Of a DNA stretch of 64,000 bases, positions 1 to 64,000 are shown piece by piece (the first letter of the stretch is position 1; every line of letters starts with the position of its first letter). The stretch is from positions 1 to 64,000 of the forward strand of contig NZ_BJZT01000003.1 of NCBI RefSeq assembly GCF_007992175.1, given 5' to 3'. A program made the translations under genes and the position numbers. The DNA comes from Methylobacterium haplocladii (lineage in GTDB: Bacteria > Pseudomonadota > Alphaproteobacteria > Rhizobiales > Beijerinckiaceae). The notes beneath the pieces were generated by a model that worked only from the letters and a program-made list of their open reading frames with translations, was not told the DNA's origin and made no database searches.

Positions 1-397
1 AGTCGCGCTCGTCCGGCAGGATGTCCGGTATGGTGGCCTGGAAGGTCGGGGTGAACGCCGCCGAGGCCGATTGCAGGACGAAGATCAGGGCGTAGATCTG
101 CCAGACTTGGTCGACGAACGGCAGCATCAGGGCGATGGCCGCGCGGACGAGGTCGGTCGCCACTAGAAACACGCGTCGGGGTGACCGGCTCGTGAAGGCC
201 TGCGCGATCGGTGCGACGAGCACGTAGGCCACCATCTTGATGGCGAGTGCCGTGCCGAGGACAGTCCCGGCGCGGTCGCCCGCCAGCTTGAACGCCAGGA
301 GCCCCAGGGCGACTGTCAGCAGGCCGGTACCGATCAGGGCGATGACCTGGGCCGCGAACAGGTGACGATAGGTGCGGTTGGCGAGGACGCTCAGCAT
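1..397 (-). CDS. MFS transporter, N-terminal part (cut by window edge)
   Basis: Reading the minus strand from an ATG at 397 gives MLSVLANRTYRHLFAAQVIA and at least 132 residues before the window edge. There are hydrophobic helices at about residues 12-33, 45-63 and 80-115, and a basic loop SPRRVF between helices 2 and 3, as in major facilitator transporters. It lies 10 bp downstream of the CsoR/RcnR-type repressor and in the same direction, so it is probably the last visible member of the metal cluster and may export a metal or metal chelate. The substrate cannot be told from this fragment. Confidence 0.8.
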   Translation of the reverse strand, partial: MLSVLANRTYRHLFAAQVIALIGTGLLTVALGLLAFKLAGDRAGTVLGTALAIKMVAYVLVAPIAQAFTSRSPRRVFLVATDLVRAAIALMLPFVDQVWQIYALIFVLQSASAAFTPTFQATIPDILPDERD

Positions 398-407
398 CTC
401 GGGCGCC

Positions 408-674
408 TCAGAGATACTTCGCGAGGGTCTTGAACTCGCCGAGGGCATCCTTCGCCGCCTTGCCGCCGTGCTCGATCCCGTCGCCGAGGCAATGCTCCAT
501 GTGGTCCTGGATGAGCACGCGCTTGGCGTTGGTGATCGCGCTCTCCACGGCGTGGAGCTGCTGGGCGAGGTCCACGCAGGGCCGGCCTTCCTCGATCATC
601 GCGATGACGCCTGCGAGATGGCCGTGGGCGCGCTTGAGGCGCTTGACGATATCCGGGTGCGAGGCATGTTCCAT
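408..674 (-). CDS. CsoR/RcnR-family metal-responsive repressor
   Basis: An 88-residue all-helical DUF156-family regulator. Cys33, His58 and Cys62 have exactly the C-x24-H-x3-C spacing of the copper sensor CsoR; His3, His6 and His61 add the N-terminal histidine features of RcnR/FrmR/DmeR sensors, so the metal could be Cu, Co or Ni. These tetramers lack a helix-turn-helix and bind G/C-tract palindromes without metal. One such palindrome lies 10 bp upstream of the start (685-703), which suggests autoregulation. It is followed 10 bp later by an MFS transporter gene and preceded by the czc genes, so its likely role is control of the transporter downstream. Confidence 0.9.
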   Translation of the reverse strand: MEHASHPDIVKRLKRAHGHLAGVIAMIEEGRPCVDLAQQLHAVESAITNAKRVLIQDHMEHCLGDGIEHGGKAAKDALGEFKTLAKYL

Positions 675-979
675 AGAGGCATCCTATCCCCCTGGAAGGG
701 ATACAGCAAACGTCCGGGCACGTCTTCCGGGGTCTTCATCGCATCGAGGAGAGCCAGCCGAACATCGCCAGGACTATGGCGATCAGGATGTGGGCCATGA
801 GGAGCGCCCGGCCGGCGGCCTTTCGGACGTGCGGCCTGACCGTGCGCCGTCCACCCCCTCCGCCTCCCCAGGCCTAAATCCTGCGCCCGAGCTTCTTGCC
901 CGTCATCGCCTCGGAGGCCGTCGTGGATGGATCCCGCGATGCCCGTCCGGGCGTTCCTCCGCATGCATCGTCGCTACCC
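675..979. other. Non-coding stretch between metal repressor and exported protein gene
   Basis: Apart from the palindrome at 685-703, no convincing gene is seen. On the minus strand there is a 20-codon hydrophobic frame (from the ATG at about 798) and, before it, a 10-codon frame ending in TAG. These could be remnants of a small membrane protein, but neither has enough length or context to be called a gene. Confidence 0.4.
685..703 (-). promoter_or_regulatory. Candidate CsoR/RcnR-type operator
   Basis: Inverted repeat TATCCC-N7-GGGATA with a C-rich centre, ending 10 bp before the start codon of the CsoR/RcnR-type gene. This family recognises AT-flanked G/C tracts of this kind. Position suggests negative autoregulation of the repressor and the MFS gene after it. 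Assignment is by pattern and position only. Confidence 0.55.
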
Positions 980-1528
980 TCATGGGATGCCCTTGCCGAG
1001 CAGGTCGGCCACATGGGCGTCGGCGAGATGGCCGGTAGCGGCACGATGGCTTTCCGAACAGGCCGCGTAGTCCGGGCCGGACGCGGACATCACAAGCTCC
1101 GAGGTGCCGTCTGGCATCGTGCGCGTTGCCAGGACGGTTCGTCCCGCCGGCCATTCGAGCGATCCGGGAACGGGTCCCGGCCGGGGCTCGCCGTAGCGGC
1201 GTACCCCCTCGCGCCGAATGGTCTCCCGGGCGGTGGCGTAAGCCGGTCCGTCGAGCGGCCGCCCGACCCAGACGACCTGCTGGAGGCCCTGCTCCCGGCA
1301 CACCACCAGGACCACCTCGACGGTGTCGGGTCCGGAGGCGAGCGGACGGTCGCGGAAGTAATACAGGCCGGTCAGGTTCGCCTCGCGGTCGATCATCGAG
1401 GGCGTGTCGACCCGGTCCAAGGCACCCCAAGCCAATCCGAACGGCGCCTCGCCCGACGTCGGGTCAGCCGCTAGGGCCGTACCGGTCCACGTCGCCGCCA
1501 CCAGTGCGAGCGCGGGTCGGCGAGGCAT
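980..1528 (-). CDS. Exported protein of unknown function at end of czc operon
   Basis: A 182-residue protein. The start at 1528 is chosen because it gives a clean signal peptide (MPRRPALALVAATWTGTALA, cleavage near residue 20); an upstream ATG would overlap czcA and add a basic tail before the signal. The mature part has two cysteines in a VVLVVCRE and a YAACSES context and no domain I recognise. The gene starts 4 bp after the czcA stop, so it is almost certainly co-transcribed with the efflux pump, and a periplasmic accessory role is an inference from that. Confidence 0.75.
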   Translation of the reverse strand: MPRRPALALVAATWTGTALAADPTSGEAPFGLAWGALDRVDTPSMIDREANLTGLYYFRDRPLASGPDTVEVVLVVCREQGLQQVVWVGRPLDGPAYATARETIRREGVRRYGEPRPGPVPGSLEWPAGRTVLATRTMPDGTSELVMSASGPDYAACSESHRAATGHLADAHVADLLGKGIP

Positions 1529-1532
1529 CGAC

Positions 1533-4500
1533 CTACTCCGCCGCCTGGGGGAGGACGGGGCGTGCATGGGGACCATCCTTCCCGACGGTGGTCTTCACCG
1601 GGGCGAGGGCACCGGCAAAGCGCGCGTAGAGCGCCGGCAGGACGACGAGGGTCAGCAGGGTCGCCGAGATCAGGCCGCCGATCACCACCGTCGCCAGGGG
1701 GCGCTGGACCTCGGCGCCCGTCTCGGTGGCCAGCGCCATCGGCACGAACCCCAGCGACGCCACGAGGGCGGTCATCGCCACCGGCCGTAGCCGGGTCATC
1801 GCACCCTCCAGGATCGCCTCGCGGCGCGGCTTCCCTTCCGCGATGAGCTGCTTGATGTAGGTCAGCATCACCAGGCCATTGAGGACGGCCACCCCGGACA
1901 GGGCGATGAACCCGACCGCCGCCGGCACCGAGAACGGCATCCCCCGCAGCCATAGGGCCGCGATGCCGCCGGTCAGCGCCAGCGGGACCGCGCTGAACAC
2001 CAGCAGGGCGTCACGCGCCGAGTTCAGGGCCGAGAACAGCAGCAGGAAGATCAGGAAGAAGCACACCGGGACGACGACCATCAGGCGCTGGCGTGCCGAG
2101 GCCAGGTTCTCGAACTGCCCGCCCCAGGTCACGTAGTAGCCGGCCGGAAGCTGGACCCCGGAGGCCACCTTCGCCTGAGCCTCGGCGACGAGCGAGCCGA
2201 TGTCGCGGCCGCGCACGTTGGCCGTGACCACGACCCGCCGCCGCCCGTTCTCGCGAGAGATCTGGTTCGGCCCCTCCGTCACGGAGAAGCTCGCGACCTG
2301 CTTCAGGAGGACGGAGGACGCCCGACCGTTGACGCCCGGGGGCAGCGGGACCGGGATGTTCTCCAGGGCCTCGCGGTCCTCGCGGACCTTGTCGTTCAGG
2401 CGCACGACGATGGGGAAGCGGCGGTCGCCCTCGAAGACCATGCCCGCCTCGCGGCCGCCGATGGCCGCGCCGATGACGTCCTGGATCGCGGAGGTGCTCA
2501 GGCCGAGGCGCGCGGCCTCGACCTTGTTGATCTTGATCTCCAAGAACGGCAGCCCGGCCGTCTGCTCCACCTTGACGTCGTCGGCGCCCTCGGTCCCGCG
2601 CAGGATCGCGGCGACCTGGTTGGCGGCCTTGAGCATCGGCTCGAACTCCTCGCCGAACACTTTTACGGCGAGGTCGCCGCGGGTGCCAGCCAGGAGCTCG
2701 TTGAACCGCAGCTGGATCGGCTGGGAGAACTCGTAGACGTTCCCCGCAAGCGCCCCCACCGCCTTCTCGATGTCCTCCTGAAGGGCGGCCTTGGTCTGGT
2801 CCGGGTCGGGCCATTCCTCCTGCGGCTTCAGGATAACGAAGGTGTCGGACGAGCTCGGCGGCATTGGGTCGGAGGCGACCTCGGCGGTGCCGGTCTTGGA
2901 GAAGACGTAGGCGACCTGGGGGAATCGGCTGATCGCCTGCTCGACCTTCAGCTGCATCGCCTGCGACTGCGTCAGGGACGTCGACGGGATGCGCTGGGCG
3001 TTCAGCGCGATGCTCTTCTCGTCCAGCTGCGGGATGAACTCCTGCCCCAGCCCCCTGAACAGGAACCCGGCCCCGACGAGCAGCACCAGGGCGACCGCGA
3101 CGAAGGTCATCGGGATGCGCAGGGCCGCCCCGAGGACCGGGCGGTAGGCGGCCTTGATCCCGCGGATGAGGACGTTGTCCTTCTCGGTGACCCTGCCCGT
3201 GATGACGATGGCGATCATCGCCGGCACGAAGGTCAGCGACAGCACGAAGGCCGAGACGAGGGCGATGATGACGGTGAGCGCCATCGGCTCGAACATCTTG
3301 CCCTCGACCCCGGTGAAGGTGAGGAGCGGCACGTAGACGAGGATGATGATGGCCTGCCCGTAGAGCGAGGGCTGGATCATCTCCTCGGCCGAGGCGCGCA
3401 CGGTGACGAGGCGCTCCTCCAGGTCGAGCTTGCGCCCGAGCTCGGTCTGCCGCTCCGCCAAATGGCGCAGGGCGTTCTCGGTGATGATGACGGCGCCGTC
3501 GACGATGAGGCCGAAGTCGAGGGCGCCGAGGCTCATCAGGTTGGCGCTGATGCGGCCCTGGACCATGCCGGTCATGGTCATCAGCATCGCCACCGGGATG
3601 ACCAGCGCCGTGACGATGGCCGCCCGGATGTTGCCCAGCAGCAGGAACAGGATGACGATGACGAGGGCGGCGCCCTCGGCCAGGTTCTTGGCCACCGTCC
3701 GGATCGTGGCCTCGACGAGGAGGGTGCGATTGAGGACGGTCTGGACCTCGACGCCGGGCGGGAGCGTGCGCCGCAGCTCCGTCATCTTCGCGTCCACGGC
3801 GGCCGAGACCGTCCGGCTGTTCTCGCCGATCAGCATCAGGGCGGTGCCGATGACGACCTCGCGCCCGTCCTCGCTGCCCGATCCCGTGCGCAGATCGCGC
3901 CCGATCCGGACCTCGGCGATGTCGGAAATGCGGACCGGCACGCCGCCGCGGGTGGTCACCACGACGGAGCCGATGTCCTCCATGGTCTCAAGGCGGCCGG
4001 CGGCACGCACGACGTAGCCTTCACCGTTGTCCTCCAGGTAGCGGGCGCCCTGGTTGGCGTTGTTGGCCTCCAGCGCCCGGCCGATGTCGGCGAAGGACAG
4101 GTCGAGGGCGGTCAGCTTCATCGGGTCCGGCTGGACGTGGTACTGCTTGTCGAAGCCGCCAATGCTGTCGACGCCGGCGACCCCCGGCACGGTCTTCACC
4201 TGGGGGCGGATGATCCAGTCCTGGACCGTGCGCAGGTACGCCGTGCGTTCGAGCTCCGTCGCGAGCCGCTGGCCCTCCGGGGTCAGGTAGCTCCCGTCCG
4301 ATTGCCAGCCGGCCTTGCCGTCCGGGGAGACCTTGCGCTCCTTCGGCTGGGCGTAATGGATCGACCACATGTAGATCTCGCCGAGACCCGTGGAGATCGG
4401 GCCCATGTGCGGCTCTGCCCCCGGCGGCAGGGTCGACTTGGCCTCCCCGATGCGCTCGGCGACCTGCTGGCGGGCGAAGTAGATGTCGAGCTTCTCGGAG

Positions 4501-4790
4501 AAGACCGCGGTGACCTGGGAGAAGCCGTTTCGCGAGAGCGAGCGGGTGTATTCCAGGCCTTTGATGCCGGCGAGCGCGGTCTCGACCGGGTAGGTCACCT
4601 GCTTCTCGATATCGACCGGGGAGAGCGACGGCGCCGTGGTGTTGATCTGCACCTGGTTGTTGGTGATGTCTGGCACCGCGTCGATGGGGAGCTTGGTCAG
4701 CGAGAACACGCCGAAACCTGCCGCGAGCAGCGACATGAGCACCACGAGCCAGCGCTGGTGGACGGAAAAGTCGAGGATCTTCGAGATCAT
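1533..4790 (-). CDS. czcA: CzcA-type heavy-metal RND efflux pump
   Basis: A 1085-residue inner-membrane RND protein of the heavy-metal (HME) family, which drives divalent cations out of the periplasm or cytoplasm using the proton gradient. The first helix is at residues 14-32. The family signature LDFGLIVDGAVIITEN spans 424-439, with the acidic residues D425 and D431 that belong to the proton relay of CzcA-like pumps. The length is typical (about 1040-1080). It follows czcB by 11 bp and precedes a signal-peptide protein by 4 bp. No czcC-type outer-membrane gene is present next to it, so the channel must be encoded elsewhere. Zn, Co, Cd or Ni are the likely substrates. Confidence 0.95.
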   Translation of the reverse strand: MISKILDFSVHQRWLVVLMSLLAAGFGVFSLTKLPIDAVPDITNNQVQINTTAPSLSPVDIEKQVTYPVETALAGIKGLEYTRSLSRNGFSQVTAVFSEKLDIYFARQQVAERIGEAKSTLPPGAEPHMGPISTGLGEIYMWSIHYAQPKERKVSPDGKAGWQSDGSYLTPEGQRLATELERTAYLRTVQDWIIRPQVKTVPGVAGVDSIGGFDKQYHVQPDPMKLTALDLSFADIGRALEANNANQGARYLEDNGEGYVVRAAGRLETMEDIGSVVVTTRGGVPVRISDIAEVRIGRDLRTGSGSEDGREVVIGTALMLIGENSRTVSAAVDAKMTELRRTLPPGVEVQTVLNRTLLVEATIRTVAKNLAEGAALVIVILFLLLGNIRAAIVTALVIPVAMLMTMTGMVQGRISANLMSLGALDFGLIVDGAVIITENALRHLAERQTELGRKLDLEERLVTVRASAEEMIQPSLYGQAIIILVYVPLLTFTGVEGKMFEPMALTVIIALVSAFVLSLTFVPAMIAIVITGRVTEKDNVLIRGIKAAYRPVLGAALRIPMTFVAVALVLLVGAGFLFRGLGQEFIPQLDEKSIALNAQRIPSTSLTQSQAMQLKVEQAISRFPQVAYVFSKTGTAEVASDPMPPSSSDTFVILKPQEEWPDPDQTKAALQEDIEKAVGALAGNVYEFSQPIQLRFNELLAGTRGDLAVKVFGEEFEPMLKAANQVAAILRGTEGADDVKVEQTAGLPFLEIKINKVEAARLGLSTSAIQDVIGAAIGGREAGMVFEGDRRFPIVVRLNDKVREDREALENIPVPLPPGVNGRASSVLLKQVASFSVTEGPNQISRENGRRRVVVTANVRGRDIGSLVAEAQAKVASGVQLPAGYYVTWGGQFENLASARQRLMVVVPVCFFLIFLLLFSALNSARDALLVFSAVPLALTGGIAALWLRGMPFSVPAAVGFIALSGVAVLNGLVMLTYIKQLIAEGKPRREAILEGAMTRLRPVAMTALVASLGFVPMALATETGAEVQRPLATVVIGGLISATLLTLVVLPALYARFAGALAPVKTTVGKDGPHARPVLPQAAE

Positions 4791-4801
4791 GGCCGGCCCC
4801 C

Positions 4802-6208
4802 TCAGTGGTCGTGGTCGGCTTCGGCTTTGCCGAGCTCGGCCTTCAGGACGAAGGAGTTGGCGACCGCGACCTCGTCGCCGGGCTTGAGGCCGGACAGGAT
4901 CTCGAAGGCGTCGTCGTCGGCCTTGCCGATGGTCACGTCCCTGCGTTCGAACCCGTCCGGGGTGCGGACGAACACGACCTTCTCGCCGCCGATGGTTTGG
5001 ATGGCGGACTTGGGCAGCCGGACCGCGACCTTGTCCTGCGCGATCTCGACCTCGGTCGTGACGAAGGTGCCGGGCCGCCAGGTCATGTCCTTGTTCGGCA
5101 GGGCGACGATGACCCGGGCCGAGCGGGTCTCGGCGTTGAGGATCGGGCTGACGAAGACGACCTTGCCCACGCCGCGAGAAGCGTCGTCACCCCCGACGAT
5201 GGTGACCTTGGCGCCCTCCCGGACCTTCGACAGCTCGGTGGTCGGGATCGCGAGCTCGATCCACACGGAGGACAGGTCGGCGACGGTGTAGACGTCGGCC
5301 GGGTCGCCCTCCTTGCCGACGGCGGTGCCGACATCGACCTTACGCTCGACCACACGGCCGGCGAGCGGGGACTTAAGCTCGTAGCGGCGCAGCGAAGATA
5401 GGTTCGGGGTGGTTTCGTCCTTCTTGGCGGACGTCGCGACCTCGGCCGCGTTCAGCCCCAGGGCCGATAGCTTCTGGCGTGCCAGGTCGACCCGAAGTGT
5501 CGCCTCCGAGTAGGCGGCCTTGGCGTTCAGGAATGCGGACTCGGCCGAAATCCGCTTGTCCCAGAGGGCCTGCTGGCGGTCGAAGTTGGTCTTCTCCAGG
5601 TCCGCCTTTACCATCGCGGTGAGGAAGTCGCTCTTGGCCTCGGCGACCTCGCGGCTGTCGAGGACGGCCACGACCTCGCCCTTGGCGACCTCCTCGCCGA
5701 GGCGCTTGCGCATCTCGGCCACGGTTCCGACGACCCGCACGGGGACGCGAGCGATCCGGTCGGCATCCTGGGCGATGGTGCCGGGCACGAGAAGGTGTCG
5801 CGAGAGGATGCCGCCCGCGACCGTGGCGAGCTTGATGTCCTGCTCCGCGGCCTGCTCGGCCGTCATCTTGATCCTGCCCTCGCCCTCATCGTCGTGGCCG
5901 TGAGCCTCGCCCTCGGCGTGCTTGTGGCCACCGGCCTCGGGCTTGGATTCTCCCTCGGAGTGCCTGTGCTCGCTGGAAGGCTTGGGCTCTCCCTCCGCGT
6001 GCTCGCGGCCATGCTCGCCGTGACCGTGCCCATCGTCGGCTTCGGGTGTCGCGGGCTTGGTCATGGCAGCGTTCGTCGTGGGCGCCGTCCGGGGGCTGAC
6101 CAGGCCGGCGGCGGCAAGGGCGCCCTGCACGAACTCGGACACGCGGGGGAAGGCACCGCCGATCGCGATGCCGATGGCCAGGAAGGCCACGGAAAGGAAT
6201 GCACGCAT
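4802..6208 (-). CDS. czcB: CzcB-type periplasmic adaptor with His-rich N-terminal region
   Basis: A 468-residue membrane-fusion protein linking the RND pump to an outer-membrane channel. It has an N-terminal membrane anchor (residues 4-20), then a histidine- and acid-rich segment (about 58-110, many HGH, EHR and HKH groups) suited to binding or sensing metal. A coiled-coil hairpin follows (about 190-260), then the beta-barrel and membrane-proximal domains. The C-terminus ends in HDH. The His-rich insert is known in CzcB/CnrB relatives for zinc, cobalt and nickel. It lies 11 bp upstream of czcA and 142 bp downstream of a small Cys/His-rich exported protein. Confidence 0.93.
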   Translation of the reverse strand: MRAFLSVAFLAIGIAIGGAFPRVSEFVQGALAAAGLVSPRTAPTTNAAMTKPATPEADDGHGHGEHGREHAEGEPKPSSEHRHSEGESKPEAGGHKHAEGEAHGHDDEGEGRIKMTAEQAAEQDIKLATVAGGILSRHLLVPGTIAQDADRIARVPVRVVGTVAEMRKRLGEEVAKGEVVAVLDSREVAEAKSDFLTAMVKADLEKTNFDRQQALWDKRISAESAFLNAKAAYSEATLRVDLARQKLSALGLNAAEVATSAKKDETTPNLSSLRRYELKSPLAGRVVERKVDVGTAVGKEGDPADVYTVADLSSVWIELAIPTTELSKVREGAKVTIVGGDDASRGVGKVVFVSPILNAETRSARVIVALPNKDMTWRPGTFVTTEVEIAQDKVAVRLPKSAIQTIGGEKVVFVRTPDGFERRDVTIGKADDDAFEILSGLKPGDEVAVANSFVLKAELGKAEADHDH

Positions 6209-6350
6209 GGGAATGGGCCGTATCCGACCGGGACGTCGCCTATCCGCTCAATCGGCCTCGGACTGTCCCGTACAAGGTGGTTCGCGAGGGTGAGGCGACC
6301 GGGACCCGCGAGGGCGGGCCGGGACGCGCCACGGGCGTGGCCGCGTCGCC

Positions 6351-6713
6351 TCAGGCGCGAGGGGGCCTTGGGAGACGGTCCGGCGAAACGGACCCGCTTG
6401 CGGTGGTCACGGTCGCGTAGGACGCGCGCCCGCTCCCGCGATGCGGCAAGGCCGGCGTCGCGTCGACGCCGAGGGCCTGGTGGCAGCCGCAGTTGGCGTG
6501 ACAGGCCGGGCAGGCATCGGAATGGTCGGTCGCACCCGCCTCGGATGGGGCGGTCACGGACAATTCGTGGCTCGCCGGACGATGGGCCTCGGCGGAATGG
6601 ATCGCGCCGGGGACGACGAGCGCCAGGACCAGGACGAGCGACAGCACGCGGACGGTGGTCGCCCACCAGCCGCGCATCGTCTCGTAGGCCCTGATCGGAC
6701 GTCCGTGGTTCAT
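6351..6713 (-). CDS. Small Cys/His-rich exported or membrane-anchored protein
   Basis: A 120-residue protein; the ATG at 6713 is chosen because AAGGA stands 5-6 bp before it, although the frame is open to 6746. One hydrophobic segment (about residues 20-38) is a signal or anchor. After it comes a metal-ligand cluster, HSDACPACHANCGCHQA, with four cysteines and three histidines, followed by a low-complexity tail. It precedes czcB, a place where czc/cnr operons often carry a small periplasmic regulator or metal binder such as CzcI or CnrX, but I see no sequence match to those. Unknown function; a periplasmic metal buffer is an inference. Confidence 0.65.
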   Translation of the reverse strand: MNHGRPIRAYETMRGWWATTVRVLSLVLVLALVVPGAIHSAEAHRPASHELSVTAPSEAGATDHSDACPACHANCGCHQALGVDATPALPHRGSGRASYATVTTASGSVSPDRLPRPPRA

Positions 6714-6783
6714 CTCGGTCCTTATGGACGATTTGCGCTCATCCATACAACGCGGATGGTCTCGGCTTGACGACGCCCTGGGA

Positions 6784-7020
6784 CTAATCGTCGTCGTGAT
6801 GGTGGTGGTGATGGTGGCGCCGCTCGCCGTAGAAGCCGCGCCCGTCGTAGTCCCGGCGTTCGCGATGGATCACCACGTCGTCGTGATCGCCATGCCGGTA
6901 GCGGTCGACGTGGACGACCCGGCCCCGTTCCTCATAACCGCCGCCATAATACTGAGCGGACGCCGCCACGGGGGCCAGGATCAGGCTCGCCGCGACGAGG
7001 CCTATCAGACGCTTTCGCAT
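6784..7020 (-). CDS. Small exported protein with natural poly-histidine tail
   Basis: A 78-residue protein. The start at 7020 gives a canonical signal peptide (MRKRLIGLVAASLILAPVAA, cleavage after ASA near 21) and is preceded by a GAAAGAAG purine run; the upstream ATG adds six residues that spoil the signal. The mature part is Tyr/Gly/Arg/Asp-rich with several His pairs and ends in seven consecutive histidines and three aspartates (residues 69-78). It is located inside the metal efflux cluster, so periplasmic binding of Ni, Zn or Co is the obvious inference. No known family recognised. Confidence 0.7.
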   Translation of the reverse strand: MRKRLIGLVAASLILAPVAASAQYYGGGYEERGRVVHVDRYRHGDHDDVVIHRERRDYDGRGFYGERRHHHHHHHDDD

Positions 7021-7134
7021 GACACTTCTTTCAAACATTTAAACCGTGAGAATGGTCGTGCCGACGTGAACCGCATCTGAGGCCCCTGTTCAGCAAGGGT
7101 GCCGGTGCCCGCCTCGACACGCGATGCCCCCCGC

Positions 7135-7821
7135 TCATGCGATGGCTTGGTCGAGCAGGAGCAGCAGCAGGAAGCCTGCGAAGAACATCGCGGTCACCCA
7201 CGGTCGGTTCTCGATCTCGTGCGCCTCGACGAGGAGCTCCTCGGTGACGAGGTACAGCAGCGCGATCAGCCCGAAGGACAGGAACCCGGCCTGGATCGGT
7301 GCCGACAGGGTGGCGACGGGGCCGCCGAGAAGGGCGCCCAACGGCAGCAGGACGACCAGGCCCGCCGTAAGGCCGACCACCTTGCCCTTGGACGCGCCAG
7401 TCTCCCCGAATTGGGTCGCGACCGTCAGGCCGAGGAACAGGACCTCGATGGTGAGGGCGACGGTGAGCAGCATGCCGGCCTTGGCACCGGCGGCGAAGGC
7501 GATGCCGAGGACGAGCCCGTCGACGAGGATGTCGATGCCGGTGACCGCCATCAATCCGGCGGGCCCCTTCGCCCGCTTGCCGAGGCTCTTGACGAGGAGC
7601 ATCGCGAAAACGCCCAGCGCGCCGCCGACGAGGGTCGCCCAGGGTGAGCCGGCATGCTTGAGGTCGGGTAGGATCTCACCGGCCGCCGCGGCGAAGACCA
7701 CGCCGGCCGCGAAATGCTGGATCGCGCTGACCAGCACGGCGCCCGGCCGGAGGTTGACCGCCATCGCCGCCCCGACGATGGCGGCCGCGGCGGGGATCAG
7801 GGTGCAGGCCCAGGCCTGCAT
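7135..7821 (-). CDS. Divergent ZIP-family transporter
   Basis: A 228-residue membrane protein with about eight hydrophobic helices; the start at 7821 is set by protein content and by its place 8 bp after the CDF stop codon. The fold and helix pattern match ZIP proteins, but the helix-4 motif usually written HN-x-P-E-G reads DILVDGLVLG, and the helix-5 counterpart reads EVLFLGLTVA. The metal-ligand histidines and the helix-breaking prolines are thus replaced, with only acidic residues left. ZIP proteins normally import metal, so a member inside an efflux operon with an altered site is unusual. It may export, sense, or act on another ion; the family call is moderately secure, the function is not. 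Confidence 0.75.
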   Translation of the reverse strand: MQAWACTLIPAAAAIVGAAMAVNLRPGAVLVSAIQHFAAGVVFAAAAGEILPDLKHAGSPWATLVGGALGVFAMLLVKSLGKRAKGPAGLMAVTGIDILVDGLVLGIAFAAGAKAGMLLTVALTIEVLFLGLTVATQFGETGASKGKVVGLTAGLVVLLPLGALLGGPVATLSAPIQAGFLSFGLIALLYLVTEELLVEAHEIENRPWVTAMFFAGFLLLLLLDQAIA

Positions 7822-7829
7822 CGCCGGCC

Positions 7830-8816
7830 TCAGACCACGTGTTCGGGAGCGAGGGCGCAAGGGGTGTCCGCGCCGGTCTCGACCTGGAGGGTGGTGTGGC
7901 CGATGCCGAACCGTTCCCTGATCCCGGCCGCGGCGCTCATCAGGAAGGCGTCGTCGGGACGGCTCCCGGGCATGAGGAGGTGCGCCGTGAGGCAGGTCTC
8001 GGTGGTGCTCATCGCCCAGACATGGAGGTCGTGCAGGGCGGTGACCCCGGGCAGCCCTTCGAGGTGGCTGCGGACGGCGGCCGGATCGATGCCGGGCGGG
8101 ACGGCGGCAAGAGACAGCGTGAGGCTGTCGCGCAGGAGTCCCCAGGTGCTCCATACGATGACCCCCACGATGGCGAGGCTGACGACCGGATCGAGCCAGG
8201 TCCACCCCGTGTAGAGGATCACCAGGCCAGCGATGACCACGCCCGCCGAGACCGCGGCATCCGCGGCCATGTGCAGGAAGGCCCCGCGGATGTTGATGTC
8301 GCCCTCGGCGCCTGAGGCGAACAGCCAGGCGGTGACGCCGTTCACGAGGATGCCGATCGCGGCGACGATCATCACGGTCTTGCCGGCGACCGGGACGGGC
8401 TCGCCGAAACGCTGGATCGCCTCCCAGGCGATGGCGCCGACGGCGATCAGCAGGAACACCGCGTTGAACAGGGCCGCCAGGATCGACGACCCCTTCATCC
8501 CGTAGGTGTAGCGGGCGCTGGGCGCGCGCTTGGCCAGCACCGTGGCGATCCAGGCCACCACGAGGCCGAGCACGTCCGAGAGGTTGTGGCCGGCATCGGC
8601 CAGCAGGGCGACCGAGTTGGAAAGTACCCCATAGGTGGCCTCGACGGCGACGAAGCCGACGTTGAGCGCGATACCGATGGCGAACGCCTTCCCGAAGCTG
8701 GGGGGAGCGTGAGAGTGGCCGGGCCCATGGGAATGCCCGGCAGGGTCGTGGGACCCGTGGGCTTCGTGACTGTGCGACCCGTGGTCGTGGGCGGCGTGGG
8801 CGGCGTGCGAGGTCAT
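7830..8816 (-). CDS. czcD: CDF cation-efflux protein (CzcD/DmeF-like)
   Basis: A 328-residue cation diffusion facilitator, a proton-coupled exporter of divalent metals in the inner membrane. The first 37 residues are packed with histidines. The metal site is canonical for zinc-type members: H77 and D81 in helix 2 (ADAGHNLSD) and H182 and D186 in helix 5 (HMAAD). The cytoplasmic C-terminal domain carries the typical LHDLHVWAMSTTE sequence. The gene is 45 bp downstream of the Cys/His-rich cation transporter and 8 bp upstream of the ZIP-like gene. Zinc, cobalt or cadmium is likely. Confidence 0.92.
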   Translation of the reverse strand: MTSHAAHAAHDHGSHSHEAHGSHDPAGHSHGPGHSHAPPSFGKAFAIGIALNVGFVAVEATYGVLSNSVALLADAGHNLSDVLGLVVAWIATVLAKRAPSARYTYGMKGSSILAALFNAVFLLIAVGAIAWEAIQRFGEPVPVAGKTVMIVAAIGILVNGVTAWLFASGAEGDINIRGAFLHMAADAAVSAGVVIAGLVILYTGWTWLDPVVSLAIVGVIVWSTWGLLRDSLTLSLAAVPPGIDPAAVRSHLEGLPGVTALHDLHVWAMSTTETCLTAHLLMPGSRPDDAFLMSAAAGIRERFGIGHTTLQVETGADTPCALAPEHVV

Positions 8817-8861
8817 GGTCGTTCCGTATGGGTCTGTGTCGGTCGATGGATTGGCGCGGCG

Positions 8862-9617
8862 CTATTCGGCCGGAGCGGGACGCATCGCGACGGCGCCTTC
8901 CCGATGCTCGGCCCAGGCCTGCCGCAGTATCTGCACGGACGAGGTCAGGAAGATGCCGGCCATGACGGCCGCAACCGCCAGGTCGGGCCAGGCGGACGAG
9001 GACCCCCAGACTCCGAGGGCCGCCACCATCACCACGACGTTGCCGAAGGCGTCGTTGCGCGAGCACAGCCAGACCGAGCGGACGTTTGCGTCGCCGTCCT
9101 TGTAGTGGCGGAGGAGGAAGACCGATCCGAGGTTCGCGGCCAGCGCCATCACGCCGATCAGGCCCATGACCTCGGCCTTGGGCAAGCCGAGCACCATCGT
9201 CTGGTAGACGGTGCTGCCGAACACCCAGAGCGCCATCAGGAACAGGGACAGGCCCTTGAACAGGGCCGCCTTGGAGCGGAGGGCCAGGGACGCGCCGATC
9301 ACCGCGAGGCTCAAGCCGTAGGTCACCGTATCGGCGAGGAAGTCGAGGGCGTCGGCCTTGAGCGCCTGCGATCCGGCGAGCTGACCGGCCGCCAACTCGG
9401 TCACGAACATCGCGCCGTTGATGCCGATGACGGTCCAGAGGATGGCCTTGTAGCGGGGGTCGACGCCGTCGAAGACCGGGACCCCGGCCGAGCAGCATGA
9501 CGCTTCGGAAGCCCCGTGGCCATGGCCGTGGTCGGAAGACGCCGAGCCGGGCGGCGCGGGCGGGGGAGGCGAACAGGACGTTCCGACCGTCGTCGTGCCA
9601 CAGCAATGATCGCTCAT
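8862..9617 (-). CDS. Cation-efflux family transporter with Cys/His-rich N-terminus
   Basis: A 251-residue protein related to CDF transporters but lacking their C-terminal cytoplasmic domain. The N-terminal 45 residues are a metal-binding-like stretch with CC, C, HGHGHG and CC groups. The helix-2 site is D92-x3-D96 (DALDFLAD), and helix 5 has SRNDAFGN with D189 and N193, so the ligand set differs from the His/Asp site of the CDF downstream. Start at 9617, preceded by AAGGCGAAG. It is the first gene behind the MerR-type promoter at 9646-9676 and is therefore the likely primary target of the divergent regulator. Metal specificity is not evident. Confidence 0.88.
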   Translation of the reverse strand: MSDHCCGTTTVGTSCSPPPPAPPGSASSDHGHGHGASEASCCSAGVPVFDGVDPRYKAILWTVIGINGAMFVTELAAGQLAGSQALKADALDFLADTVTYGLSLAVIGASLALRSKAALFKGLSLFLMALWVFGSTVYQTMVLGLPKAEVMGLIGVMALAANLGSVFLLRHYKDGDANVRSVWLCSRNDAFGNVVVMVAALGVWGSSSAWPDLAVAAVMAGIFLTSSVQILRQAWAEHREGAVAMRPAPAE

Positions 9618-9645
9618 GTCTTCGCCTTTCCATCGGACGAGGAGG

Positions 9646-9676
9646 AGCGTACGACCTCTAGCGGCTAGAGGTGCAA
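9646..9676 (-). promoter_or_regulatory. MerR-type promoter and operator of the metal cluster
   Basis: On the minus strand a -35 element TTGCAC (9676-9671) and a -10 element TACGCT (9651-9646) are 19 bp apart, the over-long spacer that marks MerR-controlled promoters. The spacer region holds a perfect dyad, ACCTCTAG-CGG-CTAGAGGT, at 9654-9672. It drives the gene starting at 9617 and is just upstream of the divergent regulator gene at 9687. Metal-bound regulator would untwist this DNA and open the promoter. Confidence 0.85.
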
Positions 9677-9686
9677 GCGGAAAATC

Positions 9687-10106
9687 ATGCAGATTTCTAT
9701 CGGCGAGCTGTCGCGGCAAACCGGCGTAAAAGTCCCCACGATTCGATACTACGAGTCGGTCGGCTTGATGCCGGAGCCCCCCCGTACGACCGGCTCTCAG
9801 CGTCGCTACGGAGAAGCCGAGGTGGTGCGTCTCAACTTCATTCGCCATTCGCGCGAACTTGGATTTGAGGTCGATGCCATTCGGGAGCTGCTGACACTGA
9901 ACGCCCATCCGGAGCGCTCTTGTGCCGAAGTCGACACGATCGCCCGTCGCCATCTCGCTGAGGTCGATCGACGGATCGAGAAGCTTGAGGGATTGCGGGA
10001 CGAATTGAGCCGGATGATCGCGGAATGCGGCCAGGGCCGCGTCGGCGAATGCCGCGTGATCGAAACGCTGTCGGATCACGGCAAGTGTGCGGATGAACGC
10101 CACTGA
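9687..10106 (+). CDS. MerR-family metal regulator (ZntR/CadR/PbrR-like)
   Basis: A 139-residue MerR protein: winged helix at residues 1-70, dimerisation helix at about 80-112, C-terminal metal loop after it. The cysteines are C79, C114 and C122, the same three positions (79/114/119-124) that bind Zn, Cd or Pb in ZntR, CadR and PbrR; His131 and Cys134 could add ligands. It is divergent from the transporter cluster and its dyad lies in the 69-bp gap between them. Probable activator of the whole minus-strand cluster, responding to a divalent metal. Confidence 0.93.
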   Translation: MQISIGELSRQTGVKVPTIRYYESVGLMPEPPRTTGSQRRYGEAEVVRLNFIRHSRELGFEVDAIRELLTLNAHPERSCAEVDTIARRHLAEVDRRIEKLEGLRDELSRMIAECGQGRVGECRVIETLSDHGKCADERH

Positions 10107-10316
10107 AACGGCATCCGCGTCCGGCCTGGCGGTCCTGGACTTTCTCGCGCTGCGGGAGTCCTCGCGTTCGCAGCCGCAGCCGCATTCGCGCAGTCGGCAA
10201 TACCCATGCGGTGCCCGCTATGATCGGACCCGCTGAAGTACCTCCCGTCGATCTCGACCTCACCGTCTGGGCCGAAGCCCCTCACCCCAGATGCAGCCGG
10301 GATTCACGGCCATCAG

Positions 10317-11009
10317 TCATTCTTTCTTGCGACGATACCATCTGGTGCGGTCTTTCCTCGTCTCGCGCTCGAAATACTTCGTGTGGGTGACCCGAATGCC
10401 CATCTTCCTGTTGAGCGTGCCCCGCGACAGGGGAGCGCCATTGCTGATCGCTTGACGGGCCACGAACGGGGACAGGAGCTTGATCACCTCGCGATCCTGC
10501 ACCCAGACGTCCGGTGGCAGCACGCTCCCGATCTCGCGCATGACGCGATCCCAGAACTCCTCCGCCACGAGGTCCCCCACGCGCTCTCGCAGCTGCGCCA
10601 CTTCGGCTTCCAGCTCCGTTACGCGCGCCTTCGACAGCTCGGCCTCGCGTATGGCCACCTCCGCCTTCACGTAGGCCTCGTCCATCAGCTCGCGCGCGGC
10701 TTGACCCTCGGCTTCCACCTTTCGCCGTCTGTCCTCGAAACGTTCCGAGGCCTCGATCAGCGCGGCAGCCCAAGCTCGCCCCATGAATGCGGCGTGCTCG
10801 CTCTTGAGCCGGGCCGGAAACTCCTTGGTATCCAGCCTGGCATCGTACTGGCGGGCCGCTTTCCATGACAGGAGATGCGGGCCGACCGTGCGCGGCGACC
10901 TGCCCCGGAGTCGTCCTTGCAGGATCGCGATCACCCGGTCCTGGTTGACCTTCTCGCCCGCGCGATGGACCTCGTCCGCCGCCAGCCAGACTTCCTCTTC
11001 CAACGTCAT
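10317..11009 (-). CDS. KfrA-type DNA-binding protein with coiled coil
   Basis: A 230-residue protein starting at the ATG at 11009, which has a GGGGAGGGG ribosome site 6 bp before it; a GTG at 11027 would add six residues. The first 60 residues (VWLAADEVHRAG, then a GRSPRTVGPHL turn) match the KfrA N-terminal DNA-binding domain known from plasmids. Residues about 70-150 form a long charged coiled coil. The C-terminal 80 residues are a basic globular part ending in WYRRKKE. KfrA-like proteins are plasmid or element maintenance factors and autorepressors. It stands alone here at the left end of the accessory cassette. Confidence 0.75.
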   Translation of the reverse strand: MTLEEEVWLAADEVHRAGEKVNQDRVIAILQGRLRGRSPRTVGPHLLSWKAARQYDARLDTKEFPARLKSEHAAFMGRAWAAALIEASERFEDRRRKVEAEGQAARELMDEAYVKAEVAIREAELSKARVTELEAEVAQLRERVGDLVAEEFWDRVMREIGSVLPPDVWVQDREVIKLLSPFVARQAISNGAPLSRGTLNRKMGIRVTHTKYFERETRKDRTRWYRRKKE

Positions 11010-11082
11010 CGCCGGCCCCTCCCCCACGGGATATTAAGGCCGCCGCGCTCGACAATTCCTTAAGGGCCTGGAAGCGGAAAGC

Positions 11083-11103
11083 GGGAAGCGTCGTCTGCTT
11101 CCC
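11083..11103. repeat. Perfect 7-bp inverted repeat upstream of the KfrA-like gene
   Basis: GGGAAGC-N7-GCTTCCC, 75 bp upstream of the KfrA-like start codon. KfrA proteins bind inverted repeats in their own promoter region, so this is a reasonable operator candidate; it could also be a simple hairpin. Confidence 0.35.
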
Positions 11104-11215
11104 ACTTCCCCTCGTATTTCGTCTCGCGTCCCAGGCGCCGGCGCCCTGCACCGGGAACCACACCGCGAAAAGCTTAGGCAAACCCCCGCCCTGCCGTTAA
11201 CGATGTCGGCCATAA

Positions 11216-11234
11216 AGCTCTAGCTACTAGAGGT
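11216..11234. promoter_or_regulatory. Second MerR-like dyad, in front of the accessory cassette
   Basis: AGCTCTAG-CTA-CTAGAGGT is identical at 16 of 19 positions to the MerR dyad at 9654-9672. It lies 75 bp before the first plus-strand gene of the cassette, and a further inverted repeat, TTGCTT-N8-AAGCAA, follows at 11236-11255. I do not see a clear promoter with a 19-bp spacer around it on either strand, so it may be a binding site without activation or a relic of an older promoter. Confidence 0.4.
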
Positions 11235-11309
11235 TTTGCTTGATGGGGGAAGCAATCGTGGGGTACTATTGCCTCGTTAGTCCTCCCGGCATGCGTAATG
11301 GGGCCCGGA

Positions 11310-12134
11310 ATGAACATCGTATTCTTCGCCGATGACCCTTCGGCAGTCCACGCGTCGCTTCTTGCAGACTACGCCCTCAATCACCCCACCCCTCGCTGGC
11401 CGATGGCAGGTCCGGGTTTCCTGGCGGGGGCCGAAGCCCTCGCCGACCGCCTTCCCGATCGTCTGCAGGCAGCGTCGATGGAGGGGGGCACCCTGATCGC
11501 GGCGCTCCCGCTGCGGTTGCTCCAGACGCCTTCGATCCGCAAACGGCTCGACCTTGCCGTCGTCACCTGCGGTTCGGACCCGGAGTCGGCGGAACGTGCC
11601 GTCGACGCACTATCCTCGGACAGGAACGGATCCGCGCGTGGACTCCCGCCGGCTTGGTTGCTCCCTTGCCGGCGGCAAGCGTGGCCGGACCTGCTGCGCG
11701 TCCTTCCGACATCCGTCGGCGTACGGCGAGGGCGCGGTCTCGGCCACCTTCGTTCCGGAGGTCCCGCCGGCGCGACGGCCCGTCAGGCGCTCGGCTTGGC
11801 CGCAGCCCTCCTCGTCGCCGCGGAGGACCCCTACCTCCCCGCGCTGGAACCGGGGCAGGTCCTCGACATCCTGTCGGGCCAAACGACTGCGGCCGGCCTG
11901 TCGCTGCGCGCGAGGCTCCTCGACCTCGTCGCCGACCTAAACGAGCCGACCGACGAGGTCGTGCCCACCCGGTCGACACGGCGTCCCGGCGGGCGCGCGA
12001 CCATGCCGGCGTATCCTCCGCGAGGCACCGCATCGAGACGGGCGTCGAACGGGCTGCATCTACCGGAGGCGGCCCCGGACCCGGATCCTCGGCGGACGGC
12101 GCGACGCGTCTCGAAAACTTTCAGAGAACAGTAA
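11310..12134 (+). CDS. Unknown protein, possibly a degenerate ParA-like protein
   Basis: A 274-residue protein from the ATG at 11310 (an ATG at 11298 adds four residues). It opens with a beta strand and turn MNIVFFADDPSAVHASLLADY, where a ParA-type protein would have its P-loop, but no Gly-Lys-Ser/Thr is present. Later come two strand-like blocks, GGTLIAALPL and RLDLAVVTCG, in the order seen for ParA switch regions. The last 60 residues are Arg/Pro-rich and low complexity. It precedes a 108-residue unknown gene by 14 bp. The fold assignment is a weak inference; no nucleotide-binding motif can be claimed. Confidence 0.6.
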   Translation: MNIVFFADDPSAVHASLLADYALNHPTPRWPMAGPGFLAGAEALADRLPDRLQAASMEGGTLIAALPLRLLQTPSIRKRLDLAVVTCGSDPESAERAVDALSSDRNGSARGLPPAWLLPCRRQAWPDLLRVLPTSVGVRRGRGLGHLRSGGPAGATARQALGLAAALLVAAEDPYLPALEPGQVLDILSGQTTAAGLSLRARLLDLVADLNEPTDEVVPTRSTRRPGGRATMPAYPPRGTASRRASNGLHLPEAAPDPDPRRTARRVSKTFREQ

Positions 12135-12148
12135 TCGGAGGTACCGAT

Positions 12149-12475
12149 ATGACCTTACGTGCCGTCATCAGACCCGCGAAAGACACCGCCCCGGCGTACA
12201 TATCCGATCCCGGCCGGGGTCGCCGGACCCGGACGCATCAGGCCGAACGCGGTCGCGGGCGTCCGGCATGGCGAAGCGCCCAGGAGGGCAGCAGGACACC
12301 CCCTCCCCCCGCGGTCGTGCGGGATCTCGCGGAAGAGACCTTCGACGAGCCCACCGAGACGATGTGGGCGTCCGCGCTGCTCGATACCGACTTCGACATG
12401 GATGCCGATGACCTGCTGGCCGGCGCCACGAGCATTTACCGCGCGGTCAACGCTGAAGAAGGCGGTTGGGAGTGA
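12149..12475 (+). CDS. Small acidic-tailed protein of unknown function
   Basis: A 108-residue protein with an excellent ribosome site: GGAGGT lies 6 bp before the ATG at 12149. The N-terminal 60 residues are basic and Arg/Pro-rich. The C-terminal 45 residues are acidic (DLAEETFDEPTE, then DTDFDMDADDLL). This basic-then-acidic layout is seen in small DNA mimics, adaptors and antitoxin-like proteins, but no family is recognised. It follows the preceding gene by 14 bp and is likely co-transcribed with it. The next gene has its own promoter candidate. Confidence 0.65.
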   Translation: MTLRAVIRPAKDTAPAYISDPGRGRRTRTHQAERGRGRPAWRSAQEGSRTPPPPAVVRDLAEETFDEPTETMWASALLDTDFDMDADDLLAGATSIYRAVNAEEGGWE

Positions 12476-12598
12476 CCTGCGAGCCTCGGGAACCGCCGGC
12501 GTTGCCGGCAGATCGCGAGGCGACTTGCAAAAAATAGAGAAGGTCCTCGGCGAATTAACCAAGACATCAATGGTCCACTTGCCTTCACCACGATGTAC

Positions 12599-12628
12599 TT
12601 GCTAACAACAAAGGTTTCGTTCTATAAT
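12599..12628 (+). promoter_or_regulatory. Candidate sigma-70-type promoter
   Basis: TTGCTA at 12599-12604 and TATAAT at 12623-12628 with an 18-bp spacer, in a conspicuously AT-rich patch (about 12550-12655) of otherwise GC-rich DNA. It would transcribe the gene starting at 12711. The perfect TATAAT is unusual for this host and suggests foreign origin. Confidence 0.5.
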
Positions 12629-12710
12629 TCGCCATCTCATAAATTCGCGTCTATCGCTTCGCCCGCAGCCTCCCCCTGCGGCCGCGAACCCGTCGGCGCC
12701 TTTCCGGAGA

Positions 12711-13754
12711 TTGCGCTTGATCGTAGCTTTGTTCGGGGCGTCGGGCCGGACCGACGCCGCACACGCCTCCCTCATGCTGGTGGACGCCATTCTCGTCGAG
12801 GGCGGAGCCGCGCGGTTCGTCCGCGTGACGCTGCCGGGCGACGCGGAACTGCCGAAGCCGCAGTACCGGCCGGACGACCTCGTCGTCGTCCAGGCAACGG
12901 CGGCTGACGTTGGCGAGATCCGCGCCATCGTCGTCGAGGAAATCGCGGCGGCACGTCGATCGGAGGCCGACTTGGTGCTGGACCTGCCTGCCGCCTGCCT
13001 CGTGGAACCGGATGTCCTGGACGGGATCGAGGTGCCGGTCATCGTCGTCGGACCGACGCCCTTCGACGAGCATGCGGCGGCGTTCCTATTGCACGCCCTC
13101 GCCGAGATCCCGGTTCCTGTCGGCGGAAAGCTGCCGTGGCCATGGCTTCTCGGCTGCGGACGCGGGAATGCCTGCGCGGCGTCCGCCTTCGAGCGCGACA
13201 TGGGCCGCATCTCCTGCGGCATGGACATGGCACGTACGCCGCGGGTGTTCCCCGTGACCTGGCCGACGTTGAGCAAGGCGGAGGCGTTGCGCATCTTGGT
13301 CGGCGACCGAAGCGCCCGAACGCTCGCGCTGGGCCTGCCGCTTCTCGCGAGTCTTCGGGCCGCGCGGGAGAAACCCGATGCGCCTGCCATCGACGCCGGG
13401 AGCCTCGCTTCCGCTCCCGGCGCCGACGCGAACACGGGGAAGACGTCCCACCGGCGGGACGTCGGCGACCGTCTCCGGGATCTCGCCGATGCGCTGCAGG
13501 CGATCGAGGATTACGACGCCCCGACTCAGATCGAGCTCGATTGCGCTCCCCGGATCGAGGACTGGAAGTCGGCGCGCCGCGAGGTGCGCGTCGTGACCGG
13601 TCGCGTCTACGGGCACCCCGACATCGCGGACGGGCGCCCCATCGTGACCTCAGACCTCTACGCCTCGGACGGCACGTCCTGGGCGAGGACGCTTTCGCGT
13701 TACTATCGCCTCGGCGAGCCGGCCCGGGGCCAGGACCGACGCGACTTCCGTTAG
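12711..13754 (+). CDS. Putative ParA-like protein with a C-terminal DUF6634-like module
   Basis: A 347-residue protein with a TTG start at 12711 (TTG at 12717, with GGAG 7 bp upstream, is equally possible). The N-terminal part reads LIVALFGASGRTDAAHASLM, a strand-loop-helix like a ParA P-loop in which the catalytic lysine is missing; DLVLDLPAAC and VPVIVVGPTPFDE later fit switch strands. From about residue 225 the sequence changes: a helix (DRLRDLADALQAIE) and then TGRVYGHPDIADG, TSDLYA and ARTLSRYYRLGEP. I recognise that pattern from short stand-alone alphaproteobacterial proteins (DUF6634, from memory). A fusion of the two is unusual. Function unknown. Confidence 0.65.
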   Translation: MRLIVALFGASGRTDAAHASLMLVDAILVEGGAARFVRVTLPGDAELPKPQYRPDDLVVVQATAADVGEIRAIVVEEIAAARRSEADLVLDLPAACLVEPDVLDGIEVPVIVVGPTPFDEHAAAFLLHALAEIPVPVGGKLPWPWLLGCGRGNACAASAFERDMGRISCGMDMARTPRVFPVTWPTLSKAEALRILVGDRSARTLALGLPLLASLRAAREKPDAPAIDAGSLASAPGADANTGKTSHRRDVGDRLRDLADALQAIEDYDAPTQIELDCAPRIEDWKSARREVRVVTGRVYGHPDIADGRPIVTSDLYASDGTSWARTLSRYYRLGEPARGQDRRDFR

Positions 13755-13834
13755 CCGTCAGGCCCGGACCCCCGCCGAGCGCCTCCGTCCGAACGGCGGC
13801 GAGCGCCCCACCATGCCCATAGAACGGAGAACGC

Positions 13835-14296
13835 ATGCGCCCACACCGCGCCAACGATGCCGCGTGCGATCGCCGACGCAACGGCCATAAGCACTGCGAC
13901 GCCGGCGCGACCGTCGATCGGCCTCTCGAAGCGTGGCGCACCCTCGACCGTGAACGGATCGGGCCGGATGTCGTGGCGACGATCCGCCGTGCCCTCTTCG
14001 ATAGCGTCGCGATCCACGACGGACGCTGGCCCGGCGTCCGACGCGGCGACGCGGCGTCCGCGGTCGGGGTGGCCGTGCGCGTCCTCCGACGGCCGGGGCT
14101 TCCCTCGCCCGTCTGCGACATCGCGATGTCGGCGGTGCTGGTTCACGCCGTTACCGGCGACCCCGCCGCCGCCCTCGTGCTGGCGCACGGCCTCCAGCGC
14201 CTGGCGAGAGGACGCCGAGACGCCGCCCGGCTGAACGGCCGCGCACGACTTTGGGCCGCCGGAGCCTCGCGCGGCCCTCCAGACTCCCGCGCGTGA
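13835..14296 (+). CDS. Unknown helical protein
   Basis: A 153-residue protein; GGAGA stands 4-5 bp before the ATG at 13835. Residues about 35-125 look helical (RIGPDVVATIRRALFDS, then VCDIAMSAVLVHAVTGDPA and LVLAHGLQRLA). The ends are Arg-rich and low complexity. It lies between the ParA-like fusion gene (80 bp upstream) and the phosphoesterase gene (36 bp downstream) on the same strand. No family recognised. Confidence 0.5.
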   Translation: MRPHRANDAACDRRRNGHKHCDAGATVDRPLEAWRTLDRERIGPDVVATIRRALFDSVAIHDGRWPGVRRGDAASAVGVAVRVLRRPGLPSPVCDIAMSAVLVHAVTGDPAAALVLAHGLQRLARGRRDAARLNGRARLWAAGASRGPPDSRA

Positions 14297-14332
14297 GCTT
14301 CGAAGAAACGAGTCTGGATCGCCCGAACCAGG

Positions 14333-15133
14333 ATGGTGCATCGAATGCGGCTGTGGTTGTTCTCCGACCTCCATCTCGACCTTTCCAGGACGCCCTGGAC
14401 GCCGGAGGCTATCCCCGAGGCCGACGTCGCCGTCGTGGCCGGCGACATCGGCCAGGGGCTCGCGGACACGGTCTCGTGGCTCGCCGCGACCGTCCGGCCC
14501 GCGATGCCGGTGGTGCTCGTCGCCGGCAACCACGAGTTCTACGGCGGCGCGGTGGACGAGGAGCGCGCGCTCGGGAGGGAGGCCGCCAAGCGGCAGGACA
14601 TCGTCCTGCTCGACGACGAGAGCGCCGTCGTGGCCGGCTGCACCTTCAGCGGCTGCACGCTCTGGACCGACTATTCGCTCGACGGCGGCGAGGCGCGACC
14701 GGCCAGGATGTCGGCCGCGCTCCACGGCCTGAACGACCATCGCCGGATCGCCTCGACGCAACATCCCGCGTGGAGGAGGTTCTGGCCGGAGGACGCGCTC
14801 AGGCTCCACGACGCGTCCCGTCTATTCCTCGAAGATGCCCTGCTTCGCGTCGATCCGCCCGGCGGCCGCAGCCGACCGCACGTCGTGGTCACGCATCATG
14901 CGCCAAGCCCCTTGTCGATCGCCGCGGCCTACGCGGGAAGCGCGCTGAACGCGGCCTTCGCCTCGGAACTCGGCGCGTTCGTCCAGGCGGCGAGGCCCGA
15001 CCTTTGGGTGCACGGGCACACGCACGCCGCCTTCGACTACCGGCTCGGCGACACCCGCGTCGTCTGCAACCCCCGAGGCTACGAGGGCGAGCGGACGGGC
15101 TTCGCCCCCGGCCTCGTCGTCAACGTGGGCTGA
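14333..15133 (+). CDS. Calcineurin-type metallophosphoesterase
   Basis: A 266-residue metal-dependent phosphoesterase; the start may instead be the ATG at 14345. All five family motifs are intact: D12 and H14 (SDLHLD), D38 (GDIGQG), N66-H67-E68 (GNHEFYG), THHAPS, and HGHTH near the C-terminus, so a two-metal active site is expected. Substrate cannot be predicted; family members hydrolyse nucleotides, cyclic nucleotides, DNA or phosphoproteins. It stands 86 bp before the FtsH-like protease gene and has a degenerate paralog on the other side of it. Confidence 0.9.
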   Translation: MVHRMRLWLFSDLHLDLSRTPWTPEAIPEADVAVVAGDIGQGLADTVSWLAATVRPAMPVVLVAGNHEFYGGAVDEERALGREAAKRQDIVLLDDESAVVAGCTFSGCTLWTDYSLDGGEARPARMSAALHGLNDHRRIASTQHPAWRRFWPEDALRLHDASRLFLEDALLRVDPPGGRSRPHVVVTHHAPSPLSIAAAYAGSALNAAFASELGAFVQAARPDLWVHGHTHAAFDYRLGDTRVVCNPRGYEGERTGFAPGLVVNVG

Positions 15134-15219
15134 CGGCTCCGGTCCGACATCCGCCCTTTCCCGATCCATCCCGAACGCGCCGGTCCCGGAACCGTCGCGC
15201 GGCCAAACGCGGGCGAACC

Positions 15220-17154
15220 ATGCCAAGAGACGACCTCGCATTCTTCCGCCACGACATCGAAGACGAGCTGGCATCCTCCTCGGGCCGGTCCGGCATCCGC
15301 AGGCCGGCTCTGGAAACCCTTGCGGCCTTCGCCCTGGAAGACGCGGTACCGTCGGCGCTTCGCCGTCGCCTGGCGCGCTCGGGTTCCTTCGCCCTGGTGA
15401 TCGAGGTGCCGTCGGGCGACTGGGTCGAACCTGTCGCCAAGGCCAGCGCCGAGCTGGCGTCGTGGACGTATTCGTTCGCGCGATCCGGGTCCGCACGGAC
15501 GGAAGACAGACCGGAACGCGGCAACGACAAGGTCGCGGAGACCCTCGCCCGCGGCGGCAGGGTGGTCGGCGTGTCCCAGGCTCCCGAGCGCCTGCTTCCT
15601 GCGACGCTCGTTTCCGTCGCCGACGTTCGCATCCGTATCGGCCAACCGTCGAATGCCGTCGTCGCCCGCGTCATCCGGAGCGCCACCGGCGGCCGCCTTG
15701 GCCCCATGCCGCCACGCATCGCGGCGGGCCTGACCTATTGGGAACTCTGCGCTGCGGTCAGGGGCTCGCCCGGCACCATCGTCGATCGCCTCGCCGCGCT
15801 CGGGAACGCAAAGTCGGAGGCCGATCCGGGCGTCGCCGGCGCGCCGGCCTTCGGCGATCTCGTGGGCTACGGCGCCGCCCACGACTGGGGACTCCGTTTC
15901 CTCGACGACTTGGAGGCCTGGAGGCGGGACGAAATCCCGTTCGACCGCATCGACCGCGCGGTCGTGTTCGGGTCGGAGCCGGGACTGGGAAAGTCAAGCT
16001 ACGTCCGCGCATTGGCCAGGGCCGCCCGGCTGCCGCTGTCGGTCAGTTCCGTCTCGACCTGGTTCACGCAATCGAGCGGCTACCTCGACGGCGTCCTGCG
16101 CCAGATCGACGGGGTGTTCGAGAACGCCGCTTCACGCTCGCCATCGATTTTATTCCTAGACGAGATTGACAGTATACCGGATAGAAACACCCTGGATAGC
16201 CGAGCTAGAGAGTGGTGGAATACAGTAGTAACGCACATACTTTTGACTATTGATCGGGTTATGTCAGAGCCTTCTATCAATCTTTGTATCGTCGGCGCGA
16301 CGAACTATGCTGACAGGCTGGACGCCGCGCTCGTCAGGCCGGGGCGGCTGAACCGCGTGATCTTCATCGGCCCGCCGTCGGCGGCCGATCTGTCCGTGAT
16401 CGCCCGGCAGCACCTGGGCGACGACCTTGCCGGGCTCGACCTCGCCGTCTTCGGCGAGATCGCCTTCGGCGCCACCGGCGCCCAGGTCGCGGGCTGGGTC
16501 AAAGACGCGCGCACGGCGGCCCGAGCCGCCGGACGCCCCCTCCTGCTCGACGACCTCCTGCAAGCGGCCGCTCCCCCGGATACCCGGCCCCATGGTGTAA
16601 GATGGCGATGCGCGCTGCACGAGGCCGGTCATGCCGTCAGCGTCGAGATCCTCGGGACCGGGCATATCAAGCAAGTCGATATCGTCGCCCGGGCGTCGAA
16701 CGGCGGCGCCACCGCAATCGTCCCGAACGAGACCTCGATGCCGCTGAAGGACGACCTGGAGCGGCTGGTCGTGTCTTTGCTGTGCGGACGCGCCGCGGAA
16801 TTGGTGTTCCTGCGGGAGGCGTGCGGCGGCTCCGGCGGCGCGCGAGACTCCGATCTTGCCCGCGCAACAGCGCTTGTCGCCGGCGTCCATGGCTCCTTCG
16901 GCCTTGGAGGCAGCCTCGCCTACCTCGGCACGATGGACGACTTCGCCCGGGGGTTGCGTAACGACGGTGCCGCGCGGGCGGCGGTCGAGACCGACCTTGC
17001 CCGGCTCCAAGGCGAGGCCGTCAAGCTGATCGAGCATCACGCGGTTTCCGTGCGTACCGTCGCCGAGCGCCTGATCGCGCATCGCGTGGTCTCTGGCGAC
17101 ACGTTGAGGGCCATCCTGGCCGGATCGGATGCAGCCGGGGAGTGCCGCCCATGA
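15220..17154 (+). CDS. FtsH-like AAA+ zinc protease without membrane anchor
   Basis: A 644-residue protein from the ATG at 15220. Residues 1-220 are a unique domain with no transmembrane helix. The AAA+ module follows: Walker A GSEPGLGKSS (251-260), Walker B ILFLDEID (310-317), sensor 1 VGATNYADRLD and the arginine-finger stretch VRPGRLNR. A C-terminal M41 peptidase domain has the zinc motif HEAGH (467-471), the GRAAELVF helix, and D545 in SDLARAT as the likely third ligand. FtsH itself is membrane-bound; this form should be soluble. A low-GC stretch (16141-16290) covers Walker B to just before sensor 1. The last four bases overlap the next start codon, so the two products are translationally coupled. 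Confidence 0.88.
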   Translation: MPRDDLAFFRHDIEDELASSSGRSGIRRPALETLAAFALEDAVPSALRRRLARSGSFALVIEVPSGDWVEPVAKASAELASWTYSFARSGSARTEDRPERGNDKVAETLARGGRVVGVSQAPERLLPATLVSVADVRIRIGQPSNAVVARVIRSATGGRLGPMPPRIAAGLTYWELCAAVRGSPGTIVDRLAALGNAKSEADPGVAGAPAFGDLVGYGAAHDWGLRFLDDLEAWRRDEIPFDRIDRAVVFGSEPGLGKSSYVRALARAARLPLSVSSVSTWFTQSSGYLDGVLRQIDGVFENAASRSPSILFLDEIDSIPDRNTLDSRAREWWNTVVTHILLTIDRVMSEPSINLCIVGATNYADRLDAALVRPGRLNRVIFIGPPSAADLSVIARQHLGDDLAGLDLAVFGEIAFGATGAQVAGWVKDARTAARAAGRPLLLDDLLQAAAPPDTRPHGVRWRCALHEAGHAVSVEILGTGHIKQVDIVARASNGGATAIVPNETSMPLKDDLERLVVSLLCGRAAELVFLREACGGSGGARDSDLARATALVAGVHGSFGLGGSLAYLGTMDDFARGLRNDGAARAAVETDLARLQGEAVKLIEHHAVSVRTVAERLIAHRVVSGDTLRAILAGSDAAGECRP

Positions 17155-18089
17155 AGGGTCGCTTCGCATGCGCCACGGTAGGTCTCGACCGCGCAGACGC
17201 TGTCGTACCGAAGCATTCCGCACGGGGCGGCCTCCGGATCTGGGTCATGTCCGACATGCGGATCGACCGCAGGCCCCTCGCCATGCCCGATCCGCTCCCG
17301 GATTTCGACGCGTTCGTCGTCGCCGGCAACGTCTGTCCCGGCCTCGATGCGTCGCTGCGCTGGCTCGCCGACGCCCTCGACGGTCGCCAGGGCCGGCGTC
17401 CGGTGGTGCTAGTTCCCGGCAACGTCGAGTTCTGGGACGGACGGCCGAAGGACGAGAGCCTCCGGCGATGCCGCATCCTCGCCGAGGATCTCGGCATCAC
17501 CTTGCTGTCGGACACGGCGCTCAGGGTGGAGGACGGGAATGGTTCGGGCGTCCACTTCGTCGGGAGCACGCTCTGGACCGACTGGGCGTTGCACGGTCGC
17601 AAGGCCGCGACCCTGGCGCGCGGATATGCGCGCCACCACCACCGCGACAACGGCAGGATCGCGGTGGCCGAAGGCGTGCCCTACCGGCCCCACGACGCAG
17701 CGGGCGCTCATGCTCGGTCGCGCGCCTTCATCGAGGACGTACTGCTCTCGATCAAGGTAACCGCGCAAGGCTTCGGCCTGTCCCCGACGGCCCTCGTGGA
17801 GGACGTGCGGCCGGGTGATCGCGCCGTCGTCGTGACCCACCACGCGCCGAGCCGCGCCAGCCTGTGTTCGCGATTGTCACCCGATGCCTGCGAACCGTGG
17901 ATCTCGGCGGCATGCGCGTCGGACGTCGAGGACGTCATGAGGATGTGGGCCGCGCCCGCGGCCTGGATCCACGGGCACGTGCTGAGTCCAGCGGATTACG
18001 CGGTCGGACGATGCCGCGTGGTCGCGAACCCGCGTCCGCGGACCATCGGCACCGATACCTTCGACCCCGCTTTCGTCGTGGAGGTTTGA
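17151..18089 (+). CDS. Metallophosphoesterase paralog with degraded active site
   Basis: A 312-residue protein; the ATG at 17151 overlaps the protease stop (ATGA) and has GGGGAG about 8 bp upstream. It aligns over its length with the phosphoesterase at 14333-15133 (shared VVLVxGN, STLWTDW, RAFIEDVLL, VVVTHHAPSRAS and VVANPR blocks). The metal ligands are largely lost: SDLHLD became SDMRID, GDIGQG became GNVCPG, GNHEF became GNVEF, and HGHTH became HGHVL; only the THHAPS motif is kept. It is probably inactive and may act as a regulator, partner or substrate receptor for the protease or for the active paralog. Confidence 0.85.
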   Translation: MKGRFACATVGLDRADAVVPKHSARGGLRIWVMSDMRIDRRPLAMPDPLPDFDAFVVAGNVCPGLDASLRWLADALDGRQGRRPVVLVPGNVEFWDGRPKDESLRRCRILAEDLGITLLSDTALRVEDGNGSGVHFVGSTLWTDWALHGRKAATLARGYARHHHRDNGRIAVAEGVPYRPHDAAGAHARSRAFIEDVLLSIKVTAQGFGLSPTALVEDVRPGDRAVVVTHHAPSRASLCSRLSPDACEPWISAACASDVEDVMRMWAAPAAWIHGHVLSPADYAVGRCRVVANPRPRTIGTDTFDPAFVVEV

Positions 18090-18091
18090 TC

Positions 18092-18982
18092 TTGGAAACG
18101 TCCAACCAATGCACGCTGCCCTTCGTGACGCCGGCGCCGCCGGTGAACCGTTCCGACAGGCCCCGGCCGACGCCCGCGCGACTCCCGCATGGCTCCCCCT
18201 CGAACGAACCGCCCCGAAGGCTCCTGGTGCTGGATATCGAGACGGTGCCGGATGACGTCATGCCGGCGGATTGGCCCCCGGACAGGTTCCCGAAATGCGC
18301 CTGGCACAGGATCGTGGCGATCTCCTTCGTCGAAGCGGAGATCCGCCGGGACAAGACAACCGGGCTTGAGGAATACCACCTGGCGGCGTGTCGCAGCGGC
18401 GGCGCGGAGGGCTGGGACGAGGGACGCCTGTTGAGGGCGTTCTGGAAGTTCTTCGACGAGGGGGACTTCCGCGTCGTCACCTGGAACGGAAGGAGCTTCG
18501 ACATGCCGACGATCGTCGCGCGCTCGATGATGCACGGCATCTCGGCGGCGGCCTGGTACCGTCGCGGGACCAAGTGGGCGGGGTACGCCAATCGGTACGC
18601 GCCGGACTGGCATACCGACCTGATGGACATGATGGCCGATTTCGGCGCGACCCAGCGGCTGACGCTGGAGGAGGCCGCGACCCTGCTCGGGCTGCCTGGC
18701 AAGCTGGGCGAGCATGGCAGCCGGGTCGCGGCGATGGTCGCGGATGGCCAGACGGGCCGGGTGCGCGACTATTGCGAGACCGACTGCTTGAACTTGGCGG
18801 TGCTGTACGTCCGCTACGCGTTCCTGACCGGGAGGACCGGCCCGGAAGCCCACGACCGGTTCGTCGCGGGACTCATGGCATACCTCGAACGCGAACGGCC
18901 CGAACGCCCCCACCTCGGCCGCTTTTTGGACGGTTGGCGCGACAACGCCGAGCGGCGACCGCCGCTTGTGGCAATGCGGTAG
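18092..18982 (+). CDS. PolB-type 3'-5' exonuclease
   Basis: A 296-residue protein with a TTG start 2 bp after the previous stop and GGAGG 7 bp before it. After a 40-residue Pro-rich leader the DnaQ-fold motifs appear: Exo I LVLDIETVPDD (D48, E50), Exo II VVTWNGRSFDMP, and Exo III VRDYCETDCLNL. This is the pattern of the predicted PolB-related 3'-5' exonucleases (DNA_pol_B_exo2). The catalytic acids are all present, so nuclease activity on DNA or RNA ends is likely. It is the last gene of the cassette and belongs to the same translational unit as the protease and pseudo-phosphoesterase. Confidence 0.88.
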   Translation: METSNQCTLPFVTPAPPVNRSDRPRPTPARLPHGSPSNEPPRRLLVLDIETVPDDVMPADWPPDRFPKCAWHRIVAISFVEAEIRRDKTTGLEEYHLAACRSGGAEGWDEGRLLRAFWKFFDEGDFRVVTWNGRSFDMPTIVARSMMHGISAAAWYRRGTKWAGYANRYAPDWHTDLMDMMADFGATQRLTLEEAATLLGLPGKLGEHGSRVAAMVADGQTGRVRDYCETDCLNLAVLYVRYAFLTGRTGPEAHDRFVAGLMAYLERERPERPHLGRFLDGWRDNAERRPPLVAMR

Positions 18983-19030
18983 TGAGGCGGCCAAACGGAC
19001 CCCTCGGGTCGAATTCGGTAGCGGATATCC

Positions 19031-19070
19031 TGGGACTTAATCGACGCCCGATTGGGACTTGATGGGACTT
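19031..19070. repeat. Three direct repeats TGGGACTT beside tRNA-Ala
   Basis: TGGGACTT occurs at 19031, 19053 and 19063 (steps of 22 and 10 bp), between the last cassette gene and the 3' end of tRNA-Ala. An inverted repeat GGTTTT/AAAACC (19111-19132) lies between them and the tRNA. Repeats of this size at a tRNA 3' end are what integrase or excisionase arm sites look like, so this may be the attachment end of an integrated element. Confidence 0.45.
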
Positions 19071-19132
19071 ATCCGAAAATCCCGCCGACCTATCGCCCTG
19101 CGCGGCAACAGGTTTTCCGTTCGCGAAAAACC

Positions 19133-19208
19133 TGGTGGAGCTGAGCGGGATCGAACCGCTGACCTCCGCAGTGCGATTGCGGCGCTCTCCCATCTGAGCT
19201 ACAGCCCC
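19133..19208 (-). tRNA. tRNA-Ala (anticodon CGC)
   Basis: A 76-nt cloverleaf on the minus strand, including an encoded CCA at 19135-19133. The acceptor stem GGGGCTG/CAGCTCC contains the G3:U70 pair that identifies tRNA-Ala. The anticodon stem CCGCA/TGCGG encloses the loop ATCGCAC, giving anticodon CGC for GCG codons. The T-loop is TTCGATC. Its 3' end points towards the accessory cassette, the orientation used by integrating elements. Confidence 0.96.
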
Positions 19209-19327
19209 GTCGAGGTGCCGGCGTTGTAAGCTTGGGCGCCTCGCCCTGTCAATTGCCGCAAGAGCCCCTGGCCGCCCTCCGGCGTTGCTATCGCGGGTGT
19301 GCGGGTGCGCGGAACAGCAAGCCCCGG

Positions 19328-19618
19328 ATGAACGCTCTTCTCTGGCTCTTCAACACTCTCATCCAGCTCTACATCTACATCCTGATCGCGAGCGCCGTAC
19401 TGAGTTGGCTCATCGCGTTCAACGTCGTGAACGTGCGCAGTCCGGTGGTCTCCCAGATCGGCGACTTCCTGTATCGCGTCACCGAGCCGGTGCTGCGGCC
19501 GATCCGCAACCTACTGCCCAATCTCGGCGGTGTGGACGTCTCGCCGGTCATCCTCATCCTGCTGCTGCTGTTCGTGCAAAAGCTGGTGACCGACCTCGTG
19601 ATCCAGGTCGCCTACTGA
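19328..19618 (+). CDS. yggT: YggT family membrane protein
   Basis: A 96-residue integral membrane protein with two hydrophobic segments (about 4-28 and 68-90) separated by the conserved loop VTEPVLRPIRNLLPNLGG, which is diagnostic for YggT/Ycf19. These proteins are linked to osmotic or envelope homeostasis and, in chloroplasts, to photosystem assembly; their molecular function is not settled. First chromosomal gene right of the tRNA, and 64 bp before the MaoC-type gene on the same strand. Confidence 0.9.
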   Translation: MNALLWLFNTLIQLYIYILIASAVLSWLIAFNVVNVRSPVVSQIGDFLYRVTEPVLRPIRNLLPNLGGVDVSPVILILLLLFVQKLVTDLVIQVAY

Positions 19619-19682
19619 TCCCTGGCATCGGCCCATTCTCCCGCCCTGCGCGGCCCAAGGCATTTCCGGAACGAAAGACCGC

Positions 19683-20729
19683 ATGAAGACCAATCCCGGC
19701 CGCTTCTTCGAGGATTTCCGCCTCGGCGAGACCATCCGCCACGCGACGCCCCGCACGGTCACCACCGGTGACGTGGCACTCTACACGGCGCTCTACGGCC
19801 CGCGCTTCGCCGTGCAGTCCTCGGACGCCTTCGCCAAGGCGATCGGCTATCCGGCGAGCCCGCTCGACGACCTGCTCACCTTCCACGTCGTCTTCGGCAA
19901 GACGGTGCCGGACATCTCGCTGAACGCGCTGGCCAATCTCGGCTATGCCGAGGGCGGCTTCCACCGGCCGGTCTATCCGGGCGAGACGCTCTCGACGGTG
20001 TCCGAGGTGATCGGCCTCAAGGAAAGCTCCAACAAGCAGACCGGCGTGGTCTACGTGCGCTCCACCGGCTCGGACTCGGCAGGGAAGACCGTGCTGAGCT
20101 ATTGCCGCTGGGTGCTGGTCCGCAAGCGCGACCCCGAGGCGAAGATCGCCGAGGAGCGCGTGCCGGATCTCGCCAAGGTGGTCGACCCGGCCGACCTCGC
20201 GCATTCGCTGCCGCCGCTGTCGCCCGAGGCCTACGATCTCGCGCTGGCCGGCAGCCCGCACAAGTTCGCCGATTACGCGGCCGGTGAGCGCATCGACCAC
20301 GTCGACGGCATGACCGTCGAGGAGGCCGAGCACCAGATCGCCACCCGCCTGTTCCAGAACACCGCCAAGGTCCACTTCGACGCCCATGCGGTGAAGGAGA
20401 CCCGGTTCGGCCGGCGCCTGATCTATGGCGGGCATGTCATCTCGCTCGCCCGCGCGCTGAGCTTCAACGGCCTCGCCAACGCCTTCGCGCTCGCCGGCAT
20501 CAATGCCGGTCGCCACGTAGCGCCGCTGTTTGCCGGCGACACCGTCTATGCCTGGAGCGAGGTGCTGGAGACGGCCGAGCTGCCCGGCCGCAGCGACATC
20601 GGCGCGCTGCGCCTGCGCACTGTCGCCACCAAGAACCAGCCCTGCGGCAACTACCCCGACCGTCAGGGCGACGGCTACGACCCGGCCGTGATCCTCGACC
20701 TCGACTACTGGGCCTTCATGCCGCGCTAA
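19683..20729 (+). CDS. mcd: Mesaconyl-CoA hydratase (MaoC-type, two hotdog domains)
   Basis: A 348-residue double-hotdog protein. It matches, from memory, the mesaconyl-CoA hydratase of the ethylmalonyl-CoA pathway (called mch in Rhodobacter and mcd in Methylobacterium), which turns mesaconyl-CoA into beta-methylmalyl-CoA during C1 and C2 growth. The N-terminus MKTNPGRFFEDFRLGETI and the block YPGETLSTVSEVIGLKES are characteristic, as is the length of about 345. The stop codon overlaps that of the convergent permease gene. A generic MaoC hydratase is the alternative. Confidence 0.82.
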   Translation: MKTNPGRFFEDFRLGETIRHATPRTVTTGDVALYTALYGPRFAVQSSDAFAKAIGYPASPLDDLLTFHVVFGKTVPDISLNALANLGYAEGGFHRPVYPGETLSTVSEVIGLKESSNKQTGVVYVRSTGSDSAGKTVLSYCRWVLVRKRDPEAKIAEERVPDLAKVVDPADLAHSLPPLSPEAYDLALAGSPHKFADYAAGERIDHVDGMTVEEAEHQIATRLFQNTAKVHFDAHAVKETRFGRRLIYGGHVISLARALSFNGLANAFALAGINAGRHVAPLFAGDTVYAWSEVLETAELPGRSDIGALRLRTVATKNQPCGNYPDRQGDGYDPAVILDLDYWAFMPR

Positions 20730-21526
20730 AATCCGAGAAAACCGAGCACGGCGCGCCTGAGCGGGTTCGCTGGGTCGGAGAGCAGGCGCACCGCCATCGC
20801 GCAGGCGATGACGACGAGGAGCGGGCGGATCAGGCGGGCGCCGAGCTTCACGGCCAGCGCCGACCCCGCCTGCGCCCCGATGAAAGCCCCGAGCGCCATG
20901 GCGAGGCCCACCGGCCAGACCACGACGCCCTGCGCTGCGAACAGCGCGAGGCTGCCGAGATTGCTCGCCGCGTTGGAGAGCTTGGTGTGGGCGGTGGCGC
21001 GCACTACGCCGAGCCCGAGCAGCGTCACGAACCCGATCATGTAGAACGAGCCCGCGCCCGGCCCGAAGACGCCGTCGTAGAATCCGACGGCGGGCGCCAG
21101 CGTCATCGCGAACTGTTTCGGCGTGATCCGCGCCGTCGCATCCTCGTTGCTGATGCGGCGCGCGGTCGCGAAATACAGCGCGATCCCGACGAGCAGCACC
21201 GGTACCATGGCGTCGAGGGCGCTTTTCGGCAGCAGACTCACGCAGAGCGCGCCGACGACCGAAGCGCCGCCGGCCGCGAGTGCGGCCGGAATAGCCTCCG
21301 GCCAGCGGATCAGGCCCCGGCGCGCGAAGGCGATGCTGGCGGAGACCGAGCCGCCGCTGCTCTGGAGCTTGTTGGTGGCGATGGCACTGACGGGATCGAA
21401 CCCTGCGAGCAGGAGCGCCGGAAGCGTCAGCAGGCCCCCGCCCCCGGCGATGGCATCGAAGCACCCTGCCACCACGGCGACTCCGAAAAGGCCAGCGAGC
21501 GTGCCGGCATCGACTCCGCCGATCAT
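20726..21526 (-). CDS. TSUP family permease (TauE/SafE/YfcA-like)
   Basis: A 266-residue protein with about eight membrane helices. The N-terminal glycine-rich motif DAIAGGGGLLTLPALLLAG and its half-repeat GVFGPGAGSFYMIGF are the typical inverted repeats of TSUP permeases, which export sulfite, sulfoacetate or related organic anions. The KLQSSGGS loop is close to the YfcA subgroup. It converges on the hydratase gene with overlapping stop codons. Substrate unknown. Confidence 0.88.
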   Translation of the reverse strand: MIGGVDAGTLAGLFGVAVVAGCFDAIAGGGGLLTLPALLLAGFDPVSAIATNKLQSSGGSVSASIAFARRGLIRWPEAIPAALAAGGASVVGALCVSLLPKSALDAMVPVLLVGIALYFATARRISNEDATARITPKQFAMTLAPAVGFYDGVFGPGAGSFYMIGFVTLLGLGVVRATAHTKLSNAASNLGSLALFAAQGVVVWPVGLAMALGAFIGAQAGSALAVKLGARLIRPLLVVIACAMAVRLLSDPANPLRRAVLGFLGF

Positions 21527-21664
21527 GCGGGGAGCCGATCGACTGTCTGGACTGGGGTCACGGGGATCGAGGCTCCGCGCCGGGATGGCGCGCGAGCTGT
21601 AACCCAGGCGGTATCACCAGGGAACGCGGCCGTGGATCGGTCCGCTCTCACCGCCTCCGCCGTA

Positions 21665-23908
21665 TCAGGAAGCCTGCTTCGTCTCCGAGGCCTCCACCTC
21701 GGCCAGGCTGCAGGCATCCGCCGCCAGCCGGCGTGCGAAGGCATCGGGCTCCAGCGCCTTGGCGTAGCGAAAACCCTGGCCGAGGCGACATCCCATGGCA
21801 AGGAGCGCCGCCTCCTGCTCGGCCGTCTCGATTCCCTCCGCGATCACGCTCAGCCCGAGGCCGCGGCCGATATCGAGAAGGCCCTTCACGATGGCGGCAT
21901 CGAACGGGTCGGTGAGGATGTCGCGCACGAAGCTGCGATCGATCTTCAGCTTCGTCAGCGGGAAGCGCTTCAGCGTCGAAAGCGACGCGAAGCCGGTGCC
22001 GAAATCATCGAAGGCGATGCCGACACCGCTCTCGTGGAGATTGCGCAGCGGCCGCAGCATACTGTCGTCGGGCCGCAATGCGATGGTCTCGGTCACCTCG
22101 ATCTCGATATCCGCCGAGCCGAGGCCGTGGCGCTCGAGCGCCTCGGTCACCACCGCGTCGAGGGTGCCGGACCGAAGCTGCGCCGCGTACAGGTTCACGG
22201 CGACGCGTCCCGCCGGCAGGCCGGCGGCGCGCCACGCGGCCGTCTGGCGGCAGGCCTCGTCGATGGTCCACCAGCCGACGGAGAGGGCGAGGACGCTGGA
22301 TTCGATCGCCGGCAGAAACTCGGCCGGCGGCAGGAGCCCGCGCTCGGGATGCCGCCAGCGGATCAGGGCCTCCGCGCCGCAGATCCGGCCGCTCTCGAGG
22401 TCGACCTGGGGCTGGTAGTGGAGTTCCAGCTCCTGCCGCTCGGCGGCGATGCGGAGCCGATCGATCAGGTCGCGCCGCGCGGCCTCGGCACTGCGCATCA
22501 CCGGCTCGAACAGCCGGAAGCAGCGGCCGCCGTCGCGGCGCGCCTGATGCAGGGCGAGGTCGGCGCTCGCCAGCACCTCCTCGGCATCCGTGCCGTGGTT
22601 CGGTGCCAGGGCCGCACCGATGGCGACGCCGACATGAAGGGGATGGTCGCCGACTTGGATCGGTTCGGCGCAGGCCGACACCAGCGACTGCGCACAGGCC
22701 TGCGCCTCGAGCGGGTCGGCGCGCCCCGGCAGCAGTACGGCGAGTTCGTCGCCCTGGATCCGCGCCAGCAATGCGCCCGACCGAAGACGAGCGGTCAAGC
22801 GGACGGAAAGGGCTTCGAGGAGGGCGTCGCCGATCGCATAGCCGAGGCTGTCGTTGGCGCTGCGAAGGCCATCGACGCCGAGCATGAGGAGGATCGCCTC
22901 GCCGCCGCTCGACTGCATAGCGGTGAGTTCCTCGACGACCCGGTTGCGGTTGGGCAGCCCCGAGCGCGGATCCTGGTGGGCGAGGCGCAGCAGCCGGGCG
23001 TCCCGGTGGCGGCGCTCGGAGATGTCGCGGATCACGGCGCCGATGGCGAGGCCCGCTCCGCCGCGCCAGCTCGACAGCGAGAGCTCGATCGGCAGTTCGC
23101 TGCCATCCTTCCTCACGGCGGTGACTTCGACGGACTTGCCGGCGAGCCGCGGCGTTCCGCCTGCCACCATCGCTGCCATTCCGGCCGTGTGCGGCCCGTG
23201 GAAGCGGGCCGGCACGATCGCGCGCACGTTGAGGCCCAGCATCGTCCCGGGCTCGTAGCCGAGCAGGCGTTCGCACGAGGCATTGGCCCGCGTGATGGTG
23301 CCGAGGTCGTCGGAGATCAACACCGCGAACTGCGTCGCATCGAGGAAGTCGTCGGCGTGGTCGCCGGCGGCACCGGTCGGCCCTGCCTCCAGAAGGTGTG
23401 CAGCAATACGCGCGAGACGCCTCAGACGTGTCCGCGACCGTCCGGAAAAGGCTGGGCGCGGTAGCCTGTCGGCGACGGCGAGCCAGCCCAGGGTGTCGCC
23501 GCCGAGGCCGAGCAGCGGAACGCCGGCATAGAATCGAACGGCCGCCTCGCCGGTCACGAAGGAATGGCTGCGCCGGAGCGGATCGGCGAGGGCGTCGTGC
23601 ACGATCACGGCGCCGTCGGCTTCGAGCCCATGCGGACAGGCTCCGGGAGCCTGGGCGAAGCCCGCGAGCCCCTGAAAGCTACCGCAGCCCTTCAGCCACT
23701 CCCGGCCACCGTCGATGAGCGAGATCGCCGCGATCGGGGTATCGGCAATGTCGGCGGCAAGTCCGAGCAGTCGATCGAGATGAGGATCGCCGCGTGTCTC
23801 GAACGCCCGAGCTGGACCTACGCCGCGGCAACAGGCAGGCACGGAAGCGACGGGGTGATCGTCCCTTGCGCCGGCCGAACCGACAGGCCTTGCAGCGTCG
23901 TCGAGCAT
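21665..23908 (-). CDS. GAF-PAS-GGDEF-EAL protein, probable c-di-GMP phosphodiesterase
   Basis: A 747-residue soluble signalling protein. It has a GAF-like domain (about 40-170), a PAS domain (about 185-300), a GGDEF domain in which the signature is degraded (IQGDELAVL in place of RxGGDEF), and an EAL domain (about 480-730). The EAL domain keeps GAEALIRW, the VNLYAAQL asparagine, EVTET, DDFGTGFAS, KIDRSF and EGIET. So it should hydrolyse cyclic di-GMP, with the GGDEF part as an allosteric GTP-binding module rather than a synthase. Its neighbours are a permease gene (139 bp downstream) and an L,D-transpeptidase gene upstream. Confidence 0.9.
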   Translation of the reverse strand: MLDDAARPVGSAGARDDHPVASVPACCRGVGPARAFETRGDPHLDRLLGLAADIADTPIAAISLIDGGREWLKGCGSFQGLAGFAQAPGACPHGLEADGAVIVHDALADPLRRSHSFVTGEAAVRFYAGVPLLGLGGDTLGWLAVADRLPRPAFSGRSRTRLRRLARIAAHLLEAGPTGAAGDHADDFLDATQFAVLISDDLGTITRANASCERLLGYEPGTMLGLNVRAIVPARFHGPHTAGMAAMVAGGTPRLAGKSVEVTAVRKDGSELPIELSLSSWRGGAGLAIGAVIRDISERRHRDARLLRLAHQDPRSGLPNRNRVVEELTAMQSSGGEAILLMLGVDGLRSANDSLGYAIGDALLEALSVRLTARLRSGALLARIQGDELAVLLPGRADPLEAQACAQSLVSACAEPIQVGDHPLHVGVAIGAALAPNHGTDAEEVLASADLALHQARRDGGRCFRLFEPVMRSAEAARRDLIDRLRIAAERQELELHYQPQVDLESGRICGAEALIRWRHPERGLLPPAEFLPAIESSVLALSVGWWTIDEACRQTAAWRAAGLPAGRVAVNLYAAQLRSGTLDAVVTEALERHGLGSADIEIEVTETIALRPDDSMLRPLRNLHESGVGIAFDDFGTGFASLSTLKRFPLTKLKIDRSFVRDILTDPFDAAIVKGLLDIGRGLGLSVIAEGIETAEQEAALLAMGCRLGQGFRYAKALEPDAFARRLAADACSLAEVEASETKQAS

Positions 23909-24260
23909 GCCTCGGGCGATCCTCGCCGAATTTCAAGCAAAGTCACCTTCCGCACTTCCACCTTTCAAAGCGTTAAGGCTCAGCACCGAACATCCGCGAC
24001 GAGCGGAAGGTCGTCTTCAAGACCGTGGCTCTGAGCGAATGTTGTGGAAGCGGCTTTCGACCGCCGGTTTCCAACCCGGCACTGGCTCCGCGCGGCACGA
24101 CGATCATCGGAGGATTGCCGGACCACCAGCGTTCGTCTCCGGCGTTCGGCAGAACGTTTTGCACAATCGATCGAGATCTCGATTTTTCTGCGCACCGCAC
24201 CGTGCTGATGCACGCATGCCCCGGACGTGATTGCTGCCGTCCGGGACATGCGCATCGACG
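23909..24260. other. Intergenic region without a gene
   Basis: 352 bp between the c-di-GMP protein and the L,D-transpeptidase, both on the minus strand. No coding signal is seen. It must hold the promoter of the c-di-GMP gene and contains the hairpin at 24214-24251. The region 23970-24200 is less GC-rich than its surroundings. Confidence 0.5.
24214..24251 (-). terminator. Hairpin after the L,D-transpeptidase gene
   Basis: GCATGCCCCGGACG pairs with CGTCCGGGACATGC, 14 bp with one mismatch and a 10-nt loop, starting 9 bp after the stop codon of the L,D-transpeptidase. No T-tract follows, so termination efficiency is uncertain. Confidence 0.5.
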
Positions 24261-24833
24261 TCAGTTGCGCACGATGACCTTGGTGCCGACCTTTACGCGG
24301 TCATAGAGGTCGACCACGTCCTTGTTGGTCATGCGGATGCAACCGGACGATACGGCGGCGCCCATGGTCTCGGGCTCGTTCGAGCCGTGGATCCGGTAGA
24401 GCGATGAGCCGAGATACATGGCGCGGGCGCCGAGCGGGTTGTCCTGGCCGCCGGCCATGTAGCGCGGCAGGTCGGGACGGCGGGCGAGCATCTGCGACGG
24501 CGGGCGCCAATCCGGCCATTCCTTCTTCATGGTCACGCTCTTCACGCCGGACCACGAAAAGCCCTGCCGGCCGACGCCCACGCCGTAGCGCACGGCCTCG
24601 CCACCGGGCAGCACGTAGTAGAGCCGGCGCTCGCTCGTCGAGACGACGACGGTGCCGGGCTTCTCCTTGCCGCGCCAGGCGACGGTGTCCCGCGGGATCG
24701 CCTGCGTCTTGAAGATGTTCATGAAGTCGGCGATCGGCCCGCTGTCGAGCGGGTTTGCGCGGGCCTCGGGCGCCGCGCCCAGGCAGAGCATCGCGGCGAT
24801 GGCGGCCGGTGCGATGGTGTGGCGGAAGGTCAT
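24261..24833 (-). CDS. L,D-transpeptidase (YkuD domain)
   Basis: A 190-residue exported enzyme from the ATG at 24833; an upstream in-frame extension lacks a signal peptide and is rejected. Residues 1-26 are a signal peptide ending ARA. The YkuD catalytic motif is complete: HGSNEP followed by AAVSSGCIRMTN, with the nucleophile cysteine. Such enzymes make 3-3 cross-links in peptidoglycan or attach outer-membrane proteins to it. It is isolated, with an unrelated gene on the opposite strand upstream. Confidence 0.92.
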   Translation of the reverse strand: MTFRHTIAPAAIAAMLCLGAAPEARANPLDSGPIADFMNIFKTQAIPRDTVAWRGKEKPGTVVVSTSERRLYYVLPGGEAVRYGVGVGRQGFSWSGVKSVTMKKEWPDWRPPSQMLARRPDLPRYMAGGQDNPLGARAMYLGSSLYRIHGSNEPETMGAAVSSGCIRMTNKDVVDLYDRVKVGTKVIVRN

Positions 24834-25097
24834 GCCGAATCTGCTCCTCGTCGGTCCGGTGCGCCGAGCCGCCTCATCGGGGCAAAGCGCGAGCACCAAG
24901 GGATTGGCAGCCGAGTTGGGGCGGAAGGGAGGCGCGGCTGTGCGCTTCCGGCAACAGCAGGGCGAAACCGACATCGGACTAGGGTCGCCCCCTGCTACTG
25001 CCAGCCTGCGCGTCGAAGACGATTGGTTCCCTGCCAATCGGCTAAGACAGGATGACAGAATGTCGCGGTCGATTGCATCGGAGGATAAATCTCCCCA

Positions 25098-25481
25098 ATG
25101 TCCTCTCCCGTGACGGCTACGTTCCCCTCCATACGGACAGGCAGGGCTGCCGGCTGCGTGCTGGTCGCCCTCCTCTGCATCCTGACGACGGCCCTGTTTG
25201 CGCTTGCCGACGCCTCTGCGTCCAAGGCTGCGCCCTCGGGCGCCGCGCTGTCGCGGGTCGAGACTGCCGTCAAATCCGAAGGCAGCCGAGACGTGCCGGC
25301 GGATTTCGTGGCGGGTCGCGCCGTTGCCGACTCGGACAACCCGTTCGAGCATGGCCGTCTCCCCCTCGCCGATGCCGTGGTGCCCGCGCCCTGCCTGACC
25401 TCCGGCAGCCTTGTGCTGATCGCCGATACGGGACCGGCCGGAGCCGCGAGTCCGCTGCCCGAGCGTCCGCCCCGCGTCTGA
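25098..25481 (+). CDS. Small exported protein of unknown function
   Basis: A 127-residue protein. After a 15-residue leader there is one hydrophobic segment (AAGCVLVALLCILTTALFAL, about 17-36), a signal peptide or anchor; the rest is Ala/Pro-rich with one cysteine. The ribosome site is a GGAGG about 14 bp before the ATG, rather far. It is on the same strand as the efflux genes but 309 bp away. No family recognised, and the call is tentative. Confidence 0.5.
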   Translation: MSSPVTATFPSIRTGRAAGCVLVALLCILTTALFALADASASKAAPSGAALSRVETAVKSEGSRDVPADFVAGRAVADSDNPFEHGRLPLADAVVPAPCLTSGSLVLIADTGPAGAASPLPERPPRV

Positions 25482-25790
25482 CGACCCCACGTCCGGTCCT
25501 GGCCTCGGCTTCGGCAGGCAGGTCCGCGACACGGATCGCAGTGTCGCGGGATCGCCCAGATTTCCCCGCATGCACCGACGCCGACGACACGGTGTACGAT
25601 CCGCACTGTCGCCGCATCCCCGGGATGCGCCTCAACCGCACGCCCGGCCGATCGACGATCGGGCCTGCGGAGACCCGGCGTCGAGACACCTCGCATCTCC
25701 CGCCGGGAGCATGACCCGGAAGCCCGGGCCATTCGTACCTGAAGAGGCCGTGTGCCTCCGACTTGAGCGTATCGCAGGAGCGAACCCATC
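25482..25790. other. Intergenic region before the efflux operon
   Basis: 309 bp without a convincing gene. It should contain the promoter of the acrA-like gene and any operator for a TetR-type repressor, but I see no clear -35/-10 pair or palindrome, and no repressor gene adjoins. Confidence 0.4.
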
Positions 25791-27065
25791 GTGACGTCGT
25801 CCCGCTTGAGCCCTCGCCGAGCCATCCGCAGCGGCTGGACCTGGAGCACCACGCTGGCCGCCAGCCTCGTGCTGGTCGCCGTCTCGGCCTGCAACGAACA
25901 GAAGGCCGCCGCCCCCGTGCCGCTGCCGCCGCCGGACGTCAGCGTGGTGAACGTCAAATCGCAGCCGATCCCCTACGTACGCGACCTGCCCGGGCGCGTG
26001 GCGCCGATGCGGATCGCCGAAGTGCGCTCGCGCGTCTCCGGCCTCGTCACCAAGCGCCTGTTCGAACAGGGCAGCGCGGTTCACGAGGGCGACATCCTCT
26101 ACAAGATCGACCCGGCGCCCTATCAGGTCGATCTCGCCAGCGCGGAGGCCACGCTCGCCAAGACCGAGGCGGCGCTGGTGCTCGCCTCGCAGCAGGCCGA
26201 GCGCCTCGAGACGCTGCTCGCCCGCAACACCGCGAGCCAGGCGCAATACGACACCGCCTATGCCGGAAAGAAGCAGGCCGAGGCCGAGGTCGCCGGCGCC
26301 AAGGCGATGCGCGACCGTGCCCGGCTCAACCTGTCCTGGACCGACGTGCGCGCGCCGATCTCCGGCCGCATCGGCCGGGCGCTGCTCACCGAGGGCACGC
26401 TGATCGAGTCCGGCACCACGGGGGTCCTCGCCACGATCCAGCAGCTCGACCCGATCTATGTCGACATCACCCAATCGGTCGGGGAACTGAACAAGCTGCG
26501 CCGAGACTTCGCCAGTGGCGAGCTCGACCGGCTGTCGCACGACGCGGCCAACGTCCACCTGATCATGGATGACGGTGCGCTCTACGGGTCTGCCGGCCGC
26601 CTGCTGTTCTCGGATGTCACAGCCGATCCGAGCACCGGCCAGGTGACGCTCCGCGTGTTGATCCCGAACCCGCACGACGAGCTGTTTCCCGGGATGTATG
26701 TCCGCGCCCGCATCAAGCAGGGCATCGACGTCGACGCCATTGCCGTGCCGCAGCAAGCGATCCAGCGCACCAACGACGGCAAGCCCGAGGTCTGGGTGGT
26801 GAAGGCCGACGGCCACGTCATGCTGCAGCCGATCGAGGTCGGTCCGGTGGTCGACGGCAATTGGGTGATCCGCGAAGGGCTCAAGCCCGGCCAGACCGTC
26901 GTGGTCGAGGGCTTTCAGAAGATCGTCGCCGGGATGGAGGTGAAGACCCACCCTTGGAAGACCGAGGTCCCGGAGGGCGACAAGCCGCACGATGCCGACG
27001 CCGCCGACAAGGACGCGGCCGCCTCCCCCGACGGGGCTGCCCAGCCCGTCGCCCAGGTCCGCTGA
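25791..27065 (+). CDS. acrA: RND efflux periplasmic adaptor, AcrA/MexA-like lipoprotein
   Basis: A 424-residue membrane-fusion protein with a GTG start and GGAG 9 bp upstream. The signal ends in a lipobox (LVAVSAC, Cys34), so the protein is lipid-anchored in the inner membrane. Then come the lipoyl halves (PGRVAPMRIAEVRSRVSG and RAPISGRIGR) around a coiled-coil hairpin (about 115-175), then the beta-barrel and membrane-proximal domains. The C-terminus is Asp/Lys/Ala-rich. It partners the RND pump encoded 15 bp downstream to export drugs or solvents. Confidence 0.93.
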   Translation: MTSSRLSPRRAIRSGWTWSTTLAASLVLVAVSACNEQKAAAPVPLPPPDVSVVNVKSQPIPYVRDLPGRVAPMRIAEVRSRVSGLVTKRLFEQGSAVHEGDILYKIDPAPYQVDLASAEATLAKTEAALVLASQQAERLETLLARNTASQAQYDTAYAGKKQAEAEVAGAKAMRDRARLNLSWTDVRAPISGRIGRALLTEGTLIESGTTGVLATIQQLDPIYVDITQSVGELNKLRRDFASGELDRLSHDAANVHLIMDDGALYGSAGRLLFSDVTADPSTGQVTLRVLIPNPHDELFPGMYVRARIKQGIDVDAIAVPQQAIQRTNDGKPEVWVVKADGHVMLQPIEVGPVVDGNWVIREGLKPGQTVVVEGFQKIVAGMEVKTHPWKTEVPEGDKPHDADAADKDAAASPDGAAQPVAQVR

Positions 27066-27080
27066 AGGCGCCGCAGGAAC

Positions 27081-30000
27081 ATGGCTCGCTTCTTTATCGA
27101 CCGGCCGGTCTTCGCCTGGGTCGTCGCGCTCTTCATCATGCTGGGCGGCGCGCTCTCGATCCCGAACCTGCCCGTGGCGCAGTATCCGATCATCGCGCCG
27201 CCCGCGATCGCGCTCTCGACGGCCTATCCCGGAGCCTCGGTGGAGAACCTCTACACGGGCACGACGCGCCTGATCGAGGACGAGCTCAACGGCGCGGCCA
27301 ACATCCTGAGCTTCGAATCGGCCTCCGACGGGTTCGGCGTCGTCGAGATCACCGCGAGCTTCCGGCCGGGCACCGATCCCGGCTATGCCGGCGTCGAGGT
27401 TCAGAACCGGCTCAAGCGCGTGGAAGCCCGTCTGCCCGCGGAAGTGCGCCAGCAGGGCATCCTGGTGGAGGAAGCCTCCGCCGCTACCCTCAACATCATC
27501 ACGCTGGTCTCCACCGACGGGAAGACCGACGAGGTCGGCCTCGGCGACTTCCTGATCCGCAACGTCATCAACGAGATCCGCCGCATCCCCGGCGTCGGCC
27601 GGGCGACGCTGTACTCGACCGAGCGCAGCTTGCGCATCTGGATCGACCCGGACAAGCTGCGCGGCCTCTCGCTCAACGCCGCCGACGTCACCAAGGCGAT
27701 CGGCAAGCAGAACGTCCAGATCGCGTCGGGCGCCGTCGGGGCGCAGCCGAGCCCGGAGGCGCACGCGGTCAACTACCCGATCATCGTCAAGGGCCAGATG
27801 ACGGAGCCGGAGGCCTTCGGCGCCGTCGTGCTGCGCGCGAACCCCGACGGCTCGAACGTTCGCCTGCGCGACGTCGCCAGGATCGAACTCGGCGGCGAGG
27901 ACTACAAGTTCACCACCCGCCTCAACGGCGGTCAGGCCGCCGGCATCTCGGTGACCCTCGCGCCCGATGGCAACGCGCTCGAGACCGCCAAGGCGATCCG
28001 CGCCAAGATGGAGGAGCTGTCGCAGTTCTTCCCCGACAGCCTGAAATGGGACATCCCCTACGACATCACGCCTGCCGTCCAGGCTTCGATCAAGAAGGTC
28101 ATGATGACCCTCGTCGAGGCCGTGGTGCTGGTCTTCATCGTGATGTTCGTCTTCCTCCAGAACATCCGCTACACGCTGATCCCGACCATCGTCGTGCCGA
28201 TCGCGCTGCTCGGCACCTGCACGGTGATGATGCTCGCCGGTTTCTCGGTGAACGTGCTGACCATGTTCGGCATGGTGCTCGCCATCGGCATCCTCGTCGA
28301 CGACGCCATCGTCGTGGTCGAGAACGTCGAGCGCATCATGAACGAGGAGGGGCTTCCGCCGAAGGAGGCCACCCGGAAGGCCATGAGCCAGATCACCGGC
28401 GCCATCATCGGCATCACGCTGGTGCTGATCGCGGTGTTCATCCCGATGGCGTTCTTCCCCGGCTCGGTCGGCATCATCTACCGCCAGTTCTCGATCGCGA
28501 TGGTCACCTCGATCGCCTTCTCGGCCCTGCTGGCGCTCTCGCTGACGCCGGCCCTCTGCGCGACGATCCTCAAGCCCATCGAGAAGGGCCACGGCCACGC
28601 CAAGGGCGGCGTCTTCGGCTGGTTCAACCGAATCGTCGACCGTGAGACCGCCCGCTACGCCGACGGCGTCGGCTGGTTCATCAAGAAGTCCGGCCGGGTG
28701 ATGGTGATCTACCTCGTGCTGGTCGGAGCCGTCGCCTACGGCTTCGCCCGGATGCCCCAGGCATTCCTACCCTTGGAGGACCAGGGCTTCTTCACCGTCG
28801 ACATCCAGACGCCGCCGGGCTCCTCCTTCAACCGCACCCTGGCCGCAGTGAAGAAAGTCGAGGACCACCTGATGGCGCAGCCGGGGGTCGCTACGGTGAC
28901 GATCATCAACGGCTTCTCGTTCTCGGGCCAGGGCCAGATGACGAGCCAGGCCTTCGTCACCCTGAAGGACTGGTCGCAGCGCGACGCCGCCAACTCGGCC
29001 GCGAACCTCGTGCGGGGCACCAACGAGGCGATGGCAAACTATCGCGATGCGAGCTTCGACGCGCAGGAGCCGCCGCCGATCGACAACCTCGGCAATGCCG
29101 CCGGCTTCTCGTTCCGTCTGCAGGACCGCGCCCAGAAGGGCTATTCGGCTCTGCTCGCGGCGCAGGAGCAGCTGCTCTCGCTGGCCAAGAAAAGCCCGAT
29201 CCTCACCAAGATGAAGATCGAGGGTCTGCCGCCGGCCCCCCAGGCCGAACTCGTCATCGACCGCGAGAAGGCCGCCGCGCTCGGCGTCGCCTTCGAGGAC
29301 ATCAACGACACGATCCAGGTGAATCTCGGCTCGGTCTACGTCAACGACTTCCCCAATCGTGGGAAGATGCAGCGCGTGATCGTCCAGTCCGAGGACCTGC
29401 AGCGCCTCGGCGCCTCGGACCTCTTGAACTACGCGGTCAAGAATGCGCAGGGCACGATGGTGCCGATGTCGTCCTTCGCCGACCTGAAATGGAGCGTCGG
29501 CCCGGCCCAGATCGTCGGCTTCAACGGCTACCAGTCGGTGCGCATCACCGGGGAGCCGGCCGCCGGCTACACCTCCGGCGACACCATCGCTGAGATGGAG
29601 CGGCTGATGACCTACCTGCCCAAGGGCTTCGGCTACGCCTGGACCGGCCAGTCCCTGCAGGAGAAGGAGGCCGGCAGCCAGGCGACGCTGCTGCTCGCCC
29701 TCTCGGTGGTGATCGTCTTCCTCTGTCTCGCGGCACTCTACGAGAGCTGGTCGATCCCGTTCTCTGTGCTGCTCGTGATCCCCCTCGGCGTCATCGGCTC
29801 GGTCGCCGCGGTCTATCTGCGCGGCATGCCGAACGACGTCTATTTCAAGATCGGTCTCATCACGATCATCGGCCTCTCTGCCAAGAACGCGATCCTGATC
29901 GTCGAATTCGCACGTGACCTCTGGAAGCCCGGCACCTCGATCGTCGAGGCCACGATCACGGCGTCCCGCCTGCGCTTCCGCCCGATCGTGATGACCTCGC

Positions 30001-30245
30001 TCGCCTTCATCTTCGGCGTTGTCCCCCTCGCCATCGCGACCGGCGCCGCCTCGAAGAGCCAACAGGCCATCGGCACCGGAGTGATGGGCGGCATGATCTC
30101 CGCCACCGTGCTCGCGGTGTTCTTCGTGCCGGTGTTTTTTGTGGTCGTGATGCGGCTGTTCAGGCGGCGGGATGTCGAGGCCGGGGAGCGCGAGGCCGCT
30201 GAGGCTCGGCCTATGCCGGCGGCGCATTCAGTGCCTGCGGAGTAG
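27081..30245 (+). CDS. acrB: RND multidrug efflux pump, AcrB/MexB-like
   Basis: A 1054-residue proton-driven inner-membrane pump of the HAE1 family. It begins MARFFIDRPVFAWV, the standard AcrB N-terminus, and carries the proton-relay aspartates at D407 and D408 (GILVDDAIVVVEN), the same numbers as in E. coli AcrB. The C-terminal half repeats the helix block with the family motif LSAKNAILIVEFARD. Length is normal. No outer-membrane (TolC/OprM) gene follows; instead the operon runs into the GIY-YIG inverted-repeat element. Confidence 0.95.
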   Translation: MARFFIDRPVFAWVVALFIMLGGALSIPNLPVAQYPIIAPPAIALSTAYPGASVENLYTGTTRLIEDELNGAANILSFESASDGFGVVEITASFRPGTDPGYAGVEVQNRLKRVEARLPAEVRQQGILVEEASAATLNIITLVSTDGKTDEVGLGDFLIRNVINEIRRIPGVGRATLYSTERSLRIWIDPDKLRGLSLNAADVTKAIGKQNVQIASGAVGAQPSPEAHAVNYPIIVKGQMTEPEAFGAVVLRANPDGSNVRLRDVARIELGGEDYKFTTRLNGGQAAGISVTLAPDGNALETAKAIRAKMEELSQFFPDSLKWDIPYDITPAVQASIKKVMMTLVEAVVLVFIVMFVFLQNIRYTLIPTIVVPIALLGTCTVMMLAGFSVNVLTMFGMVLAIGILVDDAIVVVENVERIMNEEGLPPKEATRKAMSQITGAIIGITLVLIAVFIPMAFFPGSVGIIYRQFSIAMVTSIAFSALLALSLTPALCATILKPIEKGHGHAKGGVFGWFNRIVDRETARYADGVGWFIKKSGRVMVIYLVLVGAVAYGFARMPQAFLPLEDQGFFTVDIQTPPGSSFNRTLAAVKKVEDHLMAQPGVATVTIINGFSFSGQGQMTSQAFVTLKDWSQRDAANSAANLVRGTNEAMANYRDASFDAQEPPPIDNLGNAAGFSFRLQDRAQKGYSALLAAQEQLLSLAKKSPILTKMKIEGLPPAPQAELVIDREKAAALGVAFEDINDTIQVNLGSVYVNDFPNRGKMQRVIVQSEDLQRLGASDLLNYAVKNAQGTMVPMSSFADLKWSVGPAQIVGFNGYQSVRITGEPAAGYTSGDTIAEMERLMTYLPKGFGYAWTGQSLQEKEAGSQATLLLALSVVIVFLCLAALYESWSIPFSVLLVIPLGVIGSVAAVYLRGMPNDVYFKIGLITIIGLSAKNAILIVEFARDLWKPGTSIVEATITASRLRFRPIVMTSLAFIFGVVPLAIATGAASKSQQAIGTGVMGGMISATVLAVFFVPVFFVVVMRLFRRRDVEAGEREAAEARPMPAAHSVPAE

Positions 30246-30267
30246 AGTTGGAGCCGCGTCAGCCGTG

Positions 30268-30651
30268 CTTCGAGGTCCGCTACGCGGGCACCTCAGCATG
30301 AGGGGCTGGGATAGGCTCCATTGGCGTGGCGCTATGAGGCTGTGGAAGGAACGCTTTCGTCTACATCCTGCGATGTGTCGACGGCAGCTACTATGTTGGT
30401 TCGGCTCGCGGTTAGAGTCTCGAAAAGCGCTTTGGTGAGCATTAATCGGGGAGGTATCCCGGACACACCTATCACCGACGCCATCGCTGCCGAGCGCCAG
30501 ATCAAGGGCTGGAGCCGGGCGAAGAAGGAAGCGCTGATCGCCGAGAACTGGGACAGGCTTCAGGAACTGGCGAAGCGCCCAACGGCCCGAACCGAACGCT
30601 CATCCAAACCACCCGCCTCACACTGAGGTGCCCGCGTAGCGGGCCTCGAAG
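30268..30651. mobile_element. Small element bounded by 29-bp inverted repeats, carrying a dead GIY-YIG gene
   Basis: The left arm (30268-30296) and right arm (30623-30651) are inverted copies of a 29-bp sequence with a single mismatch, and similarity continues inward for about 7 bp (TGAGG). Each arm contains its own palindromes, CCCGC-TAC-GCGGG and CCTCA-N3-TGAGG, so it can fold into hairpins. Between them lie the remains of a GIY-YIG nuclease gene. The whole is 384 bp and begins 22 bp after the acrB stop. It looks like a short palindrome-bounded mobile or homing unit; it may also now terminate the acrAB transcript. Confidence 0.65.
30338..30626 (+). pseudogene. Decayed GIY-YIG endonuclease gene
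   Basis: One frame reads NAFVYILRCVDGSYYVGSAR, a clear GIY-YIG (YhbQ/UPF0213-like) start, then a TAG stop (near 30416), a short stretch (SLEKRFGEH), a second stop, and GHTYHR. After a frame change the typical C-terminal part appears: IAAERQIKGWSRAKKEALIA, then NWDRLQELAKRP. About 15 residues between the two parts seem to be missing. Two in-frame stops and at least one frameshift mean it is not functional. The stop codon overlaps the right inverted repeat. Confidence 0.8.
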
Positions 30652-30666
30652 GGTCGTCCAGAAGGC

Positions 30667-30987
30667 TCAGCCGCTTCTTGGCTTCGCCACTCGCCGCGCC
30701 CCATACCCCACGAGCGCCCACAGGAACGACCCCACCGTTCGCACGGGAAAGAACGTCGGCAGGTCGGCGGCGACCGGGGCCGGCCAGGGGATACCGATGG
30801 CCGTAATTAGCCAGGAGGCGAGTACCGAGACCGCGAGGCCCGCGATCGCGGCCAGAAACAGCTTGCCAAACTGGTTTGCGGTCCAGCCGAGCCAGACCGA
30901 GACCAGGATCAGGACCGGGTCGAACGCCGCCATGATCCACACGGCGAACGGATAGACCGGGACGGAGAGGTGCTCGGCGGGGGTCAC
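30667..30987 (-). CDS. Small membrane protein of unknown function
   Basis: A 106-residue protein. The GTG at 30987 overlaps the gatA stop (GTGA), so it is translated in coupling with gatA. Three hydrophobic segments are visible (about 12-32, 40-60 and 78-95), with a Trp-containing first segment and an Arg/Lys-rich tail. No recognised family. Coupling to gatA suggests co-expression but not a related function. Confidence 0.7.
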
Positions 30988-32465
30988 GCCCACCACGCCT
31001 TGGGCAGGCGCGTACGCCCGGCCGCGTCTTCGATCACCTGAGAGGCGGCGAACAGCGTCTCCTCGTCGAACGGGCGGCCGATGAGTTGGAGGCCGAGGGG
31101 CAGGCCCTGAGCGTCGAGGCCGGCCGGTACCGAGATGCCGGGGAGCCCGGCCATGTTCACCGTCACCGTGAACACGTCGTTGAGGTACATCTCCACCGGG
31201 TCGGCGCTCGCCTTCTCGCCGATGCCGAATGCGGCGGACGGGGTCGCAGGCGTCAGGATGGCGTCGACGCCGGCGGCGTAGGCCTGCTCGAAGTCGCGCT
31301 TGATCAGCGTGCGGATCTTCTGGGCGCGCACGTAATAGGCGTCGTAGTAGCCGGCCGAGAGCACGTAGGTGCCGATCATGATGCGGCGGCGCACCTCAGG
31401 GCCGAAGCCGGCGGCGCGGGTGTTCTCGTACATCCCGGCGATGTCCTTGCCGGGGACGCGCAGGCCGTAGCGCACGCCGTCGTAGCGGGCGAGGTTCGAG
31501 GAGGCCTCGGCCGGCGCGACGATGTAGTAGGCCGGCAACGCGTACTGCGTGTGCGGCAGCGAGATTTCCTTGATGGTCGCGCCGGCGGCCCGAAGCCATT
31601 CGGCGCCTTGGTCCCAGAGCTTCTGAATCTCGGCCGGCATGCCGTCGACCCGGTACTCCTTCGGGATGCCGATGGTCAGGCCCTTCACGCCGCGCGCGAC
31701 CGCCGCTTCGAAGTCGGGCACCGGAAGGTCCACCGAGGTGGTGTCCCGCGGATCGTGGCCGGCCATGGAGCCGAGCAGGATCGCGCAGTCGCGGGTGGTG
31801 CGGGCGATCGGTCCGGCCTGATCGAGGGACGAGGCGTAGGCCACGATCCCCCAGCGCGAGCAGCGGCCGTAGGTCGGCTTGATGCCGACGGTACCGGTGA
31901 AGGCGGCCGGCTGGCGGATCGAGCCGCCGGTGTCGGTGGCGGTGGCGCCGAGGCAGAGGTGCGCGGCAACGGCGGCCGACGAGCCGCCGGACGAGCCGCC
32001 GGGGACGAGCGCCGCGTCCGAGCCGTTCCGCCGCCAGGGCGAGATCACGTTGCCGTAGGCGCTGGTCTCGTTCGACGAGCCCATGGCGAATTCGTCGAGG
32101 TTGAGCTTGCCCAGCATCACCGCGCCGTCGCGCCAGAGCTGGGTCGAGACGTTCGACTCGTAATGCGGCTCGAAGCCTTCGAGGATCTTCGACCCGGCCG
32201 TCGTGTGGACGCCCTGCGTGCAGAAGAGGTCCTTGATGCCGAGCGGCAGGCCTTCCAGAGGCCGCGCCTCGCCCTTGGCGATCTTTGCATCGCTGACATC
32301 GGCCATCTTGAGCGCGCGGTCCGGCGTCTCGACGAGATAGGCGTTGAGCACCCGCGCCTTCTCCAGGGCATCGATATGCGCCTGCGCGATCTCACGCGCC
32401 GAGAACTGTTTGGTGGTCAGCCCGTCGCGGGCTTCGGCCAGGGTGAGTTCGTTGAGTGCCGTCAT
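30984..32465 (-). CDS. gatA: Aspartyl/glutamyl-tRNA amidotransferase subunit A
   Basis: A 493-residue amidase-signature enzyme, the glutaminase subunit of GatCAB, which converts Glu-tRNA(Gln) and Asp-tRNA(Asn) to the amidated forms. The catalytic lysine is in [19 protein letters not shown] and the cis-serine/serine pair in [13 protein letters not shown], followed by [15 protein letters not shown]. Length and motifs are standard. gatC lies upstream, but 177 bp with a palindromic repeat separates them. gatB is not in the window. Confidence 0.97.
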
Positions 32466-32504
32466 GCCACTTTCATAGCCTCGTGCAGGCTGTCGCTTAC
32501 CGGG

Positions 32505-32592
32505 CCGTCAATGCGAGCGAAGCGAAGCAATCCAGGGAAGCGCGACGCCCTACGACCGAGGCTGGATTGCTTCGCTTCGCTTGCAATGACGG
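32505..32592. repeat. Palindromic repeat between gatC and gatA
   Basis: Two 31-bp arms (32505-32535 and 32562-32592) are inverted copies with only a few mismatches around the core GCGAAGCGAAGCAATCCAG, with a 26-bp centre. This sequence type recurs as an intergenic repeat in alphaproteobacterial genomes (family knowledge). A partial, decayed resemblance is at about 34621-34640. It splits the gatC-gatA transcription unit and would form a strong hairpin in the mRNA. Confidence 0.75.
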
Positions 32593-32642
32593 GGCGGGTG
32601 TCATTCGTTCGTGCCAAACGCGTGTCGAGCGACCCCAACCTT

Positions 32643-32930
32643 CTACTCGACGACCTTCGGGACCAGAAAATACCCGTCCTCGGTCTCGGGGGCGTTGGCC
32701 ACGATATCGCCGGCGCGGCCACCTTCGGTGACGGCGTCTACGCGCTTCTTCATGATCATCGGGGTGACCGAGGTCATCGGCTCGACGCCGTCGACATCGA
32801 CCGCGTTGAGCTGCTCGACGAAGGCGAGGATCGCGTTCAGCTCGCCCTGGAGCGGCGCCACGTCCTCATCCGCGACCGCGATGCGCGCCAGATGCGCGAT
32901 GCGCCGTACCGTCTTCGCGTCGACCGACAT
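32643..32930 (-). CDS. gatC: Aspartyl/glutamyl-tRNA amidotransferase subunit C
   Basis: A 95-residue subunit that wraps around GatA and stabilises the GatCAB complex. The N-terminus [19 protein letters not shown] and the block [19 protein letters not shown] are typical. The gene is 177 bp upstream of gatA on the same strand, with the palindromic repeat between. Confidence 0.95.
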
Positions 32931-33007
32931 GCCGCCCTTGTACCGCCTCAGAGCGCTTTGCGGCGAAGTGGATGCCGGTTCGTCGGAAAGCGCGTCGAAC
33001 TAAAGAC

Positions 33008-33054
33008 CTAAAGCCCTCACCGGCCTGACGCAGTCAGGCCGGTGAGGGCTTTAG
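33008..33054 (-). terminator. Perfect 21-bp hairpin upstream of gatC
   Basis: CTAAAGCCCTCACCGGCCTGA is followed by 5 bases and then by its exact reverse complement. The A-rich/T-rich ends suit a bidirectional terminator. It separates gatC from the small minus-strand gene at 33120-33326 and could end that transcript; no long T-tract follows. Confidence 0.6.
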
Positions 33055-33119
33055 CCGGGAACGGCCGGGCTATAGCACCGCCATTCGCGCGCGGGCAACG
33101 CTCGGCCGCGCTAGGAGGC

Positions 33120-33326
33120 TCAGGTGATGATGTGTCCTTGCGTGCTCGGCAGGTCCACGGTGATGCCGGGCGGGTGGTAGTGCTCGGCGCGCCGCGCGCC
33201 CATCACGAGCACTTCGACGGCGAGCGCCAGCATCAGCAGGTGCCTGCGCCGCAGCCGCCATTGCCCCAGGGTCACGACCGTAGGGGCGGGCTTGCGGCGA
33301 ACCGTCGTCGGGCTGGGAGCGGTCAC
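33120..33326 (-). CDS. Small single-span membrane protein, tentative
   Basis: A 68-residue frame with a basic N-terminal part (about 1-28), one hydrophobic helix (LLMLALAVEVLVMG, about 30-43) and a short polar tail with HYHPPG. The start GTG or ATG is not fixed by a strong ribosome site. A strong hairpin follows the gene. The composition fits a small inner-membrane protein. No family recognised. Confidence 0.45.
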   Translation of the reverse strand: MTAPSPTTVRRKPAPTVVTLGQWRLRRRHLLMLALAVEVLVMGARRAEHYHPPGITVDLPSTQGHIIT

Positions 33327-33489
33327 GGGCGGTCCGGAACAGAGTTAAGCTATCGTTAAACGCCACCATGCCGGGCCTGATCCGTTTCGCGCCATGGCGA
33401 TCTCTACGCATGGTGAACGGGCCGGTGGACAACTCCGCGGCGGCGGACGTAAGCCGGGGCTCGATCCGCGACATCCCGGGAGGCCGATC

Positions 33490-34092
33490 ATGTGGCAGCG
33501 CGTCTTCACGGAATTCCGGCCGGGACTCCTCTCGACCGAGGCGGATCTCGACCGTGCCGAGGCCGAACTCGGCTTCGCCCTCCCCGCCTCCTACAGGGCC
33601 TTCGCCCGCGAATGCGGCGCCGGCCGGATCGGCGGCCAGTTGCGCATCGCGACGCCGGTGCCGGAGCCTGCCGTCGATCTCGTGACCCGCGCGCACGTGA
33701 TCGCCCACAGCGTCGCCGTGGCGATCGACAGCCTGTCCGAGAACGCCCTGACCCGCGACGAGCCGCATCGCTTCACCGTCGAGGGCGATTCCGATGCGGC
33801 GCTGATGGAGCGGGCCGCGTTCTTCGGCGAGACCGAGAGCGGCAGCTTCCTGTTCTGGGACGTGACTCCGGGCTCCGCCGAGTACGAAATCTGGGCGCTC
33901 GGCGCGGATCTCGAAACCATTCATTTCGGCGGTGCCGATCTGCTCGCGCTGGTGCGCGGGCTCCAGGGCGCGGAGATCCTGCACATCCTCGGCGGCGCCG
34001 AGGCGCCCCTCCCGGCCTCGTTCGAAGGCGACGATGCCGAAGCCCTGGCGCGGATCGGCGCGGAAGCCGTGCCGGCAGAAGGCCGGGCGTGA
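33490..34092 (+). CDS. SMI1/KNR4-like protein
   Basis: A 200-residue protein from the ATG at 33490. The N-terminal part ([32 protein letters not shown]) is the SMI1/KNR4 (SUKH) signature: an acidic helix, then LP-x-x-Y-x-x-F. The C-terminal half has the matching beta blocks ([23 protein letters not shown]). SUKH proteins are often immunity proteins against nuclease toxins, but also occur as housekeeping adaptors. No toxin gene is near, and the stop overlaps the ruvX start (GTGA), so a household role is more likely. Confidence 0.8.
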
Positions 34093-34583
34093 ACCGCGAC
34101 GACATCGCGGCCTTCGTCGCGGCATCGCGCGGAGCACCCCGGCTGATGGGGGTAGACCTCGGCACCAAGACCATCGGCCTCGCGCTTTCCGATGTCGGCC
34201 GGCAGATCGCCTCGTCGCTGGAGACCATCCGCCGGGTCAAGTTCACCCCCGATGCCGGCCGATTGGCGGAGCTATGCGGGCGCCATCAGGTCGGCGGGCT
34301 CGTCATCGGCCTGCCCTTGAACATGGACGGCTCGGAGGGTCCGCGGGTGCAGTCGACCCGCAGCTTCGTCCGCAACCTGAAGCCGATCCTGCCGCTGCCG
34401 GTGTTCTTCCACGACGAGCGCCTGTCGAGCGCCGCAGTGAACCGGATGCTGATCGAAGCCGACACCTCCCGCGCACGGCGTGGCGAAGTCGTCGACAAGC
34501 TCGCGGCCGCCTACATCCTCCAGGGGTTTCTCGACGTCATGCGGGGGCTGCTGGAGGCGGACGAAGATTCGCTCGCAGGCTGA
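34089..34583 (+). CDS. ruvX: Holliday junction resolvase-like / pre-16S rRNA nuclease YqgF
   Basis: A 164-residue RNase H-fold protein with a GTG start overlapping the previous stop. [16 protein letters not shown] holds the first catalytic aspartate; [15 protein letters not shown] and FFHDERLSS are the other conserved blocks, and [16 protein letters not shown] has the last acid. Members process the 5' end of 16S rRNA and were earlier proposed as resolvases. Usual length. Confidence 0.93.
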
Positions 34584-34697
34584 TCGCAGGGGCGACGAGG
34601 TCCCCGGCGCATCCGCTCCATTGTCATTGCGCGAAGCACGGTCCAATTCCGCGCGAGCGGCAGCGCTGCGCGCCGCGTCCTCTGGCGGAGCTCTCCC

Positions 34698-35456
34698 GTG
34701 TCCACGTCCTCCTCGCCTACGCTGCTGCGGCTCGGCGTCAACATCGACCACGTCGCCACCGTCCGGAATGCCCGCGGCGGCGTCTACCCGGATCCGGTGC
34801 GCGCAGCCCGCGACGCCGTGGCGGCCGGCGCCGATGGAATCACCGCGCATCTGCGCGAGGATCGCCGCCACATTCGCGACGCCGACATCGCTGCGCTCAA
34901 GAGCCTGCCGGTGCCGCTCAATCTCGAGATGGCGTCGACCGACGAGATGGTCGCCATCGCGCTGGCGACCCGGCCGCACGCGGCCTGTCTCGTCCCCGAG
35001 AAGCGCGAGGAGCGTACCACCGAGGGCGGCCTCGACATCATCGGGGCGCGCGCCCATCTCGCGCCGCGAATCGCCACCCTGGCGCAGGCCGGCATCCGCG
35101 TGTCGCTCTTCGTCGAGCCGGACGAGGCGGTGATGGAAGCCGCGTTCGCTCTGGGGGCGCCCGTCGTCGAGCTCCACACCGGCAGCTATTGCGAGGCGCA
35201 CGTCGCGGGCGACGAGGCCCGCACCCGGCATGAGCTCGACCGGATCGTGCGCGCCGCCCGCCATGGCAACGGGCTCGGCCTCGAGGTCCATGCCGGTCAC
35301 GGCCTCACCCTCGACAGTGTCGGATCGGTTGCGGCGTTGACCGAGCTCCGCGAGCTCAACATCGGCCACGCGCTGATCGCCGAAGCGATTTTCGTCGGAC
35401 TGCGGCAGGCGGTTCGCGACATGCGCGCGGCGATGGACCGGGCGCGGTACGGTTGA
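34698..35456 (+). CDS. pdxJ: Pyridoxine 5'-phosphate synthase
   Basis: A 252-residue TIM-barrel enzyme that condenses 3-amino-2-oxopropyl phosphate with deoxyxylulose 5-phosphate in vitamin B6 synthesis. Clear motifs: [58 protein letters not shown] and HAGHGLT. A GTG start with GGAG 8 bp upstream. It begins the conserved alphaproteobacterial order pdxJ-acpS-lepB-rnc-era, here with a 432-bp gap before acpS. Confidence 0.97.
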
Positions 35457-35888
35457 ACGAAGGCATTGCGCCGTGCGATCGCGAAAAAAATCCGCAATCT
35501 TCCGCACCGTGACGGCAAGCCTTCGCTGGACCTGACACTAATGTACGATAGAATACGGAAGCCGGTCTCGAATGAACGCTGGCCTACCGCGCTCGCCGGA
35601 CCCGACCACCCCAGTGTCGACCGGTGAGCGCGGTAGTTCGGGCCAGAAAAAGCCCCGCGGGCACGAGGCCGCGGGGCTTGAGTGTCGGTGTGGAGCGATC
35701 GGGTTTGCCCCTACCGGCCCCGCCTTGATAACAGCCGGGCGATCCCAGGACTGTTGCGCAACGGGCGCACTGACCGGCCCCGAGCGCGCGCCACACGGGG
35801 AAAGCATCCCTTCTCGCCCCTGCGCGCGCGCTCGACGGCGGCCCGCGTTTCGGCAAATGAAGACGTTTGGCGAAGACGCGACACATCC
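35457..35888. other. Gap between pdxJ and acpS with terminator and tRNA-like ghost
   Basis: 432 bp without a convincing protein gene. It holds a minus-strand terminator hairpin (35647-35679) and, just upstream of it on that strand, a sequence (about 35690-35775) whose blocks resemble tRNA parts, such as CCGGCTGTTAT like an Asn-type anticodon arm and GGCAAACCCGATCGCTCCA like a T-arm and acceptor. No full cloverleaf or matching 5' acceptor strand can be built. A decayed tRNA or a small RNA are both possible. Confidence 0.4.
35647..35679 (-). terminator. Intrinsic terminator on the minus strand
   Basis: Stem GCCCCGCGG/CCGCGGGGC (9 bp, extended by AA/TT) with an 8-nt loop; on the minus strand it is followed by TTTTT (35651-35647). 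No annotated minus-strand gene ends here, so it points to a non-coding minus-strand transcript from the pdxJ-acpS gap. Confidence 0.65.
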
Positions 35889-36302
35889 ATGATCCTCGGC
35901 ATCGGCTCGGACCTCTGCGACATCCGCCGCATCGAATCCTCGCTCGCCCGGTTCGGCGAGCGCTTCACCCATCGCGTCTTCACGGATGGCGAGCGGGTGA
36001 AATGCGATGCGCGAGCCGCGCGCGCGCCCTCTTATGCCCGGCGCTTCGCCGCCAAGGAGGCCTGCGCCAAGGCGCTCGGGACCGGCATGAGCCAAGGCGT
36101 GTTCTGGCGCGACATGGAGGTGGTGAACCTAGTCGGCGGCAAGCCGACTCTGCGGTTGAGCGGGGGCGCCGAGGCGCGGCTCGCCGCGATGCTACCCGAG
36201 GGCCACGAGGCCCGCATCCACATCTCGCTGACCGACGATCCGCCGATGGCACAGGCCTTCGTGATCATCGAGGCGGTGCCCTCCGGCACCGTGCATCGGT
36301 AG
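35889..36302 (+). CDS. acpS: Holo-[acyl-carrier-protein] synthase
   Basis: A 137-residue phosphopantetheinyl transferase that activates ACP with CoA. Start at 35889, [16 protein letters not shown], with D8 as a magnesium ligand; [14 protein letters not shown] holds the second acid. HISLTDD is the C-terminal motif. Standard length. It is followed by lepB at 124 bp in the order conserved in Hyphomicrobiales. Confidence 0.96.
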
Positions 36303-36426
36303 CCGACACGCCCCTGCGTTGCCGGGGGGCTCGGCTTGGTCTAGACCGCCGCACACCGCCGACGCCTCGCCGGGTCGCTCACGCGCGACCGTGGCGGAGA
36401 CCGGCCTGGAGCCCAGCACCAACGAC

Positions 36427-37233
36427 ATGGAACAGGCGCGCGTGGATCAAGACACGAAGCAGCAGGTCCGGACGGCCGAGCCCGACACCGGAACCTGGGC
36501 CAGCATCCGGGAAACCGTCAAGGTCGGCATCCAGGCCCTGCTCATCGCCCTCGTGGTGCGCACGCTGCTGTTCCAGCCCTTCAACATTCCCTCCGGCTCG
36601 CTGGTGCCGACGCTGCTGATCGGCGACTACCTGTTCGTGTCGAAGTACTCCTACGGCTACTCGAAATACTCCCTGCCGCTCTCCGAGTACCTGCCGTTCC
36701 AGTACCATGGCCGGGTCTGGGGGGCCGAGCCGAAGCGCGGCGACATCGCCGTGTTCAAGCTGCCGAAGGACAACGCCACCGACTACATCAAGCGCGTGAT
36801 CGGCCTGCCCGGCGACAAGATCCAGGTGATCGAAGGCGTGCTCAACATCAACGGCAAGGCGGTGAAGCGCGAGCGCATCGCCGATTACGAAACGACGGAC
36901 GCCTTCGGTCAGGCGACCAAGGTGCCGCAATACAACGAGACGCTGCCCGGCGGCGTCGAGCACCGCACCGTCGAGCGCGACGGCGACCACGGCTTCTGGG
37001 ACAACACAGAGCTCTACACGGTGCCCGCCGGCCACTTCTTCATGATGGGCGACAATCGCGACAACTCCACCGACTCGCGGGACCTGTCGAGCGTCGGCTA
37101 CGTGCCCTTCGAGAACTTCGTTGGCCGCGCCGAGATGATCTTCTTCTCCATCGACGAGGGCACGCCCGCCTGGCAGGTCTGGCGTTGGCCGGCCGACGTG
37201 CGCTGGAACCGCATCTTCACGACGATCCACTGA
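36427..37233 (+). CDS. lepB: Signal peptidase I
   Basis: A 268-residue membrane protease that removes signal peptides. The start at 36427 is the best of several (the frame is open from 36319, but the early part is low-complexity). One membrane helix at about 32-50 is followed by NIPSGSLVPTLLIGDYLFVS with the catalytic Ser58, and the catalytic Lys122 is in YIKRVIGLPGD. The usual Met after the nucleophile is Leu. GDNRDNSTDSR is the conserved C-terminal box. It ends 1 bp before rnc. Confidence 0.95.
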   Translation: MEQARVDQDTKQQVRTAEPDTGTWASIRETVKVGIQALLIALVVRTLLFQPFNIPSGSLVPTLLIGDYLFVSKYSYGYSKYSLPLSEYLPFQYHGRVWGAEPKRGDIAVFKLPKDNATDYIKRVIGLPGDKIQVIEGVLNINGKAVKRERIADYETTDAFGQATKVPQYNETLPGGVEHRTVERDGDHGFWDNTELYTVPAGHFFMMGDNRDNSTDSRDLSSVGYVPFENFVGRAEMIFFSIDEGTPAWQVWRWPADVRWNRIFTTIH

Positions 37234-37234
37234 T

Positions 37235-38026
37235 GTGACGGCCGAGACCGAGAATTCCGGACCTGACGACGGACGGCAGGGACGTCCGTCGAGTCGCGCC
37301 CGGCGCGCGCATCGCCCAAAGCCCGCCATCGATGTCCTCGAAACCGCGATCGGCTACCGCTTCGCCGACCGGGAGTTGCTGCCGCTGGCGCTGACACATG
37401 TCAGCAAGGCGGATGGCGGCCGCATCGGCAGCTACCAGCGCCTCGAGTTCCTCGGCGATCGCGTGCTCGGCCTCGCCGTGGCGGACCTGCTCTACGAGGC
37501 CTTTCCGCAGGCCGACGAGGGCGACCTGTCGCGCCGCCTCGCCGGACTCGTGCGCCGCGAGACCTGCGCCTCGGTCGCCGAGGCCTGGGAAGTCGGCCCG
37601 CATCTCAATCTCGGTCCCGGCGAAGTCCAGGGCGGAGGCCGGCGCAACCAGACCATCCTGGCCGATGTCTGCGAGGCGATCCTAGGCGCGGTCTTCCTCG
37701 ATGCCGGTTATGCGGCCGCCAAGGCGATCGTGCAGGCGGCCTTCCGCCCCGAGCAGGATACGGCGGCACCCCGCGGGCGCGACGCGAAATCGGCCCTGCA
37801 GGAATGGGCGATGGCGCGGGCCCTGCCGATTCCGGTCTATGAGGTGGTCGAGCGCTCCGGCCCCGACCACGCGCCGGTCTTCGTCATCGCCGCGCGCGTG
37901 TCCGGGGTCGAGGCGGGGCTCGGACGCGGCGGCTCGAAACGGCTCGCGGAGCAGGAAGCGGCACAAGCCGTGCTCGACCGCGAGGGGATCGGCGCCGCAG
38001 GCGTCGCGCAGGACGGACAGGAATGA
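37235..38026 (+). CDS. rnc: Ribonuclease III
   Basis: A 263-residue double-strand RNase for rRNA and mRNA maturation, with a GTG start 1 bp after lepB. The catalytic domain has YQRLEFLGDRVLGLAVAD and ADVCEAILGAVFLDAGY with the essential acids. A double-stranded RNA-binding domain (about 185-255) ends in GSKRLAEQEAAQAVL. A basic N-terminal extension of about 30 residues is longer than in E. coli. The stop overlaps the era start (ATGA). Confidence 0.96.
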   Translation: MTAETENSGPDDGRQGRPSSRARRAHRPKPAIDVLETAIGYRFADRELLPLALTHVSKADGGRIGSYQRLEFLGDRVLGLAVADLLYEAFPQADEGDLSRRLAGLVRRETCASVAEAWEVGPHLNLGPGEVQGGGRRNQTILADVCEAILGAVFLDAGYAAAKAIVQAAFRPEQDTAAPRGRDAKSALQEWAMARALPIPVYEVVERSGPDHAPVFVIAARVSGVEAGLGRGGSKRLAEQEAAQAVLDREGIGAAGVAQDGQE

Positions 38027-39012
38027 CCGAGACCGAGGGCCAGACGCCCGACGACCACGAGCCCGACGACACCGGGACCGACGCGCACGCAAGCGAACCG
38101 CCGGAGCTCAAGCCGGTGGAGACGCGGGCGGGCTTCGTCGCGCTGATCGGCGTGCCGAATGCCGGCAAGTCGACGCTGCTCAACGCCATCGTCGGCGCCA
38201 AGGTCACGATCGTCTCGCGAAAGGTGCAGACGACGCGGACCCAGGTGCGCGGCATCCTCATGGAGGGCAGGGCGCAGGTCATCCTCGTCGACACGCCCGG
38301 GATTTTCGCGCCGAAGCGCCGGCTCGACCGCGCCATGGTGCATTCGGCCTGGAGCGGCGCGGGCGATGCGGACGCGCTCTGCCTGCTGATCGACGCCCGC
38401 AAGGGCATCGACGAGGAGGTCGAGTCCATTCTGTCGAAGCTGCCCGAGGTGCGGCGGCCGAAGCTGCTGATCCTCAACAAGATCGACCTGATTGCCCGCG
38501 AGAAGCTGCTCGAACTGGCGCTGGCGGTGAATGCACGAGTGCCCTTCGAGGACACGTTCATGATCTCGGCGCTGAACGGCGACGGCGTGCCACATCTGCG
38601 CAAGGCGCTCGCTGCCCGGATGCCGCCGAGCCCGTGGCTCTATCCGGAGGACCAGGTCTCCGACGCCCCGATCCGTATGCTCGCCGCGGAGATCACCCGC
38701 GAAAAGATCTATGACCGGCTTCACGAGGAGTTGCCCTACCGCTCCACGGTCGAGACCGACCAATGGGTGATCAAGAGCGACGGCTCGGTGCGCATCGAGC
38801 AGACGATCTTCGTCGAGCGCGAGAGCCAGCGCTCGATCGTGCTCGGCAAGGCGGGTCAGACCATCAAGGCGATCGGCCAGGCCGCGCGTCGCGACATCGC
38901 GGAGGTGGCCGAGGCCAAGGTTCACCTGTTCCTGCACGTGAAGGTGCGTGAGAACTGGGCCGACGACCCCGCCCGCTACCGCGAGATGGGCCTGGAGTTT
39001 CCGCGGGGCTGA
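38023..39012 (+). CDS. era: GTPase Era
   Basis: A 329-residue GTPase that binds 16S rRNA and assists 30S assembly. G motifs: G1 GVPNAGKSTL, G2 TTRTQ, G3 DTPG, G4 NKID, G5 SALNG; a C-terminal KH domain with SIVLGKAGQTIKAIGQ. An acidic N-terminal extension of about 35 residues is usual in this order. It overlaps rnc by 4 bp and abuts the convergent LysE-type gene with no gap. Confidence 0.97.
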   Translation: MTETEGQTPDDHEPDDTGTDAHASEPPELKPVETRAGFVALIGVPNAGKSTLLNAIVGAKVTIVSRKVQTTRTQVRGILMEGRAQVILVDTPGIFAPKRRLDRAMVHSAWSGAGDADALCLLIDARKGIDEEVESILSKLPEVRRPKLLILNKIDLIAREKLLELALAVNARVPFEDTFMISALNGDGVPHLRKALAARMPPSPWLYPEDQVSDAPIRMLAAEITREKIYDRLHEELPYRSTVETDQWVIKSDGSVRIEQTIFVERESQRSIVLGKAGQTIKAIGQAARRDIAEVAEAKVHLFLHVKVRENWADDPARYREMGLEFPRG

Positions 39013-39645
39013 CTACCGCCTCGCCTCCGTCGCCATGCGGACGGCGAGGCCGGCGAGCATCGTGCCCATCAGCCAGCGCTGGACCACGAGCCAGCCGGGC
39101 CGCGCGCTCACCGTCCGGGCGATCGATCCGGCCGTGATCGCGATGGCGGCGTTCACGCTGAGGCTGACCAGGATCTGGACGCTACCCAGCGTGACCGCCT
39201 GCCCGAGTACGTGGCCCTGGTCCGGGCGGATGAACTGCGGCAGCAGCGACAGATACATCACCGCGATCTTGGGGTTCAGGACGTTCGTCAGGAACCCCAT
39301 GGCAAAAAGTCGCCCCGGGCTGTCACTCGGAAGTAACGTGGCCTGAAAAGGTGAGCGCGCTCCAGGTCTTACTGCCTGCCACGCGAGCCAGAGCAGGTAG
39401 GCCGCACCCGCCAATCGCAGGGTATCGTAGGCAAACGGCACCGCCATCAACAGCGCAGTCACCCCGAACACCGCGCAAAGCATATAAAAGACGAAGCCGA
39501 GCCCGATTCCCCCGAGGGAGACGAGCCCTGCCGCCGGTCCCTGAGAGATCGAGCGCGAGACGAGGTAGATCATGTTCGGCCCCGGAGTCAGAACCATGCC
39601 GAGCGAGATCAGAGCGAACGCCATGAGATGAGATGATTCGGGCAT
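39013..39645 (-). CDS. LysE/RhtB family exporter
   Basis: A 210-residue membrane protein, start at 39645 with AGGA 8 bp upstream. The N-terminal motif ISLGMVLTPGPNMIYLVSRS and the block GFLTNVLNPKIAVMYLSLLPQF are diagnostic for amino-acid exporters of the LysE/RhtB family; about six helices. It probably exports an amino acid or homoserine-lactone-like compound. Convergent with era. Confidence 0.9.
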   Translation of the reverse strand: MPESSHLMAFALISLGMVLTPGPNMIYLVSRSISQGPAAGLVSLGGIGLGFVFYMLCAVFGVTALLMAVPFAYDTLRLAGAAYLLWLAWQAVRPGARSPFQATLLPSDSPGRLFAMGFLTNVLNPKIAVMYLSLLPQFIRPDQGHVLGQAVTLGSVQILVSLSVNAAIAITAGSIARTVSARPGWLVVQRWLMGTMLAGLAVRMATEARR

Positions 39646-39696
39646 GCTCGATGTCCTGTCCCGTCGCCCCCTGTCGTCTCCATTCAATAAGCCCGA

Positions 39697-40656
39697 ATGA
39701 GTTCAGAACCATCCATGGTGAATCCCGAGAACGGAGTCGCGGTCCCGCGGCCCGTCGTGTATGGCCTGCCGCCGGCCGAGCTCGTCGATGTTCCCGAGGG
39801 ATCCCTTCAGGTCTCGCCACTCATTCCGGGTTCCGCACGCCTGGAGGACCATCGGCCCGCAGCGGCGCCGGGACCTGCAGTCGTGCTCGCCCCGCCGGGA
39901 ACGGCCGAACGGCGCTACACCCTTGCGCATGCGTTGCGGGCTCTGTCCCCCGGCGAGACGCTGGTTGCTCTCGCGCCGAAGGACCGGGGCGGCAGCCGGC
40001 TGGGTAAGGAACTCGCCGGCTTCGGCTGCACGGTGTCCGAGGAGGCTCGCCGTCATCACCGCATCTGCACGGTGTCGCGTCCGGACTCCCTCGAGGGACT
40101 GGACGAGGCGATCGACGAGGGACGCTCGCGCCATGTAGACAACCTCGCGCTCTGCACGCAGCCCGGCATCTTCTCTTGGAACCGGGTGGATCCCGGCAGC
40201 GTGCTGCTGCTTAGGCATCTACCGAAAAAGCTCTCCGGCAAGGGCGCGGATTTCGGCTGCGGGCTCGGCATCCTGGCGCTCGCAGTGCTCCACGACGAGT
40301 CCGTCACCAGCCTCGCCATGATCGACATCGACCGCCGCGCCGTCGAGATGGCCCGGCGCAACGTCGTCGATCCCCGCGCCACGATCCGCTGGGCGGACAT
40401 CCGCCAGTCCGACCCGACGTTGACCCGCCTCGACTTCGTGGTGATGAACCCGCCCTTCCACGATGGCGGCGCCGAGGATCAGGCCCTCGGCAAGGTCTTC
40501 ATCGCCCGCGCCGCCGAGGCCCTGCGCTCGGGCGGGACGCTCTGGATCACGGCGAACCAGCACCTGCCCTACGAGGCGCCGCTGCGCGCGGCCTTCCGCA
40601 CCGTGACGCCCGTGGCGGCCGAGGGCGGCTTCAAGGTCTACGAGGCGCGCAAATGA
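39697..40656 (+). CDS. rsmC: RsmC-like 16S rRNA (guanine-N2) methyltransferase
   Basis: A 319-residue SAM-dependent methyltransferase. The C-terminal catalytic half has motif I GADFGCGLGILALAV, the acid IDIDRRAVEMAR and motif IV VVMNPPFHDGG, the NPPF type that methylates guanine N2, as in RsmC (G1207 of 16S rRNA). The N-terminal half is a degenerate methyltransferase-like domain, also as in RsmC. Its stop overlaps the rsuA-like start (ATGA), pairing two rRNA modifiers. Confidence 0.88.
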   Translation: MSSEPSMVNPENGVAVPRPVVYGLPPAELVDVPEGSLQVSPLIPGSARLEDHRPAAAPGPAVVLAPPGTAERRYTLAHALRALSPGETLVALAPKDRGGSRLGKELAGFGCTVSEEARRHHRICTVSRPDSLEGLDEAIDEGRSRHVDNLALCTQPGIFSWNRVDPGSVLLLRHLPKKLSGKGADFGCGLGILALAVLHDESVTSLAMIDIDRRAVEMARRNVVDPRATIRWADIRQSDPTLTRLDFVVMNPPFHDGGAEDQALGKVFIARAAEALRSGGTLWITANQHLPYEAPLRAAFRTVTPVAAEGGFKVYEARK

Positions 40657-41390
40657 GCGGCGGCAAAGCCGTCCGCCTCGATAAGCTGCTCGCGAACCTC
40701 GGTTACGGATCCCGGCGGGAGATCCAGGCGCTGGCCCGTGCCGGCGCCGTGCTTCTCGATGGCGTACCGGTCAGGGATGCGGCCGGACGCATCGCCCTCG
40801 ATCCCGATCTGCCGGCCCGCATGACGATCGACGAGGCGCCGCTCGATCCGCTGCCCGGCGTCGCGCTGCTGCTGCACAAGCCCCTCGGCGTGACCTGCTC
40901 GCACAAGGAGGCGGGCTCGCTCGTCTATAGTCTCCTACCGGAGCGCTGGCGGTATCGCGACCCGGCGCTTTCCACCGTCGGCCGGCTCGACAAGGAAACC
41001 TCGGGGCTGCTGTTGCTGACGGATGACGGCGCCCTCCTGCACCGGATCATCTCGCCGAAGGCGCATGTGGCGAAGCGCTATCGGGTCACGCTGGAACGGC
41101 CGCTCACCGGCGACGAGCAAAGGGTGTTCGCGTCCGGCACACTGATGCTGGAGGGGGAGGAAAAGCCGCTTCTGCCAGCCGCTCTGGAGGTGCACGATGC
41201 AACGCATGCGGCGCTGACGTTGAGCGAGGGTCGCTATCATCAGGTCCGGCGCATGTTCGCGGCCATCGGCAACCACGTCGCTGAGCTCCACCGCGACAAG
41301 ATCGGCGGATTGGAATTGCCGGACGAGCTGCAGGCCGGCAGCTACCGTATCATGCAAGACGCGGATATTGCCGCGTTGTTCGCGGGCTAG
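40653..41390 (+). CDS. rsuA: 16S rRNA pseudouridine synthase RsuA-like
   Basis: A 245-residue protein with an S4 RNA-binding domain (VRLDKLLANLGYGSRREIQ, about 7-60) and a pseudouridine synthase domain containing VGRLDKETSGLLLLT with the catalytic aspartate. GRYHQVRRMFAAIGNHV is the second conserved block. RsuA modifies U516 of 16S rRNA. Co-translated with rsmC. Confidence 0.93.
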   Translation: MSGGKAVRLDKLLANLGYGSRREIQALARAGAVLLDGVPVRDAAGRIALDPDLPARMTIDEAPLDPLPGVALLLHKPLGVTCSHKEAGSLVYSLLPERWRYRDPALSTVGRLDKETSGLLLLTDDGALLHRIISPKAHVAKRYRVTLERPLTGDEQRVFASGTLMLEGEEKPLLPAALEVHDATHAALTLSEGRYHQVRRMFAAIGNHVAELHRDKIGGLELPDELQAGSYRIMQDADIAALFAG

Positions 41391-41406
41391 CGAAGGCCGC
41401 TGGCCC

Positions 41407-42183
41407 TCACAGGTCGAAGCGCGCCACCTCGTCGAGCAGGTCCACGAAAAGCCGCGCCCCGTGGTCGAGGAGCGCTTCGCCGACTTCGACGGTGCCGAGG
41501 GTGGCGTTGCCGATCGCACCGGAGGGATGCAGGTCCTGGGCCTTCCAGGCGAACGCCGCAGGACGCCCGGCGCGCAGCAACGCGTAGTCCCGCTCGATCG
41601 CCACCGTACGCGGCTCGAAGTTCTGCGCGCGCTCGGTGCGGACGAGGTCCGGCCGGATCGCCAGCATCAGCGCGGTCTCGATCCCGCCCGCATGGATGCC
41701 GTGCCGGATCTCCGCGTCGGGCACCAGTCCTTCGGGGTAGCCGAGCCGGCTCCAAGACGTCGTCACGACGAGCATGCCGAACCGCGCCCGCGCGTCGCCC
41801 GCGACGAGGTCGATCAGGCCGCTGTTGCCGCCATGCGAGGTGACGATCACGAGCTTGCGGCAGCCCGCCCGATGGATACCGGACGCGATCTCGGTCCAAG
41901 CCGAGAGCGCCGTCGCCGTCGAGAAGGTCAGGGTACCCGCGAACCCGTCATGCTCGTCCGACTTGCCGATCGCCTGCACAGGCAGGGTCAGAACGTCGAG
42001 CTCGTCCGGCACCAGCGCCGCGACGCGGGCGAGATAACCCTCGGCGATGATCGCGTCGGTGCCGAGCGGCAGGTGCGGTCCGTGCTGCTCGATCGCTGCG
42101 ACGGGCAGCACGGCGATCGCGTGCGCCATGTCGCGTGTTGCGACATCGATCGTGGTCAGGTCGCGCCAGGCACGTGCCGGCAT
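41407..42183 (-). CDS. Creatininase family amidohydrolase
   Basis: A 258-residue enzyme; the ATG at 42183 is preferred because GAGGGA stands just before it, though the frame is open to 42237. Metal-binding motifs: EQHGPHLPLGTD, VTSHGGNSGL and HAGGIETALML, as in creatinine amidohydrolase and MftE. Substrate within the family varies (creatinine, cofactor peptides, formamides). It converges on rsuA and has no pathway neighbours to fix its role. Confidence 0.88.
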   Translation of the reverse strand: MPARAWRDLTTIDVATRDMAHAIAVLPVAAIEQHGPHLPLGTDAIIAEGYLARVAALVPDELDVLTLPVQAIGKSDEHDGFAGTLTFSTATALSAWTEIASGIHRAGCRKLVIVTSHGGNSGLIDLVAGDARARFGMLVVTTSWSRLGYPEGLVPDAEIRHGIHAGGIETALMLAIRPDLVRTERAQNFEPRTVAIERDYALLRAGRPAAFAWKAQDLHPSGAIGNATLGTVEVGEALLDHGARLFVDLLDEVARFDL

Positions 42184-42267
42184 GGCTCCCTCATCGAGCA
42201 TCCCGCCGGAGACCGGCTCGCCGCACAGGAGGGGCAAGCCGGGCCGGTCGTCAAGGTTGGGACGAGG

Positions 42268-42684
42268 TCAGCGTCGGCGGCTGATCAGCCAGCCGAAGCC
42301 GAAGGCCGCCGCAGCGACGATCGCGAGGGTCGCGCCCTTGTTGTCCTCGGCGCGTTCGTAGACGGCGCGACCACGCTCCGTGACTTCGCGCCCATAATAC
42401 CGGCCGCGCTCGACCGTCTCGTCGCGCAATGCCCGACCACGATGGGAGACGTCGTCGCGCAGGCTGCGGCCGCGCCTCGCGGCATCCTCGGCGAAGTCGC
42501 GGCCATCGCGCTCCAGCCGTTCGGCGCGATTTTGCACGCGGCCGTAAGCGGACTGCGCGACGCCGGCCACCTGCTCGTAGGCGCCCTCGACCTGCGGACG
42601 CGCACGGCCGGTCACCGCACCGAGCGCGCTGCGACCGCGACCGCGGATGTTGCGGATACCGCCTTCAATCTGATCTCTATTCAT
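42268..42684 (-). CDS. CsbD-like stress protein with C-terminal membrane anchor
   Basis: A 138-residue protein. The start MNRDQIEGGIRNIRGRG fits the CsbD family start (MN-x-D-x-I-x-G), followed by a long Arg/Asp/Glu-rich amphipathic region (about 40-110) and a C-terminal helix (LAIVAAAAFGFGWLIS). CsbD proteins are general-stress induced, with unknown activity; a membrane-tethered version may protect or organise the envelope. A second, short CsbD gene lies 181 bp upstream on the same strand. Confidence 0.78.
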   Translation of the reverse strand: MNRDQIEGGIRNIRGRGRSALGAVTGRARPQVEGAYEQVAGVAQSAYGRVQNRAERLERDGRDFAEDAARRGRSLRDDVSHRGRALRDETVERGRYYGREVTERGRAVYERAEDNKGATLAIVAAAAFGFGWLISRRR

Positions 42685-42865
42685 CGAAACGTCTTTCTGG
42701 AGCATCGGATGGCCGAGCCGCTGACGACAGGGGACATCGCGATGCGGGACTGGAAAAGGTGAGGGCCGCCGCGTCCTGCGTCGCCGCGCCGGGCGGCCCG
42801 GGCCACGAGCGGGGTCGGCCCACGGCGGGCGCCGGCCGGCGCCGCTGCCGTGGACCGATGGGCGC

Positions 42866-43069
42866 TCAAAGGCTCGACTTCACTTTGTTGACGAGGTTCT
42901 TCACGCCCTGCTTGGCGTCGCCGACGGTCTTCTGCGTCGTGCCCTTGGCTTCCTGGGCATGGCCCTCGGCCTGGAGCCTGGTGTTGCCGGTGACCTTTCC
43001 GACGCTCTGCTTCACGGCGCCGGCGGCTTGGTTGGCGGTACCCTTGATCTTGTCGGTGGTGCTGCTCAT
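42866..43069 (-). CDS. CsbD family stress-response protein
   Basis: A 67-residue hydrophilic protein, start fixed by GGAGAT 5 bp before the ATG at 43069. The pattern IKGTANQAAGAVKQSVGKVT and LQAEGHAQEAKGTTQK is the classic CsbD repeat. General stress protein of unknown mechanism. Confidence 0.9.
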   Translation of the reverse strand: MSSTTDKIKGTANQAAGAVKQSVGKVTGNTRLQAEGHAQEAKGTTQKTVGDAKQGVKNLVNKVKSSL

Positions 43070-43323
43070 GGCAGATCTCCTCCGCGGTGCGTCCGGATGA
43101 CGCGACCGCCTTTCTGGCAACCCGAACGGTGACTGGCAGCGAAGGTTCCATGTCCCGCCAGTCACGATCCGATTCGCGCGATGTGTCGAAGTCGGTCGCG
43201 CCCATGGATCGACGACATAGACACGGGGGTTGTACGGCTTCGCGCCGAGTGTGGCCGGCGCGCGCTATCGCCCTGCCCCGTCACGGCTTAACCCTGTCGA
43301 AAAGCCCCTGTCCGGATTTCCTC

Positions 43324-43734
43324 ATGCGTCGCATAGTGCTCCGCCGCCTCGTCGCTTCGACCCTGTTCCTCGTCGCGGGCACGGGCGCGGCCTGCGCGCT
43401 CTCGCTGCCATTCGAGGAATCCGACTACCTGCCGCCGGAAGCGACGACGACCTATCACGAGCGCTCGCTGAACCATCAGGCACCGTTGACGATCGAGCAT
43501 CCGCCGGTCGCTCCCGGTGGGCGTCGCGGCCGTCGCTCGGCGGCCATCGCCGGGTTCTGTCACGAGGGCGGCACGATCGTACGGCGCGATCGGAACGGCC
43601 AGCCGATCCTTCGCCAGCGCGAAGTCTGCGACAACGTCGCGCCGCGCACCCTCTGGCATGGCCACACCGACCCCCGTCCGGCTTGGCCGGCCGAGCGCGT
43701 GCTACGCCGGACGACGGTTCGCACGCGCGGTTGA
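43324..43734 (+). CDS. Exported protein of unknown function
   Basis: A 136-residue protein from the ATG at 43324, with a signal peptide (RLVASTLFLVAGTGAACALS, cleavage near residue 25). The mature part is Arg/His/Pro-rich with two cysteines (GFCHEGG and EVCDNV) that may form a disulfide. Similar small exported proteins are common in this order. No function recognised. Confidence 0.65.
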   Translation: MRRIVLRRLVASTLFLVAGTGAACALSLPFEESDYLPPEATTTYHERSLNHQAPLTIEHPPVAPGGRRGRRSAAIAGFCHEGGTIVRRDRNGQPILRQREVCDNVAPRTLWHGHTDPRPAWPAERVLRRTTVRTRG

Positions 43735-43873
43735 GGTCGAGAACGGTTCCGGTTTTCAGGTCGAGCCCCATCGATCTTTTCGAAGCTCGGCAAGGAAGAG
43801 GGCCCGGAATCCGGAACCGCCTGCGGGTCAGGGCGATGCTGAACCTGACCGCTTGGCCACGATTCTCGGCGGC

Positions 43874-43911
43874 TCTGGATTTCGGGTTCCGCTGCGCGGC
43901 CCCGGAATGAC
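43874..43911. repeat. REP-like palindromic sequence
   Basis: The stretch TTCGGGTTCCGCTGCGCGG followed by CCCCGGAATGAC resembles short palindromic repeats found between genes in alphaproteobacteria. It lies in the 199-bp gap between two genes that converge here. Only one copy is visible, so the call rests on recollection of the motif. Confidence 0.35.
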
Positions 43912-43933
43912 GGCAGAAGACCGGAAGCACCCA

Positions 43934-44677
43934 TCAGCCGTAGCGGTGCAGCTCCGAGCCATGCCGCTTCAGCCAGCGCTCTGCTTCTTCGACATTCGGG
44001 CAAAGCGCGTTCGTCAGCGCCCAGAACCGGGCCGAATGATTCATCTCGCGCAGGTGCGCCATCTCGTGGGCGACGAGATAGTCGAGCACCACCGGCGGGG
44101 CGAGGATCAGCCGCCACGAAAAGTTCAGCTCGCCGCTCGCCGTGCAGGAGCCCCAGCGGCTGCGCGTATCCCGCACCGTGATGCGCTTCGGTCGCTCGCC
44201 GAGGCGTCCCGCATAGACGTCCGCCGCTACGGCCAGATCGCGCCGCACCTCGCGCTGCAGGAAATCGCGCACGCGGCGGGAGACGTGGGCGGCTTCGCCC
44301 GAGACGACGAGCAGGGCTTCGCCCCCGGTCCGCTCGACGACCGAGGCGCTGCGTCCCGGTCTGTGCACGATGCGATGCGCCTCTCCGCGAACTGGGATGC
44401 TGGCGCCCGGCTCGAAGGCGACCCGGGCCGGCACCTTGGCGAGGCGTGCCGCGATCCAGCCGCCATGGCTCAACGCGAATTTCTGGGCCGCCGCGAGCGA
44501 GGTCCGCGTCGGCAACGTCATGATGACTTCGCCGGTGGCGTTGGACACCCGAAGCGTCAGCCGCCGGGCCGTCGGGCGACGGCGCAGGACGACGTTGAGG
44601 CCGACGCCCTCGTGACGGACTTCCAGGAAGTCCGGATCGGGCGTGCGCAGCAACAGGGATCTCAACGCGGCTACCAT
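43934..44677 (-). CDS. YgjP/SprT-like zinc metallopeptidase
   Basis: A 247-residue protein with the DUF45 (YgjP) pattern: an N-terminal beta region, then RWGSCTASGELNFSWRLILAP and the zinc motif LVAHEMAHLREMNHSARFW (HExxH plus a distal His). Members are thought to be cytosolic metalloproteases linked to DNA-protein or stress repair, but substrates are poorly known. It stands alone. Confidence 0.88.
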   Translation of the reverse strand: MVAALRSLLLRTPDPDFLEVRHEGVGLNVVLRRRPTARRLTLRVSNATGEVIMTLPTRTSLAAAQKFALSHGGWIAARLAKVPARVAFEPGASIPVRGEAHRIVHRPGRSASVVERTGGEALLVVSGEAAHVSRRVRDFLQREVRRDLAVAADVYAGRLGERPKRITVRDTRSRWGSCTASGELNFSWRLILAPPVVLDYLVAHEMAHLREMNHSARFWALTNALCPNVEEAERWLKRHGSELHRYG

Positions 44678-44922
44678 GACGCGGATAACCGGCCTCCTGT
44701 CCGCCTGTCCCTGGAGCCCGCCCGATGCCGAGATGGGGCTGCCGGGTCGGGAGCGTCACCATAAGCCGTGTGCCGGAATGGTCTAGCCTCGCCAGGTGCA
44801 CCTCGCGAAACTCGTGAGGCGCGAGAGTTCGTCCTCTGGCCGTGACGGCTCGGCGGGCGGTGTCGTGAGAGACGCCAGAGCTGGCAGGCCGTTCCGAACC
44901 ATCGTCTACGGTGCGTCGGCGC

Positions 44923-46197
44923 TCAGCCGACCTCGCGCAGATAGACCCCGGATGCCGGCGGCTCCTGCATCTCGCGGATGAACCGGGCGATGCGCGGCGC
45001 GATCACCGAGCGGTAGCGCGAGCCGTTGAACACACCGTAATGGCCGACCTCGTTCTGTAGGTGGTAGGCCTTGCGCTCGGGGGCCAAGTTCGGGGTCAGG
45101 TCGAGGGCCGCCTTGGTCTGGCCGACACCGGAGATGTCGTCGTTCTCGCCTTCCACGGCGAGGATCGCGCAGCGGCGGATCGCACCGAGATCGACGCGTG
45201 TGCCGGCATGCATCATCTCGCCCTTGGGTAGCGAACGGTCGACGAACACGGTCTGAACGGTCTGCAGGTAGAACTCCGCCGTCAGGTCCATCACGGCGAG
45301 GTACTCGTCGTAGAAGTCGCGGTGCTTCTCGGCCGATTCGCCGTCGCCGGTGACGAGGTGGTGGAACATGTCGTTATGCGCGGTGACATGGCGATCGAGG
45401 TTCATCGCCATGAAGCCCGAGAGCTGCAGGTAGCCTGGATAGACCCGGCGGAAGAAGCCCGGATAGATCCCCGGCACCAGCGTGATGCAGTGCTGCTCGA
45501 ACCAAGCCATGCCGCGCTCCTGGGCGAGGCAGTTCACGGCAGTGGGCGAGCGGTGCGTGTCGATCGGACCACCCATCAGGGTCATCGAGACCGGGATGTT
45601 CTCGGCGTTCTGCGCCTCCATCAGGGCGACGGCGGCGATCACCGGCACGGCCGGCTGGCAGACCGCCATGACATGCAGGTCCGGCCCGAGATCCCGGAAG
45701 ATGTCGCGCAGGTAGTCGATGTAGGTGTCGAGGTCGAAATGGCCGTCGAGCAGCGGCACCATGCGCGCGTCGGTCCAATCGGTGATGAAGACCTGATGGC
45801 TCGGCAGCATCGCCTCCACCGTGCCGCGCAGCAGCGTGGCGTAATGGCCGGACATCGGAGCGACGATGAGAAGCTTCGGGTCGGGCACGGCTGGTCCGCG
45901 TGCGAAGGCGCGGTCGAAGGTGATGACGTTGCAGAACGGGCGCGACCAGACCACCCGCTCCGAAACCGGCACGGCCACGCCGTCGATGACCGTGCTGTCG
46001 AGGCCGAAGGCCGGCTTGCCGTAGCGGCGCGTCACCCGCTCGAACATTTCGCAGGCCGCCGCGAGCGGTCGCAGATACTGTGAATAGGCCAGCGGGTTGG
46101 CCGGATTCTGCAGGCCATGCCGCGTCATGTCGGCCATGACGCGGGCCGGGGCCAGCATCGCCCTCATGGTTTCGTACCAGGCGTAGGCGAGATCCAT
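44923..46197 (-). CDS. phaZ: Intracellular polyhydroxyalkanoate depolymerase
   Basis: A 424-residue alpha/beta hydrolase that mobilises stored poly-3-hydroxybutyrate. The start at 46197 has GAGGG 9 bp upstream. The nucleophile elbow reads VMAVCQPAVPV with cysteine in place of serine, as in the intracellular PhaZ1 of Cupriavidus. Other family marks are APMSGHYATLLRGTVE, ITDWTDARMVP and the catalytic histidine in VGHYGVFNGSRYR. Length is normal. Confidence 0.94.
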   Translation of the reverse strand: MDLAYAWYETMRAMLAPARVMADMTRHGLQNPANPLAYSQYLRPLAAACEMFERVTRRYGKPAFGLDSTVIDGVAVPVSERVVWSRPFCNVITFDRAFARGPAVPDPKLLIVAPMSGHYATLLRGTVEAMLPSHQVFITDWTDARMVPLLDGHFDLDTYIDYLRDIFRDLGPDLHVMAVCQPAVPVIAAVALMEAQNAENIPVSMTLMGGPIDTHRSPTAVNCLAQERGMAWFEQHCITLVPGIYPGFFRRVYPGYLQLSGFMAMNLDRHVTAHNDMFHHLVTGDGESAEKHRDFYDEYLAVMDLTAEFYLQTVQTVFVDRSLPKGEMMHAGTRVDLGAIRRCAILAVEGENDDISGVGQTKAALDLTPNLAPERKAYHLQNEVGHYGVFNGSRYRSVIAPRIARFIREMQEPPASGVYLREVG

Positions 46198-46429
46198 GAC
46201 GACACCCTCTTGCGCGGTTCTGTCAAAGGACCTCTTAGAGGCCCGGCGCGCCGGGTAAAATCCGTCTTTCTGCGAATACACGTGCAGGGAACCAATCAGC
46301 GCGCCGCTTCTTCCGCCATGTGGCCTGAACCGGCGATGACGCGCGGCGGCGACTGCGCCCTCTTGCGGAGAATGGCGTCGAACGCCGCGCATCCGACGCT
46401 TTGGACGAGGTCATGAACGGCTTGGGCAC

Positions 46430-47812
46430 ATGAACGGCATGGGCAGCGGGGCCGGCGTCAACGACGCCCGGCATCTCAGGCTCGACACTTTCGTACGGTT
46501 GCGCTGGCTCGCGCTGACCGGGCAGAGCGCCGCCGTCGTCGGCGCACAATTCGGGCTCGGCCTGCGCCTACCGTTCGGCTGGTGTTTCCTGGTCATCGCC
46601 GTTTCGTCCTGGCTGAACCTGGCGCTCCGCATCCGCTTTCCTGCGAGCTACCGGCTGAGCGACGACTCGGCAGCGCTTCTCCTCGCCTTCGATATCGTAC
46701 AGCTCGCAGCGCTGCTGTTCCTCACCGGCGGCCTGCAGAACCCGTTCTCGCTCCTCTTCCTCGCCCCGGTGCTGATCTCTGCCACCGCATTGCCGCCGGA
46801 GCGGACCCTGGCGCTCGGCATGCTGGCCATCGGTCTGGCGACGCTGCTCGCCCTGGTCCACCGTCCGCTGCCCTGGTTCGCCGACGGGCGGATCGAGCTG
46901 CCGTTCCTCTACGTTTCCGGCGTCTGGACCGCGATCCTCCTCGGCACCGCCTTCACCGGCGTCTACGCCTGGCGCGTCGCCGAAGAGGCGCGGCAGCTCG
47001 CCCAGGCGCTCGCGGCGACAGAACTCGTGCTGGCCCGCGAGCAGCACCTCTCGCAGCTCGACGGGCTGGCGGCGGCGGCGGCACACGAGCTCGGCACGCC
47101 GCTCGGCACCATCATGGTCGTGGCAAAGGAACTCGACCGGCAGCTCGGCCCGACCGCGACGCCGGCCGTGGCCGACGATCTCAAGCTCCTGCGCGATCAG
47201 GTCGACCGCTGCCGCGGCATCCTCTCGAAGCTCACCTCGCTGGACGAGGACGAGGGATTTCTGCAAACGCTGAGCTTCGGTCACCTCATTGAGGAACTCG
47301 TCGCGCCGCAGCGGGCGCTCGGCATCGCCGTCGAGGTGACGAAGAGCGGCGATGGACCGGAGCCATCCTGCAGGCGCAATCCGGGCGTCACGTTCGGGCT
47401 TGCGAACATCCTCGACAACGCCGTCGATTTCGCGGAATCGCGCGTGCTGGTCGAAGCCCATTGGACCCTCGACCGTGTGTCCCTGGAATTCCGCGACGAT
47501 GGGCCGGGCTTCCCGAGCGAGGTGTTGCTGCGCGCGGGCGAGCCTTACGTGACCACCCGCAGCCCGGGCCCCTCGACGTCGCCCGATACGGTGGGTTCCG
47601 GCCTCGGCCTCGGCCTCTTCATCGCGAAAACCCTGATCGAGCGCTCGGGGGCGCAGCTAAGCCTCTCAAACGCCTCGACCCCCGGCATGAAAGGCGCGGT
47701 GGCCCGGATATCCTGGGCGCGCCCGATTTTCGAACGCGGAACTTTGGCGAACAATTTTGTTGCGCCCAATTCAATGAGGCCACTGCCCGAACGCGGAACC
47801 GCGCCCATATAG
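46430..47812 (+). CDS. regB: RegB/PrrB/ActS redox sensor histidine kinase
   Basis: A 460-residue membrane kinase. Six helices (about 27-190) include the quinone-binding motif GGLQNPFSLLFLAPV, the hallmark of RegB-type kinases. The H-box is AAAAHELGTPLGTI, and a redox-active cysteine lies in VDRCRGILSKL. ATPase motifs NILDNAVDFA, DDGPGF and GSGLGLGLFIAKTL follow. It senses respiratory redox state and phosphorylates RegA, encoded 34 bp downstream, to control carbon, nitrogen and energy metabolism. Confidence 0.94.
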   Translation: MNGMGSGAGVNDARHLRLDTFVRLRWLALTGQSAAVVGAQFGLGLRLPFGWCFLVIAVSSWLNLALRIRFPASYRLSDDSAALLLAFDIVQLAALLFLTGGLQNPFSLLFLAPVLISATALPPERTLALGMLAIGLATLLALVHRPLPWFADGRIELPFLYVSGVWTAILLGTAFTGVYAWRVAEEARQLAQALAATELVLAREQHLSQLDGLAAAAAHELGTPLGTIMVVAKELDRQLGPTATPAVADDLKLLRDQVDRCRGILSKLTSLDEDEGFLQTLSFGHLIEELVAPQRALGIAVEVTKSGDGPEPSCRRNPGVTFGLANILDNAVDFAESRVLVEAHWTLDRVSLEFRDDGPGFPSEVLLRAGEPYVTTRSPGPSTSPDTVGSGLGLGLFIAKTLIERSGAQLSLSNASTPGMKGAVARISWARPIFERGTLANNFVAPNSMRPLPERGTAPI

Positions 47813-47846
47813 GAGTTCAAAGACGAGACCGAGCAAGGAACATCAC

Positions 47847-48449
47847 ATGCTTACGCACACCGGTGCGCCGACGCAGGGAACCGACCCAGCCGTGTTGTCC
47901 GATTCCGATCCGCTGGCGGCCTTCACGGACCGCAGCCTGCTGATCCTCGACGACGATCGCCCGTTCTCGACCCGGCTCGCCCGGGCCATGGAAGCCCGTG
48001 GCTATCAGGTCCACGTGGCCGAGAGCGTGGCCGAGGGCGTCGCCGCCGTCGATCGCGAGCCGCCGGCTTTCGCCGTGATCGACATGCGGCTCGGCGACGG
48101 CAACGGCCTCGACGTGATCGCGCGTCTCAAGGAGCGTCGTCCCGAGGCACGCGGCGTGGTGCTCACCGGCTACGGCAATATCGCCACCGCCGTCACCGCG
48201 GTGAAGCTCGGCGCCTTCGACTACCTCGCCAAGCCCGCCGATGCCGACGAGATCCACGGCACGCTGATGGCGCAGCCGGGTGAGCGCGCCGATCCTCCGG
48301 AGAACCCGATGTCGGCGGACCGCGTGCGCTGGGAGCATATCCAGCGCGTGTACGAGCTCTGCCAGCGTAACGTCTCGGAAACGGCGCGGCGTCTCAACAT
48401 GCATCGCCGAACGCTGCAGCGGATCCTGGCGAAGCGCGCGCCGCGCTGA
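47847..48449 (+). CDS. regA: RegA/PrrA/ActR response regulator
   Basis: A 200-residue regulator: receiver domain with DDD at 35-37 and phosphoacceptor D79 (VIDMRLGDGNGLD), conserved T in VVLTGYGNIATAV, and K in YLAKPADAD. The C-terminal Fis-type helix-turn-helix reads NVSETARRLNMHRRTLQRIL, nearly invariant in RegA proteins. Same operon as the kinase. Confidence 0.95.
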   Translation: MLTHTGAPTQGTDPAVLSDSDPLAAFTDRSLLILDDDRPFSTRLARAMEARGYQVHVAESVAEGVAAVDREPPAFAVIDMRLGDGNGLDVIARLKERRPEARGVVLTGYGNIATAVTAVKLGAFDYLAKPADADEIHGTLMAQPGERADPPENPMSADRVRWEHIQRVYELCQRNVSETARRLNMHRRTLQRILAKRAPR

Positions 48450-48599
48450 GCCGAGGCCACGACTGGCGACGTCTGCAGACTCGACTGAGTGATGCCCTCG
48501 ATGCGATAGCGTCGGGGGTATCGGCGTGTGCTCGGTTGCGTGCGCGGGGCCGGTCGGGCTACTGCGCGTGCCAACATCTGCGAAAACAGGTCCGAGCCC

Positions 48600-48836
48600 G
48601 TGAACACCCGCAACCTGATCACGATCGTCAGCCTGATGGTGCTGGTCGGAACCGAGGTGTTCGCTGCGGCGGTCGCGGCCGGTTGGGCGCTGGCCGGTCT
48701 GTTCGAACTCGGCGATACCGTCGGCCACGTTCTGATGGCCCTGTTCAGCCTCGGCGCTGCCTGGATCATGCTCCAGCTCTGGCGCCGCGCCATCAGCATC
48801 GAGCCTCTGCGGAACCCCGCACCGCGGCGCCGCTGA
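48600..48836 (+). CDS. Small two-helix membrane protein
   Basis: A 78-residue protein with a GTG start (AGG about 10 bp upstream). Two hydrophobic helices (about 4-28 and 37-55) with an RRA loop after, and an Arg/Pro tail. Located 150 bp after regA on the same strand; no family recognised. Confidence 0.6.
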   Translation: MNTRNLITIVSLMVLVGTEVFAAAVAAGWALAGLFELGDTVGHVLMALFSLGAAWIMLQLWRRAISIEPLRNPAPRRR

Positions 48837-48842
48837 GGCGCC

Positions 48843-49781
48843 TCAGCCGAGGCCGGCCCGGCTTCGGCGTTCCGTCGCCGCTCTGACACGCAAGGGTTCG
48901 ACCGGCGTACCGGCCACCGCGAGGCGCTCGCGCAGCCGTTCGACGTCTCCGAAATTACCCGAGACCAGATCCGTGACGTCGCCCTCGACGACGGCATCGA
49001 CGTGGCGGCAGCGCCGTCGATGAAGACCGGCGGTGCAGTCGCAGCGTAGATACGGACCGGTGCTGCGCTCCTCCAGAACGACGGCATAGCGATTGCCGGT
49101 GCTGCCGCGGATGGCGAAGCGCAGGCCGGGATCGGCACTCGGCATCCGGTTGCGTGTCGTTCCGAGCGCCCGCGGGGCCGTCGAGCGCAGGTTCTCAGGA
49201 TCCGGGTGATAGCCCCCCGCCCGCACGACCGCCGGCATCTTCAGCACGCGCGGCAGATCGGCGACGCTCGCCGCCCCGCGTTCGCGCATGGCCGCGAGGG
49301 CGATCTCGGCACAGGCATAGGCATCCTCACCGGCATCGTGATGCTCGAACCGGATGCCGAGCCGTCCGGCCACCTTGGCGAGGCCGCAGCCGGCCGGGTG
49401 CGGAAATACCTGCCGCGCAACTCGCACGGTGCAGAGATACGTCACCGGCGGCGCGCGCTTGCCCCATGCGGCGAGCGAGGCCGACAGCACGCCGATGTCG
49501 AAGCCGGCATTGTGGGCGAGCACCAGCCTGTCCGACAGATCCGGCAGGAATTCCGCCATCGCCTCGGGCAGGTTCGGCTGGCCGCGCACGTCGGCCGGAA
49601 GAATGCCGTGGACGCGGATGTTCCCCGGCGAGAAACGCAGCTCCGGCGGCCGGATCAGCCGCGTTTCCCGGCGCACGACCCGTCCATGGTCGATCCAGGC
49701 GAGGCCGACGGCGCAGGCGCTGTCGCGCCGCTCGTTGGCCGTCTCGAAGTCGATCGCGATCGCGTCCATGCGATCGACCAT
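48843..49781 (-). CDS. DnaQ-type 3'-5' exonuclease with C-terminal zinc-knuckle domain
   Basis: A 312-residue protein (start 49781 or 49769). The exonuclease domain has Exo I AIAIDFETANERRDS, Exo II LVLAHNAGFDIGVL, and Exo III HHDAGEDAYACAEI, as in stand-alone epsilon-like enzymes. From about residue 220 a second module appears, with YLRCDCTAGLHRRRCRHVDAV: a C-x-C-x8-C-x-H arrangement like SWIM-type zinc fingers, probably for nucleic-acid or protein binding. The combination is less common than the exonuclease alone. Convergent with the small membrane protein gene. Confidence 0.86.
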   Translation of the reverse strand: MVDRMDAIAIDFETANERRDSACAVGLAWIDHGRVVRRETRLIRPPELRFSPGNIRVHGILPADVRGQPNLPEAMAEFLPDLSDRLVLAHNAGFDIGVLSASLAAWGKRAPPVTYLCTVRVARQVFPHPAGCGLAKVAGRLGIRFEHHDAGEDAYACAEIALAAMRERGAASVADLPRVLKMPAVVRAGGYHPDPENLRSTAPRALGTTRNRMPSADPGLRFAIRGSTGNRYAVVLEERSTGPYLRCDCTAGLHRRRCRHVDAVVEGDVTDLVSGNFGDVERLRERLAVAGTPVEPLRVRAATERRSRAGLG

Positions 49782-50223
49782 AGGGGAAGCGCGACTCCGC
49801 CATCAACGGCCGATCGCACATCGTGTTGCGCTGCAACAGCCGCAACGCCTTCGTTCGCAGTCGCCGGAGACGTTGCCCTGCAAAAGATGAAATCTCGCGT
49901 TGCACCAAGAGCTTCCTGCACTTGCACGAAGACTGTTTTCGTGGTTTTAGAGCCTTGTCCGTACACGGCCCTATTGGAGAGCCCAGGCTGGTCATTCCAG
50001 TTATGGCGTCGGGACAGCAACCGCCCCCGGAAGCTGTCCAGGCACAATCCTATAGGGTTGGACGATCTGGAGTGCGCACCGCGCTGGTGCACACCGACGA
50101 GCCTTCGGCGGTCCGCGAAAGCGGCCGGAGGGTTCACAGGGACACGCGACAGATGGGGGCAAATGGAGACCGGCGTTCCGGTCTTCGCCATGGGCATCCA
50201 GCCCGTCTGTCGTGGGGAGTACA
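49782..50223. other. Intergenic region upstream of the PAS protein
   Basis: 442 bp between divergent genes, with no credible coding frame. A small hairpin CACGAA-N7-TTCGTG followed by GTTTTAG is at 49925-49950. The divergent promoters should be here, but I could not fix -35/-10 elements. Confidence 0.4.
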
Positions 50224-50703
50224 ATGGACCTTGAAGGCATCGACTACGATTTCGAGGCTCCGGATTCCGACTGGAATTACGAGCCGTCGCGGGCCGAGCT
50301 CTTTCGCCAGATTCCGGCCGCCCTCTACACCACCGACGCCGAGGGCTGGCTGACCTACTACAACGACGCCGCCGCAAAGCTCTGGGGCTTTCGGCCTGTC
50401 CTCGGCAAGGCGCGGTGGTGCGGCGCCTGGCGTCTTTACGAGGCGGACGGCTGCGAGTTGCCGCACGAGGAATGCCCCATGGCAGTGGCACTCCGGGAGG
50501 GCCGTGCCGTGCGCGGCGTCCGGGCCATCCTCGAGCGACCGGACGGTACCAAGGTTTGCTTCATGCCGTATCCGACGCCGTTGCGCGATGAATCCGGCGA
50601 GGTCGTCGCGGGCTCGAACATCCTGCTGGAGATCGACCGCTCCTATCGCGACGCTTACGCCCCATCGCGATCGGCCGCGTTCCCGGCACACTCGATGGTT
50701 TGA
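50224..50703 (+). CDS. Single-domain PAS protein
   Basis: A 159-residue protein; GGGAG lies 5 bp before the ATG at 50224. Residues 20-135 form one PAS fold (ELFRQIPAALYTTDAEGWLT, YYNDAAAKLWGFRP, then FMPYPTPLRDESGEVV). There is no attached kinase, cyclase or helix-turn-helix. Stand-alone PAS proteins act as sensors for separate partners. It is 129 bp upstream of the glutamate dehydrogenase gene on the same strand. Confidence 0.85.
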   Translation: MDLEGIDYDFEAPDSDWNYEPSRAELFRQIPAALYTTDAEGWLTYYNDAAAKLWGFRPVLGKARWCGAWRLYEADGCELPHEECPMAVALREGRAVRGVRAILERPDGTKVCFMPYPTPLRDESGEVVAGSNILLEIDRSYRDAYAPSRSAAFPAHSMV

Positions 50704-50832
50704 TCCGGCCGATCCGACGCCGAGACTCCTTTTTTGCCGGTCCTCCCGTGACTGTCGTCTGGGCGTCGCATCCGGTTGATCGGGTGGCAGGAAGCGCCGA
50801 AGGTCGTGCGCGACTCGGCGAGGACCTGCGAC

Positions 50833-53800
50833 ATGACCCTGGACGCGGCAGCGACGCTCACCTCCGCCGAGGATCGGGCGGCGCGTGAGGGTCTGATCGA
50901 AAGTGCGTCGGCCCTGGTCGGGCGCGATCGGGGGCCGGAAGCCTTCGTGCGCGACCTGTTCGGACGCGTGCCGTCCGAGGATCTGGCGCGCTATTCCGTG
51001 CAGGCGCTCGGCAGTCTGGCGGTCGCGGCGCACGAGCACCTTGCGGCGACGCGGCGCACGGGCGGTGCGGCAGATGCAAGGCTCGTCGACATTACGGTTG
51101 AGCGCGACGGGCGGGCGCGGGATCTGACCGTCGTCGAGGTCGTCAACGACAACCGCGCCTTCCTCCTCGATTCGACGCTAGCCGAGCTGAACGGCCAGGG
51201 TTTGATGCCCCTGCTGGTGGCGCACCCTATCCTCGGAGTCGAGCGCGATCCGGGCGGCGCCCTCGTGCGCGTCGTCGGCGAGACCACGGCCGAGGCGCGG
51301 GGCGACGTCCCCCGCGAAAGCTTCATACACATCCATCTCGACCGGCTCGACGAGCCGCAGGCCCGGGCGCGGCTCACCGAGGGCCTCGCCCGCGTCTATG
51401 CCGACGTCGCGGCGGTGACCGACGATCACGGCGCCATGCTCGGCCTGATCGACACGCTTCTCGACAGCGAGGGCTACCGCGAGACGGTCCCGCATCTGCC
51501 CGAGGGCGAGACCCGCGAGGCGGCCGCCTTCCTCGAATGGCTGCGCGACGGACACTTCACGCCGCTCGGCATGCGCACGCATGTCGTCGACGGAGCGAGC
51601 ACGCCCGAATTCGCGGGCATCGAACTCGGCCTGCTGCGCGACCCGGAGGTCCAGGTCCTGCGCCTCGGCCGCAGTTACGTCGACATGACGCCGGAGATCG
51701 CCGCCTTCCTCGACGACCCGCAGGCGATCATCGTCACCAAGGCGAGCCGGCGCTCGCGCGTGCATCGCGCGGTCCATCTCGACTACGTCGCAGTGAAGCT
51801 TTTTGGGGACGACGGTGCGCCCGCAGGCGAGCTGCGCATCGTCGGGCTGTTCGCCGCAAGCGCCTACAGCAGCCCGGCCAGGACGATTCCCTATCTGCGC
51901 CGTAAGGTGGCGGAGGTCGCCGCCCGCGCCGGGTTCGATCCCACGAGCCATGCCGGCCGCACTCTGATCGACGTGCTGGAGACCTACCCGCGCGACGACC
52001 TGTTTCAGATCGACGTGGAGCGGCTGTACCGCTTCGCCCTGGCGATCCTGAACCTGGCCGACCGGCCGCGGGTTCGGGTGCTGTCGCGGCCGGACCGGTT
52101 CGGGCGGTTCGTGTCGCTTCTCGTCTACGTGCCGAAGGACCGTTACGACGCCGGCGTGCGCGCCCGCATCGGCGCCTTCCTCGCCGACAGCTTCGGCGGG
52201 CGGCTCTCGGCCTCCTATCCGGAATTTCCCGATGGGCCGCTCGCGCGCATCCACGTCATCGTCGGCCTCGTCGAGAAGAACACGCAGGACCGCGAATCCG
52301 CGACGCTCGAAGACGGCGTCTCCGCCATCGTGCGGACCTGGGGCGACGGCCTGCGCGAGGCCCTGGCCGAAGCGATGCCGGATCCCGGCGCCCGGGCACT
52401 GGCCGGGCGCTACGCCGAGGCCTTCTCGGTCGGCTACCGCGAAAACTTCGATCCGCGCGTCGCCGTCGCCGACGTGCTGGTGTTGGAGCGGCTGTCGGAG
52501 GCCGATCCCCGCGCGGCTGAACTCGGCCGGCGCGAGACCGATCCGGCCTCGCAGGTGCGCCTCAAGGTGTTTTCGCGTGGCGCCGCGCTGCCGCTGTCAG
52601 ACCGGGTGCCGGCTCTCGAGAACCTCGGCTTCCGCGTGATCGACGAGCGCACCTACCGCGTGCTGCTGCCGGACGGCGAAACGCGGGTCTGGCTGCACGA
52701 CATGCTGCTGGAGCGGGCCAGCGGCGCGGCAGTCGACCTGGAAATGCTGGAGAAGCCGCTGGAGGCCGCGCTGCTCGCCCTCTCGGAACGGCGGGCGGAA
52801 TCCGACGGCTACAACCGCCTCGTGCTCGAAGCGGGCCTCGACTGGCGCGAAGCCGCGCTGATGCGGGCGCTGGGGCGCTATCTACGCCAGCTCCGCATCC
52901 GCTACGGGCAGGACTATCTCGCCGCGACGCTGAGCCGGCACGCGGCATTGTCCGCGAAGATCGTCGCCCTCTTCCGTGCCCGCTTCGACCCCGCCACCGA
53001 GGGCGACCGCGAGGCGGCGCAAGGTGCGATCCGCGAAACCATCGAAGCGGCGCTCGGCGACGTCACCAGTCTCGACGACGACCGCATCCTGCGCCGCTTC
53101 GTGAACCTGATCGAAGCGGCCGTCCGCACGAATTTTTTTCAGAGAACGGCCGATGGCGGCCTGCGCGAGACGATCGCGTTCAAGTTCGCCTGCGCCAAAG
53201 TCACGGCGATGCCGCTACCGCGGCCGTTCTTCGAGATCTTCGTGTACGCGCCTCGCGTCGAGGGCGTCCATCTACGCTTCGGCTACGTCGCCCGCGGCGG
53301 CCTGCGCTGGTCGGACCGGCCCGAGGATTTTCGCACCGAGATCCTCGGCTTGGTGAAGGCACAGCAGGTCAAGAACGCGGTGATCGTGCCGGTCGGCGCC
53401 AAGGGCGGCTTCTTTCCGAAGCAGTTGCCGCCGGCCTCGGACCGCGCCGCCTGGATCGCGGAGGGTACCGAGAGCTACCGCATCTTCATCCGCACGCTGT
53501 TGCAGCTCACCGACAACATCGTCGAAGGCGGTATCGTCCCGCCTGCCGACACCGTTCGGCACGACGGCGACGACGCCTATCTCGTGGTCGCCGCCGACAA
53601 GGGCACCGCGACCTTCTCCGACATCGCCAACGGCCTCTCGCAGGAGCGCGGCCACTGGCTTGGCGACGCCTTCGCCTCGGGCGGCAGCCAGGGCTACGAC
53701 CACAAGGTGATGGGCATCACGGCGCGTGGCGCCTGGGCAGCGGTGAAGCGCCACTTCCAGGAGATCGACGTCGACGTGCAGACGGATCCGGTGAGCGTCG

Positions 53801-55680
53801 TCGGCGTCGGCGACATGTCGGGCGACGTCTTCGGCAACGGCATGCTCCTCTCGGAGAGCCTCAGGCTCGTCGCCGCCTTCGACCACCGCGACATCTTCCT
53901 CGACCCGAACCCCGACCCGGCCCGGAGCCATGCCGAGCGCAAGCGCCTCTTCGCCCTGCCGCGCTCGTCCTGGACCGAGTACGATAACTCCCTGATCTCG
54001 GCCGGCGGTGGGGTCTTTTCGCGATCCGCCAAAAGCATCGCGCTCTCGCCCGAGATCCGGGCCGTCCTCGGCTTCGATCGCTCCGAGGCGGCGCCGGCCG
54101 AGGTGATCCAGGCGATCCTGAAGGCGCCCGTGGATCTGCTCTGGTTCGGCGGCATCGGCACCTATGTCCGCGCCGGGACCGAGACCGAGGAGGAGGCCGG
54201 CGACAAGGCCAACGATGCCGTGCGCATCACCGGCACGATGCTGCGGGCGAAGGTGATCGGCGAGGGCGCCAATCTCGGCCTGACCCAGCGAGGGCGCATC
54301 GAAGCCGCGCGGGCCGGCGTGAGGCTGAACACCGACGCCATCGACAATTCGGCCGGGGTCAACACCTCGGATGTCGAGGTGAACATCAAGATCGCGCTGA
54401 TGACGCCGGAGCGCGACGGTCGGCTCGCTGAGGCGGACCGCAATGCCCTGCTGGTCGCGATGACAGGGGACGTCGCCGCGCTGGTCCTGCGCAACAACCA
54501 GCTCCAGACCCTCGCCCTGTCCCTCGCCCTGCGGCGGGGTGCCGGCGAGACCGGCTTCTCCATGCGGGTGATGCAGGCGCTGGAGGCGGAGGGCCGCCTC
54601 GACCGGGCCGTCGAGTACCTGCCCGACGATGCCGTGCTCAACGAACGCCTGCGCCGCGGCGAGGGCCTGACCCGGCCGGAATACGCCATGCTGCTCGCCT
54701 ACGCCAAGCTCGCGCTGCACGACGCGATCCTCGAAAGCGCGGTGCCCGACGACCCGTATTTCGATCGCGAGCTGCAGCGCTACTTCCCGGCCGCGCTCAA
54801 GGCGCAGTTCCCGGACGCGGTGAAGGGCCACCGCCTGCGCCGCGAGATCATCGCCACGGCGCTCGCCAACATCATCGTCAACCGCGGCGGCCCGGCTCTC
54901 GTGACCCGGCTGATCGACGAGACCGGGGCAGATGCCGCCACCATCGCCAAAGCCTACGCCGTCACCCGTGACGCCTTCGGACTGCTCGAACTGAACCTCG
55001 CCATCGACCGTCTCGCCGGCGCCCTGCCCGGCCAGGACCAGCTCGGCCTCTACGCCGAGGTGCAGGACCTGCTCGCCAACCGGATCACCTGGTTCATCCG
55101 CAACCTCGATCTCTCGGGCGGACTCTCGCCGATCGTCGCGCGCTACCGCGAGGGCGTCAGCGCGGTGCTCGACGCCCTGTCCAGCGTGGTGGACGCCGAG
55201 GCCGCGAAGGAGATCGAGGCGAAGCGGGCCGATCTCGTCGCCCGCGGCATGGAGGCGGAGCCGGCCCGCCGGCTTGCGTCCCTGAAGGCGCTGATCTCGG
55301 CCCCCGACATCGTGCGCGTCGCCGAGACCGACGGCCATTCGGTTCCGGAGATCGCGGCAACGCACTTCGCCATCGAGCACGCCTTTCGCCTCGACGCCCT
55401 CGTCGCCGAGACCCGGCAGGTTCCCGTCGCCGACACCTTCGACCGCGTCGCCCTGGAGCGTGCGGTGGCCGGCATCTCGACGGCCCATCGCAGTCTGACG
55501 GCCGAGGTCATGGGCGACATCGGCTCGGGTCCGGAGGCCCTCGACGCCTGGATCGCCGCCCGCGGACCGGCGCTGACCCGCATCCGAGGCGCCATCGACG
55601 CCATCGCGTCATCGGGACTGACCGTCTCGAAGGCCGTCGTCGCGGCGAGCCTGCTCGCGGATCTCGCCCGCCGGCCGTGA
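50833..55680 (+). CDS. gdhB: NAD-dependent glutamate dehydrogenase, large (GDH-180) type
   Basis: A 1615-residue enzyme of the 180-kDa class that oxidises glutamate to 2-oxoglutarate. The start at 50833 has GAGGA 8 bp upstream; a GTG or ATG at 50776 would add 19 residues without support. The first 700 residues are the regulatory region with ACT-like parts. The catalytic core is marked by RGGLRWSDRPEDFRTEILGL, KNAVIVPVGAKGGFFPK, GDMSGDVFGNGMLLS and GEGANLGLTQRGRIE. Length is as in Pseudomonas and Streptomyces homologs. Its role is catabolic, feeding glutamate carbon into the TCA cycle. Confidence 0.96.
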   Translation: MTLDAAATLTSAEDRAAREGLIESASALVGRDRGPEAFVRDLFGRVPSEDLARYSVQALGSLAVAAHEHLAATRRTGGAADARLVDITVERDGRARDLTVVEVVNDNRAFLLDSTLAELNGQGLMPLLVAHPILGVERDPGGALVRVVGETTAEARGDVPRESFIHIHLDRLDEPQARARLTEGLARVYADVAAVTDDHGAMLGLIDTLLDSEGYRETVPHLPEGETREAAAFLEWLRDGHFTPLGMRTHVVDGASTPEFAGIELGLLRDPEVQVLRLGRSYVDMTPEIAAFLDDPQAIIVTKASRRSRVHRAVHLDYVAVKLFGDDGAPAGELRIVGLFAASAYSSPARTIPYLRRKVAEVAARAGFDPTSHAGRTLIDVLETYPRDDLFQIDVERLYRFALAILNLADRPRVRVLSRPDRFGRFVSLLVYVPKDRYDAGVRARIGAFLADSFGGRLSASYPEFPDGPLARIHVIVGLVEKNTQDRESATLEDGVSAIVRTWGDGLREALAEAMPDPGARALAGRYAEAFSVGYRENFDPRVAVADVLVLERLSEADPRAAELGRRETDPASQVRLKVFSRGAALPLSDRVPALENLGFRVIDERTYRVLLPDGETRVWLHDMLLERASGAAVDLEMLEKPLEAALLALSERRAESDGYNRLVLEAGLDWREAALMRALGRYLRQLRIRYGQDYLAATLSRHAALSAKIVALFRARFDPATEGDREAAQGAIRETIEAALGDVTSLDDDRILRRFVNLIEAAVRTNFFQRTADGGLRETIAFKFACAKVTAMPLPRPFFEIFVYAPRVEGVHLRFGYVARGGLRWSDRPEDFRTEILGLVKAQQVKNAVIVPVGAKGGFFPKQLPPASDRAAWIAEGTESYRIFIRTLLQLTDNIVEGGIVPPADTVRHDGDDAYLVVAADKGTATFSDIANGLSQERGHWLGDAFASGGSQGYDHKVMGITARGAWAAVKRHFQEIDVDVQTDPVSVVGVGDMSGDVFGNGMLLSESLRLVAAFDHRDIFLDPNPDPARSHAERKRLFALPRSSWTEYDNSLISAGGGVFSRSAKSIALSPEIRAVLGFDRSEAAPAEVIQAILKAPVDLLWFGGIGTYVRAGTETEEEAGDKANDAVRITGTMLRAKVIGEGANLGLTQRGRIEAARAGVRLNTDAIDNSAGVNTSDVEVNIKIALMTPERDGRLAEADRNALLVAMTGDVAALVLRNNQLQTLALSLALRRGAGETGFSMRVMQALEAEGRLDRAVEYLPDDAVLNERLRRGEGLTRPEYAMLLAYAKLALHDAILESAVPDDPYFDRELQRYFPAALKAQFPDAVKGHRLRREIIATALANIIVNRGGPALVTRLIDETGADAATIAKAYAVTRDAFGLLELNLAIDRLAGALPGQDQLGLYAEVQDLLANRITWFIRNLDLSGGLSPIVARYREGVSAVLDALSSVVDAEAAKEIEAKRADLVARGMEAEPARRLASLKALISAPDIVRVAETDGHSVPEIAATHFAIEHAFRLDALVAETRQVPVADTFDRVALERAVAGISTAHRSLTAEVMGDIGSGPEALDAWIAARGPALTRIRGAIDAIASSGLTVSKAVVAASLLADLARRP

Positions 55681-55691
55681 GGGCGGCGGCG

Positions 55692-56645
55692 CTACCGAAT
55701 GATATCCGGGTCGGGGTCCGGCTCGGGCCGTACCGGGCGGCGGGGGCCCCGCGAGGCGGCCTCCGGCTCGCCCTGCGGGGCGCGGGCCGGCGTGCGGGCA
55801 GACGCACCGGCGGCGCCGGCCGCACCCGCAGGTCCGCGCGGCCCGGCCGGGCCGGGCTTGCCGATCGGGCCTGCAGGCCCCGCGGGGCCGGTCGATCCCG
55901 GTCTGCCGGGTGGCCCGGGCGGACCCGTATCCCCTGTGGCTCCGGGTGGGCCCGCCGGTCCGGCTGGTCCTGCAGGACCGGCCGCACCCTGTTCGCCCGC
56001 CGGCCCTTGCGCTCCTGCAGGCCCGGCTGGCCCCTCGCGTCCGGCGACACCCTGCTCACCGGCTTGCCCCGCCGGACCGGCCTGACCCGGTTCGCCCTTC
56101 TCGCCGGGTGCCCCGTCCGATCCCGGGGGGCCGGCCGGGCCGGCGTCGCCACGCTCACCCTGCTGGCCGGGGGGACCCGCCGGCCCAGCCGGGCCGGCCT
56201 CGCCGGCAGGACCCGGCGCCCCTGCGTCTCCGGCCGGTCCCGGCGGACCCGCCTCACCGCTCGGTCCCGGCATGCCGGTCGGCCCCGGGATGATCGAGGT
56301 CACCGTCGCGCCGATCGGGCCGGGCAGCCCCGGCGGCCCCTGCTGGCCGCATTCGGCGACGACGGCGCGGCGCTCCTCGCGCTCAGTCCGGAGGGTGACG
56401 ATGCAGCTCGCCGGATGATGGATGATCCGGAACTCGAACTTGCCCTTGGCGTCGGTCCGGCGCGCGAAACCGCCGTCGAGGGTGATCTCCGCGTCGGGAT
56501 CGTCGGCCGAGCCGAGCACCCAGAGCTCGCCCGCCGTGATCTTCGCGGCCTGGACCTGGATCTCGGCGCGCGCCGGCGCGCAGCCGAGCGCGGCGGCCAG
56601 CAGCAGGCCCGCGGCGGCACGCGTGAGCGATCGGTCGACCAGCAT
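55692..56645 (-). CDS. Exported collagen-like protein with 54 uninterrupted Gly-X-Y triplets
   Basis: A 317-residue protein. Signal peptide at 1-27 ([15 protein letters not shown]). Residues 28-100 form a small beta-rich domain with two cysteines (C81, C99). A short Gly-X-Y run (100-112) is broken by ATVTSIIP, then 54 perfect Gly-X-Y triplets run from 121 to 282, rich in GPA, GPP, GEA and charged GEK, GER and GRE triplets. The 35-residue tail is Arg/Pro-rich and ends DPDPDIIR. It should form a trimeric collagen helix at the cell surface or in the periplasm. It converges on the glutamate dehydrogenase gene. Confidence 0.88.
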
Positions 56646-56844
56646 GGGGTTCTCGGCAGTTTTCGCGGACGACAGCTTGGCGTTTTCCCGGCGCTTTCGG
56701 AAGCCACTTCGCGCCTCTGCGCACCGCCGCTTTCGGATGCGTTGCCGGCTTGCATTCTCGCGCAACGCGGTCGACTTAGGGTCGCCGTCCGCCACCTGAC
56801 CGCTTCGAGGGTGGCGGAGCGGCCCTACAGTCCGGTGAGGTGCG

Positions 56845-57489
56845 ATGCTCGGCTGGTTCCGCTCCCTGATGCCCCGGGAGGACAAGTTCTTCGTCCTGTT
56901 CGCCGAGCATTCCCGCACGCTCGTCGCCGGCGCCGAGGCGTTGAACGCCCTGCTGGCCGGCGGGGACGGGGTGGAGGCGCGCTGCCGCGAGATCGTCGCC
57001 GAGGAGCAGAAGGCCGACGACATCACCCGGGAGGTTCTTGCCGCCATCCGGCGCAGCTTCATCACGCCCTTCGACCGGCACGACATCCAGGACCTGATCC
57101 AGTCGATGGACGACGCCATCGACCAGATGCACAAGACCGTGAAGACGATCACGCTCTACGGCGTCGGCGAGTTCGAGCCGCTGATGCGGGAGATGGGCGG
57201 CACGGTGGTCGAGGCGGCCAAGCTCACAGCCGAGGCGGTGCCGCTGCTCAGCGCCATCGGCAGCAACGCGACGCGGCTCGGCGAGCTGACCGAAGCGATC
57301 ACCAAGGTCGAGGGGCGCTCGGACGAGTTGCAGGAGCAGGGCCTCAAGGCGCTCTATCAGGCCAAGGGGCACAGCGACCCCATGGCCTACATGATCGGCC
57401 GCGAACTCTACGATCATCTTGAAAAGGTCGTCGACCGCTTCGAGGACGTGGCCAACGAGATCAGCGGCATCGTGATCGAGAACGTCTGA
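56845..57489 (+). CDS. DUF47 / PhoU-like phosphate transport regulator
   Basis: A 214-residue all-helical protein of the DUF47 family ([19 protein letters not shown] at the start; [13 protein letters not shown] and [20 protein letters not shown] are typical). It forms PhoU-like bundles that bind metal clusters and control the partner phosphate transporter, encoded 7 bp downstream. This pair is widely conserved. Confidence 0.93.
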
Positions 57490-57496
57490 GGCGATC

Positions 57497-58504
57497 GTGG
57501 AAACCACCGCCCTCGCCTTTCCGCTGCTGGTCGGCCTGATCGGCATCGCCCTGCTGTTCGATTTCCTGAACGGCCTGCACGATGCGGCGAACTCCATCGC
57601 CACCATCGTGTCGACGCGCGTCCTGCGGCCGCGCTACGCCGTGCTCTGGGCGGCCTTCTTCAACTTCATCGCGTTCCTGTTCTTCGGCCTGCACGTGGCT
57701 CAGACCCTGGGGACGGGCATCGTCGACGCGGGCATCGTCACGCCCGCCGTGATCTTCTCCGCACTCATCGGCGCGATCGTCTGGAACGTCGTCACCTGGA
57801 TCCTCGGCATCCCGTCGAGTTCGTCTCACGCCCTGATCGGCGGGCTCGTCGGAGCCGGCTTGGCCAAGGCCGGGTTCAGCGCCGTGGTCTGGGGCGGGCT
57901 GGGCAAGACCGCCGCCGCGATCGTGCTGTCGCCGCTGCTCGGATTCGTCCTGGCGATGGTGCTGGTGCTCATCGTGTCGTGGCTGTGCGTCAACAAGACG
58001 CCGTTCGCCGTCGACAGCATCTTCCGCGTGCTGCAATTTGTGTCTGCCTCGCTCTACTCCCTCGGCCATGGCGGCAACGACGCCCAGAAGACCATGGGCA
58101 TCATCGCGGTGCTGCTGTTCTCGCAGGGGCAGACCGGCGCGGAGTTCCACGTGCCGCTCTGGGTGGTGCTGTCCTGTCAGGCGGCGATGGCGCTCGGCAC
58201 GCTGATGGGCGGCTGGCGCATCGTCCACACGATGGGCTCCCGCATCACCCGCCTGAACCCGATGCAGGGGTTCTGCGCCGAGACCGGCGGGGCCATCACC
58301 CTGTTTCTCGCCACCTGGCTCGGCGTGCCGGTCTCGACCACGCACACGATCACGGGGGCGATCGTCGGGGTCGGCGCGGCCCGGCGGACGTCGGCGGTGC
58401 GCTGGGGCGTGGCGAGCAACATCGTCATCGCCTGGGTGGTCACCCTGCCTGCCGCCGCCGTCATCGCCGCGGCCTGCTACGGCCTGACAATCCTGCTCGG
58501 CTGA
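57497..58504 (+). CDS. pit: PiT-family inorganic phosphate transporter
   Basis: A 335-residue membrane protein with a GTG start and about ten helices. The two PiT signatures are present: FDFLNGLHDAANSIATIVST near the N-terminus and LGHGGNDAQKTMGII in the second half, each holding the conserved GxxDAxxxx phosphate motif. Low-affinity, metal-phosphate symport is expected. Operon with the DUF47 gene. Confidence 0.95.
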   Translation: METTALAFPLLVGLIGIALLFDFLNGLHDAANSIATIVSTRVLRPRYAVLWAAFFNFIAFLFFGLHVAQTLGTGIVDAGIVTPAVIFSALIGAIVWNVVTWILGIPSSSSHALIGGLVGAGLAKAGFSAVVWGGLGKTAAAIVLSPLLGFVLAMVLVLIVSWLCVNKTPFAVDSIFRVLQFVSASLYSLGHGGNDAQKTMGIIAVLLFSQGQTGAEFHVPLWVVLSCQAAMALGTLMGGWRIVHTMGSRITRLNPMQGFCAETGGAITLFLATWLGVPVSTTHTITGAIVGVGAARRTSAVRWGVASNIVIAWVVTLPAAAVIAAACYGLTILLG

Positions 58505-59027
58505 GGCGATCGCGCAAGATCGACGCCGAGTCGACGCATCGGACACCGGATCGCCGAAAGCGAACACCCCAATACAGACGACGCTCGCCGAGCCGACGTG
58601 ATCGCATTGGGATCCGAGCCGATCTCGATGGATATCGTCCGACAGGCCGGTCAGGCAGCAACAGTTCTCGAACTTGAATGCGTCGATCGACGCGGAGATA
58701 TCCTACGGTTGCGTGCGCCATGCTATGCACGCGCTCCGACATATCTATGAATTCGATCGAAGGCGAGAAATAGGCGGTCCAAATCTGCAGGAATACCCTG
58801 GCAGGCCGCACTGGCCCGGCCGCCTCAATCCCGGCGAAGGCTCTGAACTGCAAACGAAATCGGCATTCGTCCGCTCAAAACAGTATTGCAAGAACAGGCT
58901 TTGACGTGAAAGTCTCCGCAGCGAAGGCAATCGCGCTTTTGTGTCGCCTGTGCGCTCTTGCCTCTTCCTTACCCATCAACGTACGTAGTACGGTCGTGGG
59001 CACAATTCCCACAATGGGTTCGAGATC
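58505..59027. other. Long intergenic region after pit
   Basis: 523 bp of DNA, less GC-rich than the flanks. A 76-codon open frame at 58674-58904 has no ribosome site and no domain and is not accepted. A 14-bp perfect palindrome, GCGTCGATCGACGC, lies at 58680-58693 and could be a regulator site. The promoter of the DUF6894-type gene should be near the right end. Confidence 0.4.
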
Positions 59028-59264
59028 GTGCCGCGCTACTTCATCGACCTCCACACCGGAACCGAGCATGTCCGGGATCACGAAGGTTTCGATCTTCCCG
59101 ACATGGACGCGGTCAGGCGCAAGCTCGTGCGCATCATGACGACGATCGTGAAGGATCTCTCGCCCGATCTGGATCGGGAGGATTACGTGGCAGCCGTCCG
59201 CGACGAGACCGGTGCGTTCGTGCTGCGATCGCGCCTGACCCTCACGATGGAAGCGACCGAATAA
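59028..59264 (+). CDS. DUF6894-type small protein
   Basis: A 78-residue protein with a GTG start. The pattern PRYFIDLHTGTEHVRDHEGFDLPDM and a helix with Arg and Leu, then an acid-rich region ending in a beta hairpin (FVLRSRLTLTM), is the common small rhizobial/Methylobacterium family DUF6894. Multi-copy in these genomes; function unknown. Confidence 0.82.
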   Translation: MPRYFIDLHTGTEHVRDHEGFDLPDMDAVRRKLVRIMTTIVKDLSPDLDREDYVAAVRDETGAFVLRSRLTLTMEATE

Positions 59265-59399
59265 GGCCAACGGCCGAAAGCTTTGCCTCATTCAGCCGCT
59301 GGCATGCGCGATAGGCGCGTCGCTACGCGTGCCGCCGACTGACCTGAAGGCGTCAGCCGCAAGGGCCGCTAGTATGAGCGTTCGAGTGGCGTGCTGAGG

Positions 59400-59540
59400 C
59401 TATTCGGCCTGCGTCCACGGTACGACGAGCGCGGCTACGATGATCGCGATCGCGGCAAAGCCCCAGGGTCCGGTCACCGGAAGGCTTCCGATGATCGCGA
59501 CCAGCACGGTGAGCAGCAGCACGGCAACGACAGGGGACAT
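59400..59540 (-). CDS. Tiny two-span membrane protein
   Basis: A 46-residue frame with two hydrophobic segments (VVAVLLLTVLVAIIGSLP and WGFAAIAIIVAALVVPW) separated by VTG. This resembles very short membrane proteins (DUF3309-like) common in the order. The ribosome site is weak, so the call rests on composition. Confidence 0.5.
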   Translation of the reverse strand: MSPVVAVLLLTVLVAIIGSLPVTGPWGFAAIAIIVAALVVPWTQAE

Positions 59541-59774
59541 GACGACAGAACTTCGAGCTACTCTCGCTAGTCTCGAACCATTCGAGCTGGTTGCGAGGGA
59601 TACACATGGTTTGCGTCGAGTCCGTGGCGAAAGGCTGTGTCCGGGCGCACCGAAAGCCCGCGACGAAGCTTCCTGGCAACACCGTTGCCGTACGGGAACA
59701 CCCTTGCCCCGTTGCGCATTTCGGCGACATGGGCCACGGCAGCTTTCGACGCGTCGGCACAGGCGGGGAGGACG

Positions 59775-60020
59775 ATGAAGCGACTTGAAGAGCTGAAGAG
59801 CGATCCGGCGTTTCGTCAGTCGGTGCTCGCGGTCAAGGGCGCCGCCAGCACCCTGAGCGGCCGGGCGATGACGCAGGACGAAGCCGAGTTCCTGGTGAGC
59901 TTCGCGCTCGCGACCTTCGCCAATGCTGGAGGGCTGGCCGAGCCGAGCCTGAGCAAACTTGCCCGCTTCGCCGGCAAGATCGGGCCGAACGAGAGCGTCG
60001 AGAGCCTGACGACGCATTGA
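59775..60020 (+). CDS. Small helical protein of unknown function
   Basis: An 81-residue protein with a strong ribosome site (GGGGAGG 3-4 bp before the ATG). It looks wholly helical (LEELKSDPAFRQSVLAVKG, then EAEFLVSFALATFANAGGL). A 10-bp inverted repeat follows the gene. No family recognised. Confidence 0.7.
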   Translation: MKRLEELKSDPAFRQSVLAVKGAASTLSGRAMTQDEAEFLVSFALATFANAGGLAEPSLSKLARFAGKIGPNESVESLTTH

Positions 60021-60049
60021 CGCAGCCGATCCGGGAAGGGGCCGAAGCA

Positions 60050-60084
60050 GCCCCGCCGTCCGAGAAAACGCGGAACGGCGGGGC
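60050..60084 (+). terminator. GC-rich hairpin after the small helical-protein gene
   Basis: GCCCCGCCGT pairs perfectly with ACGGCGGGGC across a 15-nt loop, 29 bp after the stop codon at 60020. No T-tract follows, so it may be a rho-dependent or structural stop. Confidence 0.45.
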
Positions 60085-60204
60085 GTGTCGTGGCCCGCAC
60101 GACCGGGCCGATACGCAACTTGGCCCGAACTCAGGTTGTCACGGACCGGTTAGCTCGCGCTCAATGCCGCACGCGGCGGATTTCCCGGAACGGGAATACG
60201 CCGT

Positions 60205-60504
60205 CTATTTGGTGCCGGTCCCGTCGTTGTTGCGCTGCTTGCAGCGGTATCCCGCGAAACAGTTCGGATCGTCGAGCGTCGGCTCGAAGGCCGGGGCCGA
60301 GGTCACTTCCCCTTGGCAGGCGCCGCTATCGAGAAACACCCGCTCGTAAGCGTTGGGACTCGTCGCCAGCACCACCGCCCCTTGTCGGGCGACGATGCCC
60401 CTGACCGCGGCACAGGACAGCTCCGGGGTATAGGGTCGCGGCTGCGCGTTCGCCATCGTGGTGACGAGGGCGAGACAGACGATAATCGCCGAAGACCGCA
60501 TCAT
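60205..60504 (-). CDS. Small exported cysteine-containing protein
   Basis: A 99-residue protein with a signal peptide (MRSSAIIVCLALVTTMANA, cleavage after ANA). The mature part has four cysteines (ELSCAAVRG, SGACQGE, PNCFAGYRCKQ), probably two disulfides. Conserved as a hypothetical periplasmic protein in the order, from recollection. It lies 45 bp downstream of the PQQ-type dehydrogenase gene on the same strand. Confidence 0.72.
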   Translation of the reverse strand: MMRSSAIIVCLALVTTMANAQPRPYTPELSCAAVRGIVARQGAVVLATSPNAYERVFLDSGACQGEVTSAPAFEPTLDDPNCFAGYRCKQRNNDGTGTK

Positions 60505-60549
60505 GGCCGAGACCCCTATTCCATGTCGTCGTGACGGAATGGCTGCCCA

Positions 60550-61893
60550 CTACATGCCCTGAGCGCCGGTCACCCGCCAGACCGCCTTCCCGACATCGTC
60601 GGTGACCAGCAGCGCGCCGCTCTTGTCGAGCGTCACATCCACCGGCCGTCCCTGCGCCTTCTCGTCTCCATTCAGAAAGCCGGTGAGGGCATCGACGGGC
60701 TTCCCGGCCGGTTTGCCGTTCTCGAAGGGAACGTAGAGGACCTTGTAGCCGCTCTTCGGCCGACGGTTCCAAGAGCCGTGCTGGGCGACGAAAAGGCCGC
60801 TCTTCCAGGCCTGCGGCAGGGTGGAGTTCATGCCGAAGGCGATGCCGAGCGAAGCGGTGTGGGTGCCGACCGCGTAGTCCGGCGCGATCGCCTTTGCGAC
60901 CTTGTCGGGGTTGGCCGGCTGCACGCGGGCATCGGCATTGGTGCCCCAATAGGCCCAGGGCCAGCCGTAGAAGCCGCCCTCCTGCACGTGGGTGATGTAG
61001 TCGGGCACGAGGTCGCTGCCGATCTCGTCCCGCTCGTTCACGGCGGTCCAGAGCGCGCCGGTCTGCGGCTCGAGGGCGAGGCCGTTCGGGTTGCGCAGCC
61101 CCGTGGCGTATTCGTGAAAATCCTTCGAGGCGATGTCGTAGACCCAGATCGCGGCGCGGCCCTTCTCCTTGTCGAGGCCATTCTCGCCGACATTCGAGTT
61201 CGAGCCGACCGTCACGAACAGCTTCTTGCCGTCGGCGCTGGCGATGACGTTCTTCGTCCAGTGATGGTTGATACCGGACGGCAGGTCGACGACCTTTTCG
61301 GGTGTCGCCGTGATCTCGGTCTGCCCCTCCTGGTAGGGCACCTTCACCAGCGCGTCGGCATTGGCGACGTAGAGGTCCCCGCCGACCAGCGCCATGCCGA
61401 AGGGCGAGTGCAGGTTCTTCAGGAAGTCGTGACGCTCCTCGGCCGCGCCGTCGCCGTCCTTGTCGCGAAGCAGGGTGATCTTGTCCGGGCTCGGCACGCC
61501 GGCACCGGCCATGGCCTTCACCTTGTCGGCGACCCAGTCGGCAATGCCGGTGGAGGGGTCGTCGGTCTTCGGCTTGTTCGCCTCGGCCACCAGAACGTCG
61601 CCGTTCGGCAGGGTGACGATCCAGCGCGGATGCGTGAGGCCGGTGGCGAAAGCGGCGACCGCGAGGCCCTGCGCCGCGACCGGTTTCGCGCCGTTCTGCC
61701 AGCCGACGACGCGGGCGATGTTGACCGTCGGCATGATGGTGCCGTTGGGCGGCGGCAAGGTCGGGCTGGCCCCGGTGCCGGCGGCGAATTCAAGGCTGGC
61801 GCTCTCGGGAAACAGAATGAATTCGTAGAATGCGACCCCGCCGCCGATCGCCAAAACCAGGGCCGCGAGGCCGACCTTCGATCCTGTCCGCAT
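60550..61893 (-). CDS. PQQ-type sugar (sorbosone) dehydrogenase
   Basis: A 447-residue exported or membrane-anchored beta-propeller. The N-terminal hydrophobic segment ([20 protein letters not shown]) is a signal or anchor. Blocks typical of the soluble glucose/sorbosone dehydrogenase family are [73 protein letters not shown] and [16 protein letters not shown]. It would oxidise an aldose or sorbosone in the periplasm using PQQ. Substrate not predictable. Confidence 0.9.
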
Positions 61894-62051
61894 GATCGGT
61901 TCGCGCTCGCTTGCTGATCGACGACGGGCCGCGATTCGGCCGCCGGTTCAACGCCGATCGGACGTATCGGTTCGCAGGAAATGAAAATACATTATTCGAA
62001 GTAAGCGGCGCGATCGCCGTCCGCCGTCGCGGCGAACGCAGCGGACCGGAT

Positions 62052-62261
62052 TTAGGCTGCGACCGAAGGCAGTTCCGCGTCGGCTGTGGGCTCGTCGGCG
62101 CCTGGGTGGCGGCGTGTCGAGTAATAGAGGCCGATGGCGTTCCAGAAGGCGTCGCGGACGTCCGGCCCGAACTTTTCGAGGGAAGCTTCGAGGGCGGCCC
62201 GGCCTGACCGGGAGGCTTCGTCGCGAAGGGCATCGTCCGTCTGCGTGATGAGTTCCGGCAT
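62052..62261 (-). CDS. Small protein of unknown function
   Basis: A 69-residue protein; start at 62261 with AAGGG 7 bp upstream. The N-terminal 50 residues look helical (LRDEASRSGRAALEASLEKF, then VRDAFWNAIGLYYSTRR), with a flexible acidic tail. No family recognised. Confidence 0.6.
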   Translation of the reverse strand: MPELITQTDDALRDEASRSGRAALEASLEKFGPDVRDAFWNAIGLYYSTRRHPGADEPTADAELPSVAA

Positions 62262-62339
62262 GGGGCGACCCTTTCGTGACACGGCACCGCGAGATGCAGT
62301 ACCGCGATAGTCAACGCCCAAGCTGGCTGGTTCGATCCA

Positions 62340-62534
62340 TCACCGCATCCGGCTGAGCCCGATCAGCAGGAGCGTCACCGGCAGCGACAGGATGAAGGCG
62401 ATGGCGATCGCCTGCTCCGCGGGCGTCGCCGTGCCATCGCTCACCGCCCCACCCTGCGCGGAGAAGGCTGGGCCGGTGGCGGCCAGCCCGATCGCGAGGC
62501 TCGTCCGGAGGCCGCATCTGCCCGCCATGGCCAT
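62340..62534 (-). CDS. Tiny exported or membrane protein
   Basis: A 64-residue frame; start 62534 or 62528, the latter better spaced from GGGAG. A first hydrophobic segment (LAIGLAATGPAFSA) may be a signal peptide and a second (AIAFILSLPVTLLLIGLS) a membrane helix. No family recognised. Confidence 0.5.
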   Translation of the reverse strand: MAMAGRCGLRTSLAIGLAATGPAFSAQGGAVSDGTATPAEQAIAIAFILSLPVTLLLIGLSRMR

Positions 62535-62721
62535 TCTCCCGAGGTTGGCAACCGACCTTAGCGCAGGCGTGGCAGCGAAACCACACGACCCGGAGAAGCG
62601 TGGCCATTCCCCCGATAGGGTTTCCGAAACCCTTTACGCCTAAGCTTTGCCTGAGTGATCCTAGGGTCCTGACGGCAGAGTCGTCCCTCGGGATGACGAC
62701 ACCAGACACGCGGGAGGTCGC

Positions 62722-63453
62722 ATGCACCGGAACCAGAGCAGCCAGATCGGCAGCTTCCTCCTGGTGAGCCTCATCGGCTCGGGCCTCGGTGGCTGCGGGG
62801 TGCTCCCGGCGGGCGGCGACATGACCACGGGCTCCGTCGCCCAGAACGCCAAGGTCGTGCAGACGCCGACGCGCGCCGACCGCGAATGCCTCGCCCGCGC
62901 GATGTACTTCGAATCGAACCGGACCGACGAAGAAGGCATGCTCGCCGTCGGCACCGTGGTGATGAACCGCCTCGACTCTCCGAAATATCCCGGCAGCGTT
63001 TGCGAGGTGGTCGGCCAGAAGCGCCAGTTTGCCAACGGCGTGCTCTCGAAGCCGGTGCGCGACCAGGACCGCGCCCGCATCGAGAAGGTCGCCGACCTGC
63101 TGCTCGCCGGCGAGCGGCACAAGGAGGTCGGCCCGGCGCTGCACTTCCACACCGCGGGTTACACCTTCCCCTACACCAACATGCATTACGTCGCCCTCGC
63201 CGGCGGCAACCAGTTCTACGAGAAGACCGACCGCGAGGGTTATCTGCCGGCAGTTCTGCCGCACGCGGTCGTCCAGACCGCCTCCGGCAAGCTCGTCCCG
63301 ATCCAGATGGCGACGCTCGCCGACGCGCCCGATTCCTTCGCCACCGGCACGCCGCGTCCGCGTATGCCGTCGATCCAGGCGACGCAGGTGGCCTACGGCC
63401 TCAGCCTGCCGCAGGGCGTACCGACCCGCTACAGCTCGGCACCGGCGCAGTAG
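62722..63453 (+). CDS. SleB/CwlJ-type cell wall hydrolase, probable lipoprotein
   Basis: A 243-residue protein. The signal ends in a lipobox (GSGLGGC, Cys25). The hydrolase domain (about 50-160) has ECLARAMYFESNR with the catalytic glutamate, GTVVMNRLDSPKYPGSVCEVV, and HFHTAGYTFPY. Such enzymes cut peptidoglycan; in non-sporulating bacteria they act in wall turnover. Preceded by a long gap and isolated. Confidence 0.9.
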   Translation: MHRNQSSQIGSFLLVSLIGSGLGGCGVLPAGGDMTTGSVAQNAKVVQTPTRADRECLARAMYFESNRTDEEGMLAVGTVVMNRLDSPKYPGSVCEVVGQKRQFANGVLSKPVRDQDRARIEKVADLLLAGERHKEVGPALHFHTAGYTFPYTNMHYVALAGGNQFYEKTDREGYLPAVLPHAVVQTASGKLVPIQMATLADAPDSFATGTPRPRMPSIQATQVAYGLSLPQGVPTRYSSAPAQ

Positions 63454-63796
63454 TACCAAGGGCCGAACGCTTCGATTCTTTCGGCAGTCGGCCAGCGCGA
63501 ATGCGTTGCGCCGCGCATGCGGCGGACGGCCCTGATAGCCCGTGAGGGACGACGGTTTGAGCGAGGTTCAGACGGGCGCCCAGCGGCTTTCCAACTAGAA
63601 CCGGCGATCGAACGAAACGCTCGGCTATCCGCGAGAGGCTGTCGCCAATGGCGCATGGTCGCGGCTCGATCGTCCGGACGCAGGCGTCGCGCACAGTCCG
63701 ATGTCGCGCAGCGTCACTCCGGGTTTGCGGCGTCGGCTTCGTCGTCCTAGATCAGGGCTCGGGTGAAGCACCCCACGCTCTCCAGCACGGACCGCC
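63454..63796. other. Intergenic region before lipA
   Basis: 343 bp in which short overlapping frames on both strands lack ribosome sites and recognisable sequence. I see no RNA gene. It should contain the lipA promoter. Confidence 0.4.
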
Positions 63797-64000
63797 ATGG
63801 CCGTCGTCCTCGATCTCCTGAACCAAGACAACCGGCCGAACAGCGCCATCGCTGCCCGTCCACGCCACCCGGAAAAGGTGCACCGGCCCGACAACCCGAT
63901 CCAGCGCAAGCCGGACTGGATCCGGGTCAGGGCACCGGGCTCCAAGGCTTGGGCGGAGACGAACAGGATCGTCCGTGAGAACGGCCTCGTCACGGTCTGC
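63797..64000 (+). CDS. lipA: Lipoyl synthase, N-terminal part (cut by window edge)
   Basis: 68 residues to the window edge: [10 protein letters not shown], then [25 protein letters not shown] and ENGLVTVC. This is the N-terminus of radical-SAM lipoyl synthase, and the last residue is the first cysteine of the auxiliary-cluster motif. The enzyme inserts sulfur into octanoyl chains on E2 and H proteins. Confidence 0.93.

Follow-up and report, generated by a model that had tools for sequence, protein, structure and literature searches.

A candidate mobile defence cassette with a phosphoesterase/pseudoenzyme pair, a DEDDy exonuclease and an exchangeable AAA+ motor in Methylobacterium and its relatives

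Described systems closest to the cassette

IetAS, in which an AAA+ ATPase is tied to a protease and which is found in defence islands, is one of the systems most similar to the genes described here, which lie in a 64-kb stretch of Methylobacterium haplocladii DNA (the whole stretch analysed, hereafter the window). The PADLOC model of IetA matched the AAA domain only of the window protease (4.6e-13). No S8 subtilase (IetS) was matched in the eight window proteins scanned, and the cassette was thus not assigned to IetAS. Its peptidase is of the M41 type and fused to the ATPase, unlike that of IetAS, and phosphoesterases and an exonuclease are added. In BREX, BrxL is a Lon-like ATPase and PglZ is a phosphatase. 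The cassette likewise comprises an AAA+ motor and a phosphoesterase-type partner, but its phosphoesterase is calcineurin-type, and neither the BrxX/PglX methyltransferase nor PglZ was matched in eight window proteins (Pfam) or six cassette-region proteins (PADLOC).

The window protease resembles FtsH (TIGR01241) in the order of the AAA and M41 domains, the catalytic residues and the fold. However, it reached only 113 bits against the NCBIfam equivalog model, the cut-off of which is 600, and no transmembrane segment was seen. In tLST/TLPQC, too, a mobile island carries an additional FtsH-like gene (PMC8290217); in contrast, the cassette lacks chaperone or stress genes and has nuclease and phosphoesterase partners. 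Tn7-like transposons commonly carry defence cargo, and the words FtsH and protease are absent from the main text of PMC8649781, which reports this. Several cassettes adjoin TnsB/TnsC/TniQ genes as in these elements, whereas the window's cassette is carried by a tRNA island that has a tyrosine integrase. PADLOC searches showed no system of this content, and none was found in the titles and opening lines of abstracts of the open-licence literature; within these sources, the impression of the first-pass annotation that no known system has exactly this content was borne out.

Gene content and position at a tRNA gene

The interval between the MerR gene and tRNA-Ala comprised nine genes, eight of them on the plus strand, in the order KfrA (minus strand), g2, small g2b, g3, g4, MPE1, protease, MPE2 and exonuclease (Table 1). 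A recount agreed with the earlier description of this interval, and the families named there (KfrA, calcineurin-type for MPE1, FtsH-type AAA+/M41, PolB-type exonuclease) agreed with the Pfam matches. The stop codon of the protease gene (17152-17154) overlapped the start of MPE2 by 4 bp, and a 2-bp gap separated MPE2 from the TTG start of the exonuclease gene, as reported before.

Table 1. Features between the MerR gene and tRNA-Ala in the window.
Feature	Position	Strand	Support or remark
MerR	9687-10106	+	upstream edge of nine-gene stretch
KfrA_N-family DNA-binding protein, 236 aa	10317-11027	-	Pfam PF11740, 4.5e-9
g2, short conserved protein of ParA-like type	11310-12134	+	no Pfam family
g2b, 108 aa, acidic C-terminus (LLDxDFD...EExxW-like)	12149-12475	+	
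g3, ParA/MinD-fold pseudo-ATPase with C-terminal DUF6634	12717-13754	+	DUF6634, 5e-7 (Pfam)
g4, small protein	13835-14296	+	homologues at cassette
MPE1, intact calcineurin-type phosphoesterase	14345-15133	+	Metallophos, 1.6e-13
AAA+/M41 metalloprotease, soluble, FtsH-like	15220-17154	+	AAA, 1.6e-19; Peptidase_M41, 2.5e-14 (Pfam)
MPE2, pseudo-phosphoesterase, MPE1 paralogue	17151-18089	+	metal ligands gone
DEDDy 3'-5' exonuclease, related to PolB exonuclease domain	18092-18982	+	PF10108 (DNA_pol_B_exo2), 1.1e-52
tRNA-Ala(CGC), anticodon cgc	19133-19208	-	ARAGORN, Rfam

The 3' end of tRNA-Ala (19130-19157) formed the right-hand att copy, and 27 of its 28 bp recurred beside a tyrosine integrase at G000:C2:130807-130834, on a contig different from that of the window (C3). 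The attachment site proposed earlier was thereby supported. It is probable that tRNA-Ala(CGC) is the integration target, and the nine genes are probably the distal end of a mobile island. A related cassette was found at the same tRNA in Methylorubrum thiocyanatum. The island of the window also held metal-efflux genes.

The protease had the AAA and HEXXH M41 catalytic residues of FtsH in all 16 proteases compared, with K258, E315, R373/R376/R379, H467-E468-H471 and D545 invariant. Its predicted model (pLDDT 86.3) found FtsH as the best Foldseek match (4.0e-23). No membrane anchor was seen: the maximum KD over 19-residue windows was 1.43 in the window protease and 1.38-1.71 in the other 15, in line with the earlier view that the window protein is soluble. 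Identity with the core FtsH was rejected, since 44 non-core places matched the window protease at E <= 1.3e-45 (45 places with its own), whereas the next matches began at 3.2e-27; a separate core FtsH occurred in the same genome at G000:C29. For the idea of a dead AAA domain at the N-terminus, a profile comparison of this region with the AAA domain of the same protein gave a probability of 22% (E 0.00095, 48 columns).

The two phosphoesterases had opposite fates. The eight metal/catalytic positions of MPE1 (DxH, GD, GNH, H, GHxH) were all kept in 31/31 distinct homologues. MPE2 scored 18.4 bits for Metallophos, under the Pfam cut-off of 21.5; among its 27 distinct homologues, none kept the GNH His or the second His of GHxH and two kept the DxH His, in agreement with its earlier description as degenerate. 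These counts came from tblastn pieces above 100 bits and 200 residues. The exonuclease scored 179 bits for PF10108 (cut-off 24), and its six motif residues (DxE, N..D, Y...D) were kept in all 26 distinct homologues, counted over tblastn pieces above 200 bits, with fragments and the weak exonucleases of L058-L063 outside the count. Together with the pN/pS of MPE2 (0.10-0.35 in six pairs), these patterns indicated selection both on catalysis and on its loss.

The hallmark of ParA/MinD proteins is a deviant Walker A motif, KGGxGKT. Residues 1-219 of g3 (model pLDDT 79.7) resembled FleN (VIA Z 18.1 to 5j1j_B; rmsd 2.8 over 206 residues) and ParF (Z 17.9). However, no GKS/GKT occurred within the first 40 residues of any of nine g3 proteins, and Pfam listed no ParA family for g3 at E 1. 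In g2, no P-loop was seen by eye in five proteins, and the g3 alignment reached g2 genes weakly, for example with 7.4e-10 at G028:C14:33853. The ParA-like pair of the first-pass annotation therefore stands for g3, by fold only, while a pair of partition ATPases was rejected. Homologues of g2 lay upstream of g3 in L042, L043, L051 and L078, and by-eye comparison found small ORFs with a g2b-like ending at the same position in these four loci; tblastn matches of g2b were weak (best E 0.06 outside the window's own copy). Homologues of g4 were present at cassettes L042, L043, L044, L051, L075 and that of CM4. KfrA homologues were found near the protease in some relatives only (L045, L047, L049, L075), and the KfrA protein is probably regulatory or a mere neighbour. 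No paper on DUF6634 was found in the open-licence literature.

Recurrence of the core and exchange of the AAA+ motor

The conserved core consisted of g3 (ParA-fold, without a P-loop, with DUF6634), MPE1, MPE2 and the DEDDy exonuclease. Core genes co-occurred at 14-15 places across 61 genomes, which indicated a gene set beyond chance. At 12 of 15 places, MPE2 and g3 were no more than 10 kb apart, and at 13 of 15 the same was true of MPE2 and the exonuclease; the places without nearby partners fell in the many-contig genomes G011 and G021. The alignment searches scored at most 34 candidates per genome, and weak copies may thus be missed. The protease, MPE2 and exonuclease had been read as a fixed functional unit; a multi-gene unit indeed recurs, but its tightest part is the four-gene core, and the protease is exchangeable. 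Of the 45 places of the protease family, 18 had a phosphoesterase and 17 an exonuclease no more than 5 kb away. Two outcomes had been named against the cassette, namely that its genes mostly occur separately or that the protease is a conserved chromosomal gene. The first was found in part, as the protease often stood without the cassette, but the members were non-core paralogues and not the chromosomal FtsH.

The AAA+ motor of the cassette is either one of two clades of soluble M41 protease or a Lon-like ATPase. The full cassette was carried by two separate protease clades (two changes on a rapidly built tree of 44 proteins, labelled by hand). L048, L051, L077 and L085 were not included in this tree; L084 was taken out as cut, L070 as a near-copy of L069 and L090 as a repeat of the window, and five plasmid proteins were added. 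A Lon-like AAA+ protein of ~595 aa occupied the motor slot at G019, G032, G021:C33 and G011:C25, and also in named Methylobacterium, Methylorubrum and Microvirga loci; no peptidase domain was detected in it by Pfam. Since this ATPase replaces the protease, unfolding rather than proteolysis is suggested as the shared step.

MPE1, MPE2 and the exonuclease were not all present at every relative, and the Rhizobium plasmid loci had the protease, MPE1 and other neighbours. On plasmid pCMU01 of M. extorquens CM4, g3, g4, MPE2, the protease and the exonuclease were flanked by two TIR genes and a SIR2 gene, with another small phosphoesterase where MPE1 would stand. In the M. thiocyanatum type strain, the protease read in two frames. 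The cassette was carried on mobile DNA in methylotrophic bacteria from soil and plants, and no match was found in the phage collection at 1e-15.

Genomic neighbourhoods and possible function

Defence genes were found in nine of ten annotated plasmid neighbourhoods of protease relatives, against one of ten control stretches from the same plasmids (Fisher 0.001), with a keyword list drawn up after the cases were seen. The types counted were Hachiman, Kiwa, IetAS, TIR/SIR2, Lit or ABC-3C; the scoring of H2 and H12 rests partly on the usual meaning of gene names, and the flanks of H7 and H9 are alike. Sixteen plasmid records were obtained and 12 opened, of which H1 and H16 carried no annotation; H10, H11, H13 and H14 were left out, the place in H13 resembling that of H7 in another R. 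leguminosarum record. The flanks were 9 kb for H4, H8 and H15, 12 kb for H1 and 11 kb for the others, and less at record ends. Eight controls lay ~100 kb away, that of H12 lay 50 kb away and that of H15 abutted its case; toxin-antitoxin (H5, H8), Fic (H5) and DEAD/DEAH helicase (H12) genes in the controls were not scored as defence.

PADLOC matched HamA/HamB (2.6e-138/8e-220), KwaA/KwaB (4.3e-74/1.9e-122) and IetA/IetS (3.2e-67/7.6e-37) among the plasmid neighbours, and IetAS was near the protease relative on R. acidisoli pRapFH23a. A PADLOC scan of dereplicated neighbours covered 141 of 149 and had no control; eight were removed manually, four of them from the chromosomal end of L120 and the other four small, and 25 of the 28 matched families were listed. 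NucC was among the families matched, the scan giving families and not members. Near chromosomal cassettes, Gabija was found at L132 (GajA 7.7e-137, GajB 8.8e-184; PADLOC), a ThsB-like TIR at L124 and PD-Lambda-3_B at L133, while the match at L138 was a generic SMC-like ATPase. In the window's own island, no PADLOC system was traced by a families-only scan, which left the C3 genes left of KfrA outside. None of the genus's 14 HsdS places, counted after manual merging of half-domain rows, lay within 20 kb of these proteases, so a type I R-M linkage was not observed in the chromosomes.

A fixed mobile gene set whose relatives sit among known anti-virus genes is a candidate new immune system. We consider it fairly probable that the window carries one copy of a defence system, mobile and modular, that acts against phages or plasmids; this role is read from genomic association only. 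The first-pass annotation had seen the shape of a defence or element-maintenance system. The plasmid comparison supports that shape, but the core and the role of the protease had to be corrected.

The maintenance half of that reading has support too, as protease relatives and Tn7-like transposition genes occur in arrangements that resemble operons. A maintenance or transposition module, in which the AAA+ protein would remodel or destroy a recombinase or repressor while the exonuclease and phosphoesterase tidy DNA ends, is the main alternative, though we judge it unlikely. ClpX acts on MuA in this way. The one-strand order c6-protease-c10-c9-TnsB-TnsC/TniB-TniQ occurred at L049, L050, L052, L053 and L055, and L048 had the same order, in which c6, c10, TnsB and TniQ were identified by match and the remaining two by position. 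The order was kept although TnsB at L050, L052, L053 and L055 was only 26-80% identical to that of L049. A non-core M41 protease lay 20 kb or less from TniQ at 13 of the 33 TniQ places in the genus (0.29 expected if uniform), and core FtsH was near at one; one of these places was under the curated cut-off, and a G037 match with eight stops was left out. TnsB was also downstream of the type-1 cassettes L043, L044, L078 and L122-L125. However, cassettes were found near unrelated recombinases, Tn7-like, tyrosine (in the island of the window) and serine (G018, G028:C65, G021:C33), which argues against a fixed recombinase partner. Moreover, the annotated plasmid copies had defence-gene surroundings and no Tns names, and defence cargo is frequent in Tn7-like elements (PMC8649781). 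The c9 gene stood in the place expected for TnsA, and Pfam does not name it TnsA.

An island addiction module of the toxin-antitoxin kind, with MPE1 or the exonuclease as toxin, MPE2 or g3 as antitoxin and the protease setting antitoxin lifetime, would fit the enzyme/pseudoenzyme pair, the protease and the operon overlap, and addiction and defence overlap in practice; but eight plus-strand genes are unusually many for addiction and some cassettes have an AAA+ motor other than a protease, which leaves this explanation very unlikely. A heat, oxidative or metal stress role is the least probable. In its favour, the island that carries the FtsH-like peptidase also has metal-efflux genes, and tLST has an extra FtsH too (PMC8290217); but no sHsp, Clp-type or Trx gene was among the cassette proteins scanned, the protease partners are a nuclease and phosphoesterases instead of stress genes, and no membrane anchor was seen in the window protease.

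For the defence system, we infer a lock-and-release mechanism. MPE1 and the exonuclease would be the effectors, MPE2 bound to MPE1 or to the effector assembly may serve as a lock or recognition subunit, and g2/g3 with DUF6634 may be adaptors that relay a sign of infection to the AAA+ ring. Upon infection, the ring would extract MPE2 or another inhibitor from the assembly, and the inhibitor would be degraded where the ring bears an M41 peptidase. The freed MPE1 and exonuclease could then break down nucleic acid or a nucleotide, and either replication of the invader would fail or the cell would be arrested.

More tentatively, and at not quite an even chance, the cassettes may represent a new class of mobile immune system, with a constant core (phosphoesterase/pseudoenzyme pair, DEDDy exonuclease and ParA-fold pseudo-ATPase-DUF6634) and an interchangeable AAA+ motor, the related M41 protease having been drawn into Tn7-like transposition operons. 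If true, immunity and transposition would be linked via one unfoldase family, and an FtsH-type unfoldase-protease would join the enzymes of bacterial immunity. The system would be naturally modular with a swapped motor, and a pseudoenzyme kept across species beside its live twin would be a clear test case for lock-and-release regulation. With copies on pCMU01 of CM4 and in the M. thiocyanatum type strain, a role in defence can be tested directly in methylotrophs.

Gene cassette and its probable island

The nine genes that the first-pass annotation had claimed between the MerR gene and tRNA-Ala(CGC) were found where it had placed them, as were the 4-bp overlap (17151/17154) and the 2-bp gap (18089/18092). 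The eight plus-strand genes, here called g2, g2b, g3, g4, MPE1, protease, MPE2, and exonuclease, lay on a single strand with intergenic spacing of -4 to 241 bp. Among them, g2b looks like a genuine small gene, because same-position ORFs in four relatives end in a similar acidic motif when compared by eye.

Contig C3, whose first 64 kb make up the window, belongs to a genome of 4.63 Mb and 103 contigs. The 3′ end of tRNA-Ala(CGC) (19130–19157) was repeated on the same strand at C2:130807–130834 (27/28 bp), where no tRNA was found, and a tyrosine integrase (PF00589, C2:131822–132268) lay next to this repeat on the element side. The island therefore most likely extends from C2:130807 to C3:19133 across an inferred C2–C3 join, which is at least about 50 kb. 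Its cargo included RND and cation-efflux genes, a MerR regulator, a Tle1-like PF09994 protein, a BrnA-type antitoxin, and a DUF4062 protein. Each of the island's two contig parts held an RND-type (Czc-like) efflux operon (window 1533–6208 and L041:6942–11605). The island's Tle1-like gene (L040:17703–18866) adjoined a stretch (17346–17510) that was 58% identical to the KfrA C-terminus. PF09994 is also known as DUF2235, and a DUF2235 gene also came after the cassette in plasmid pCMU01.

Every one of the 18 relatives for which this site was retrieved had the tRNA-Ala gene. Genome G009, taken as Methylorubrum thiocyanatum DSM 11490, carried a cassette at the same tRNA, with proteins 44–70% identical to those of the window and about 140 bp between the exonuclease gene end and the tRNA, compared with 150 bp in the window. 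The protease of this cassette (L120/L051, G009:C6:327275–329175) was split within the AAA domain into two overlapping frames; sequencing error, decay, and a split gene are candidate explanations. In three relatives (G008:C1:4480050/4507348, G004:C10, and G003:C50), ~26–28 kb separated the core ftsH gene from the flank of tRNA-Ala(CGC).

Conserved core and exchangeable motor

The survey covered 61 genomes: that of the window, 36 from its genus, and 24 from its order. Full-length g3 (ParA-fold protein with DUF6634) occurred at 14 places, the pseudo-phosphoesterase MPE2 (≥46% identity) at 15, and the exonuclease (≥50% identity) at 15. Within 10 kb, MPE2 was accompanied by g3 at 12/15 places and by the exonuclease at 13/15; conversely, 12 of the 14 g3 places and 13 of the 15 exonuclease places had MPE2. 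The g3- and MPE2-based misses were all in G011 and G021, where the copies were scattered over several contigs, and the two exonuclease misses were G020:C7:11418 (one internal stop) and G021:C59, which adjoined a protease. A g3-alignment scan of a species-genome collection, whose single peptide pattern distant copies can escape, returned 33 loci, all titled Methylobacterium, Methylorubrum or Microvirga.

The phosphoesterase MPE1 kept all eight ligand positions in 31/31 distinct homologues, the exonuclease all six DEDDy residues in 26/26, and the protease its ATPase and zinc-site residues in 16/16. MPE2 lacked the GNH histidine and the last GHxH histidine in 27/27 distinct homologues and retained the first aspartate in all 27. 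The pN/pS values of MPE2 (0.10–0.35, six pairs) were similar to those of MPE1 (0.15–0.49, six pairs), so the degenerate copy is maintained by selection; constraint on g2 was weaker (0.51–0.62, three pairs). Residues 1–219 of g3 had a MinD/ParA fold without a P-loop. From the pairing of an enzyme with a pseudoenzyme and from the unfoldase they have in common, we propose that the cassette might work by a lock-and-release mechanism.

The protease family was broader than the cassette. Within 5 kb of its 45 non-core places, MPE was found at 18, g3/DUF6634 at 24, and the exonuclease at 17. On a quick protease tree (44 rows, states labeled by hand), the full cassette fell on two separate clades with two state changes, and Tns neighbours and MPE had nine and seven changes. 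The gene order was MPE1-protease-MPE2-exonuclease in the window clade and MPE1-MPE2-protease-exonuclease in the other. A ~595-aa Lon-like AAA+ ATPase, with AAA-type domains and no peptidase domain by Pfam, filled the motor slot in G019, G032, G021:C33, and G011:C25, and at loci such as L132, L134, L138, L140, and L150; both motors were present at L133 and L141. In CM4, the protease was present and another small phosphoesterase replaced MPE1. Among L122–L124, exonuclease identity was only 52–60% vs. 81–96% for MPE2, which is a sign of module swapping.

Two Rhizobium plasmids (L154:7858–11828 and L157:10218–15388) carried a short form, close to known defence systems, that comprised a 198-aa protein, the AAA/M41 protease, MPE1, and a 160- or 277-aa uncharacterised protein; this form is a candidate minimal unit. 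A Falsirhodobacter plasmid (L155:1469–4506) had AAA/M41, DUF6634, and a short phosphoesterase-like ORF consecutively, so this trio also occurs outside Hyphomicrobiales.

Defence genes near protease relatives

The protease matched 16 plasmid records (tblastn, 1e-30), of which 12 were opened and 10 of these were annotated. A recognised defence name lay within 9–11 kb of the protease relative in 9/10 annotated plasmids, where the names at H2 and H12 are taken by us to signify defence; H4 had none within the 9–11 kb flanks examined.

Small cassette ORF of the window and defence names beside plasmid protease relatives
Feature	Coordinates	Strand	Content
g2b	12149–12475	+	small ORF
H2			methylase + helicase, type III kind
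H3			ABC-three-component
H5 (pCMU01)			TIR x2 + SIR2 flanking g3-g4-MPE2-protease-exonuclease set
H6			Lit
H7			DUF1837 (Hachiman) + N6 methylase
H8			IetAS + Kiwa
H9			N6 methylase; flank similar to that of H7
H12			multiubiquitin/ThiF
H15			abortive infection

Control stretches from the same ten plasmids (eight about 100 kb off, H12 50 kb, H15 abutting its case) contained a defence name in 1/10; this was H15, a plasmid of 45 kb, where the name was abortive infection. The difference gave a Fisher p of 0.001, or 0.003 for 8/9 vs. 1/9, with a name list drawn up after the cases had been seen. PADLOC confirmed Hachiman, IetAS, and Kiwa each as a complete pair and matched the pCMU01 SIR2 protein to ThsA (1.4e-23). 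On chromosomes, GajA/GajB, a ThsB-like TIR gene, and PD-Lambda-3_B were near the cassettes of Microvirga arsenatis (L132), M. brachiatum (L124), and Methylobacterium sp. Leaf112 (L133), respectively. Counting against a defence linkage, none of the 14 HsdS places of the genus was near a non-core protease. Defence cargo of mobile elements is the best account of the plasmid islands, mixed carriers, module swapping, and nuclease content.

PADLOC also matched the first 106 residues of MPE1 weakly to the phage-defence-candidate model PDC-S10 (3.1e-11) and the AAA domain of the window protease to IetA (4.6e-13); these matches were insufficient for membership in either family.

Transposon and recombinase neighbours

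A role in transposition or maintenance is the best account of the Tns operons, and may be a second function of the cassette's protease family. A non-core M41 protease lay within 20 kb of 13/33 TniQ places in the genus, vs. 0.29 expected at uniform placement, which disregards the clustering of mobile DNA; core FtsH was near 1/33. Five loci (L049, L050, L052, L053, and L055) shared the order c6-protease-c10-c9-TnsB-TnsC-TniQ in one direction, with c9 at the site expected for TnsA. At a sixth (L048), c6, protease, c10, TnsB, and TniQ were matched and the remaining genes assigned by position. The Tns names came from L049 (PADLOC TnsB 3.5e-15, Pfam TniB 2.6e-10, Pfam TniQ 2.9e-12). This Tn7-like, operon-like order, in which a soluble AAA+/M41 protease and the small genes c6 and c10 precede the Tns genes, was kept at all six loci, which are from relatives within the genus, although the Tns proteins had strongly diverged, and the protease there is possibly a transposition-coupled unfoldase.

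TnsB was also close to type-1 cassettes (L043, L044, L078, and L122–L125 among them), and TnsB/TnsC/TniQ lay upstream of the cassette at Microvirga L132 and L134. Serine recombinases were beside cassettes at G018, G028:C65, and G021:C33, and the window's island carried a tyrosine integrase. A conserved 240–277-aa gene (c32) was found beside protease relatives at L076, L077, L080, and in part L084, and two large serine recombinases were in tandem at L076, L077, and L080.
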